Program-made: the position numbers and the translations under genes | Notes under the pieces: model-generated | Told to the model about the DNA's origin: nothing | Database searches by the model: none | Seen by the model: only the letters and a program-made list of their open reading frames with translations | Shown here: piece after piece, positions 1 through 43,216 of the stretch | Numbering within the stretch: the stretch's first letter is position 1 | How the letters are laid out: every line of letters starts with the position of its first letter | Assembly: GCA_009937445.1 (NCBI GenBank) | Contig: JAACFM010000010.1 | Coordinates: forward strand, 1 to 43,216 | DNA length: 43,216 nucleotides | Reading direction: 5' to 3' | Source of the DNA: Gammaproteobacteria bacterium | GTDB taxonomy: Bacteria > Pseudomonadota > Gammaproteobacteria > Steroidobacterales > Woeseiaceae

Positions 1-92
1 ACGCCGACGAGCATACCGACGATGCCCCAGACGACCACCATGATTGAGAATTGGCGAACGACCTTGTCGTTATAGGTAGCTGCTGTGTCCAA
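1..92 (-). CDS. ccoN: cbb3-type cytochrome c oxidase subunit I, N-terminus only (partial)
   Basis: The reverse complement reads (M)DTAATYNDKVVRQFSIM followed by VVVWGIVGML, the typical start of CcoN, the heme-copper catalytic subunit of the high-affinity cbb3 terminal oxidase in the inner membrane. Only about 30 residues lie in the window; the rest runs off the left edge. I chose the TTG at 92-90 because an AGGGG Shine-Dalgarno sits about 8 bases upstream and no ATG or GTG lies in frame nearby. The gene is divergent from the PAS histidine kinase at 290, with about 200 bases between them. I found no FNR-type box (TTGAT-N4-ATCAA) there. The call rests on a short peptide, but the match to the CcoN N-terminus is distinctive. 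Confidence 0.78.
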   Translation of the reverse strand, partial: MDTAATYNDKVVRQFSIMVVVWGIVGMLVG

Positions 93-289
93 CGGACAAC
101 CCCTGTTTTTGAGTACGAGTTCTTTTGGTGGTCGCTTTCAATGGCGACTCTTGAGTTCTGCTGCTGTGATTATAGCCGCAGAATCGGGCTGAAGGTTAGC
201 AGGACGGTGAACGGAACCGGATAGGTGACGATACGTATAGCGCTGCAGGTGCGACATCGGTCAAGAATAATGGTATTCATGGACTACGA

Positions 290-1885
290 ATGGGCCTTGA
301 TGAGGCCCCCTCATTAATTATGGACGAAAATTTGCTGTCAACTTATATTTCCGAGATGGGTGAGTCCGAGGTCTTTTTCCGCAACTTGCTGGAATCGGCA
401 CCGGACGCAATGATTATTGTCGATGAGACGGGCCAAATGGCGCTGGTTAACGGACAAGCGATGCGCATGTTTGGCTACGAGCGCGACGAGATGCTTGGTC
501 AGAAAATCGAAATACTGCTGCCAGAGCCAATGCGTAAAAAGCACGTTGGTTATCGCAATTCATACTCCAATACGCCGACCTTGCGGCCCATGGGGCAGGA
601 CCTTGATCTGATTGCCAAGCGTAAGGATGGTTCGGAATTTCCGGTCGAAATCAGCTTGAGCCCGGTCAAAACAGAATCCGGCCGGTATATTTCCAGCGTT
701 ATTCGCGATGTTTCTGTGCGCCGGCAGATGGAGCGGGAAATCAAGGCAGCCCGGGAAGAAGCGGTGCGGGCGAATAAGGCAAATAGCGCATTTCTGGCCG
801 CGGCGAGTCACGATCTCAGGCAGCCGGTTCAGGCCTTGAGTCTTCTCAACGGTGCATTGCGTCGTACCGTCAAAGACGAACGCGCGCTTCTCATGGTGGA
901 GAACCAGGACGCGTCGTTGACCGCAATGACGAATCTCCTGAATTCGCTCTTGGATATCAGCCGGTTGGATGCCGGGGCAGTGAAGCCGGAATGGGAAGAC
1001 TTCCCCATGCAGCGACTTGTCGATCGCTTGTCACGGGAGTTTGGTCGGCAGGCGCAGGGCAAGGGGCTTGAGTTCTCTTCTGAGTCGTCGGAAACGGTAG
1101 TCCGCAGCGATCCCAATCTGTTGGCCGAAGTTATTACCAACCTGGTCTCCAATGCGATTCGTTACACCGATAAGGGAGGCGTCCGAATGACCTGCATTGA
1201 GCGGGGCGGACAGTGCATTCTGAAAGTGATAGATACCGGTGTAGGTATTGAGGCCGATCAACTGGAGGAGATTTTTCGTGAATTTCACCAGTGCAAGTTA
1301 CCCGGCTCCAGCAAGGAGGGTTTTGGACTGGGTTTGGCAATAGTGCGCCGGCTGACCGATCTTCTGGATCATCCGATCCAGGTCGAATCGGTTCCTGGAA
1401 AAGGTTCGAGTTTCACTGTCTCTATTCCGACTGTTGCTGGCGGTGGTAACTATGTTGAGGACAAACTGGACGATAAGGAAGAGATCGGGGAACAGGGCAG
1501 CGGTCTGGTAATCCTCATCGAGGATGATGTCAGTGTTGCCGACGCATGGGGCTTGCTGCTGGAGGCTGAGGGATACAAGGTTGCGACGGCGGCGTCAGCG
1601 CCGGAGGCCAATGCGTTAATTCAGCATATCAGTGAACCGCCCAATCTACTGATTTCTGATTTTCATTTGCTGGACGGCTCGACCGGTGTTGAGGCTGTTA
1701 GCCTCATACGGAAGTTTTACGGCGCCGAAATCCCCGCTTTTATTGTCAGCGGTGATACCTCGAAGGTTGTTAAAGATGCCCGTCTACTGGATAACTGCAC
1801 TCTGATGAGCAAGCCTGTGGACACGACTCGATTGTTGGCCGCAGCGCGAATCGCGACACGCTCCGGCAGTGTGCCGCAGGACTAG
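290..1885 (+). CDS. PAS-domain hybrid sensor histidine kinase with C-terminal receiver
   Basis: A 531-residue kinase without obvious membrane segments, so probably cytoplasmic. A PAS domain (about 26-145) is followed by a HisKA domain with phospho-acceptor H174 in ASHDLRQPVQAL, and a HATPase domain with N box (LVSNAIRY) and G boxes (DTGVGI, GFGLGLAI). A receiver follows at about 405-525, with acidic pocket IEDD and phosphorylatable D457 (ISDFHL). The PAS most resembles that of FixL (PDAMIIVDE, FGYERDE, LLPEP) and has a His (H85, in RKKHVGY) where FixL has its heme ligand; the FixL arginine that contacts oxygen seems absent. No partner regulator is adjacent; the FixJ-like protein at 9801-10415 is a candidate. 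The start is uncertain: ATG 320 is an alternative, and neither start has a strong ribosome site. Confidence 0.88.
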   Translation: MGLDEAPSLIMDENLLSTYISEMGESEVFFRNLLESAPDAMIIVDETGQMALVNGQAMRMFGYERDEMLGQKIEILLPEPMRKKHVGYRNSYSNTPTLRPMGQDLDLIAKRKDGSEFPVEISLSPVKTESGRYISSVIRDVSVRRQMEREIKAAREEAVRANKANSAFLAAASHDLRQPVQALSLLNGALRRTVKDERALLMVENQDASLTAMTNLLNSLLDISRLDAGAVKPEWEDFPMQRLVDRLSREFGRQAQGKGLEFSSESSETVVRSDPNLLAEVITNLVSNAIRYTDKGGVRMTCIERGGQCILKVIDTGVGIEADQLEEIFREFHQCKLPGSSKEGFGLGLAIVRRLTDLLDHPIQVESVPGKGSSFTVSIPTVAGGGNYVEDKLDDKEEIGEQGSGLVILIEDDVSVADAWGLLLEAEGYKVATAASAPEANALIQHISEPPNLLISDFHLLDGSTGVEAVSLIRKFYGAEIPAFIVSGDTSKVVKDARLLDNCTLMSKPVDTTRLLAAARIATRSGSVPQD

Positions 1886-1895
1886 CCGGTCAACA

Positions 1896-2291
1896 CTATC
1901 CGGCCAGAAAGCTGAGCCAGCTCGCTGGCGATTTTGTTAGCGCAACACCGACGATATAAGCGAACAGTGACAGCGCACCGACGAATGCGATGACGCGGAC
2001 TTGCAGAGTCGGTCCTCGCTTTATGGCGATTACTCCAAGTACGATATAGCCGATCAGGCCGGCAAATTTCGCCAGCAACCAGGGCTGAGAAAACGCATTA
2101 AGCTGCAACACTGATAGCAGGGCGATACCGGACAGCAGAAAAAGCGTATCGATTACGTGTGGAGCGATTCGGGTGACTTTAAGCTGCAACTTTTCCGACT
2201 GGATCATCATCCAGTAGCCCCGCAATATAAAACCCGAAATTGTCGCGATTGCCGTAATCATGTGCAGCGACTTGATCAATAAATAAGTCAA
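1896..2291 (-). CDS. SirB2-family inner-membrane protein
   Basis: 131 residues with four strongly hydrophobic stretches (about 8-28, 46-64, 70-90 and 99-120), including the family-like start LLIKSLHMITAIATISGF and an RGYWM segment. This matches the SirB2 family (named from a Salmonella invasion regulator locus), whose biochemical role is still unclear. It is convergent with the histidine kinase (10 bases apart) and divergent from the TonB-dependent receptor. It has no other operon partner here. The family call is good; the function is unknown. Confidence 0.8.
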   Translation of the reverse strand: MTYLLIKSLHMITAIATISGFILRGYWMMIQSEKLQLKVTRIAPHVIDTLFLLSGIALLSVLQLNAFSQPWLLAKFAGLIGYIVLGVIAIKRGPTLQVRVIAFVGALSLFAYIVGVALTKSPASWLSFLAG

Positions 2292-2358
2292 GAGTTTGGC
2301 TCCATCTGGCTCTGGTCGGTCATTCTATTTCAAGACCCACTCAAATACTCGCCTGATG

Positions 2359-2441
2359 CCCGTTTTCTATGTGTTTCCCGGATCCGAGTAAGTGTTCTTA
2401 CCTATGGTTTCATTCGCTGCCTCTGGCAAACTGAAAACGGG
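2359..2441. repeat. Nested inverted repeats upstream of the receptor-nirS block
   Basis: A perfect 9-bp inverted repeat, CCCGTTTTC at 2359-2367 and GAAAACGGG at 2433-2441, flanks a small palindrome GTAAG-TGTT-CTTAC at 2388-2401. The right arm ends 26 bases before the receptor ATG. It could be a pair of regulator half-sites or a leader hairpin. No FNR/DNR box or clear sigma-70 promoter was seen in this 176-base gap. Confidence 0.45.
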
Positions 2442-2467
2442 TATGTTTCAGGATTAAGGCTTTCAAA

Positions 2468-6867
<4,400 letters not shown>

Positions 6868-6879
6868 GGAATAGTAAGA

Positions 6880-8109
6880 ATGAAAGGAAATGGTACCGCG
6901 CTCCTTTCAGCAGCGTCGCTGCTGATCTCATCAGCCACTCTTGCGGCGGTTGATGAGAACGCTAATCTCGGAGATGCGCTCACCTCCGGGACGGTAGGAG
7001 TAAACGTACGAGCGCGTTATGAACACGTTGATCAGGATAATATTTCTGAGAAAGCGGATGGATTAACAGCTCGATTACGACTTAACTACAAGACCGGCCA
7101 ATGGAATGGTCTGACAGGTTTTGTTGAGTACGACTATGTATTCCACATGCTAAATGACTTCAACAGTGGCGGCGGTACCAGTCCTGACAAAGGACAATAC
7201 CCGGTCATTGCCGACCCGAAAGGGGTGGATCTCAATCAGCTGTATCTGGATTACAGCTTCACTGAGCAGTCGAAAGCTCGTTTAGGTCGTCAGCGTATAT
7301 TGCTTGATAACCAGCGCTTCGTTGGTGGAGTGGGTTGGCGTCAGAACGAGCAGACCTACGATGCTATGACATTCACGACAAAGGCGATTTCGAAGACGAG
7401 TTTGTCGTACAGCTACGTTGGCAATGTTCGCCGTATTTTCGGTGACGGTGTGCCAGCCGGCAGAAACAATGTCGATACGCATTTGCTGAACGCGAAAATC
7501 GCTATCAATGACAGCTGGTCCGTGACGCCATACTTCTATCGCATTGATAACAAGGACGTTGCTCTGTTTTCAACGGCCACAGCTGGTGCTCGTTTCGCAG
7601 GTAATGTGAAAGCTGGTGAGGGTAATGTTGCTCTGGTTGCCGAATTTGCCACGCAGTCTGACATCGCGAACAACCCTGTCAGTTACGATGCAGACTACGC
7701 GCACTTGAGCGGTATGTGGTCGGGAGAGAATGGCCTGGCACTGGGTATTGCCTATGAATCACTGGGTGGTAGCAGCAGCGCAGAAGACGCAATGTTCCGC
7801 ACGCCGCTGGCTACCTTGCACGCGTTTCAGGGTTGGGCAGACAAGTTCCTGACCACGCCTGACGCCGGCATCGACGATATTTTCGCGACAGTGAAATACA
7901 AAGCCGGCAAATGGAATCTGACTGCGGTTTATCACGACTTCTCGTCAGAGGCCGGTAGCGTTGACTACGGCACAGAATTTGACGTGTCCGCAGGAACCAA
8001 GCTCTCCGATAATTACGGCGTCCTTTTCAAGGGTGCGTTTTTCTCGGGCGAGACCGGTGGTATCCCGGACACCAACAAGTTCTGGATCATGTTCACAGCT
8101 AACTACTAG
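6880..8109 (+). CDS. Outer-membrane porin, alginate-export-like beta-barrel
   Basis: 409 residues with a signal peptide (about 1-22, SSATLAA then VDEN). Alternating amphipathic strands run to the end, with the usual terminal aromatic (MFTANY), as in 16-18-stranded porins. Segments such as VRARYEHVDQDN, LGRQRILLDNQRFVGGVGWRQNEQTYD and LYLDYSF resemble the alginate-export/AlgE-like porin family. It starts 12 bases after nirS and ends just before an intrinsic terminator, so it looks like the last gene of the receptor-nirS-porin transcript. A role in passage of nitrite or another small anion across the outer membrane is only a guess from context. Confidence 0.82.
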   Translation: MKGNGTALLSAASLLISSATLAAVDENANLGDALTSGTVGVNVRARYEHVDQDNISEKADGLTARLRLNYKTGQWNGLTGFVEYDYVFHMLNDFNSGGGTSPDKGQYPVIADPKGVDLNQLYLDYSFTEQSKARLGRQRILLDNQRFVGGVGWRQNEQTYDAMTFTTKAISKTSLSYSYVGNVRRIFGDGVPAGRNNVDTHLLNAKIAINDSWSVTPYFYRIDNKDVALFSTATAGARFAGNVKAGEGNVALVAEFATQSDIANNPVSYDADYAHLSGMWSGENGLALGIAYESLGGSSSAEDAMFRTPLATLHAFQGWADKFLTTPDAGIDDIFATVKYKAGKWNLTAVYHDFSSEAGSVDYGTEFDVSAGTKLSDNYGVLFKGAFFSGETGGIPDTNKFWIMFTANY

Positions 8110-8132
8110 AGCGCAGTAGAAGGTTGTAACGG

Positions 8133-8164
8133 CGGGGTCTCGTTCGCGGGATCCCGTTTTTTAT
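8133..8164 (+). terminator. Rho-independent terminator after the nirS block
   Basis: A 9-bp stem (CGGGGTCTC at 8133-8141 with GGGATCCCG at 8148-8156, two G-U pairs) closes a 6-base loop and is followed directly by six Ts. It lies 23 bases after the porin stop. Confidence 0.85.
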
Positions 8165-8235
8165 TGTTCGGACATCAGTCCCGCAAGTATTTCGTTTTGC
8201 TCGGGTGCTCGCATGATTGGGGCGATAATGTCGAC

Positions 8236-8284
8236 GGCTTGTAATGCAAGCCAAATACTCCCTGCACCCTCAAAGTGCAGGGAG
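8236..8284 (-). terminator. Two adjacent perfect hairpins downstream of uspE
   Basis: CTCCCTGCAC-N7-GTGCAGGGAG (8258-8284) and GGCTTG-N5-CAAGCC (8236-8252) are perfect stems of 10 and 6 bp, separated by 5 bases. Read on the minus strand, the first follows the uspE stop by 12 bases and leads into TATTTGG, only mildly T-rich. It probably ends the uspE transcript and blocks read-through from the convergent porin. Confidence 0.5.
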
Positions 8285-8296
8285 AATAGCAGTATT

Positions 8297-9259
8297 TCAG
8301 GCTGCTTCGTGGTTCGCCATATCGACAGGGGTCTTGAACCAGTCGGGTTTTACGATCAACAGGTCGCACGGCAGATGCTCGAGCGTACGTTCTGCCGTAG
8401 CGCCGATAAACAGTCGTTTCCATCGATTGCGTGCGACAGCACCCATGATGACAACATTGGCACCTATTTCTGTAGCTTTCGCAGGCAGTTCTTCGTGGGT
8501 CAGTCCTGCAACCAGATGCTGCTTGTCTTCGTCAACCTTATGAAATTCAATAATTTCATTAAATCGTTTCTGATGGTCTTCGTGCATCTGCTCCTCGATT
8601 TCATCGAACGGCAGAGATACCGGGATATAGGCGTTGGCTGTCGCTGTCGCGACCGCGATGCGCGGATCATAAGAATGAAATGCGTGAACTTCACCGGCTA
8701 CTTTGTCGGCAAGCGTTTTACTCAGCTGCAGAATCTCGTCATCAAGAGCAGCTGGTTTGTCGTGTTGATTCATCGGGTCAATGGCTGCAATAAATACCGG
8801 GGTTTCAGACATTTCATCCGGTTTGACAAGCCACAACCGGGTTGGACAGGTTCGAATCAGGTTCCAGTCGGTATTTGTAAGCAATGCGCGTGTTACTGCC
8901 GAGTGGTGGTGGGTATCCTTGAAGACGATGTCGGCACCTGATGATACTGCGTGCCTCACAATGCCTTCGTGAAGTGGGTGGTCCCAGACTGCAGACGTTT
9001 TTACGGTGATGTTTTCAGATCTCAGTGGTTCTGCGAGTGTCTCAAGATATTGTTCCTGGTTCTCAATGACCTGTTTGCGAGCCTTCTCCAGCGATGGTGA
9101 ATCGAAGAGTCGGTCACCACTCAGATACTCATTGTAGTAGCAGACCAAGAGTTCAAGCTCGGCGCCGGTTTTCTTTGCAAGCCAGGCCGCACGGCTAACG
9201 CCAGGTTGATCCTGAGTGGTCGGATCAATTACGGCGAGGATTTTTTTGATTTCTTTCAT
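8297..9259 (-). CDS. uspE: Tandem-domain universal stress protein UspE
   Basis: 320 residues made of two Usp folds (about 5-150 and 155-310), the length and layout of UspE. It starts KKILAVIDPTTQDQPG, like the UspE opening, and ends CDLLIVKPDWFKTPVD, close to the UspE C-terminus. The second domain carries a nucleotide-loop-like GAVARNRWKRLFIGATAE. The start at 9259 has an AGGTG ribosome site; a longer frame to 9334 has no family-like sequence. UspE proteins are cytoplasmic stress, motility and adhesion factors, often controlled by oxygen, which fits the cbb3/nirS neighbourhood. It is divergent from the DksA-like gene, with unusual repeats in between. Confidence 0.9.
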   Translation of the reverse strand: MKEIKKILAVIDPTTQDQPGVSRAAWLAKKTGAELELLVCYYNEYLSGDRLFDSPSLEKARKQVIENQEQYLETLAEPLRSENITVKTSAVWDHPLHEGIVRHAVSSGADIVFKDTHHHSAVTRALLTNTDWNLIRTCPTRLWLVKPDEMSETPVFIAAIDPMNQHDKPAALDDEILQLSKTLADKVAGEVHAFHSYDPRIAVATATANAYIPVSLPFDEIEEQMHEDHQKRFNEIIEFHKVDEDKQHLVAGLTHEELPAKATEIGANVVIMGAVARNRWKRLFIGATAERTLEHLPCDLLIVKPDWFKTPVDMANHEAA

Positions 9260-9278
9260 ATCAACACCTGACGATGGT

Positions 9279-9336
9279 TTATGGAATGTCCATTGCTTCA
9301 AGCTCAGCATACTCGCCGGATAACAGCATTCCATAA
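9279..9336. repeat. 10-bp inverted repeat upstream of uspE
   Basis: TTATGGAATG (9279-9288) and its exact reverse complement CATTCCATAA (9327-9336) lie with centres 48 bp apart, starting 19 bases upstream of the uspE ATG. The arms could be two operator half-sites of one regulator in the uspE control region. No known motif was recognised. Confidence 0.4.
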
Positions 9337-9365
9337 GTCGTGTTGCTTAAACTTCATCGGTTTGT

Positions 9366-9383
9366 ACCTACCGCCCGGTAGGT
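9366..9383. promoter_or_regulatory. Palindrome resembling a TetR-type operator
   Basis: ACCTACC-GCCC-GGTAGGT is a perfect 7-bp inverted repeat around a 4-bp GC core, in the uspE/dksA-like divergent gap. The symmetry and length suit a TetR-family operator better than a terminator (no T tract). Which regulator binds is unknown. Confidence 0.4.
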
Positions 9384-9453
9384 GGATTTACTGATTCTTG
9401 GGGCGAGATAGAGGGCTTAGAATGGCAGGTAAGATTTCATTGAGGAGGCCACC

Positions 9454-9804
9454 ATGCCCGGTGTCCCGAAGGAACGGTTGCGCGCTGAACTTCGCGCAAA
9501 AAAGGAAGAGCTGTCGCTGCGTCTGGAGCGCATAACCGCGAACCTGCAACGCGGATTTAACGCTGATTCCAAAGAAATGGCGAAGGAACTGGAAGACTCA
9601 GAGGTGGTGGATGCTCTGGGTAATGAGGCGCGCCAAGAAATCGCCAAGATTTCTGCAGCCTTAGCGCGACTGGACAATGGTCGCTTTGGAATCTGTTCCG
9701 AATGCGCCGAGCCGATAGAGGCCGGACGGATGGAAGTTTATCCGTATGCGGATGAGTGCATTGAATGCGCAACGTTCGATGAACGCCGGAGGGCTCGCTA
9801 CTAG
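9454..9804 (+). CDS. DksA/TraR-family zinc-finger protein
   Basis: 116 residues with an excellent AGGAGG ribosome site. An N-terminal helical, coiled-coil-like part (about 5-75) is followed by a four-cysteine zinc finger: C81-SE-C84 and C102-IE-C105. This is the DksA/TraR plan, in which the protein enters the RNA polymerase secondary channel and alters transcription. It is shorter than DksA (about 150), and the coil tip has DSEVVDAL rather than the DxxDxA tip of true DksA, so it may be a relative with another output. Its TAG overlaps the stop of the convergent FixJ-like gene by four bases (CTAG). Confidence 0.88.
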   Translation: MPGVPKERLRAELRAKKEELSLRLERITANLQRGFNADSKEMAKELEDSEVVDALGNEARQEIAKISAALARLDNGRFGICSECAEPIEAGRMEVYPYADECIECATFDERRRARY

Positions 9805-10415
9805 GCGGTCATATGCATTTTGACGAGGTCAGCCAATGATCGGGCTTGCATCTTTTCCATGACCCGCGCCCGATGAATTTCGACGGTGCGTTGGCTAACG
9901 CCGAGTTCATAGGCTATTACCTTGTTCGGCTTACCTGTCACAACAAGATCAAAAACCTCGCGTTCCCGGTTAGTTAGCCTTTCCAGGCGGGTTGCGACTT
10001 CAGCGTGCTGCTGCTGCGCTTCGCGGCGCTCTTCATCTGTCGCCAGCGCCTCGCGAATTCGATCCAGCAGTTCCTGATCGCGAAACGGTTTCTGAATGAA
10101 ATCGACAGCGCCTTTCTGCATTGCATCAACGGCCATTGGGACGTCGCCGTGACCCGTGATGAAGATAATGGGTAACGTGTTTTCGCGCTTTATGAGTTCT
10201 TCCTGCAACTCAAGGCCACCCAGCCCGGGCATGCGAATATCAAGGACAAGACAACCGGGTCGTTGATCGGACACTTTTTCCAGAAACTCGTCTGCTGAGC
10301 CGAAGATTTCGTGCTCAATATTGACCGAGTCCATGAGTGCCTGCATCGCAAAACGAATGGCGGCGTCGTCATCGACAATAAAAACTGTCGGAGATTGTGT
10401 TGTTTGCGGAGTCAT
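9801..10415 (-). CDS. FixJ-like two-component response regulator (receiver plus LuxR helix-turn-helix)
   Basis: 204 residues. The receiver (about 9-120) has acidic pocket D15-D17, phospho-acceptor D59 (LVLDIRMPG), the Thr switch (FITGHGD) and Lys (IQKPF). The LuxR/FixJ-type DNA-binding domain (about 138-200) has LTNREREVF and VSQRTVEIHRARVMEKM. The whole reads like FixJ/TodT-type regulators, which activate transcription when phosphorylated. No kinase is adjacent. The FixL-like hybrid kinase at 290-1885, next to ccoN, could be the partner; FixLJ control of cbb3 oxidase and denitrification is well known, but the pairing here is inference. Confidence 0.92.
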   Translation of the reverse strand: MTPQTTQSPTVFIVDDDAAIRFAMQALMDSVNIEHEIFGSADEFLEKVSDQRPGCLVLDIRMPGLGGLELQEELIKRENTLPIIFITGHGDVPMAVDAMQKGAVDFIQKPFRDQELLDRIREALATDEERREAQQQHAEVATRLERLTNREREVFDLVVTGKPNKVIAYELGVSQRTVEIHRARVMEKMQARSLADLVKMHMTA

Positions 10416-10533
10416 TGGCGGTAGATTTGACCAGAAAGAACATCATTTTGCGAGTACTTTGATGATTTGGCGGAACTGGCGGTCGAATTTGTCACGGGCT
10501 ACCATGCCGACAGGCCAATCATAAGGTTGCTGA

Positions 10534-12405
10534 ATGTCGGTATATGCAGAGCTAAAGCGGCGCAACGTCATACGTGTGGGTACTGCCTACGTCGCATTTT
10601 CATGGCTGGTTATTCAGGTTTTGGAAACGTTGTTGCCGATATTCGGTCTCAGCGAAGCAACTGCGCGCGTAATTGTCATAATTTTGGCGATCGGTCTAAT
10701 TCCGGTACTGGTCCTGTCCTGGCTGTTCGAGTTGACGCCGGAAGGCCTCAAACGCGAGGGCGAGGTTGATCATGGTTCCTCGGCAAGTGTTGATTCCACC
10801 AGACGTCTGGACCGGGTCGTTATCGTCTTGCTCGGCGCAGCTGTCGTCTATTTTGCCTTCGACAAGTTCGTCCTCGACCCGGCTCGAGATGTTGAGATTG
10901 TCGAGGAGGCGATGGAGCAGGCACAAGACAAAGCACTGCTCAGTTCGTACGGCGACCATTCGGTCGCGGTAATGGCATTTTCGGATCTCTCCGCAAATGG
11001 CGATCAAGAGTACTTTTCAGACGGGATCGCTGAAGAGATCATCAACCTGTTATCCAGAATTCGAAATCTTCGGGTTATCGCGCGATCGTCTGCCTTTTCT
11101 TTCAAAGGCCAGAATCTTGCCGCGAGTGAAATAGCCGAACGGTTGAATGTCCGCTACGTCATGGAAGGATCGATTCGGCGGGCGGGAGATCGCCTGCGCA
11201 TCACGACGACAATGATTGATGCCAGCACCGACACACAGCTCTGGTCAGAAAATTTCGACCGCGATTTCGGTGACATCTTCGCGATCCAGGACGAAATCGC
11301 AGGCGAAGTAGTCGACATGCTTGAGATGCAAATTAGTGGGAGATTGCCCTCGGTTAATCGGGTTGATCCAGAGTCGTATTCGCTTTATCTACAGGCACGA
11401 CATGCTTTGAATAGTCACCAAGGCGAGGCGGTGGCTGAAGCAGATCGACTGTTAGACCGGGCACTCGAAATAGACCCAGGCAATGTTGCAGCCTGGGTTC
11501 TGTATCCCACCGCCTATCATTCTTTGGAATATTGGGGGAGGCTGACAAGGGAAGAGGCAATTGCGAGTTCGAGGCGAGCGATCGATCAAGCGCTGCAACT
11601 CGATCCCGGAAATACTCATGCACTTATATCGCAACGGCAATTGGAACAGGTGGCTCTGGATACCTGGGAGGGCGAGCTGGATGCGGCGACCTATGGCCTC
11701 AGCTTATTGCCCACAGACATCCGCGCCAATGCACACGCTGCGGTCTATTTGAGTGTTTTCGGGGAATTCGAGCAATCGCTAGAGTACTCAGAATATGTTC
11801 TTGCCAAGGATCCTCTTTGCGCAAACTGCCTGAGGACCTACATGCTGAACTTGATGGCAATGGGTGATTATCAAAAAGCCACAGAGGCGTGCAACCGTTA
11901 TCGATCAGTGACCGGCGGATCGGGTACTTACACATTGGGCATAATTCAATTGCTGCAGGGCGATGCTGAGAAAGCGCTTGAGACGGTAGAGGAATCAAGC
12001 ACTCACCCTTTTGTGATGATGCAAGGCAGAGCGATGGCCAACTGGACACTGGGCCGCACTGCCGAATATGAGCGGGCACTCGCGGAACTGGAGGCGTCGC
12101 TGGATAATGAGGAGTTTGAGAAATACAGGGCACGCCCGGAGGACTATCTTGCAGGACTCTATGCCTGGGTTGGTAGAAAGGACGACGCATTCGACATTCT
12201 TGAAGCGTTGATCGATCCTCCGCGTTCGTGGGGCCCAATACGCTGGCAGGTTGATCCGATTTTCACTTCTTTACATGAGCATCCACGCTGGCTGGCGCTG
12301 CGCGAGAAAGAAGAGGTTTCGCGCCACCATCTCGAGAGCTACCAGCTCGACCGCCGCTTCCCGGGGCCCGGTAAGGTCCCGACCTATGAAGTCCCCGATA
12401 TCTAG
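10534..12405 (+). CDS. Membrane protein with TolB-like (FlgO-type) domain and TPR repeats
   Basis: 623 residues. The N-terminus starts ELKRRNVIRVGTAYVAFSWL, typical of a group of proteobacterial TPR proteins, and has two membrane helices (about 17-62) plus a third (about 92-112). A TolB N-terminal/FlgO-like domain (about 140-270; SVAVMAFSDLS, FSDGIAEEIINLLSR, VRYVMEGSIRRAGD) follows, then TPR-like helical repeats to about 560. Such domains also occur behind CadC-type or adenylate cyclase modules, but no DNA-binding or cyclase domain is present here. The function is unknown; assembly or scaffolding at the membrane is plausible. It ends in a CTAG shared with the convergent ABC permease gene. 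Confidence 0.8.
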   Translation: MSVYAELKRRNVIRVGTAYVAFSWLVIQVLETLLPIFGLSEATARVIVIILAIGLIPVLVLSWLFELTPEGLKREGEVDHGSSASVDSTRRLDRVVIVLLGAAVVYFAFDKFVLDPARDVEIVEEAMEQAQDKALLSSYGDHSVAVMAFSDLSANGDQEYFSDGIAEEIINLLSRIRNLRVIARSSAFSFKGQNLAASEIAERLNVRYVMEGSIRRAGDRLRITTTMIDASTDTQLWSENFDRDFGDIFAIQDEIAGEVVDMLEMQISGRLPSVNRVDPESYSLYLQARHALNSHQGEAVAEADRLLDRALEIDPGNVAAWVLYPTAYHSLEYWGRLTREEAIASSRRAIDQALQLDPGNTHALISQRQLEQVALDTWEGELDAATYGLSLLPTDIRANAHAAVYLSVFGEFEQSLEYSEYVLAKDPLCANCLRTYMLNLMAMGDYQKATEACNRYRSVTGGSGTYTLGIIQLLQGDAEKALETVEESSTHPFVMMQGRAMANWTLGRTAEYERALAELEASLDNEEFEKYRARPEDYLAGLYAWVGRKDDAFDILEALIDPPRSWGPIRWQVDPIFTSLHEHPRWLALREKEEVSRHHLESYQLDRRFPGPGKVPTYEVPDI

Positions 12406-13502
12406 TCCAGCCGCTTCGTAAAGCGCTTGGCCGCGATCGTCATGGCGATCAGCGTGAAGCCAATCAAATAATAAAGATCCTTTGTGAGCTCACCGAGCGG
12501 TGCCTCGCGGAGCATGATACCGCGGGTTAGCCGGATGAAGTGCGTGGTTGGCAGAACCTCACCGATGTACTGAGCGACGACGGGCATGCCGTCGAATGGA
12601 AACATGAATCCCGACAACAGGATGGAGGGCATCAAGATGAACACGGTCATCTGCATCGCCTGGAATTGTGTGTTGGTCACCGTTGAAATCAATAATCCCA
12701 AAGCAAGATTGGCCGCGATGAAGGCCGACCCGGCGATGTACAGGTCCACAACGCTGCCACGAATCGGAACATCGAAGAGTAGCTGGCCGACGGCGAGAAT
12801 GATGGCCAACTGAAACAATCCGATGGCGATGTACGGTGTGACTTTGCCAATCATCAGTTCTGCTGAACTGACCGGCGTGTTGATCAACAGCTCAAGGTTG
12901 CCTCGCTCCCGCTCGCGAACGATAGCGACCGCGGTGAACAACATCATCGTCATCATGAGAATCACGCCCATCAGGCCCGGCACAATATTCACAGGCGTTC
13001 GTCGTTCAGGATTGTAGTAAGGCCGTATCTCTATCAGGTCCTGGCGCTGTTCACGAGCGGGCGCCGAGTCAAATGCGATGGGCATCGATCGCAGTCGATT
13101 GGCGACGCTCAGGATTGTCGGATCACTGCCATCGACCAGAATGTTTACGGCGGCCCGATTCTTATCGGCAACCCGGCGATCAAAGTCAGCCGGAATTAGC
13201 ACGCCTATCGAGATTTCACCGCGACGCAATAGCGACTCCAGCGCGTCGGCCGTTTCAACGGCTGCAATAATTCTGACGACTTGCGACGCCCGCAAGTCGG
13301 CCACGAATTGCTGCGACAGATGAGTTCCTGCCTGGTTGGCCACGGCTGTTTTCAGGTTGCGGACATCGGTATTGATGGCATAACCGAAAAGCAGAATTTG
13401 AATGATCGGCAGACCAAAGACCATGCCGAAGGTCAGTCTGTCCCGGCTCAGCTGAAGGACTTCTTTCTTGATGATTGCGCCGAGGCGCGACAACGACTTC
13501 AT
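12402..13502 (-). CDS. ABC-2 type transporter permease
   Basis: 366 residues: an N-terminal membrane helix (about 24-44, FGLPIIQILLFGYA), a large external domain (about 50-170), then five helices (about 175-360), as in the YbhR/YbhS/YhhJ family of drug- or lipid-export permeases. NIVPGLMGVILMMTMM and VRERERGNLELLINTPVSSAELMIGK are characteristic. It is the last gene of the tetR-hlyD-ATPase-permease operon, with its start overlapping the ATPase stop by four bases. Unlike E. coli cecR-ybhGFSR, which has two permeases, only one is present, so it would work as a homodimer. Confidence 0.92.
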   Translation of the reverse strand: MKSLSRLGAIIKKEVLQLSRDRLTFGMVFGLPIIQILLFGYAINTDVRNLKTAVANQAGTHLSQQFVADLRASQVVRIIAAVETADALESLLRRGEISIGVLIPADFDRRVADKNRAAVNILVDGSDPTILSVANRLRSMPIAFDSAPAREQRQDLIEIRPYYNPERRTPVNIVPGLMGVILMMTMMLFTAVAIVRERERGNLELLINTPVSSAELMIGKVTPYIAIGLFQLAIILAVGQLLFDVPIRGSVVDLYIAGSAFIAANLALGLLISTVTNTQFQAMQMTVFILMPSILLSGFMFPFDGMPVVAQYIGEVLPTTHFIRLTRGIMLREAPLGELTKDLYYLIGFTLIAMTIAAKRFTKRLD

Positions 13503-14440
13503 TGGCCGACCTCCCGAGGTTGCATCGTCACCGCGACAAAGACGTCTTCCAGCGACGGCGTGGCGATGGTCGTGTCGCCGGATACATTCTTACTGGCGAG
13601 CGCGTTGCTTACGATATCGATCGGGTTGGGGTAGCGTTCGGGAATGAGGACTCTAAGCCGCACACCGAGTTGGGTGACACTTGCGATTTCTGCTCGTCCG
13701 TCGATTGCCGCCTGAGCCGCGTACGGGTTGTCTGCAATGACTTCAACAATATGCATGCCGGTGGCCGCCTGTAACTCCTGCGGAGTACCGTCCGCTACCT
13801 TTACACCTCGATCGAGAATCGCCAATCGATGGCAGCGCTCGGCCTCATCCATGTAATGCGTTGACACCATGATTGTCGTGCCGGTCTCGGCAAGGCGAAA
13901 AAGATTGGCCCAGAAGTCGCGACGGCTCTGCGGGTCTACAGCGCTGGTCGGTTCGTCGAGCAGCAGTAATTCAGGGTGGTGTAGCACAGCACACGCAAGA
14001 GCGAGGCGCTGTTTTTGTCCGCCACTCATTGTTCCCGCAAGTTGTTTTCGTTGCGAAATGAGATCGTATTTCTCGACAAGATCATCGATGCGACGCTTTC
14101 TGTCCCTGGCTGGGTAGGAATATATTTCGGAAATGAACTTCAGGTTTTCCTGAACTGTCATGTCGCCGAATAGCGAAAACTTTTGCGTCATGTAGCCGAT
14201 TTTCGGCTTCAACAAATTGGCCTTACCCGGGATTTTGGTACCGAGGACGTCGGCAGTGCCGGACGTTGGTGTCAGCAAACCGCAGAGCATGCGGATGGTT
14301 GTCGATTTTCCGGACCCGTTGGGCCCCAGGAATCCGTAGATCTGTCCTCGCGGTACGTCCAGATCGAGGCGACTGACGGCACGCAGGTCGCCGAAGTGCT
14401 TGCTAAGCCCCCTGGATTCGATTGCGAATTGAGAAGACAT
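13499..14440 (-). CDS. ABC transporter ATP-binding protein
   Basis: 313 residues, one nucleotide-binding domain with Walker A GPNGSGKST, signature MSGGQKQRLALA, Walker B LLLLDEPTSAVD and switch His (STHYMDEAERC). It is the cytoplasmic motor for the permease encoded directly downstream and the HlyD-like lipoprotein encoded 2 bases upstream. It resembles the halves of YbhF. The C-terminal about 80 residues form the usual accessory domain of this exporter class. Substrate unknown; export of drugs or toxic compounds is likely from the TetR-controlled layout. Confidence 0.93.
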   Translation of the reverse strand: MSSQFAIESRGLSKHFGDLRAVSRLDLDVPRGQIYGFLGPNGSGKSTTIRMLCGLLTPTSGTADVLGTKIPGKANLLKPKIGYMTQKFSLFGDMTVQENLKFISEIYSYPARDRKRRIDDLVEKYDLISQRKQLAGTMSGGQKQRLALACAVLHHPELLLLDEPTSAVDPQSRRDFWANLFRLAETGTTIMVSTHYMDEAERCHRLAILDRGVKVADGTPQELQAATGMHIVEVIADNPYAAQAAIDGRAEIASVTQLGVRLRVLIPERYPNPIDIVSNALASKNVSGDTTIATPSLEDVFVAVTMQPREVGQ

Positions 14441-14442
14441 CG

Positions 14443-15396
14443 TTAGTCCAGATCAAATTCGACTTCGACGGGCACACCGTCAGGAAGGCGGTCACTTGCG
14501 CCGAGAATATCGACCTTAGCGACGTAACTCAGCCGACCCCGATCTCGTTCTGTTAACGCGTAATAGGGCGTAAACGCGGGTTCGTTTGCCACCCAGCGAA
14601 CCCGTCCTGAAAGCGGCGTGTCGAGGCCATCAACATGGATAAGTGCTGTGGTGCCAGGCCGTATCTGAACCCGCAGGTTTTCCGGTACATAGACGCGCGC
14701 ATGCGGTTGCTCTGCAGCAAGCACAATGATGACGGGCTGACCGACACCGGGTCGTTCCCCAAGTTCGAAAAGGCGGCTGTCGACCACGCCGTCCACAGGA
14801 GTGGAGATGACGTGGCGCTCGACGTCGATCCGGGCATTGTCACGCCTGGCGGCCGCCTGTTTGACGGCCTGTTCGGCCTGCGTAAGCTCCTCAATGGTCG
14901 TCCCGGCGAGCAACTCTTCGAGTTGCGCAAGTCGGAGTTTCAATGTGGCCTGGGCAGCGTCAAGTGCAGCATTCGCCCGGTCCAGCTCTTCTTCTGAAGC
15001 CAGTGCACGTTGATAGATTTCGGCGACACGGGCCTGTTCACTCTCGCGAAACCCAAGGTCCTGTGACGCGCCCTCAACCATCGCGCGACTTGCGGCGATT
15101 TGCTCTTGCCGAGGACCGCGGACCAGTTCATCCAGTCGTGCCCGGGCCTGCAGGTAAATCGCTTCAGCGTCAGCAAGGCGGCTTGTCGCCCTGGCGTCGT
15201 TCTGCCGCAGCAGTACCTGGTCTTTTTGTACGACAGACCCTTCGCTGACAACAATGTCGACGATGGCTTCACTAAATTCGGCGGTCAGTTCGATTCGATC
15301 GGATGCCAGTTCGCCAACAACACGATTGGTGTCTTCCGCCGGCCCACAGGCTGTCACCGTGCTGATTGCGATCAGGGCAATGAGACTTCGTTTCAT
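14443..15396 (-). CDS. HlyD-family periplasmic adaptor (predicted lipoprotein)
   Basis: 317 residues. A signal peptide ends in STVTAC-GP, a plausible lipobox, so the protein is probably anchored in the inner membrane. It has the adaptor plan: split biotinyl-lipoyl hairpin (SEGSVVQKDQVLLRQND and HVISTPVDGVVD), a long coiled coil between (about 75-190) and a C-terminal beta-barrel. It closely follows YbhG/YhiI-type adaptors that link ABC exporters to an outer-membrane channel; no TolC-like gene is in the window. A GGAG ribosome site overlaps the end of tetR, 13 bases upstream. Confidence 0.9.
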   Translation of the reverse strand: MKRSLIALIAISTVTACGPAEDTNRVVGELASDRIELTAEFSEAIVDIVVSEGSVVQKDQVLLRQNDARATSRLADAEAIYLQARARLDELVRGPRQEQIAASRAMVEGASQDLGFRESEQARVAEIYQRALASEEELDRANAALDAAQATLKLRLAQLEELLAGTTIEELTQAEQAVKQAAARRDNARIDVERHVISTPVDGVVDSRLFELGERPGVGQPVIIVLAAEQPHARVYVPENLRVQIRPGTTALIHVDGLDTPLSGRVRWVANEPAFTPYYALTERDRGRLSYVAKVDILGASDRLPDGVPVEVEFDLD

Positions 15397-15409
15397 TGTT
15401 TTGCTCCAC

Positions 15410-16018
15410 TCACGCCTTGATGTGCGTGAGTATCATGTCTATCTGGGTTGCAATGAGTGTGTCGGTATCCAGCTGTTTGTCTTTGAAAATAATTCCCCAA
15501 ATGATGGACAGCATGACGGGTGCGAGAATCAGATGAGGCAAGTCCGATACCGAGCTTTGGCGAAATTCGCCTCGATCGACGCCCCGTTTAACGAATGCCG
15601 ATATCGCAGCCAGCCCTTTGGCGACCACGTTTTCGTAGTAGTAGTCCACCAGATCAGGATGTCGTGGCCCTTCGGCAATGAGTAAACGAATAACGATCGC
15701 GACCGGTGATCCTGGGATTTTTTGTAGAAACGACAGCAGCGGTCCGCGTATGAAGTTGTCCGAAGAGAGCTCGGTGGTTTCAACGTTCTCGATCAGGCGG
15801 TCGACGCGTCGAATGACGACACTTTTCACGACGGCTTTGAAGAGTTCTTCCTTGGTCTTGAAGTAGAGATACAAAAGGCCCTTGCTAACACCGGCCCGCT
15901 TTGCGACATCGTCGACCCGCGTCGCTGCAAAACCTTTCTCTGCAAAGGCATCAAACGCCGCAGCGGTGATCTCCTTTGGCCGGTCTTCCTTGCGGCGACG
16001 GTAGCGCGGTTCGGTCAT
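15410..16018 (-). CDS. TetR-family repressor of the ABC efflux operon
   Basis: 202 residues from ATG 16018 (AAAGG ribosome site); a longer frame to 16078 would run through the promoter and operator, so I reject it. The N-terminal helix-turn-helix reads ITAAAFDAFAEKGFAATRVDDV with VSKGLLYLYFKTKEEL, and the ligand-binding C-terminal domain contains a proline/glycine break and a membrane-like VSDLPHLILAPVMLSIIWG. It is the first gene of the operon and probably represses itself and the exporter through the palindrome at 16043-16064, with release by a transported compound. Similar in layout to E. coli cecR (ybiH). Confidence 0.92.
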   Translation of the reverse strand: MTEPRYRRRKEDRPKEITAAAFDAFAEKGFAATRVDDVAKRAGVSKGLLYLYFKTKEELFKAVVKSVVIRRVDRLIENVETTELSSDNFIRGPLLSFLQKIPGSPVAIVIRLLIAEGPRHPDLVDYYYENVVAKGLAAISAFVKRGVDRGEFRQSSVSDLPHLILAPVMLSIIWGIIFKDKQLDTDTLIATQIDMILTHIKA

Positions 16019-16042
16019 GACGATGCCTTTAATGACTCCAGG

Positions 16043-16078
16043 GTCAGTAAGTATAGTTAATGACCGAGTAGTCAGCAA
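16043..16078 (-). promoter_or_regulatory. tetR promoter with overlapping operator
   Basis: On the minus strand, TTGCTG (-35, 16078-16073) and TATACT (-10, 16055-16050) are 17 bases apart. A 22-bp near-perfect palindrome at 16043-16064 (18 of 22 positions symmetric; outer arms GTCA and TGAC) covers the -10, 25 bases upstream of the tetR ATG. This is the expected site for TetR autorepression. Confidence 0.7.
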
Positions 16079-16104
16079 GTGATGGGCGTCGCATATTTCG
16101 TCGA

Positions 16105-16941
16105 ATGCTGCATAATTCGCGCATGTTCACGTACATCGACCCCACAATCCGCCAACGCCTGACCGAACAGGGCACACTTTTTCAAATCGATCGAGACGGA
16201 GTACGCGTCGAGGCGGAAAAGGCGTCTCCACGCGGTTCCACGATCAGTATTCTCGGACCCATTCCGCTGCCGCTGCAGCTTTGCGATACGCACGTCGACG
16301 TGGAGTGGTATGCGTGCGTTCGAAATACCGAATTGGGCAAGATCGAGGAACTTGCTGACGATCTTCGCGAGCAAAATAGTCAGGCGTCTTTTGCGACGCT
16401 AGCGTCATTCATGGCGGTCAACAGTGTATTGGTGGTCGGGGATCCTGCGACCTGGCGTGACCCACTGGTTCGTGTGCATTCAAGTTGTATGACCGGCGAC
16501 ATTTTCGGTTCCGAGCGCTGTGAGTGTGGCCCGCAAATGCAGACAGCGCTCAAGCGCATCCAGGATGACGAGCAGGGCGGTCTGGTGATCTACATGTCCG
16601 GGCACGAAGGCCGTGGAATAGGTTTGTGGGCGAAAGCGGCAACGTATCTGCTGCAGGACGCTGGTGAAGACACTTACCAGGCAAATCGTTCATTGGGTCT
16701 GCCGGACGACTCGCGTGACTTTGGCGATGCTGCGGTATTGCTCAAGTATTTTGTTGACGGTCAGCCGTTTCGACTATTGACCAATAATCCCAAAAAAGTC
16801 GACGACCTGACGGCATGCGGACTTGGCGACATTACCCGCGTGAAGCATGTCACAGGCGTCACCGACAGCAATCGCCGATATCTGACAGCCAAAAAGGGCT
16901 GGGGGCACAAGCTCGACAACGAAGACCTCGACTCAGAGTGA
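16105..16941 (+). CDS. ribA: GTP cyclohydrolase II
   Basis: First step of riboflavin synthesis: opens GTP to a diaminopyrimidine, releasing formate and pyrophosphate. Of 278 residues, the core (about 108-275) matches RibA: zinc ligands C128, C139 and C141 in HSSCMTGDIFGSERCEC, loop HEGRGIGL, Y181 and R204 at the spacing of E. coli Y105 and R128, and LLTNNPKKVDDL. The N-terminal about 100 residues are extra compared with E. coli RibA (196 aa), but there is no DHBP synthase domain. The start could also be ATG 16123; neither has a good ribosome site. Its stop abuts the stop of queF, which is convergent. Confidence 0.9.
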   Translation: MLHNSRMFTYIDPTIRQRLTEQGTLFQIDRDGVRVEAEKASPRGSTISILGPIPLPLQLCDTHVDVEWYACVRNTELGKIEELADDLREQNSQASFATLASFMAVNSVLVVGDPATWRDPLVRVHSSCMTGDIFGSERCECGPQMQTALKRIQDDEQGGLVIYMSGHEGRGIGLWAKAATYLLQDAGEDTYQANRSLGLPDDSRDFGDAAVLLKYFVDGQPFRLLTNNPKKVDDLTACGLGDITRVKHVTGVTDSNRRYLTAKKGWGHKLDNEDLDSE

Positions 16942-17757
16942 CTATTGACGCCAGAGACGCGTGTTCTCGGCCGTCTGCTGGAAATTACTGCGAAACGGGT
17001 TGATGTCGATGCCGCCGCGGCGCTGATAGCGCGCATGAATAGTCAGTTTTTCCGGTCTGCAGCGGGTCAGGATGTCTACAAACATGCGTTCTACGCAGGC
17101 TTCGTGAAAATCGCTGTGTTCGCGAAACGATACGATGTACTGCAGTAAAGACGCCGGATCGATTCGCGGGCCGCGATAGTGAATCGCAATACTGCCGCTG
17201 TCCGGTTGTCCAGTGACCGGACACAAACTGCGCAACAGGTGGCTGTATACGTCTTCTTCAGCATCCCTGTCCGGGTCGATCACCAAAAGCGCAGCGTCGA
17301 CGTCCCAGTTTGTGCAGGTCACGGGTAGCGTATCCAGACAGAGTCCTGGCAGTTGTGCAATGACCTTAGCATCGGTCTCCGCGGGCATCTGCACGTCGAC
17401 AGTGACGTCTCTGCCGGCGCATTGGCGGAGATCGTCGGCGATCAATTGCGCAACTTCGGCGGCATTGTTGAAGCGACTCATCGCGAACGAATTCAAATAC
17501 AATTTGAGCGATTTCGATTCGATCAGATGCGGCGAATCCGCCGGAATACTGATTACTGCTGTGGCGGCAACGGGCAGGTCTCCCGGGCCCAGCCAGGTCA
17601 GTTCCCAAGCGTTCCAGAGGTCAGCACCATAAAACGGAAGCGGTCCCGACAGGAAAGGCGCCCGGCCCTCACTGCGACGGATGGGACACAGCAAGTCAGG
17701 TTGGTATTGACTCGGATAGCCGGTTTCCCGGCCCAACGGCAGCGTACGGTCTGTCAC
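16942..17757 (-). CDS. queF: NADPH-dependent 7-cyano-7-deazaguanine (preQ0) reductase
   Basis: Reduces the nitrile of preQ0 to preQ1 on the way to queuosine in tRNA. 271 residues, the long, two-repeat QueF type. The motif ESKSLKLYLNS (80-90) is the NADPH-binding signature of QueF. C179 in LCPVTGQPDSGS is the thioimide-forming cysteine, and D186 is the partner acid seven residues later, as in E. coli QueF. It begins at a GTG (17757-17755) without a strong ribosome site. It is tail-to-tail with ribA with no intergenic base; the two use GTP-derived substrates, but there is no direct pathway link between them. Confidence 0.94.
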   Translation of the reverse strand: MTDRTLPLGRETGYPSQYQPDLLCPIRRSEGRAPFLSGPLPFYGADLWNAWELTWLGPGDLPVAATAVISIPADSPHLIESKSLKLYLNSFAMSRFNNAAEVAQLIADDLRQCAGRDVTVDVQMPAETDAKVIAQLPGLCLDTLPVTCTNWDVDAALLVIDPDRDAEEDVYSHLLRSLCPVTGQPDSGSIAIHYRGPRIDPASLLQYIVSFREHSDFHEACVERMFVDILTRCRPEKLTIHARYQRRGGIDINPFRSNFQQTAENTRLWRQ

Positions 17758-17901
17758 GACAATTAAAGGGTCCAGAGTATTGATTCATGAGTATATTGCA
17801 GCATTAGGAGATGGAATTGCTGAAATCTTGTGTAAAATACCCAGCCTTTTCCGTGCCCCTTCATTTTCACCTAACTCTCGCTTAGAACGGAGTGCTGTTC
17901 C

Positions 17902-18735
17902 ATGTGTCCTGCAGAAGATATATCCGGTACCGACCGTGGTTACGTCATTCCCATTGGCGGCGCCGAAGAAAAATTAAATAATCCGGCGATTCTCGACCGT
18001 TTTGTCGAGGTGTGCGGTGGTCTGGATGCCCGTATCGGCATAATCCCAACGGCGTCCGAGTTGGAAGATACGGGTCGAAACTACGAAAAATTGTTTCGCA
18101 AAATCGGCGTCAAGCACGCCCGTGTATTGCCATTCATTACGCGTGAAGATTGCCAGAACGGCGTCGACGTTGATTACATCGACAAATGCGATGGCGTGTT
18201 TATGACCGGTGGTAATCAGCTGCGACTATCAACGACGCTCGGCGGGACCAAAGTCGCGCAACTCATTCGTCGCCGCAATGCCGAAGGCATGCACGTTGCC
18301 GGAACATCGGCCGGTGCTGCTTTCATGCCGGAACACATGATCGCCGGCGGTTCTGAAGGCAGTACTCCAAGCCCGGACATGGTGACCATGGCGCCGGGCC
18401 TGGGATTGACGAATGCATTCATCATCGATCAGCACTTTCGTCAACGCGACCGATTGGGCAGACTGTTGACTGCGCTTGCTTACAATCCGTTTGCCGTCGG
18501 CATTGGACTCGACGAGGACACGGCTGCGTTCATTCGGCCTGGTGACGAACTGGAAGTGGTTGGCAGCGGCGGTATTACCGTGATCGATCCGACGCACCTG
18601 AGCTATTCGTCAATGGACAGAGCACGCAAAGGCGAACCGGTTAGTTTGATCGATGTGACGCTGCATATCCTGGTGTCAGGCGGACGGTTCGATATAACAA
18701 CGCGCGAGGCCCACGCTGCCGAGCAAGGCGCATAA
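17902..18735 (+). CDS. cphB: Cyanophycinase
   Basis: A serine protease-like exopeptidase that cuts cyanophycin into beta-Asp-Arg dipeptides. 277 residues, the usual length. Nucleophile S136 in AGTSAGAA, H178 (DQHFRQRDR) and E205 keep the same spacing as the Synechocystis CphB triad (132, 174, 201). The oxyanion/binding motif FMTGGNQLRL is present. No signal peptide is seen, so it acts in the cytoplasm on the cell's own polymer. GGAG lies 9 bases before the ATG. It is the first gene of cphB-cphA-Mur ligase, 18 bases before cphA. No isoaspartyl dipeptidase, needed to finish degradation, is in the window. Confidence 0.96.
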   Translation: MCPAEDISGTDRGYVIPIGGAEEKLNNPAILDRFVEVCGGLDARIGIIPTASELEDTGRNYEKLFRKIGVKHARVLPFITREDCQNGVDVDYIDKCDGVFMTGGNQLRLSTTLGGTKVAQLIRRRNAEGMHVAGTSAGAAFMPEHMIAGGSEGSTPSPDMVTMAPGLGLTNAFIIDQHFRQRDRLGRLLTALAYNPFAVGIGLDEDTAAFIRPGDELEVVGSGGITVIDPTHLSYSSMDRARKGEPVSLIDVTLHILVSGGRFDITTREAHAAEQGA

Positions 18736-18753
18736 TAAAGACAGGTTTCAGTC

Positions 18754-21540
18754 ATGAAAATCGAAAGTACCAATGTTTATGTCGGCCCAAACATGTTTGC
18801 GCGATTCCCCGTCATTCGGCACGTGCTGGATCTCGGCGTGCTCGAAGAGTGGCCTACAGGGCGACTGGGTGAAGAGTTTATCGGCCCATTGCTTGAGGTA
18901 CTGCCCGGGTTGCACGAACACGGTTGTTCCTACAGGGAATCGGGTGGTTTCGTGCGTCGCTTGCGTGAGGGAGAAGGCACCTGGCTCGGTCATGTCATGG
19001 AACACGTTGCGATCGAGCTGCAAAACGTCGCTGGCTCGGACGTCACGTTCGGTCGGACGCGCTCTATTGATGGGCAGCCTGGCAAATACAACATGGTTTT
19101 TCAGTACAAGGATGCAACGGTAGGGCGTGAAGCGTCTGAGCTGGCTCTCAATCTCATTCACAGCTTGCTGCCGGCCGAAATTTCGTCGCAAGACGCTCCT
19201 GGTGATGATTGGGACTTCACCGATGCGCGCGACCGATTCATTCGCTTTGCCCAGCGACGCGAGTTCGGACCCAGTACAGCGTCCCTCGTAAAAGCAGCGG
19301 AAGAGCGTGATATTCCATGGCTGCGCCTGAATCGCTACAGCCTGGTGCAGTTTGGGCAGGGCCGCTACCAACAGCGAATTCAAGCGACCACAACGACGCG
19401 GACGAGCAACATCGCCGTCGAACTGGCCAGTGATAAAGAAGAAACCAACAGCATCCTGCGCGATCTCGGATTGCCGGTACCCAAACAGCTTATGGTGCGC
19501 AGCAAACAGGACGCGGTTCGCGCCGCACGACGAATTGGATTCCCGGTTGTAACGAAACCTTTGGACGGCAACCACGGCCGTGGTGTTGCCATCAATCTCA
19601 GAACGGATGAGGAAGTCGAAACCGGATTTGAGAAAGCCGTCGAACACGGACGGACGATCATTGTCGAAAGTTATATCGAGGGTTTTGATCACCGCATCCT
19701 GATCGTGGACGGTGAGCTTGTCGCCGCCGCAAAACGGGTTCCCGGTCACGTGGTCGGTGATGGCAAGCAGTCAATTGAGCAACTTGTCGATAAGGTGAAT
19801 GAAGACCCACGTCGCGGCGTAGGACACGAGAAAGTGCTGACGCGACTGGAATTCGATCATCAGGCAGAGCGCCTGCTGGCGAAGCTTGGTTATGATCGCG
19901 ACACAGTTCCTGCCGACGGCGAAGAGGTCTTCCTGCGCTCAACTGCCAATTTGTCGACCGGCGGTACCGCGATCGATGTAACTGATGTGATACATCCGGA
20001 TAATCGCGAGATGGCCATACGCGCTATCAAAGCAATCGGCCTCGATATAGGCGGCGTTGATTTTCTGACCCGGGATATTACAGAGTCTTATCGTGAGGCC
20101 GGTGGCGGTATTTGCGAAGTCAACGCGGGACCGGGTTTCAGAATGCACGTTGCACCGAGTGAAGGAACGCCACGTGATGTAGCTGGACCGGTCATCGACA
20201 TGCTGTTTCCGCCCGAGTCGCCCAGCCGGATTCCTATTGCGGCAGTGACAGGAACCAATGGCAAAACGACAACGTCTCGCATGTTGGCGCACATCCTGAA
20301 GATGGCCGGTCGAACAGTCGGCTTCACCTCGACAGATGGTGTCTATATCGACGGTAACCTCAGCGTACCCGGCGATATGACCGGACCAGTTTCGGCCCAC
20401 ATGATATTGCGGGATCCATCCGTGGATGCGGCAGTTATGGAGACGGCTCGAGGCGGTATATTGCGCAGCGGTCTTGGGTTCCAGTCCTGCAATGTCGCTG
20501 CCTGCATAAACGTCTCAGCCGACCATCTTGGCCTGCGCGGCATCGACACGCTGGAGCAACTGGCGGAAGTGAAACGCGTGCCCATTGAGATTGCGACAGA
20601 TGCAGCGGTACTCAATGCGGACGATGCTCTTTGCCTGCAAATGGCAGACTACACCGACGCTGAAAAACTCAGCTATGTCACGATGAACCCGGCGCACCCG
20701 CTGGTGAAACAGCACATCCAGGCAGGCGGTCAGGCGTTTGTACTCGAACAGGGAATGAATGGTCACCTGATCTCGATCTATGACAACGAAACCCATACGC
20801 CGCTCGTATGGACGCACCTGATTCCGGCAACGATCGAAGGCCGGGCGCTGCACAATGTGCAGAACGCGATGTTCGCTGCTGCGCTGGCGTACAACATGAA
20901 CATCGGACTTGAAGATATTCGCCATGGATTACGGACCTTTGACTCGTCGTTCTTCCAGGCACCCGGCCGTATGAATATTTACGACGAGCATCCGTTCCGC
21001 GTCATTCTGGATTACGCGCACAATCCTGCGGCAGTCCGCGCGATGTGTGGACTGGTGGATCGCTTCGATGTTGAAGGTAAGAGAATAGTGGTCTTGGCTG
21101 CGCCGGGTGATCGCCGCGATGAAGACATCCGTGAGATCGCCAAGATCGCTGCTGGTCATTTCGATCACTTTATCTGTCGATGCGATGATGGCCGCCGCGG
21201 ACGGGGTGAAGATGAAGTCGCTGTGATGATGAAGAACAAGTTGCTGGAAGAGGGTATCTCTGCTGATCAGATTGATGTGATCCCCAATGAGCAGGAAGCG
21301 GTTTCCAGAGCGTTGGAGATGGCAGAGTCCGGCGATTTGATTCTCGTGCTGGGTGACCACATCAAACGTACCTGGAAGCAGATTATTTATTTCAACGCCG
21401 GCGCACATGCCGAAGACACTACAAAGAAGGTGACCGCAGCGATCGATCTGCCTGATACCGGTGGTTTCCAAATGGACAGCGATATGGAGATCATTAGCGA
21501 TGAACGCGGTGTTCGAATCGCTCGGGAAGAAAGCGACTAG
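18754..21540 (+). CDS. cphA: Cyanophycin synthetase
   Basis: Makes cyanophycin, a poly-Asp backbone with Arg on each beta-carboxyl, by two ATP-dependent ligations. 928 residues: N domain (about 1-165; GHVMEHVAIELQNV), ATP-grasp domain (about 210-480; KPLDGNHGRGVAIN, ICEVNAGPGFRMH), which adds Asp, and a Mur-ligase-like domain (about 490-905) with P-loop T499-GTNGKTTT and AHNPAA (about 754), which adds Arg. All three modules are intact. It is slightly longer than the cyanobacterial enzyme (about 870). It lies between cphB and a second Mur-like gene 9 bases downstream, so synthesis and breakdown genes share one transcript. Confidence 0.97.
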   Translation: MKIESTNVYVGPNMFARFPVIRHVLDLGVLEEWPTGRLGEEFIGPLLEVLPGLHEHGCSYRESGGFVRRLREGEGTWLGHVMEHVAIELQNVAGSDVTFGRTRSIDGQPGKYNMVFQYKDATVGREASELALNLIHSLLPAEISSQDAPGDDWDFTDARDRFIRFAQRREFGPSTASLVKAAEERDIPWLRLNRYSLVQFGQGRYQQRIQATTTTRTSNIAVELASDKEETNSILRDLGLPVPKQLMVRSKQDAVRAARRIGFPVVTKPLDGNHGRGVAINLRTDEEVETGFEKAVEHGRTIIVESYIEGFDHRILIVDGELVAAAKRVPGHVVGDGKQSIEQLVDKVNEDPRRGVGHEKVLTRLEFDHQAERLLAKLGYDRDTVPADGEEVFLRSTANLSTGGTAIDVTDVIHPDNREMAIRAIKAIGLDIGGVDFLTRDITESYREAGGGICEVNAGPGFRMHVAPSEGTPRDVAGPVIDMLFPPESPSRIPIAAVTGTNGKTTTSRMLAHILKMAGRTVGFTSTDGVYIDGNLSVPGDMTGPVSAHMILRDPSVDAAVMETARGGILRSGLGFQSCNVAACINVSADHLGLRGIDTLEQLAEVKRVPIEIATDAAVLNADDALCLQMADYTDAEKLSYVTMNPAHPLVKQHIQAGGQAFVLEQGMNGHLISIYDNETHTPLVWTHLIPATIEGRALHNVQNAMFAAALAYNMNIGLEDIRHGLRTFDSSFFQAPGRMNIYDEHPFRVILDYAHNPAAVRAMCGLVDRFDVEGKRIVVLAAPGDRRDEDIREIAKIAAGHFDHFICRCDDGRRGRGEDEVAVMMKNKLLEEGISADQIDVIPNEQEAVSRALEMAESGDLILVLGDHIKRTWKQIIYFNAGAHAEDTTKKVTAAIDLPDTGGFQMDSDMEIISDERGVRIAREESD

Positions 21541-21549
21541 GTTCGCGCC

Positions 21550-23238
21550 ATGGAGTTTCTCGACGCTCGCAGACTGACCGGGCCCAGCTTGATCTTTGAT
21601 GGGCCGGGTTCAATATTGGACGTCTCCTGCTCGGCAGAGGAGGCTGACCGTCTGATTCCGGTTTGGCAGTCCAATGTCGAACAGATGGTTTCCGAACTGG
21701 GTTGGGAGAAGCCAGAGATCGCTTCACGAAAACTGCTGGGAGGAGCGAGCATGGCCTTCTCCGCACCCATTGACGCCCTGTATGCGGCCTCCGCGGTCAA
21801 TGAGTGGGCCTGGGCGGCCAGCGCCCACCAACTCGGCTCGAATATCGAATGCCCGGACTATGCACAAACGGTCGAAGATATTCGTGCCGCGATTGCAGAA
21901 GAGGCCAATCCGCAGCTGATGCAACTCATTGACGACGCGAGACATCATGGCAAGACATTGCTGTGGGATGACGATGAGGTATCTGTTGGCCTTGGCAGAG
22001 GTGCGAAAACATGGCCCGTTCGTGAAGTTCCCCACGAGTTGGACTGGGACAGTCACCATGACGTGCCTATTGGTTTGGTAACCGGGACCAATGGGAAGAC
22101 GACCACCGTTCGATTGGCGACGCATATTGTCCGCGCCCACGGTTTGAATGTCGGATTGAGTTCGACCGACTGGATTGCAGTGAATGATCGTGTCATCGAA
22201 AGGGGTGACTGGTCCGGGCCCGGAGGCGCCCGTGCGGTGCTGCGTGAGCAGGATGTGGACGTTGCTATTCTCGAATCTGCGCGCGGCGGTTTGTTGCGGC
22301 GCGGTTTAGGCGTCGACCGTGCGAACGCAGCGCTGATAACCAACATTGCTGAAGATCATCTGGGCGATTTCGGCTCGCAGAATCTTGATGAGTTACTCAA
22401 CATCAAGTGGATTCTCAGCAGGGCCGTGCGAGAGTCGGGCACACTTATTCTGAATGCGGACGACCATTTGTTGCGCGGCAAAGCGCCCGAATTCGACGGG
22501 ACGCTCGTGTGGTTCAGTCTTGACGCGCACAATGATCTCATCAAGTCGGCTGTCGACACTGGCGACCTCTGTTTTTTCCTGGAAGGCGATGTGCTTTGCA
22601 TGGCCGAAGCTGGAGGTAAGGAACGCATTTGTCTTGCCAGCGAAATCCCCATCACGATGGATGGTGCTGCGCGGCACAACATCAGCAATTCACTTGCGGC
22701 AGCGGCGTTGACCTTTTGCCTTGGAATGCCGCTGGACGCCATTGCAACGGGACTGAAAACGATGGTGCAGGATGAGAATCCTGGCCGCTGCAATATTCAC
22801 GATGTAGGCGACGTTAAGGTTCTAATCGACTTCGCACACAACCCGGCTGCGATGAACGCCCTGTTTGATATGGCGACCGCAATTCCAGCACACCGGCGCG
22901 CGCTTTGCTTCGGACAGGCAGGTGATCGGCCGGACGCCCTGATCCGCGAAATGACTCGTGATGCCTCGGCTATCGGATTGGATCAGGTCATGATTTCCGA
23001 GCTCGCGGCCTATCATCGAGGTCGGGAACACGGCGACGTTTTTGCAGTTATCAGCGATGAGTTGCAGCAGTGCGGTATGAGCGCATCTCAGATCGGACAT
23101 CACGAAGAGGAGATAGAGTCGTTTATGGCGGCTCTGGATTGGGCGCAGCCCGGCGATCTCGTCATCATGTTGGCATTAAGCGGTGCCGCGCCGATTCAGG
23201 AACGGCTCAGGGAGCTCGGCGCAGTACAAAGTCGGTAA
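21550..23238 (+). CDS. CphA-related Mur ligase without ATP-grasp domain
   Basis: 562 residues. A divergent N-terminal region (about 1-165; DARRLTGPSLIFDGPG recalls the RGPN opening of CphA) leads straight into a Mur-ligase domain with P-loop T178-GTNGKTTT, ESARGGLLRRGLG (CphA: ETARGGILRSGLG), NADDHLLRG and FAHNPAAMNAL. The complete ATP-grasp half of CphA is missing. So it should activate a carboxyl with ATP and couple an amine, but cannot build the Asp backbone in the known way. It lies directly behind cphA. Its last 32 bases overlap the end of the convergent hydrolase gene. The exact substrate is unknown. Confidence 0.85.
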   Translation: MEFLDARRLTGPSLIFDGPGSILDVSCSAEEADRLIPVWQSNVEQMVSELGWEKPEIASRKLLGGASMAFSAPIDALYAASAVNEWAWAASAHQLGSNIECPDYAQTVEDIRAAIAEEANPQLMQLIDDARHHGKTLLWDDDEVSVGLGRGAKTWPVREVPHELDWDSHHDVPIGLVTGTNGKTTTVRLATHIVRAHGLNVGLSSTDWIAVNDRVIERGDWSGPGGARAVLREQDVDVAILESARGGLLRRGLGVDRANAALITNIAEDHLGDFGSQNLDELLNIKWILSRAVRESGTLILNADDHLLRGKAPEFDGTLVWFSLDAHNDLIKSAVDTGDLCFFLEGDVLCMAEAGGKERICLASEIPITMDGAARHNISNSLAAAALTFCLGMPLDAIATGLKTMVQDENPGRCNIHDVGDVKVLIDFAHNPAAMNALFDMATAIPAHRRALCFGQAGDRPDALIREMTRDASAIGLDQVMISELAAYHRGREHGDVFAVISDELQQCGMSASQIGHHEEEIESFMAALDWAQPGDLVIMLALSGAAPIQERLRELGAVQSR

Positions 23239-24154
23239 TCTGGGCTGCGATCCTGTCTGTATTGTCAGGGGAGATGATGTCGCCAGCAATGATGTGAGCA
23301 CTGGGCGAACCCGTTTCCGGAATCTTGACGAGCATCTTTTCGGGTGCATTTATCGTTGCATACCCCGATTGCAGCGCGGCTATCGAAATCACCTGATCGT
23401 TCGGCGAATAAATCAGCTGGACGCGCGGTGCCGTTGCAGTTTCAATTTTCTTTAGGGCGCGATCGACGACCCGCATGACCTCGATAACCGTCTCGGTCGG
23501 ATAACTCGTCGTCCAATACCGTTCCTGCAGTTCATTATAAGCATCCCAGCTGCGCCTTTCGCCGGAGATCAATCTGAGCAGTAATGGACCACCCGGGCCC
23601 GTGATCCACATCGCTTTCGGATCAGCCGGTCCGAAATTCGGCGACAGCATTATCAGTGAATCCACTGTTTGCATGGCGGGGTGATCAAGCATGGACAGTG
23701 CCAGCGCCGCTCCGTTTGATACCGCGATCAACACCGTTTTCTTGCCGACCAGGCGACCAACAGTCAGGGCTTCGGCAACGTCATTCAGCCACGCTTCCGC
23801 CATGACCCCTGCCAGTCCGTCTGTCTTCAGGCCGTGTCCGCTGAATCGAGTTTCGAACAGATTCGCACCCAGTTCGGTCGCGACCATCTCGGCCAGTGGT
23901 GCGGTTTCCTGACGAGAGGCCGAGAAACCGTGCATTGCAACGACAGACCAGTCAGTCGCCTGTTCTTCAGCAAACCACGTCAGACGTTTTTCCGTTCCCG
24001 GAATGAGTTGGTCAAGCGGTTCGCGCAGCAGTGCAGAAAGATCGGGGTCAGTGACCGTAACCGGCACGTGATCGAGAGTTGCGGGGGTGCTCAAGGCGAT
24101 GCTGCTGCCCCCGACGACGACAATCGCCACTAAGATCCAGACCGAGCGACTCAT
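23207..24154 (-). CDS. Alpha/beta hydrolase with N-terminal membrane anchor
   Basis: 315 residues from ATG 24154, which overlaps the stop of the EVE-domain gene (ATGA). The longer frame upstream lies inside that gene. One N-terminal hydrophobic segment (about 4-22) acts as signal or anchor. The fold shows VVAMHGFSASRQE (oxyanion loop), a nucleophile elbow AVSNGAAL with Ala replacing the first Gly of GxSxG, acid in YSPNDQV and a likely catalytic His in SPSAHIIAG. It is similar to monoacylglycerol lipase/carboxylesterase-type hydrolases. Substrate unknown. Confidence 0.82.
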   Translation of the reverse strand: MSRSVWILVAIVVVGGSSIALSTPATLDHVPVTVTDPDLSALLREPLDQLIPGTEKRLTWFAEEQATDWSVVAMHGFSASRQETAPLAEMVATELGANLFETRFSGHGLKTDGLAGVMAEAWLNDVAEALTVGRLVGKKTVLIAVSNGAALALSMLDHPAMQTVDSLIMLSPNFGPADPKAMWITGPGGPLLLRLISGERRSWDAYNELQERYWTTSYPTETVIEVMRVVDRALKKIETATAPRVQLIYSPNDQVISIAALQSGYATINAPEKMLVKIPETGSPSAHIIAGDIISPDNTDRIAAQITDFVLRRAP

Positions 24155-24603
24155 TCGAGTTTCAGGATCTTGTTCCAGTGTTTCTTCTCCACCGGCATGA
24201 TGGACAGGCGATTCCCGCGCCGAGCCAGAATCATGTCTTCCAGGCTTTTTTCGGCCTTGATTTCGGTCAACGTGATGTTGCGCGACAGTTTTCGGACAAA
24301 TTCCACGTCGACCAGGATCCAACGGGGATTCTCTTTGCTGCTTTTCTCGTCGAAATACCGGGACTTCTTGTCGAATTGAATGGGGTCCGGATACGGTTCG
24401 CTCGCGACTTTCATAATGCCAACAATGCCGGGCTCTTTGCAGTTAGAGTGGTAAAAGAAGATCTCATCCCCAATCCGCATATCGTCACGCATCATATTGC
24501 GGGCCTGATAATTGCGAATACTGTCCCACATTTCGCGACCATCCCTGGCGAGGTCGTCAATGCTGTAAACATCAGGTTCGGACTTCATTAACCAGTAGGC
24601 CAT
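24151..24603 (-). CDS. EVE-domain protein
   Basis: 150 residues starting MAYWLMKSEPDVYSIDDL, the typical beginning of the EVE (PUA-like) family to which human thymocyte nuclear protein 1 belongs. WDSIRNYQARNMMRDDM, GDEIFFYHSNCKEPGIVGI and the basic C-terminus are family blocks. EVE proteins are thought to bind modified bases in DNA or RNA. The start at 24603 was chosen by family similarity, as no clear ribosome site is visible; an in-frame extension to 24702 looks non-coding. The gene overlaps the hydrolase gene by four bases and is divergent from the PhoU-like gene. Confidence 0.9.
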   Translation of the reverse strand: MAYWLMKSEPDVYSIDDLARDGREMWDSIRNYQARNMMRDDMRIGDEIFFYHSNCKEPGIVGIMKVASEPYPDPIQFDKKSRYFDEKSSKENPRWILVDVEFVRKLSRNITLTEIKAEKSLEDMILARRGNRLSIMPVEKKHWNKILKLE

Positions 24604-24660
24604 AGGAGTATTCTTCGTCTTGTCAAGTGCTTGGGCTGCGCAGTTTAGCACGTCCATTAT

Positions 24661-24692
24661 TTGATCAATCGGGGTTTTCTCTATGCTAGAAT
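24661..24692 (+). promoter_or_regulatory. Candidate promoter for the phosphate operon
   Basis: An extended -10, TG-C-TAGAAT (24684-24692), lies 37 bases before the PhoU-like ATG. TTGATC at 24661 would be a -35, but 20 bases away, so recognition would rest on the extended -10. No Pho box was recognised. Confidence 0.4.
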
Positions 24693-24729
24693 CGCGCCTC
24701 AAAACCGCGGTCTATTAGGAAACCAACGA

Positions 24730-25404
24730 ATGGCCAATATGCTGGCAAATATCTTTGGCTCGTCGCCCGTAAATCCGCTGGAAAAACATATCGGTATTGC
24801 GTATCGGTGTGCCCGGCAGCTGAGGCCGTTTTTTGTGGCGTCCATCCAGGGCGATTGGGAAACTGCAATTCTAGCGCGTGAAAAGATCGAGAAGGCTGAA
24901 CACGCAGCCGACGACCTTAAAAAGAAGATTCGACTGCAATTGCCCAAGAGCTTGTTTATGCCGGTTCCTCGTGAGGATTTGCTCGAACTTCTGCTGGTGC
25001 AGGACAAAATTGCGAATCGGACCAAGGACGTGTCCGGTATTGTGTTGGGCCGAAGGTTGCAGATTCCTGAACAAATATCGAAGCAGTTTTTGCAATTTGT
25101 CAACCGAAATATTGACGCAGCCAAGCAGGCACGCAAGAGCGTACGTGAGCTGGACGAACTGTTTACAGCAGGCTTCCGGGGTGCTGAAGTTGCGTTGGTG
25201 ACGGGCATGATAGAAGAGCTCGATCGAATCGAGACTGATACGGATGAAAAACAGGCAGCCTTACGTGCGTCGCTGTTTCAAATTGAGAAAACTCTGGACC
25301 CTATTGATGCCATCTTCATGTATCAGGTCATAGAATTGACTGGCGAAGTCGCCGATATGGCCGAACGTGTTGGCCGTCGTCTAGAGCTTCTGCTCTCACA
25401 CTAA
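24730..25404 (+). CDS. PhoU-like (DUF47) phosphate transport regulator
   Basis: 224 residues, almost all helical, starting MANMLANIFGSSPVNPLEKHI with an AGGAAA ribosome site. It contains the DUF47/TIGR00153 pattern of PhoU-like proteins (EKAEHAADDLKKKIRLQLPKS; PVPREDLLELLLVQDKIANRTKDVSG). Members are usually encoded next to Pit transporters and appear to control them. Here a pit gene follows after 47 bases, which supports that role. Cytoplasmic, no membrane segments. Confidence 0.92.
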   Translation: MANMLANIFGSSPVNPLEKHIGIAYRCARQLRPFFVASIQGDWETAILAREKIEKAEHAADDLKKKIRLQLPKSLFMPVPREDLLELLLVQDKIANRTKDVSGIVLGRRLQIPEQISKQFLQFVNRNIDAAKQARKSVRELDELFTAGFRGAEVALVTGMIEELDRIETDTDEKQAALRASLFQIEKTLDPIDAIFMYQVIELTGEVADMAERVGRRLELLLSH

Positions 25405-25451
25405 TCAAGAATAATTAATCGGGGATACGTCGGTCTCCCCGGGAGCGAGTC

Positions 25452-26711
25452 ATGGAAGCGCAATATATCTACATCGGTCTGGCCGCGGCGTTTGGGCTGT
25501 TCATGGCCTGGGGCATTGGCGCGAATGACGTGGCCAATGCGATGGCGACGTCGGTTGGCTCGAAAGCACTGACGATCAAGCAGGCTATTATTGTCGCCGC
25601 GATATTTGAGTTTGTAGGAGCGGTACTTGCCGGTGGCGAAGTTACCTCGACCATTCGCAAGGGCATTGTCGATACCGACCTGCTGATGACGATGGACGAC
25701 GGCCCGAAACTGCTGATCTATGGAATGTTGGCGGCACTTCTGGCTGCGGGCACCTGGCTGCTTGTTGCATCACGTAACGGCTGGCCAGTATCGACTACGC
25801 ATTCTATTGTCGGCGCAATTGTCGGATTCGCTGCGGTGGGCATCGGCGTTGATGCAGTGCAGTGGGGGAAGGTTGGAACCATTGTCATGAGCTGGGTGAT
25901 CTCACCACTGACAGCAGGTTTCATCGCCTATCTGATCTATATGAGTGTTCAACGTTTGATTCTCCATCAAGAGGATCCGCTGGCCAAAGCGAAACGCTAT
26001 GTTCCCATCTATATATTTTTTGCCGCGTTCACGATAACCCTGGTCACAATATTGAAAGGCCTTAAACACGTTGGCCTGGATTTGAGTATTCGGGACAGTT
26101 ACCTGATGGCAACTGGCATTGCGGTTGCGATCGCATTGGGTGGGGCAGCATTCATATCAAGAATCAAGCCGGACCCGAAAGCAGAGAAGAGCCAGCACTT
26201 CTACACGGTGGAGCGTGTTTTCGCCGTATTGATGGTCATAACGGCCTGCGGCATGGCGTTTGCGCATGGCTCTAATGACGTGGCCAACGCCATTGGGCCG
26301 CTCGCCGCCGTTATAGGAATAGCCACGTCGGGTTCAATCGCGGCGCAATCATCACTGCCACTGTGGGTTCTGGTTATCGGTGGCGGCGGTATCGTCATCG
26401 GACTTGCAACCTTTGGTCGCCACGTCATAGCAACTGTGGGCAAGAAGATAACGCAATTGACGCCCAGTCGTGGATTTGCGGCTGAGCTCGCCGCGGCTAC
26501 GACCATTGTGATTGCATCTGGAACCGGGATGCCAGTTTCTACAACACACACACTGGTCGGCGCTGTTCTGGGGGTCGGGTTGGCCAGAGGAATTGATGCT
26601 ATCGATTTGAGAGTTGTTGCCCGGATCTTCGTTTCTTGGGTAGTGACAATTCCAGCTGGTGCGTTCCTGGCCATCGTCTTCTTCACTATTTTCCGAATGG
26701 TACTGCCATAA
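25452..26711 (+). CDS. pit: Low-affinity inorganic phosphate transporter, PiT family
   Basis: 419 residues with about ten membrane helices. The duplicated PiT signature is present: GANDVANAMATSVGSKAL near the start and GSNDVANAIGPLAAV after the central loop, with WPVSTTHSIVGA and MPVSTTHTLVGA as the matching second pair. A cytoplasmic loop (about 235-255) separates the halves. It takes up phosphate or metal phosphate with protons or sodium. It is the second gene of phoU-like-pit-ggt-mfs. Confidence 0.95.
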   Translation: MEAQYIYIGLAAAFGLFMAWGIGANDVANAMATSVGSKALTIKQAIIVAAIFEFVGAVLAGGEVTSTIRKGIVDTDLLMTMDDGPKLLIYGMLAALLAAGTWLLVASRNGWPVSTTHSIVGAIVGFAAVGIGVDAVQWGKVGTIVMSWVISPLTAGFIAYLIYMSVQRLILHQEDPLAKAKRYVPIYIFFAAFTITLVTILKGLKHVGLDLSIRDSYLMATGIAVAIALGGAAFISRIKPDPKAEKSQHFYTVERVFAVLMVITACGMAFAHGSNDVANAIGPLAAVIGIATSGSIAAQSSLPLWVLVIGGGGIVIGLATFGRHVIATVGKKITQLTPSRGFAAELAAATTIVIASGTGMPVSTTHTLVGAVLGVGLARGIDAIDLRVVARIFVSWVVTIPAGAFLAIVFFTIFRMVLP

Positions 26712-26721
26712 GGTTGAGATT

Positions 26722-28467
26722 TTGACCAAACGATTCTTGCTTGCTCTGTTACTGACCATTCATTTTCAGGCGATCGCAAACGCGCAGCTCGACGATAGTG
26801 CTGTAATTCGTTACGACGACCTGCAACACCCTGTCCTCGGGTCTGCAGGAATGGTCGCGGCGCAAAATCATCTTTCCGCCGAAACCGGAGCAGCGATTCT
26901 CGCGGCCGGTGGTAGCGCTGTCGACGCCGCTATCGCAACAGGGTTCTCTCTGGTTGTGACCCTGCCGCGGGCGGGTAATCTGGGCGGCGGTGGTTTCATG
27001 TTGATCCACGACGCGGCCAATGACGAGAATATCGCCATTGACTATCGTGAGATGGCACCGCAATCGGCGACGCGTGATATGTATCTCGATGAAAACGGAG
27101 ACGTTGATACGAGTCGCTCACGATTCAGTCACCTTGCCGCTGGCGTGCCCGGCACCGTCAGCGGTTTTTATGCGGCCCATCAGGCTCACGGTCGATTGCC
27201 CTGGAAACAACTACTGCAACCGGCGATCAGTCAGGCGCGTGCTGGCATTGTCGTCACTTACGATCTGGCGAACTTCCTGCGGCTGCGACAAAAGCATTTG
27301 TGTCGAAACGCTGCCGCATGCGAATACTTCTATAAGTCCGATGGCTCTGCGTACCAAGCCGGTGATTTGCTCGTGCAATCGGATCTGGCAAATTCGCTTG
27401 AGCTTATCGCAGAGCAGGGAGCCGATGCTTTTTACAAGGGTGAGATTGCTGACCTGATCGTCGCAGAAATGCAGCGTGGAGGGGGGATGGTTGACGCTGC
27501 GTCTCTGGCCGCTTATAAGCCGGCGTTTCGTGAGGTGGTGGCCGGTACTTACCGTGGCTACGAGGTTGTCACGATGCCGCCGACGAGCTCGGGCGGCGTC
27601 CATATATTGCAAATGCTGAACATCATGGAGAACTTTCCTGTTACGTCTATGGGTTCGGGGAGCGCAGACGCTATTCATCTGCTGGCAGAAGTTGCAAGGC
27701 TTGCGTTTGCCGATCGCTCGAAACATCTCGGCGACCCGGATCATTACGATGTGCCTCTGGAATGGTTGACGAGTAAAGTGTACGGCGAACAGCTAGCTGC
27801 AACGATAGACATGCAGAAAGCGCGGGATTCGAACGACGTTTCGCCTGGCGTTGAACCAGCGTATGAGAGTGAAGACACGTCGCATTTTTCCGTTATCGAT
27901 AAGGACGGAAATGTTGTCTCGAATACCTACACGCTGAATTTTTCCTTCGGCTCCGGTATTGCTGTGCCTGGCGCAGGTTTCCTGTTGAACAATGAAATGG
28001 ACGATTTTTCAGCCAAGCCGGGCGTGATGAATGCCTTCGGAATGCTGGGCGGTGAAGCGAATTCTGTGGCCGCTGGTAAACGACCGCTAAGCTCCATGAC
28101 GCCAACGATTGTATTTGCGGACGGCGAGCCGTGGTTTGCTACCGGGAGTCCGGGCGGCAGTCGCATCATCACGGCCGTGCTGCAAATGATCGTAAATGTC
28201 ATCGATCACGGCATGAACATCGCTGAAGCCGCTAATGCACCGCGTATGCATCATCAATGGTATCCGGACGTACTTTCTCTGGAGTCCGGTTTCAGTCCCG
28301 ACACGATTCGACTCCTGAAGGAGCGCGGACACGATGTGCAGGACTCGCGGAGTTCCAGCGGCAGTACGCAGACGGTTGCCTACCGGGATGGCGTCTTCCG
28401 GGGAGCCTCGGATACTCGCAGACCAGGCGCAGGCAGCGTGGCTCCAGTTGCTCCAAAAGCGGACTAG
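26722..28467 (+). CDS. ggt: Periplasmic gamma-glutamyltransferase
   Basis: 581 residues from TTG 26722 (AAGG upstream), which gives a clean signal peptide, MTKRFLLALLLTIHFQAIANA; an in-frame ATG upstream lies inside pit. It is an Ntn-hydrolase that cuts itself into large and small subunits before T386 (SEDTSHFSV). It then hydrolyses or transfers gamma-glutamyl groups (glutathione, gamma-Glu-amines). Other family blocks are GGSAVDAAIATGF, NLGGGGFM, YREMAPQSA and PLSSMTPTIVF. It starts 10 bases after pit, and its stop overlaps the MFS GTG by one base. Linked PuuA/PuuD-like genes suggest a role with gamma-glutamylated amines. Confidence 0.93.
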   Translation: MTKRFLLALLLTIHFQAIANAQLDDSAVIRYDDLQHPVLGSAGMVAAQNHLSAETGAAILAAGGSAVDAAIATGFSLVVTLPRAGNLGGGGFMLIHDAANDENIAIDYREMAPQSATRDMYLDENGDVDTSRSRFSHLAAGVPGTVSGFYAAHQAHGRLPWKQLLQPAISQARAGIVVTYDLANFLRLRQKHLCRNAAACEYFYKSDGSAYQAGDLLVQSDLANSLELIAEQGADAFYKGEIADLIVAEMQRGGGMVDAASLAAYKPAFREVVAGTYRGYEVVTMPPTSSGGVHILQMLNIMENFPVTSMGSGSADAIHLLAEVARLAFADRSKHLGDPDHYDVPLEWLTSKVYGEQLAATIDMQKARDSNDVSPGVEPAYESEDTSHFSVIDKDGNVVSNTYTLNFSFGSGIAVPGAGFLLNNEMDDFSAKPGVMNAFGMLGGEANSVAAGKRPLSSMTPTIVFADGEPWFATGSPGGSRIITAVLQMIVNVIDHGMNIAEAANAPRMHHQWYPDVLSLESGFSPDTIRLLKERGHDVQDSRSSSGSTQTVAYRDGVFRGASDTRRPGAGSVAPVAPKAD

Positions 28468-29756
28468 TGGTCGACTCGGAATCTGCAGTTCTTAGTCAGG
28501 GGGCGCGCCGATATGCGATGGTGATTCTCGCCATCGTCTACATGTTCAATTTTGTCGACCGACAAATTCTCGCGATCCTGCTGCCGCAGATCCGCGACGA
28601 GTTCGGAACCAGCGATGCTTATTTGGGGTTCCTGTCGGGGACGGCGTTTGCACTTTTTTACGTCACTCTGGGTATACCAATAGCGCAGTATGCTGACCGT
28701 TGTAATCGCCGCAATCTGATAGCGGCCTCGGTCGCACTTTGGAGCGCGATGACGGCCGTTTCGGGACTTGCTGCGAATATCTGGCACCTGACCGCAGCCC
28801 GTATCGGCGTCGGCATTGGTGAAGCTGGCTGCAGTCCTCCTGCCCACTCAATGATCGCTGACTATTTTCCACCCGAAAAACGCTCGACGGCGATGGGCTT
28901 TTATACCTTGGGCATATCGGCGGGCATCATGACTGCCTATCTTGCGGGTGGCTGGGTTGCTCAGAACATTGGTTGGCGGGAAGCATTCTTTGTCGTGGGA
29001 ATTCCCGGACTGCTGCTCGCCGCGATCGTACGGTTCACGGTAAAAGAGCCACAACGTGGTGCCTCGGAGGGCAGGACGGCCAGTGGCAGGACAGCTCAGC
29101 TGACCGAGGTATTGCGGTTTCTTGCCTCCCGCCGGTCTTTCATCCATATGGCAACCGCGGCGGGTCTGTCGACGTTCGTCGGTTATTCAGTGATCGGCTT
29201 TCTACCCAGTTTCATGGTGCGCAGCTTCGATATGGAGTTGGCGCAACTGGGCGTCTGGTTGGGCCTCATCCTCGGCATTTCGGGTGGCGCAGGTTTCTTT
29301 TTCGGGGGCTATTTTGCCGACCGCATTGGTCGAGGGAGTCACCGGAACGCGCTGAATTTTATCGCGCTGGTCATTCTGCTATCGAGCAGTCTTCTCGTGA
29401 TGATGTTCCTGGCGAAGAACTCAGTCACGGCTTTGCTGCTGTTCATCGTGCCGGCGGCTACGATGAACGTCTATCTTGCGCCTGTGCTGTCTCAGGCTCA
29501 AAGCCTTGTGGCATTGCGGATGCGCGCGACGACATCCGCACTGATTTTATTCATTATCAACGTGATCGGTCTGGCCTTCGGGCCGCTTCTGACCGGCATG
29601 CTCAGCGATTTTCTGGAGCCGCGGTTCGCCGAAGAGTCGATGCGCTATAGCTTGTTGACCGTCACCTGCGTGATCCTGCCGCTCGCTGTTTGGCACTACT
29701 ATTGTGCGGGCAAGTGGATCGATGCTGATCTCGCCCGGGCAGCCGAAAAAGACTAG
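28467..29756 (+). CDS. Major facilitator superfamily transporter (Spinster-like)
   Basis: 429 residues from GTG 28467, overlapping the ggt stop (TAGTG). About 12 membrane helices follow, starting AMVILAIVYMFNFVDRQILAILLP. The MFS loop signature YADRCNRRNLI follows helix 2 and FADRIGRGSHRNAL lies in the second half. RIGVGIGEAGCSPPAHSMIADYF is typical of the Spinster-type MFS branch, which carries lipids, amines or organic acids. Substrate unknown; amino acids or amines released by the neighbouring enzymes are a possibility. The stop shares CTAG with the convergent glutamine synthetase-like gene. Confidence 0.88.
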   Translation: MVDSESAVLSQGARRYAMVILAIVYMFNFVDRQILAILLPQIRDEFGTSDAYLGFLSGTAFALFYVTLGIPIAQYADRCNRRNLIAASVALWSAMTAVSGLAANIWHLTAARIGVGIGEAGCSPPAHSMIADYFPPEKRSTAMGFYTLGISAGIMTAYLAGGWVAQNIGWREAFFVVGIPGLLLAAIVRFTVKEPQRGASEGRTASGRTAQLTEVLRFLASRRSFIHMATAAGLSTFVGYSVIGFLPSFMVRSFDMELAQLGVWLGLILGISGGAGFFFGGYFADRIGRGSHRNALNFIALVILLSSSLLVMMFLAKNSVTALLLFIVPAATMNVYLAPVLSQAQSLVALRMRATTSALILFIINVIGLAFGPLLTGMLSDFLEPRFAEESMRYSLLTVTCVILPLAVWHYYCAGKWIDADLARAAEKD

Positions 29757-31138
29757 ACCGCTCGCAAGTACCAGTCGAAGTCCAGCTGACTGATGACATT
29801 ATGAAACTTGCGCTCTTCGGCTCGTCGATTCATCGCGTAGTACTTGCAATAGTCCTTGCCAAGATACTCGGGCAGCACTTTGCTGCGAGCGAACTTGTCG
29901 ATCGCGGTTTCCCAGCGATTCGGGATCTTCAGTTTCGGCGTTATGTGAGCGCCTTGTTCGACCATGACTCCAGGGTCGATCTTGTTCTTGAGGCCGTGGT
30001 GTACACCGGCGACTATGCTTGCCATGACAAGATAGGGATTCGCATCCGCACCCGATGTGCGATGTTCAAAGCGAAGGTTACTGGCATCTGATTCCGGAAT
30101 TCGTACCGCAACAACTCGATGATTTACGCCCCAGTTCGGCTCTACCGGTGCAAACATCTCGGGACGCAAGCGACGATAGGAATTGGCGTTCGGCGCGCCA
30201 ATCAAGGTTGCTTCGGGCATGATCTTCAGCAGTCCTCCGACCGCATGACGCAACCGGGCGGAGAAGGGCGGCACAGCCATCTTGTCCTTGCCCTGCGAGA
30301 AATAATTCTGACCCTGCCGGTCGACAATACTCATGTGAACGTGCAGGCCGCATCCCGCATCCTCTTCGAACGGTTTCGCCATGAAACAGGCGATGAATCC
30401 GTGCTTGCGCGCGGCCGCTTTGATAATGCGCTTCAGGAGCACGGCGTGGTCGCAAGCGAGCACCGCGTCATCAACGTGGTTCAGATTAATTTCAAACTGG
30501 CCCGCTGCATACTCTGAAATAGCCGCTTCAGCAGGAACGTTTTGAATTTTGCACCACTCGTAAACATCGTCCAGGAATTCCTCGACCTCGAACAGATCAT
30601 CGGGATGGTAGACCTGGGTGCCCGGCTGCGCGCGATCCGTTCCCGGTATTTTCGGTGCGCCGATCCTGACATCGGGAGCGTTCGCGTCGAGCAGGTAAAA
30701 TTCAAGTTCTGTCGCAACGACGGGTTTGAGTCCCATTTTTTGCAAGGGCTTTAGTGCATTTTCCAACACCGTTCGAGGGTCGCCGAAAAAATTCGAGCCG
30801 TCCTCTGCCTGCACCCGAAAAAAGGCTTGTCCCATCGGCTTGCGTGCCCATGGCACCGGCACGATCGAGCCTGGAACGAGTGCTGCCGGTAGGTCCGGGT
30901 CACCGTCGTCCTCGCCGTAGGGGATGCCTGAAACAGTCTCGCCCAATGTGGTCAGCAGCGTCGCGCCTGCGCAAAAAATGAAGCCGCCGTGACAACTTTT
31001 TTCGAAATCGTTCGGCCGAATTCGCTTGCCTTTCAGGATTCCGTTGAGATCAGGTATCAGAAGTTCCAGAGATTCAAAGTCACCGTGTTTTTTTTGTATC
31101 GCCCTGATTTCAGTGATTAAAGGGTTTCGTTTGGCCAT
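29753..31138 (-). CDS. Gamma-glutamyl-amine ligase (PuuA-like glutamine synthetase), copy 1
   Basis: 461 residues, with the GS catalytic fold lacking the features of ammonia-assimilating GlnA. PVVATELEFYLLDAN holds metal-binding glutamates, AAGQFEINLNHVDD and CGLHVHMSIVDRQGQNYF are the catalytic beta-strands, and VRIPESDASNLRFEHRTSGADANPYL binds ATP/glutamate. This matches PuuA/PauA-type enzymes, which join glutamate to putrescine or other amines using ATP. It stands alone on the minus strand, divergent from the IclR regulator gene. The exact amine is not readable from sequence. Confidence 0.9.
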   Translation of the reverse strand: MAKRNPLITEIRAIQKKHGDFESLELLIPDLNGILKGKRIRPNDFEKSCHGGFIFCAGATLLTTLGETVSGIPYGEDDGDPDLPAALVPGSIVPVPWARKPMGQAFFRVQAEDGSNFFGDPRTVLENALKPLQKMGLKPVVATELEFYLLDANAPDVRIGAPKIPGTDRAQPGTQVYHPDDLFEVEEFLDDVYEWCKIQNVPAEAAISEYAAGQFEINLNHVDDAVLACDHAVLLKRIIKAAARKHGFIACFMAKPFEEDAGCGLHVHMSIVDRQGQNYFSQGKDKMAVPPFSARLRHAVGGLLKIMPEATLIGAPNANSYRRLRPEMFAPVEPNWGVNHRVVAVRIPESDASNLRFEHRTSGADANPYLVMASIVAGVHHGLKNKIDPGVMVEQGAHITPKLKIPNRWETAIDKFARSKVLPEYLGKDYCKYYAMNRRAEERKFHNVISQLDFDWYLRAV

Positions 31139-31211
31139 TTCTCAATCTCATTGTCGCGGATACAGGGAGAATCAACGATTTTCAGCGTGGCTGCAATAGG
31201 GAAGGAAATGC

Positions 31212-31244
31212 TATATTGTGAAATCCGAGTTCATTATATGGAAT
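31212..31244 (+). promoter_or_regulatory. iclR-type promoter and candidate operator
   Basis: An extended -10, TG-C-TATATT (TATATT 31212-31217), lies before the IclR gene. Downstream, 31229-31244 (GTTCATTATATGGAAT) matches the perfect palindrome GTTCCATATATGGAAC at 13 of 16 positions. That is a typical shape for IclR-family sites and suggests autoregulation. Confidence 0.4.
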
Positions 31245-31248
31245 AACA

Positions 31249-32004
31249 ATGCGCGATCAAGCACCTCCGCAGGGGGCTCAGGCAGCTCTAAGAGCCATTC
31301 GGCTGCTGAAGCTGTTCACAGCACAAGTGCCGGAATTGCGACTGGCCGAGATCAGTAGCCTTTCAGGTTTGAACAAGACCACGACCCACCGATTGCTGCA
31401 GGCTCTCCACAGTGAAGAACTTCTCGATCGCAATCCTGGCACAGGAGCGTATCGCCTGGGACCCGGGATGATGGCGTTAGGCGTGCAGGCTTTATCGAGT
31501 AATGATCTTCGCCTGCGAGCGCGGCCGCTACTGAGAAAACTGGCTGATGAAACGGGCGAGACCGCGACGCTCGAGGTGCCGATCGAAGACACGATGCTGA
31601 TTCTGGATGAGGTCACAAGTAAGCATTTTCTCGGCGCATCGGGCAACGTCGGTACACGCTGGCCTATTCATGCGACATCGACCGGCAAGGTTCTAATCGC
31701 GTTTGAACGACGTGGCCCGGCTCGACTGGGTCCTGAGCTGGCCTCCTTGACACCGAAGACGATTACGCAGTTTGATAAGCTCGAGAAAGAGCTTGGCGAT
31801 ATCCGGCGCCGTGGATTTGCCGAGGTGGTTGACGAACTCGAGGATGGGCTGTCAGGAGTGGCTGCAGTGGTCAGGGGCGGAATGGGCGAAGTACTGGGCG
31901 CGTTGTCTATCTGCGGGCCGAGCCAGCGGATGTCCGAAAACCGCCGGGCTCAACTTGGCCTGACTTTGTGCACGGTCGCGACACATTTACAGCCGCGGTA
32001 CTGA
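31249..32004 (+). CDS. IclR-family transcriptional regulator
   Basis: 251 residues. A winged helix-turn-helix (about 10-75; RAIRLLKLFTAQ, LAEISSLSGLNKTTTHRLLQALHS) precedes the IclR effector domain (about 90-248; RPLLRKLADETGETATLEV, RWPIHATSTGKVLIA, GFAEVVDELEDGLSGVAAVV). It is the first gene of a forward run with the NhaC-like carrier (19 bases on), the PuuD-like hydrolase and the second PuuA-like ligase. It probably controls these, and perhaps the divergent ligase, in response to an amine or degradation intermediate. Confidence 0.93.
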   Translation: MRDQAPPQGAQAALRAIRLLKLFTAQVPELRLAEISSLSGLNKTTTHRLLQALHSEELLDRNPGTGAYRLGPGMMALGVQALSSNDLRLRARPLLRKLADETGETATLEVPIEDTMLILDEVTSKHFLGASGNVGTRWPIHATSTGKVLIAFERRGPARLGPELASLTPKTITQFDKLEKELGDIRRRGFAEVVDELEDGLSGVAAVVRGGMGEVLGALSICGPSQRMSENRRAQLGLTLCTVATHLQPRY

Positions 32005-32023
32005 TCCGTTTTGCCGTGATAAG

Positions 32024-33943
32024 ATGCGCATCGATAGTCAGCGCAGGAATAATCATATTAATACTCGCAAGCTGGTCCGTAGAAACCTGTTAATCACCAC
32101 CTCTGTCGTCGGATTTCTGGCAGCGCTCGTTTCATTTTCGGCTGATGCTATTGAAGTTGAGACACCGGCAGTTACTCTGCAGGGCGTCCCGATGGACTAT
32201 GTGGTTACCGGCGCGGAGTCTGGTCAAGCGGTACAGGTCACTATCGGCGAAATGGCATTCACAGCGAATGCTGACCAGGGCGGGAGCGCTTTGTTTGCCG
32301 ATGTCACTATCGAAGAGTCCGGTGAAAATAGCCTGGTTGCGTCGGCAGGAGAGGCTTCGGCAGAAGTGTCTCTGCGTGTCATTCCGGGATGGGTGTCGAT
32401 CCTGCCGGCGGTAGTGGCGATCGTCATTGCGCTCACACTTCGCAATGTTATCCCGGCATTGCTACTGGGTTTGTGGCTCGGAGCGACAGCCTTGCAGTCA
32501 TTCACGCTCAAGGGTGCCGGACTCGGGCTACTGGACAGTTTCCAGGTATTTGTCCGGGGTGCGCTCGCTGATTCAGACCGTGCGTCCATCGTCCTGTTTA
32601 CGATGATGATCGGCGGCATGGTCGGGATCATTACTCGTAACGGCGGGATGGCCAGTATTGTCTTGTCTATTGTTAGCCGAGCCAAAACGGCCATTGGTGG
32701 CCAGGTGGCAGTCTGGCTAATGGGACTGATGATTTTCTTTGACGACTACAGCAATACGCTGGTGGTCGGCAATACGGCCCGCTCCCTGACAGACCACCTG
32801 AAAATATCGCGGGAAAAACTCGCTTATATTGTCGATTCAACTGCGGCGCCGGTCGCGTGTATTGCGTTGATAACAACCTGGATCGGTTACCAGATCGGAC
32901 TGATTGATCAAAGTCTCGGGACTATCGAAGAACTCGCCGATATGGCGGCCTATACGGTTTTCATCCAGTCGATACCTTACAGTTTCTACCCGATTCTCGC
33001 GATTATGTTTGTGTTGATGATATCAGCCACCGGTCTTGATTTTGGCCCGATGTACAAAGCAGAGGTACGCGCCCGGAAAGGCACAGTGAAACCGGTATCG
33101 GCAGAGGTGCTTCCGGCCCTCGAGGGCGAGGAACTGATTCCCAAGGAAAATATTCCGTTGCGTGCATTCAACGCGTTCATACCAATAATCGTGATGATCG
33201 TTGCGCTGGGCGCGAGCCTGATATTACTTGGCGAAGGCGATTCTCTGACACAGATTCTCGAAACGACTGAACCCTACAAGGCGATGATGTATTCGTCGTT
33301 TGTCGGTGTATTGGTTGCCGCATCGTTAACCATCGGCCAGGGAATATTGTCTGTTCATGAAACGATTGACGCATGGTACGGCGGTCTGAGAGCGACGCTC
33401 TTTGGAATGATTATCCTGGTGTTGGCCTGGTCGTTGTCGGACGTTACAGCAGCGCTGAATACGGCCTCGTTCCTGGTGACAATGCTGGCCGGCTCACTGC
33501 CCGTTGCATTTATTCCTGCTATCGCATTCATTCTTGCCGCGATCACCGCATTTACGACCGGTACCAGTTGGGGAACGATGGCTATCCTGATGCCGCTGGT
33601 CATACCGTTGGCTTGGGCGGTTATGACCGTTGCTGGTATTGCGGACCCAAGCGGCATGCACATCTTGTATTCATCTGTGGCCTGCGTTCTGGCAGGTGCG
33701 GTTTGGGGAGACCATTGTTCGCCGATCTCGGATACGACGGTGTTGTCGTCGATAGCCAGCGGCTGCAACCACATTGAGCATGTGCGAACTCAGCTTCCTT
33801 ATGCTTTGCTGGTTGGCATCGCGGCATTACTGATTGGGACAATCCCGGGCGGTTTCGGCTTGCACCCGGCGATCTCCATACTCACAGGAATAGCGGTTCT
33901 GTATGCAGTATTGAGAACCATTGGACGACGCGCTGAGGCCTGA
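32024..33943 (+). CDS. NhaC-like Na+/H+ antiporter or exchanger with a secreted N-terminal domain
   Basis: 639 residues. A signal-anchor segment (about 22-42) precedes a hydrophilic, beta-rich domain (about 43-122), and only then comes the NhaC-type transporter (about 123-635; about 12 helices). The transporter contains FFDDYSNTLVVGNTARSLTD, STAAPVACIALITTWIGYQ and WGDHCSPISDTTVLSSIASGC, which are characteristic of the NhaC family. Some relatives exchange amino acids or amines rather than sodium. The extra N-terminal domain would sit in the periplasm. It is encoded 6 bases before the PuuD-like gene in a catabolic operon, which favours uptake or exchange of the pathway's substrate. Confidence 0.87.
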   Translation: MRIDSQRRNNHINTRKLVRRNLLITTSVVGFLAALVSFSADAIEVETPAVTLQGVPMDYVVTGAESGQAVQVTIGEMAFTANADQGGSALFADVTIEESGENSLVASAGEASAEVSLRVIPGWVSILPAVVAIVIALTLRNVIPALLLGLWLGATALQSFTLKGAGLGLLDSFQVFVRGALADSDRASIVLFTMMIGGMVGIITRNGGMASIVLSIVSRAKTAIGGQVAVWLMGLMIFFDDYSNTLVVGNTARSLTDHLKISREKLAYIVDSTAAPVACIALITTWIGYQIGLIDQSLGTIEELADMAAYTVFIQSIPYSFYPILAIMFVLMISATGLDFGPMYKAEVRARKGTVKPVSAEVLPALEGEELIPKENIPLRAFNAFIPIIVMIVALGASLILLGEGDSLTQILETTEPYKAMMYSSFVGVLVAASLTIGQGILSVHETIDAWYGGLRATLFGMIILVLAWSLSDVTAALNTASFLVTMLAGSLPVAFIPAIAFILAAITAFTTGTSWGTMAILMPLVIPLAWAVMTVAGIADPSGMHILYSSVACVLAGAVWGDHCSPISDTTVLSSIASGCNHIEHVRTQLPYALLVGIAALLIGTIPGGFGLHPAISILTGIAVLYAVLRTIGRRAEA

Positions 33944-33949
33944 ACACGA

Positions 33950-34708
33950 ATGGACAGAAAACCAATCATTGCGGTTCCGGCAGATCGACGTGTTCTACAT
34001 CCGCACCCGTCGCACCTCAGTGGCGAAAAATACATTAAAGCGCTGCTCAAGGGAGCCAACGCGCTGCCAATAATTGTGCCGTCACTGGCTGACTATATCG
34101 GCGTGGATGAAATACTCGAGTGCGTTGACGGCATCATGCTGACCGGCAGCTATTCCAATATCGAGCCACGACACTACGGCGATGATGACGCCGATCACGT
34201 CGGCGACGCTGATCCGCATAGAGATGCGATGGCGCTGCCGCTTGCGCTGCGTGCATTGGAGACTGGCGTTCCGTTGCTTGCCATTTGCCGCGGGCATCAG
34301 GAACTTAATGTCGCGTTGGGCGGGACTCTGCATCGAGATGTTGCTGCGGTGCCTGGCTACCACAGCCACCTGGAGAACAAGAGCGATCCACTGGACGTTC
34401 AATACGGTCCCTCGCATCCGGTGTCTTTGATGGAAGGGGGGCTGTTGCGGCCACTGGCCGGGTCGGATTCGGTCATGGTGAATTCGCTGCATGGGCAGGG
34501 AATCGCGCAGCTCGCTGACGACGTAACGGTTGAGGCTGTGGCCGACGACGGTCTGATCGAAGCATTCAGGGTAGACACTGCAGCGGGCTTTAATCTGTCC
34601 GTGCAATGGCACCCCGAGTGGCGAGTAAGCGAAAACGAATTTTCTATGGCAATTTTTGGGGCATTTGGCGATGCGTGCAGAGCTCGCGCGGCCAAACGAC
34701 AGGTGTAA
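33950..34708 (+). CDS. PuuD-like gamma-glutamyl-amine hydrolase (class I glutamine amidotransferase fold)
   Basis: 252 residues. Nucleophile C113 in ICRGHQELNVALGG, H221 and E223 in QWHPEW complete the triad. DGIMLTGSYSNIEPRHYG is the oxyanion-side motif of the gamma-glutamyl-GABA hydrolase family. The enzyme removes the gamma-glutamyl group from gamma-glutamyl-GABA or similar products at the end of a glutamylated polyamine route. It sits between the NhaC-like carrier and the second PuuA-like ligase, one base before the latter's GTG. Specificity is inferred from family and context. Confidence 0.9.
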   Translation: MDRKPIIAVPADRRVLHPHPSHLSGEKYIKALLKGANALPIIVPSLADYIGVDEILECVDGIMLTGSYSNIEPRHYGDDDADHVGDADPHRDAMALPLALRALETGVPLLAICRGHQELNVALGGTLHRDVAAVPGYHSHLENKSDPLDVQYGPSHPVSLMEGGLLRPLAGSDSVMVNSLHGQGIAQLADDVTVEAVADDGLIEAFRVDTAAGFNLSVQWHPEWRVSENEFSMAIFGAFGDACRARAAKRQV

Positions 34709-34709
34709 T

Positions 34710-36041
34710 GTGAGTAAAGACGAAATATTTCAACCGTGGTTACAGGAACGTCGGATCGAAGACGTCGAGGCGTTTGTTCCCGATATGGCCGGCTCAGCAC
34801 GTGGAAAAGTTGTACCCGCAGACAAGTTTGGTTCCGGCCAGATGAAGATGCCCGAAGCAATTTTTTCGCAGACCATCTCGGGCGACTATGTAGCGGATTC
34901 GGCCAATGTAGAAGATCGCGATATGTGGCTGGTGCCGGACTCGAAAACCTTGCGCCCCGTGCCGTGGGCGACGGATCCAACAGCGTCGGTCTTTCTGGAC
35001 TGCTATCACCGCGACGGATCGTTGGTCGCGAAGTCACCCCGTGCTGTTCTGCGCAGTATTCTTGCAAAGTACGAGGCGCGTGGATGGGAGCCAGTCGTCG
35101 CTCCGGAAGTCGAGTTTTACCTGCTGAGTCCGCATTCGGACCCAAATGCGGAAGCCGAGCCGCCAGAGGGCCGCCTGGGCTGGACCGAAGGCGCGCGTCA
35201 GCCGTACAGCATCGATACGATGAATGACTTCGAACCATTCATAAACACCGTTTACAGCTACTGTGAAGCACAGGGTATCCATATCGATACCTTGTCGCAG
35301 GAGATGGGACCAGCGCAATTTGAAATCAATTTCCTGCACGGCAACGCGATTGATCTTGCTGATCAGGTATTTCTGTTCAAACGAACAATCCGTGAAGCAG
35401 CCATCGAACATGAGATGCACGCGACGTTTCTGGCAAAACCGATGGCTGACGATGCGGGCAGTGCGTTACATATCCACCAAAGCATTATCGACAAAGACGG
35501 CAAGAATATTTTCTCCAATGATGACGGTTCGCCGAGTGATTTATTTTTCGGCTATCTCGGCGGCTTGCAGCGTTACATGCCAGAGGCAATGTTGGTCTTT
35601 GCGCCATACGTCAACTCGTTCCGCCGCTTCATGAATCCCGATTCTTCACCGGTCAACCTGGCCTGGGCGATTGATAATCGCACCGTTGGTCTGCGTGTTC
35701 CCGACTCTCCGCCAGATGCGCGTCGCGTCGAGAATCGCCTCGCGGGTTCTGATGTAAACCCGTATCTGGCTTTGGCGGGATCGCTGGCTTGCGGTTACCT
35801 CGGCATGCTTGAGGGACTGAAGCCGACTGACGCGACTGAGGGCAGCGCTTACGGCGGTGACTTTGATTTGCATCGGCACATTTTTTCAGCGATCGATGCG
35901 ATGCGTGAGAGCGAAGCGATGCGCAAGATGCTTGGCGATGAATTTGTTACGCTCTATACCGCGCTCAAAACCGACGAGCACAGGGAATTTCAAGAGATCA
36001 TCACGCCCTATGAGCGTGAAATTCTGATGTTCAACGTCTGA
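34710..36041 (+). CDS. Gamma-glutamyl-amine ligase (PuuA-like glutamine synthetase), copy 2
   Basis: 443 residues from GTG 34710 (AGGTG upstream, one base after the previous stop). The GS catalytic core is present: PVVAPEVEFYLLSPH, MGPAQFEINFLHGNAID, SALHIHQSIIDKDGKNIF, LRVPDSPPDARRVENRLAGSDVNPYL, and an N-terminal beta-grasp part with FVPDMAGSARGKVVP. It is clearly related to, but diverged from, the copy at 29753-31138, so the two probably glutamylate different amines. Its place behind the PuuD-like hydrolase and before the aminotransferase and ureohydrolase fits a putrescine, agmatine or related amine route. Confidence 0.91.
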   Translation: MSKDEIFQPWLQERRIEDVEAFVPDMAGSARGKVVPADKFGSGQMKMPEAIFSQTISGDYVADSANVEDRDMWLVPDSKTLRPVPWATDPTASVFLDCYHRDGSLVAKSPRAVLRSILAKYEARGWEPVVAPEVEFYLLSPHSDPNAEAEPPEGRLGWTEGARQPYSIDTMNDFEPFINTVYSYCEAQGIHIDTLSQEMGPAQFEINFLHGNAIDLADQVFLFKRTIREAAIEHEMHATFLAKPMADDAGSALHIHQSIIDKDGKNIFSNDDGSPSDLFFGYLGGLQRYMPEAMLVFAPYVNSFRRFMNPDSSPVNLAWAIDNRTVGLRVPDSPPDARRVENRLAGSDVNPYLALAGSLACGYLGMLEGLKPTDATEGSAYGGDFDLHRHIFSAIDAMRESEAMRKMLGDEFVTLYTALKTDEHREFQEIITPYEREILMFNV

Positions 36042-36150
36042 GAGGGCAGTCGTTTCAGTATGTGGACTGAGACTGACGCGCCAGTGTGCCGCCGTTAGAA
36101 TTCTTGAAAATTGATTATTGAAGGGCTTTTGGTGCCCAAACGAGGTTGAG

Positions 36151-37524
36151 ATGTCCGCAATTGAAAAGCGTTCACGGCAAGAATGGCAGGAACTGGACAA
36201 GAACCATCATCTGCATCCCTTTACTGACCACAAAGAACTGTATGAGCAACGTTCACGCATCATCACGCGTGCAGATGGCGTCTACATATTTGATGCAGAT
36301 GGCAACAAGATACTGGATGGAATGTCCGGGCTGTGGTGCGTAAATGCGGGCTATGGCCGCCAGGAACTTATCGACGCGGCGACTGAACAAATGAAGGAAT
36401 TGCCGTATTACAACAATTTCTTCCAGTGTGCCCACCCTCCGGTTATCGAGCTGTCTGCAATGCTGCAAGAGGTCAGTCAGCCGCAATTCAATCGGGTATT
36501 TTTCGCTGGATCCGGTTCCGAATCCAACGACACGATCGTTCGAATGGTGCGCACTTACTGGGACCTGATGGGACAGCCTGAACGACACACGATCATCAGT
36601 CGAGACAACGCCTATCACGGTTCGACAGTAGCGGCAGCGAGTCTGGGCGGCATGAAGGCCATGCACAAGCAGAGTGGATTGCCTATTCCGGGCATCGTTC
36701 ATGTCGATCAGCCTTACTGGTTTGGCAGTGATCAGTCACTGTCGCCCGATGAATTTGGACTAGCCGCTGCGCGAACAATTGAGGCGAAGATAAAGGAAGT
36801 GGGTGCCGACAAGGTTGCTGCATTCATCGGTGAGCCTGTTCAGGGCGCCGGCGGCGTCATTGTTCCGCCCGATTCCTACTGGCCTGAAGTTCAGAGGATT
36901 TGTGACGAGTACGGCATTCTGTTGATTTCGGACGAAGTCATTACGGGTTTTGGCCGACTGGGTGAATGGTTCGGTGCCGACTACTTTTCAACGCGTCCTG
37001 ATTTCATGCCGTTTGCAAAAGGCGTCACGTCAGGCTACCTGCCACTGGGTGGTGTGATGGTCAGCGACCGGGTTGCCGACGTGCTTATCGACAAGGCCGG
37101 CGAGTTTTTCCACGGCTATACCTATTCCGGACATCCTGTGGCGTGTGCTGTAGCGATTGCGAACCTGAAACTGATCCAGCGTGATCAGCTGGTGGAGCGA
37201 ATCCATGACGATATCGGTCCCTACCTGCAACAGAAATGGGCTGCGCTTGGCGACCACCCGTTGGTCGGCGACACGCGAATGGTCGGCTTAATGGGTGCAT
37301 TCGAACTCGTAAAGAACAAGAGCCCGTTGGAGCGTTTCGATGACAAGCAGGGTGTGGGTGGAATATGTCGCGACCACCTTATTGCTAATGGCCTTTGTAT
37401 GCGCGCGGTTGGCAATACGATTATATGCGCGCCACCGTTCATCCTCTCGCACGCTGAAGCAGACGAGCTGATCGAAACAGCATGGAAGGCACTCGACCTG
37501 ACGCAGAAAACGGTCTCGGCTTAA
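36151..37524 (+). CDS. Class III (omega-amino acid/polyamine:pyruvate) aminotransferase
   Basis: 457 residues from ATG 36151 (GAGG ribosome site). It is a PLP enzyme of the SpuC/omega-amino-acid transaminase group. Visible motifs are GMSGLWCVNAGYGRQELIDA, FFAGSGSESNDTIVRM, ISRDNAYHGSTVAAASLGG, ISDEVITGFGRLGEWFGAD and PLP lysine K290 in FAKGVTSGYLPLGG. It should move the terminal amine of putrescine, GABA, beta-alanine or a guanidino-amine to pyruvate, giving an aldehyde. The aldehyde dehydrogenase that would follow is not in the window. There are 109 bases of gap upstream and 5 bases to the next gene. Confidence 0.92.
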   Translation: MSAIEKRSRQEWQELDKNHHLHPFTDHKELYEQRSRIITRADGVYIFDADGNKILDGMSGLWCVNAGYGRQELIDAATEQMKELPYYNNFFQCAHPPVIELSAMLQEVSQPQFNRVFFAGSGSESNDTIVRMVRTYWDLMGQPERHTIISRDNAYHGSTVAAASLGGMKAMHKQSGLPIPGIVHVDQPYWFGSDQSLSPDEFGLAAARTIEAKIKEVGADKVAAFIGEPVQGAGGVIVPPDSYWPEVQRICDEYGILLISDEVITGFGRLGEWFGADYFSTRPDFMPFAKGVTSGYLPLGGVMVSDRVADVLIDKAGEFFHGYTYSGHPVACAVAIANLKLIQRDQLVERIHDDIGPYLQQKWAALGDHPLVGDTRMVGLMGAFELVKNKSPLERFDDKQGVGGICRDHLIANGLCMRAVGNTIICAPPFILSHAEADELIETAWKALDLTQKTVSA

Positions 37525-37529
37525 GGCTT

Positions 37530-38480
37530 GTGGATAAATTCAGCAATGATCACGCAATAACCCGTAAGGAGCTGCGCGGTACAACGCCCGAACCCACCTA
37601 CGGTGGCGTAACATCATTCATGCGTCGCAAGTACTCCAAGGACATGAGTGGCGTTGATGTCGCGGTCCTGGGCGTACCGTTTGATACGGCGACAACCAAT
37701 CGATCCGGAACACGGTTGGGCCCGCGCGCTATTCGAAATGCGTCAACCATCATGGCGTGGGAACGACCTTACGGCATGGAGTTCGATCCATTTGATCGTC
37801 TGGCGGTTGTTGATGCGGGTGATGCGCACTTCGATTTTGGTCGCCCGGAAAAAGTGCCTGATGAAATCGAAAACGCAGCCTTCAATTTGATTTCCCAAGG
37901 TCCGGGCCTACTTGCTCTGGGTGGGGATCACTTTATTTCCTACCCGCTGATCAAGGCTCACGTCAAAAAGTATGGCGGTCCGATTTCGATTCTGCACTTC
38001 GATGCACACACTGATACATGGCAAGACGAAAACGATCGTATTGATCACGGCACTATGTTCTGGTGGGCGGCGAAGCAGGGACTCATTAATCCGGCGACAT
38101 CGGTTCAGGTCGGCATTCGGACTCAAAACTCAGATACGCTGGGTTTCAATATCATTGATGCTCGGTCCGTACATTCGCAATCGATTGAGGCGACCGCAGC
38201 CGCGGTGCGAAAGCACCTCGGTGATACACCCGTTTACCTGACGTTCGATATTGATTGCCTTGATCCAAGTTACGCGCCAGGGACTGGAACACCCGTGTGC
38301 GGCGGGTTGACGAGCCATCAGGCAATATCAATTCTGCGTGGCCTGCAGGGTATCAATGTGATCGGTATGGACGTTGTTGAAGTCGCACCAGCCTACGATG
38401 TTGGCGAGATTACCGCGTTGGCGGCCAGTCACCTGGCGATGGAAATGTTGTATCTGTACGCCAATCGTCCTGCGGTCTGA
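37530..38480 (+). CDS. Agmatinase-family ureohydrolase
   Basis: 316 residues from GTG 37530 (TAAGG 7 bases upstream, at the aminotransferase stop). A longer frame from 37482 would overlap that gene and has no family match. The six dimanganese ligands are all visible: H134 (GGDH), D158, H160 and D162 (HFDAHTD), and D240 and D242 (FDIDCLDPSYAPGTGTP). The enzyme hydrolyses a guanidino group to urea plus amine. Agmatine, 4-guanidinobutyrate, another guanidino acid or even guanidine itself are possible substrates for this family. Context of amine ligases and a transaminase fits agmatine or guanidinobutyrate. Confidence 0.9.
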   Translation: MDKFSNDHAITRKELRGTTPEPTYGGVTSFMRRKYSKDMSGVDVAVLGVPFDTATTNRSGTRLGPRAIRNASTIMAWERPYGMEFDPFDRLAVVDAGDAHFDFGRPEKVPDEIENAAFNLISQGPGLLALGGDHFISYPLIKAHVKKYGGPISILHFDAHTDTWQDENDRIDHGTMFWWAAKQGLINPATSVQVGIRTQNSDTLGFNIIDARSVHSQSIEATAAAVRKHLGDTPVYLTFDIDCLDPSYAPGTGTPVCGGLTSHQAISILRGLQGINVIGMDVVEVAPAYDVGEITALAASHLAMEMLYLYANRPAV

Positions 38481-38489
38481 GGGAACGAC

Positions 38490-38524
38490 AATGCCGCTAT
38501 GCTGTGCTTGACCTTGGCGGCATT
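38490..38524. repeat. 8-bp inverted repeat between convergent genes
   Basis: AATGCCGC (38490-38497) and GCGGCATT (38517-38524) form a perfect stem around 19 bases, spanning the stop of the TetR gene and 10 bases after the ureohydrolase stop. There is no T tract on either side, so it is at best a weak bidirectional terminator. Confidence 0.35.
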
Positions 38525-39171
38525 TCGCCTGGCAAGAACAAGCGAACGATCATGTCGGAAATTTCGTCCAGTGTTTCCGGGTCGTCAATGTCGATTCCAC
38601 TTGAGCCTTTCAACTCGTTTCCGAGCGTCAGCAAGCCGCCCGATGACAACCGGATCATGTTGAATAGGATCGCAGGATTGCCCGGCGCGGCAACGCCCAG
38701 TTTCTGCAATTTTTCGAGCATTTCAAACGTTGTTTCGAAAAGTGGTTTCAGGTGGGTTTCGATCAACCAGTCCAATCGCGGATTCGGATAGCTCGCTTCC
38801 TGAATCATCACTTTGTGCAGGGCCGGATGGTTCCTGGCGTACTCGACATAAATACGAATCATCGTGGACATCCGTTTTTTTGGATCCATCTGACGATTCT
38901 CTGCGAGAGAGTTTGCCAATGCATGGGTAAATGCACCGAAGATATGATCGGCGGCCGCATGCCATAGTTTCTCTTTGTTCTTGAAGTGGTAAGTAATCAG
39001 CGGATGGTGAACACCAGCGCGCTCGGCGATATCCCGGGTTGAGGTTCCTTTGAAGCCGTTTTCAGAGAACGCTTCGATGGCGGCGTCGAGGAGTTTTTGT
39101 TGGGTGACAATACTTCGTCGCTGCTGTTTGCGCTCAGGTTGGACCGCTTCCAAGATAGTTTCTTGCGACAC
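38497..39171 (-). CDS. TetR-family transcriptional regulator
   Basis: 224 residues from GTG 39171 (MSQETILEA). The helix-turn-helix reads KLLDAAIEAFSENGFKGTSTRD with RAGVHHPLITYHFKNKEKLW, and the C-terminal ligand domain contains HPALHKVMIQEASYPNPRLDWL. A basic N-terminal extension (PERKQQRRS) precedes it. It is convergent with the amine-catabolism operon, so it may regulate it or an unrelated target. The promoter at 39201-39230 has its -35 inside an inverted-repeat arm, which hints at autoregulation. Confidence 0.9.
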   Translation of the reverse strand: MSQETILEAVQPERKQQRRSIVTQQKLLDAAIEAFSENGFKGTSTRDIAERAGVHHPLITYHFKNKEKLWHAAADHIFGAFTHALANSLAENRQMDPKKRMSTMIRIYVEYARNHPALHKVMIQEASYPNPRLDWLIETHLKPLFETTFEMLEKLQKLGVAAPGNPAILFNMIRLSSGGLLTLGNELKGSSGIDIDDPETLDEISDMIVRLFLPGEMPPRSSTA

Positions 39172-39200
39172 GTTTTTTCCAGATAGGGAGAATATCAGTC

Positions 39201-39256
39201 ACCATAACGAGATTCGCACTAATGGTCCAATTCGGTAAAAAATTTAACGGTTGGAC
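39201..39256 (-). promoter_or_regulatory. Candidate tetR promoter with inverted-repeat half-sites
   Basis: On the minus strand, TTGGAC (39230-39225) and TATGGT (39206-39201) are 18 bases apart. The -35 arm GTCCAA (plus strand, 39225-39230) has an exact inverted partner TTGGAC at 39251-39256, 20 bases away. The two could be operator half-sites; evidence is modest. Confidence 0.33.
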
Positions 39257-39271
39257 AACATGTGAGTTGCG

Positions 39272-42049
39272 CTAATCAAGCGCGAACATCATCCGTACAC
39301 CGGCTCTCTTGTTAATGATCAAACCGTTTTCGACGACGGGTTCGAATTCCCATTTCTCAACCGCCTTAACAGCGGAGTTGTTAAAGATATCGCCCGGTTC
39401 CGAATTGCGCACCTCGACGTCCGCCACAGTGCCTTGTGTTGTCACGGTGAAAACAACATCAACCCAGCCAGAGATGTTGCGACGCTCTGCAGATCGCGGG
39501 TATTTTGGCGCAACGTATTTGATGCGATTCAATGCACTGACGGCTGTTAGCACAGCATCGGTCCTGGTCTCGGTTGCAACGTCTTGAGCCACAGTGGTGG
39601 GCGGCTCAGCGGTGGTTTCATTTGCTACCGGATTGGCGGCATTCGCAGCTGCGGCCTGGCGTTCTGTCTCCAGACGCTCCGCTTCGGCCTGTTGTTCTGC
39701 CTCCAGACGGTCGGCGCTGGCCTGCCGCGCGATCTCATCGCGACGCTGTTGCTCGGCAATGGCAGCGCGTGTGGCAGCCAATGCTGCCGTCGCCGCCGCA
39801 ACCTCACTGTTTTCCCGGTCAAGCGCGCGGGCATTCGCCAAGGTGTCTTCTGCCAGTCGCAAATCGCCATTGTCGATTTCGGTACGTGCCTGGAAGGCAA
39901 GCTTGCCGGCGATGACGCTCAGTCCCTGGCGTGCAGCGGTATTGTCTGCATCGTTGGACAAAACGAGTTCGTAATAGTATCGAGCATTGTCATTTGAAGG
40001 GCTAAGCAGGTCTCCCGAATCCAGGCGGGCGGCCGCCTTCGTGAGCACGTCATCCGTTTGTTGCGCACTGCGTGCGGTACTCAATTCTGCGTCAACAGCG
40101 TCTATTTCGCTGGTGTCGGCAACAGTGAGCCCACGAGCAGCACTCAGAGCCTGGGCGGCATCTTCGAAGCGCGTCTCGCGAATGGCGACTCGCGCCTGGT
40201 CAATTCTGGTGCGCAACTGCATCTGCGACATCTGCGCATGCAGGAACGGTAATCGATCATTTTGCGGGTCAACTGTTGCGACTCGCAGCACTGCGGCCTC
40301 AGTATCATCCAGTCGGGACTCGAGCATTGCTGATTCGGCCATTGCGAGTGCTTGCTCAATCGCCGCATCCAGCTCGCCTGCAATCAACGAATTGTCCGGA
40401 TCGGCATCCATTGCCGCGGCGAACAACTCAATCGCATTGCTGCCGGCGGGGTTGAATAGTTGGCCGGCGTCACGGGCGAGTCGCGCCTGTGCAATCAATG
40501 CTCCCACCTGGGCAGTATCCGCAACAGCTTGCATGGGTTCAGGCGTAACATCAGCATCTGCTGATGAGGGCGCTCCGATCTGTTCTACCAGCGGCTGCGA
40601 AACTGGTTCACCAGAACCGCTCATCAGCCAGAAGACTGCACTCGCAACCACCATCAGACCAGCAGCACCGATGCCCAGGGCTTTCGGGTTGCTTAGTAAT
40701 GAACCACCGGATGTGGAACTTGCTGAAGACGGGGCCGTGCGCACTTTTTCGATCGGTTGACCTTTAACCACCGGCTCCGCTCTCTCAGGAGCGTCCTCCA
40801 CTGTTGGATTTCTCGATTTCTTATCCGCGGAGAATTTCTTGCCAACCGAGCTAACCAGTCCGGTTATCGTCTCCGTAAAACTGGCATCGTCTTCACCAAA
40901 TGCATCGGCAAGACCGCTATTAATTGGTGAATCGTCAGCGGGACCGTTTGCAGATCCGAGCGGCGGATCCGTCGGAACAGGCGCAACCGACGTGGCCGGT
41001 TTTGTCTCCGGTTTTGGCGTTGGCGTTGGCTTCGGCTTCGGCTTCGGTGCCGGTGCAGACTTCGGCGCTAATCTGGCAACCGTCGCCGCGTTGGGAGCGA
41101 CACCTTTGATCTTAAACGCGGCATCCGGTGCCTCGAGATGGTGTTTGACTGACGCCTCGACAGCCAGCCGGGCTCGACCCGGTGATACAGGTTTCAACAG
41201 GAATCGATAAACTTTTCCACGGTTGATCAGGTCCATCAGCATTTCGCCGTCGTCGCGGCGACCGGCAACGATGGCAACCAACCTTGCTGAATTTTTGCGC
41301 AAATGCTGTGTTAGTTGTTCGATTTTCCCAACGACCATCGCCGCGTCAACGACCGCGACGCCGATCTTGTGTTTACGGATAGCTTCATCGGCCTGCGCGA
41401 GCGTGTTTGCGTAGTAAATCTTGTGCATTCCGCGGGAGGAGTCTTTTATCGTCTCGAGAAATTCCAGGTCCTTCGTAAATACGAGTACGTCGACGGAGCG
41501 AGAACCTAGGCTGGCTGCTGCGGCTACTTTCTTGGGATCGAGTACAGGCATGCGACCGGTACCGTCACTGATAATTGTGGAACCGTTATCCGACGTTTCC
41601 ATAATGATATGTTCGGCCGGTTGGTCGACGCCTGCCGTGGTGTCGTTCGCTGATTCTGCGAGAGCTATTAACCGCATTTGACGCGTGGCGTTATCGACGA
41701 GCTTTAACAATCCTTCGCCTGTGACGGCGCCGCTGACAACCTGAAACACCTCTTCGTCACTGACAAGCGCTTGAATATCTCTGGTCTTGGTGCCTGCGAG
41801 TAGAATGCCGATTGTATCCGGAGAGCGTTTCTTGGCTTCACGCAGTGCGTCCAAGCCGCTCATGCCCGGCAGGTCGTGGGCGGTAATGATGACGTTGATC
41901 GGCGTATCGACGAGCGTATTAAGGGCTTCGCTTCCGCTGGTGGCACAATGCACCGTATAACGCTCGTTGAACCCTGAACTGAGGCTGTCCAGAGTAGTTT
42001 GCTCGCTGTGCAGCAACAATACTTGAGTCTTGAATTGGTCCAACGGCAC
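39272..42049 (-). CDS. Receiver-receiver-membrane-repeat-TonB fusion protein
   Basis: 925 residues from GTG 42049 (GGAGG 7 bases upstream). Receiver-like domain 1 (about 8-125) has A57 where the phospho-acceptor Asp should be and no acidic pocket. Receiver-like domain 2 (about 186-305) keeps D235 (VAVVDAAM) and K286 (FLLKPVS). A Pro/Lys linker (329-362) and a charged region follow, then one membrane helix (about 457-476), helical TPR-like repeats (about 500-760), a Glu/Gln/Arg coiled coil (about 765-825) and a C-terminal TonB domain (about 845-925; YPRSAERRNISGWVDVVF, VEKWEFEP). Topology implies cytoplasmic receivers and a periplasmic TonB end. No ExbB/ExbD is near. I know of no named family with this order. 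Confidence 0.85.
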   Translation of the reverse strand: MPLDQFKTQVLLLHSEQTTLDSLSSGFNERYTVHCATSGSEALNTLVDTPINVIITAHDLPGMSGLDALREAKKRSPDTIGILLAGTKTRDIQALVSDEEVFQVVSGAVTGEGLLKLVDNATRQMRLIALAESANDTTAGVDQPAEHIIMETSDNGSTIISDGTGRMPVLDPKKVAAAASLGSRSVDVLVFTKDLEFLETIKDSSRGMHKIYYANTLAQADEAIRKHKIGVAVVDAAMVVGKIEQLTQHLRKNSARLVAIVAGRRDDGEMLMDLINRGKVYRFLLKPVSPGRARLAVEASVKHHLEAPDAAFKIKGVAPNAATVARLAPKSAPAPKPKPKPTPTPKPETKPATSVAPVPTDPPLGSANGPADDSPINSGLADAFGEDDASFTETITGLVSSVGKKFSADKKSRNPTVEDAPERAEPVVKGQPIEKVRTAPSSASSTSGGSLLSNPKALGIGAAGLMVVASAVFWLMSGSGEPVSQPLVEQIGAPSSADADVTPEPMQAVADTAQVGALIAQARLARDAGQLFNPAGSNAIELFAAAMDADPDNSLIAGELDAAIEQALAMAESAMLESRLDDTEAAVLRVATVDPQNDRLPFLHAQMSQMQLRTRIDQARVAIRETRFEDAAQALSAARGLTVADTSEIDAVDAELSTARSAQQTDDVLTKAAARLDSGDLLSPSNDNARYYYELVLSNDADNTAARQGLSVIAGKLAFQARTEIDNGDLRLAEDTLANARALDRENSEVAAATAALAATRAAIAEQQRRDEIARQASADRLEAEQQAEAERLETERQAAAANAANPVANETTAEPPTTVAQDVATETRTDAVLTAVSALNRIKYVAPKYPRSAERRNISGWVDVVFTVTTQGTVADVEVRNSEPGDIFNNSAVKAVEKWEFEPVVENGLIINKRAGVRMMFALD
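41016..41045. repeat. Hexamer repeat coding a Pro/Lys-Thr linker
   Basis: Five tandem hexamers of GGCGTT or GGCTTC type inside the TonB-fusion gene encode alternating proline with lysine or threonine. A low-complexity coding repeat of this kind can change length by slippage. Confidence 0.7.
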
Positions 42050-42162
42050 TTCGCTTCCTCCAGAATCTTATGTCGAATCGCTCGCGCGGTCCTTTCGTCA
42101 GGAGGAGTATAGCCATGGGTGTCGGCCGGATTGCCGTCGTACCACGGCAGATCGTTGAATCT

Positions 42163-42217
42163 GTGACGCGGCGCACAGTGAAAGTGCAGGGCGCGTCACG
42201 TTTGCAGAAAATCTGCA
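42163..42217. other. Structured 240-base gap between thrS and the TonB-fusion gene
   Basis: The gap 42050-42289 holds no convincing gene. GTGACGCG (42163-42170) and CGCGTCAC (42192-42199) form an 8-bp stem enclosing a shorter GCAC/GTGC stem, next to a second perfect hairpin TGCAGA-AAA-TCTGCA (42203-42217). On the minus strand these would be in the leader of the TonB-fusion mRNA or the tail of thrS. They have no T tract and match no riboswitch I know. Confidence 0.4.
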
Positions 42218-42289
42218 TCCGGAAAAACGCGCCAAATCAACCCACCATTGGGGTTGCGTGGCGTTCAGGCTTGCCGGGGAGACCGTCGA

Positions 42290-43216
42290 TTAGTCGCTGT
42301 TACTGCGCCTGGCGATCTCTGTTTTCAGCGCAGAAATTGCATCGTCAAGCGACATAATCTCTTGTTTTTTGGAGCCCAGGCGCCGGATCGCGACCGTGCG
42401 ATTTTCAAGCTCTCGCTGACCAACTGCAAACTGCACGGGCACCTTTGCGACACTGTGTTCGCGTACTTTGTACGATATTTTCTCGTTGCGCAGATCGGAT
42501 TCAGCGCGCAAGCCGTTCGCCCGGAGGCTGGCTTCAATCTCAGTCGCGTATTCATCAGCATCGGACGTAATCGTCAATACCTTGACCTGTACCGGCGCGA
42601 GCCACAAAGGAAGGTTGCCGGCGTGATGCTCTATGAGAATTCCCATAAAGCGCTCGAGCGACCCAAATATTGCTCTGTGCAGCATGACAGGCAGGTGTTT
42701 CTCGCCATCTTCGCCAATGTAGGAGGCGCCCAGTCGCCCGGGCATATTCAAGTCAACCTGCAGAGTGCCACACTGCCAGTCCCGACCAATGGCGTCACGC
42801 AAAACGAACTCCAGCTTTGGTCCGTAGAAGGCACCTTCCCCCGGATTGTGGGTGTAATCGAGGCCGCCGACCTCAAGCGCCTTGAGCAAAGCCTGCTCGG
42901 CCTGGTCCCATACAGCATCTTCTCCGACGCGGACTTCTGGCCGGTCCGCGAATTTGATACGTACGTCGTCAAACCCAAAACCGCGGTAGATGTCTAGAAT
43001 GAGTTTGCAGACCGCTATCGACTCATCAGTAATCTGTTCCGGCGTACAGAAGATGTGCGCATCGTCCTGAGTGAATGCACGCACGCGCATCATGCCGTGA
43101 AGGGCGCCCGATGGTTCGTAGCGATGGCACTTGCCAAACTCGGCAAGACGCACGGGCAGGTCGCGGTAACTCGTGATGCCCTGCTTGAAGACCTGCACGT
43201 GACCCGGGCAATTCAT
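42290..43216 (-). CDS. thrS: Threonyl-tRNA synthetase, C-terminal part (partial)
   Basis: The last 308 residues of ThrS, which charges tRNA-Thr. The gene continues past the right edge; the first visible residues, MNCPGH, are an internal motif, not the start. Zinc ligands of the class II catalytic core are present: Cys of MNCPGH, His of QDDAHIF and His of [10 protein letters not shown]. Motif 2 ([19 protein letters not shown]) and motif 3 ([13 protein letters not shown]) follow, then the anticodon-binding domain (about 215-305; [26 protein letters not shown]). Unusually, infC does not follow it. Confidence 0.97.

Follow-up and report, generated by a model that had tools for sequence, protein, structure and literature searches.

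A Woeseiaceae gene joining two pseudo-receivers to a TonB C-terminal domain through a single membrane helix

Introduction

Two-component systems are usually viewed as ending in a switch of transcription, of an enzyme or of a motor. What, then, do receiver domains do in a protein that ends in a TonB C-terminal domain (TonB_C)? The question is raised by a 925-residue frame in the window analysed here, a stretch of 43,216 nucleotides from a Gammaproteobacteria bacterium of the family Woeseiaceae (assembly GCA_009937445.1, contig JAACFM010000010.1). A first-pass annotation, made from the letters of the DNA, proposed that a phospho- or protein-binding signal inside the cell controls a periplasmic TonB-type contact. 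Our literature search, which covered mainly papers outside subscription, returned no paper on a receiver-TonB fusion. Here, we describe the gene and its relatives, and we weigh what such a protein may do.

Results

The fused gene is conserved as a single gene

It is the minus strand that carries the open frame, with a GTG start; the plus strand of the same interval contains many stops. The frame itself, Pfam matches and structural models confirm the composition given by the first-pass annotation, namely receiver folds, a Pro/Lys linker, a membrane helix, a coil and TonB_C in one chain (Table 1).

Table 1. Features of the fused gene and its surroundings (positions in the window, residues of the 925-aa protein).
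Feature	Residues	Position	Strand	Basis
Whole gene: receiver 1, receiver 2, linker, membrane helix, TPR-like arm, coil, TonB_C	1-925	39272..42049	(-)	Open frame, Pfam, 54 aligned rows
GGAGG, ribosome-binding-like, 7 bases ahead of GTG		42057..42061	(-)	Read directly
Pseudo-receiver 1	7-125	41675..42031	(-)	Pfam, alignment, model
Pseudo-receiver 2	184-308	41126..41500	(-)	Pfam, alignment
Linker, Pro/Lys-rich, then acidic and Ser-rich; probably cytoplasmic	309-450	40700..41125	(-)	Composition
Single membrane helix	455-476	40622..40687	(-)	Hydropathy, model helix
TPR-like helical repeat arm, probably periplasmic	508-747	39809..40528	(-)	Model, weak TPR matches
Long single helix / coiled coil, 56 residues	748-803	39641..39808	(-)	Model
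TonB C-terminal domain	838-925	39275..39538	(-)	PF03544, fold match
thrS, C-terminal part, cut at window end; upstream neighbour, same strand		42290..43216	(-)	Pfam
TetR-family regulator; downstream neighbour, same strand		38497..39171	(-)	TetR_N

The fused gene is conserved as a single gene across Woeseiaceae. A strong match was found in 56 of 60 genomes of the same genus, and the same domain order recurs in 48 of 54 aligned rows (the row of the window included), with both receivers and TonB_C sharing a reading frame; five of the remaining six rows are cut by the end of the locus and one breaks ahead of TonB_C. At the level of named loci, all three domains share a frame in 37 of 48. The 11 exceptions comprise four contig-end cuts, one split operon, five broken or offset frames (L039, L059, L060, L065 and L078) and L067, for which BLAST did not find TonB_C. 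All three domains also lie in one frame in a relative whose genome is a single contig. An artificial merging of two genes by assembly error, named as a possible refutation in the first-pass annotation, is excluded by these rows, loci and the one-contig genome. In genome G001, a TGA is present near the start of the fused gene.

The upstream neighbour is thrS in 41 of 48 named loci (a set that includes the split-operon locus L080), a TetR gene lies downstream in 42, and both flank the gene in 36. These two are the conserved neighbours in Woeseiaceae, not ExbB/ExbD or receptor genes, and no signalling gene was recognised as conserved beside the fused gene.

Neither receiver looks phosphorylatable

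Response_reg (Pfam) matches at E 1e-11 over the whole protein. Residues 1-133 alone score above the cut-off (E 6e-8) and receiver 2 alone below it (E 0.0004). AlphaFold2 predicts two receiver-like folds for residues 1-325, as the first-pass annotation had anticipated, in a moderately confident model (pLDDT 68.9, pTM 0.44) in which the relative placement of the two receivers is unreliable. The best Foldseek match of this half is the two-receiver protein PleD; superposition over both domains is poor (rmsd ~15 A), so the domains match singly and their arrangement does not.

The alignment bears out A57, D235 and K286 as first read. Receiver 1 carries H14 and S15 in place of the acid pair, A57 at the phospho-site (Ala in 52 of 54 rows) and A85 for Thr/Ser, and it is devoid of the Lys. 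In receiver 2, D235 and K286 are present in all 54 rows, but the acid pair is replaced, with Thr or Ser at position 192 and Lys, Gln or Arg at 193; position 262 is Ala instead of Thr/Ser in every row. The protein thus has the receiver fold of a phospho-responsive response regulator without the full set of acid pair, Asp, Thr/Ser and Lys, and neither receiver looks phosphorylatable. Phosphorylation of D235 as the input was considered unlikely, as receiver 2 has neither the acid pair nor the Thr/Ser. Since the acidic residue D194, next to the lost pair, is retained, receiver 2 may still hold a leftover metal site.

Conservation along the protein peaks within receiver 2, at residues 256-306. Among 26 fused relatives, median identity to the window protein is 74% for the receiver half and 50.5% for the arm half, which indicates that the receivers are under strong constraint even though they look phospho-dead.

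Linker, membrane helix and arm

The linker is poorly conserved in the alignment. Hydropathy gives one membrane helix in the whole protein, and we infer a cytoplasmic N-terminal part and a periplasmic arm. The C-terminal half is modelled with confidence (pLDDT 86), with pLDDT >90 across most of the arm. Of the TPR-like repeats that had been proposed, the helical repeats stand in the model; their identity as TPRs is the weakest of the assignments, with TPR_19 (E 0.74) as the only Pfam match and weak fold matches to TPR proteins.

The C-terminal domain and the energised-TonB question

The C-terminal residues score as TonB, in line with the first reading: PF03544 matches residues 847-922 at E 1.2e-16 and TIGR01352 matches at E 4.7e-14. 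Among fold matches, P. aeruginosa TonB (6fip) ranks first and chain D of 6i97, a FoxA complex, second (1.1 A over 86 alignment columns). The protein could accordingly be taken for an extra energised TonB that is driven by ExbB/ExbD and opens TonB-dependent receptors, with pseudo-receivers that only regulate or localise it. Its TonB_C scores on a par with the ordinary TonB of the genome (66.2 vs 65.5 bits), the fold resembles that of TonB complexed with an outer-membrane receptor, and the genome holds 7 MotA_ExbB, 8 ExbD and 27 Plug matches. However, all of these MotA_ExbB and ExbD matches lie elsewhere than on the window's contig, although exbB/exbD near tonB is usual and not obligatory. The resemblance to the TonB transducers of E. 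coli and P. aeruginosa, by profile and fold, is confined to TonB_C: some 454 residues precede the membrane helix where ordinary TonB has a short cytoplasmic tail, a TPR-like arm replaces the Pro-rich spacer, and both the SHLS His and an adjacent exbBD are absent. The motor-binding SHLS motif contains this His (PMC12204202), and the membrane-helix core is free of His in 54 of 54 rows (one His lies outside the core). By eye, the SHLS His is missing too from the TonB that the genome encodes next to exbBD, so its absence from the fused protein is not decisive. Six small genomes without the fused gene still have 4 to 15 Plug matches, and in five of the six a TonB_C frame 202-206 aa long is present as well. 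Because gene-less genomes retain TonB-dependent receptors and mostly a short TonB as well, a second energised TonB is disfavoured, and we consider it unlikely.

A split three-gene paralogue and other relatives

Counted by its middle gene (gene A), a three-gene paralogue occurs in 12 of 62 genus genomes, all 12 of which also strongly match the fused gene; no gene A was found in the other 50, the window's own genome among them. The order is a histidine kinase, gene A (an intact receiver followed by a pseudo-receiver) and a membrane-TPR-TonB_C gene. Gene A has a kinase-like frame upstream and a TM-TPR-TonB_C-like frame downstream in the 12 genomes and at L080; many of these kinase frames end at the locus edge, and the third gene of L172 was matched over its C-terminal part only. 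HisKA and HATPase_c (Pfam) were detected in the three kinases scanned, and the first receiver of gene A has the DD pair, Asp, Thr and Lys in 13 of 13 cases. Being soluble, the split receiver protein would have only the membrane helix or a short tail of the TonB_C protein within reach, so that the adjacency of the genes is no proof that their products touch.

Arms of the membrane-TPR-TonB_C type also occur in other relatives, attached to a single pseudo-receiver or to a Ser/Thr kinase. At L158 (genome G082), such an arm gene follows frames that by eye resemble a membrane sensor kinase, CheY and CheX. A receiver-2 tree was built from 31 rows, namely 18 fused (every third of the 54), 6 split and 7 single. 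The split forms group in one clade (100/100) and the fused forms in another (90/92); several long branches and open forks leave the order of events unsettled.

Discussion

We propose a trans-envelope role in signalling or tethering for the fused protein, a reading to which we give an even chance. The pseudo-receivers would offer a docking platform to a partner in the cytoplasm or to a small ligand, perhaps on the alpha4-beta5-alpha5 face that is conserved in receiver 2. The receiver state would then travel through the membrane helix to the arm and alter when or where TonB_C grips an outer-membrane protein. In relatives, the same type of arm appears to be wired to active signalling, through the operon with a kinase and an intact receiver or through a chain with a Ser/Thr kinase, and the Woeseiaceae fusion may be the form that has given up phosphorylation as its input. 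The idea that an inside signal controls a periplasmic TonB-type contact thus gains indirect support from the kinase operon and from the other signalling domains found on such arms, whereas its phospho-input via D235 is unlikely to hold. A broader claim, which we advance tentatively as possible rather than probable, is that cytoplasmic receiver modules, which would take phosphate in the kinase operon but not in the fusion, directly drive a TonB-type arm spanning the periplasm. A signal from inside the cell would then shift outer-membrane contacts with no need for transcription or for the ExbB/ExbD motor.

The signal may run inside-out, as proposed, or outside-in. In an outside-in sensor, the TonB_C arm would respond to a partner in the outer membrane or cell wall, and the output would lie with the pseudo-receivers, through recruitment or release of a partner in the cytoplasm. 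The anatomy would be identical, and the most conserved surface lies within the receiver part; the membrane histidine kinase and intact receiver of the split operon are nevertheless a probable input and fit better with a flow towards the arm. We consider this alternative improbable for the fused form. A third alternative is a scaffold that the pseudo-receivers anchor at a pole or machine and whose arm statically links it to the peptidoglycan or the outer membrane. Pseudo-receivers of the TadZ/CpaE kind are localisation domains, and the sub-threshold matches to TadZ-like_ARD (E 0.16) and CpaE2 (E 0.72) would suit such a scaffold. These matches fall under any useful threshold, however, and HupR, HD-type and PleD-type receivers match better. 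With thrS and TetR as the nearest conserved neighbours as well, we regard a scaffold as very unlikely.

The proposed signalling or tethering protein can be set beside three known systems. Tandem receivers with a degenerate second one are shared with the PleD type, as the second receiver of PleD is degenerate. Gene A of the split operon, with its intact first receiver, comes closest to this type; the output differs, being a membrane-anchored TonB arm and not GGDEF, and in the fusion the first receiver looks dead too. GltG/PglI of Myxococcus xanthus likewise is a single chain in which one membrane helix separates a signalling domain in the cytoplasm from a C-terminal TonB_C. For GltG (FHA, membrane helix, TonB_C), which sits among gliding genes, a two-hybrid assay is reported to show an interaction with the AglR motor (PMC3169522). 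The fused protein has receivers where GltG/PglI has FHA, and its neighbours are thrS and TetR on a contig with no MotA/ExbB match. Pfam gave no FHA match in the 925-aa protein, no AglRQS/Glt linkage was seen, and the NCBIfam AgmX/PglI tail model scored 20.5 bits, short of its cut-off of 40. ShkA, a hybrid kinase and in that respect different, also has a degenerate receiver with a conserved beta5-alpha5 surface, and its pseudo-receiver is reported to bind c-di-GMP (PMC7010744). By this analogy, the conserved surface of receiver 2 hints at possible c-di-GMP binding. An informal spacing comparison, made without alignment, gave no convincing match to the ShkA-like c-di-GMP residues, and ShkA is not named among the 27 chains listed as receiver matches.

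Together, the conserved kinase-receiver-TonB_C operon and the phospho-dead-looking fusion suggest a signalling line from the cytoplasm to the outer membrane via the periplasm. Such a line would account for long proteins that are likely filed merely as TonB family, and it offers a testable handle on Woeseiales. This group is reported to be widespread in marine sediment, at 1-22% of the 16S sequences retrieved (PMC7082342). The host of the gene described here is itself a marine-sediment bacterium.

Domain organization of the fused protein

The first-pass annotation had placed, at 39272..42049, two receiver-like domains joined through a membrane helix to a TonB domain. These coordinates hold; the gene, for which no strand had been given, was found on the minus strand, and translation of the plus strand of this interval gives many stops. 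In the fused protein, Pfam recognizes TonB_C at residues 847-922 (E 1.2e-16) and, over the whole sequence, Response_reg (E 1e-11), while TPR appears only below threshold (E 0.74). When excised alone, receiver 1 passes its Pfam cut-off (E 6e-8) and receiver 2 remains under it (E 0.0004). Residues 455-476 form the sole hydrophobic helix, in line with the single membrane helix proposed before.

A model of residues 1-325, built with 27 relatives, displays two receiver-like alpha/beta domains (pLDDT 68.9, pTM 0.44); the first receiver is backed by profile and both by fold. The top solved-structure match is the tandem receiver protein PleD (E 4e-10), with an rmsd of about 15 A when the two domains are superposed together; individual receivers from HupR and HD-type proteins fit one domain at about 2-3 A, in agreement with the sequence profiles. 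The model of residues 445-925 (pLDDT 86) comprises the membrane helix, a helical repeat arm, a 56-residue helix and TonB_C. The latter matches P. aeruginosa TonB (6fip) best, followed by 6i97 chain D of a FoxA complex (1.1 A over 86 columns, 35% identity), which confirms the C-terminal TonB domain by fold as well as by profile. Of the annotated TPR-like repeats and coil, the arm and the long helix are seen in the model, and the matches of the arm to TPR proteins are weak.

Receiver active sites

In a 54-row alignment, receiver 1 carries H14 and S15 at the acid-pair positions in all rows, Ala at position 57 in 52 (Val once, Thr once), and Ala at position 85 in 53, and it lacks a Lys where receivers normally have one. 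Receiver 2 keeps D235 and K286 in 54/54, and these residues and A57 had been read correctly from the sequence. Its acid-pair positions hold Thr or Ser (192) and Lys, Gln or Arg (193), position 262 is Ala throughout, and the adjacent D194 is kept in 27/27. Judged by established knowledge of receivers, both are pseudo-receivers, a call slightly less certain for the second. Nowhere in the protein is the sequence more constant than at residues 256-306 of receiver 2, and median identity of 26 relatives to the window protein is 74% in the receiver half versus 50.5% in the arm half.

Conservation and gene neighborhood

The fused gene is strongly matched in 56 of 60 same-genus genomes (E 3.6e-88 or better; in some of these genomes, the match is split across two contigs or frames). 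The remaining four (G004, G011, G029 and G051) give E 3.8e-9 to 2.6e-7, and the best match among 38 same-order genomes outside the genus is E 2.6e-26. An order-wide profile search matched it in 36/41 listed genomes of the family; the five without a match measure 1.4 to 2.0 Mb. In G572, from another family of the order, pieces of the gene lie at two contig ends (L200, L201), which may reflect transfer, misbinning or a wider distribution.

A search of named genomes, whose patterns were derived from the fused protein and therefore recover close relatives only, yielded 48 loci (47 fused genes and one split operon, L080) from bins labeled Woeseiaceae, Woeseia, Chromatiales, Gammaproteobacteria or Proteobacteria. 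In 37/48, a single frame spans both receivers and TonB_C. The other 11 comprise four loci cut by a contig end, the split operon, five broken or offset frames and L067, where BLAST found no TonB_C. In the five broken or offset bins (L039, L059, L060, L065, L078), the fused gene has two frames or a displaced N-terminus, which may reflect sequencing error or true decay. After removal of frames < 700 aa and three frames without an N-terminal match, 48 of the 54 aligned rows (window included) have the three domains together in a single frame; five are cut by the locus end and L039 breaks before TonB_C. This recurrence of the same domain order rules out two genes merged by a sequencing error.

Counterparts of the window's thrS occur in 41/48 named loci, of its TetR-family gene in 42/48 and of both in 36/48, on the same strand as the fused gene in every case. 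The order thrS-like, fused gene, TetR-like also recurs in a single-contig genome of 4,059,891 bases, where the fused gene is a 953-residue frame.

Split operon and other input domains

In several same-genus genomes, the modules of the fused protein are encoded by an adjacent gene pair. Gene A (intact receiver and pseudo-receiver) is present in 12/62 genus genomes searched, with no match at 1e-30 in the window's own genome. Each of the 12, and L080 too, has a histidine-kinase-like frame immediately upstream and a TM-TPR-TonB_C-like frame (gene B) downstream; the fused gene is strongly matched in all 12 as well. The DD pair, Asp, Thr and Lys are all present in receiver 1 of gene A (13/13). Pfam detected HisKA and HATPase_c in the three operon kinases scanned, Response_reg (88 bits) in one gene A and TonB_C (58 bits) in one gene B. 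In a 31-row receiver-2 tree, split forms make one clade (100/100) and fused forms another (90/92); the tree also has several open forks, and long branches carry some of the single forms.

These single forms (pseudo-receiver - TM - TPR - TonB_C) occur outside the genus in G082 (twice), G073, G097, G341, G240 and G353; their pseudo-receiver was assigned by BLAST and alignment, and Pfam misses it in both proteins scanned. A Ser/Thr kinase takes this place in G012 (Pkinase and TonB_C by Pfam) and, as read from sequence, in G264 and G074, the last without a clear TPR part. A class-wide profile scan matched 32 of 369 genomes at 1e-20, seven of them with a frame > 500 aa; the others look like ordinary shorter TonB frames.

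Several neighborhoods were read by eye. Frames adjoining one G082 copy resemble sensor kinase, CheY and CheX. In G353 and G240 (L155, L156; another family), the single-form gene lies about 3 kb or less from a thrS-like frame, and ExbD-like frames follow 3-4 kb beyond; this arrangement may be old or due to chance. A 707 aa TPR-TonB_C protein with a single pseudo-receiver in G526 (L202) is near an ExeA/GspA-like ATPase frame, and the G341 gene (L154) is directly upstream of MoxR ATPase-, DUF58- and Bat-type vWA-like frames; vWA force transducers are discussed in PMC12204202.

Relation to ordinary TonB

Proximity to ExbB/ExbD, proposed as a check, was not found for the fused gene: the window's contig has no such set, and the nearest kept neighbors in Woeseiaceae are thrS and TetR. 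On other contigs, the genome encodes an ordinary 215-aa TonB adjoining ExbB and ExbD matches, as well as additional ExbB/ExbD sets. The motor-binding SHLS motif of TonB (PMC12204202) has no match in the fused-protein helix, whose core lacks His in 54 rows; this absence is not decisive because the genome's ordinary TonB, judged by eye, likewise lacks this His.

Six small genomes without the fused gene (G004, G011, G051, G515, G582, G587) keep 4 to 15 Plug matches, hence the fused protein is unnecessary for having TonB-dependent receptors. Five encode a TonB_C frame of 202-206 aa; none of this type was found in G587 (84% complete). Genomes of water-column Woeseiaceae are reported to be smaller (1.7 against 3.1 Mb), and flagella and tad pili to be a trait of sediment bins (PMC12175321). 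This distribution of absences would be consistent with a function in surface or sediment life, but genome reduction alone accounts for it just as well.

Proposed mechanism and precedents

Beyond the parts and their conservation, which are observed, we propose that the receivers lie inside the cell and the arm outside, that the pseudo-receivers bind a putative partner or ligand, that their state would be relayed to the arm, and that TonB_C may grip a putative outer-membrane partner. An outward signal is favored mainly because the kinase operon exists. Against this mechanism, most genus genomes lack gene A, and in the operon the possible contact surface for the receiver protein is limited to a short tail or the helix. 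GltG, which similarly couples a cytoplasmic FHA domain by one helix to TonB_C, reportedly gave a two-hybrid interaction with AglR (PMC3169522), and the ShkA pseudo-receiver is reported to bind c-di-GMP (PMC7010744).

With GltG, trans-envelope TonB_C proteins bearing a cytoplasmic signaling domain are already known. A literature search of partial coverage returned no paper on a receiver joined to a TonB C-terminal domain, and the main text of a 2025 TolA/TonB evolution study (PMC12204202) lacks the terms 'response regulator', 'kinase', 'cytoplasmic domain' and 'receiver'. Versions with a receiver, a pseudo-receiver or a kinase operon do not seem to have been described.

Other genes in the window

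Table. Coordinates of the fused gene and other features in the window
Feature	Position	Strand	Basis
Fused gene, 925 residues, GTG start, GGAGG site 5' of start	39272-42049	-	single open frame
TonB-dependent receptor (beta-barrel E 4e-50, Plug E 2.5e-28)	2435-4678	+	profile
Cytochrome c - cytochrome d1 protein, after the receptor	4663-6864		
Alginate-export-like porin, after the cytochrome protein	6868-8106		
Two adjoining Mur-ligase-type genes, first with cyanophycin-synthetase N-terminal domain	18739-23235	+	
Glutamine-synthetase-like gene	29756-31141	-	Pfam
Peptidase C26 amidotransferase	33950-34705		Pfam
Glutamine-synthetase-like gene	34656-36038	+	Pfam

The Mur-ligase-type pair is probably a cyanophycin synthesis pair. 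The stretch 29753-38480, in which IclR-like regulator, antiporter-like, aminotransferase and agmatinase-like genes were also recognized by reading, looks like a nitrogen/polyamine cluster.
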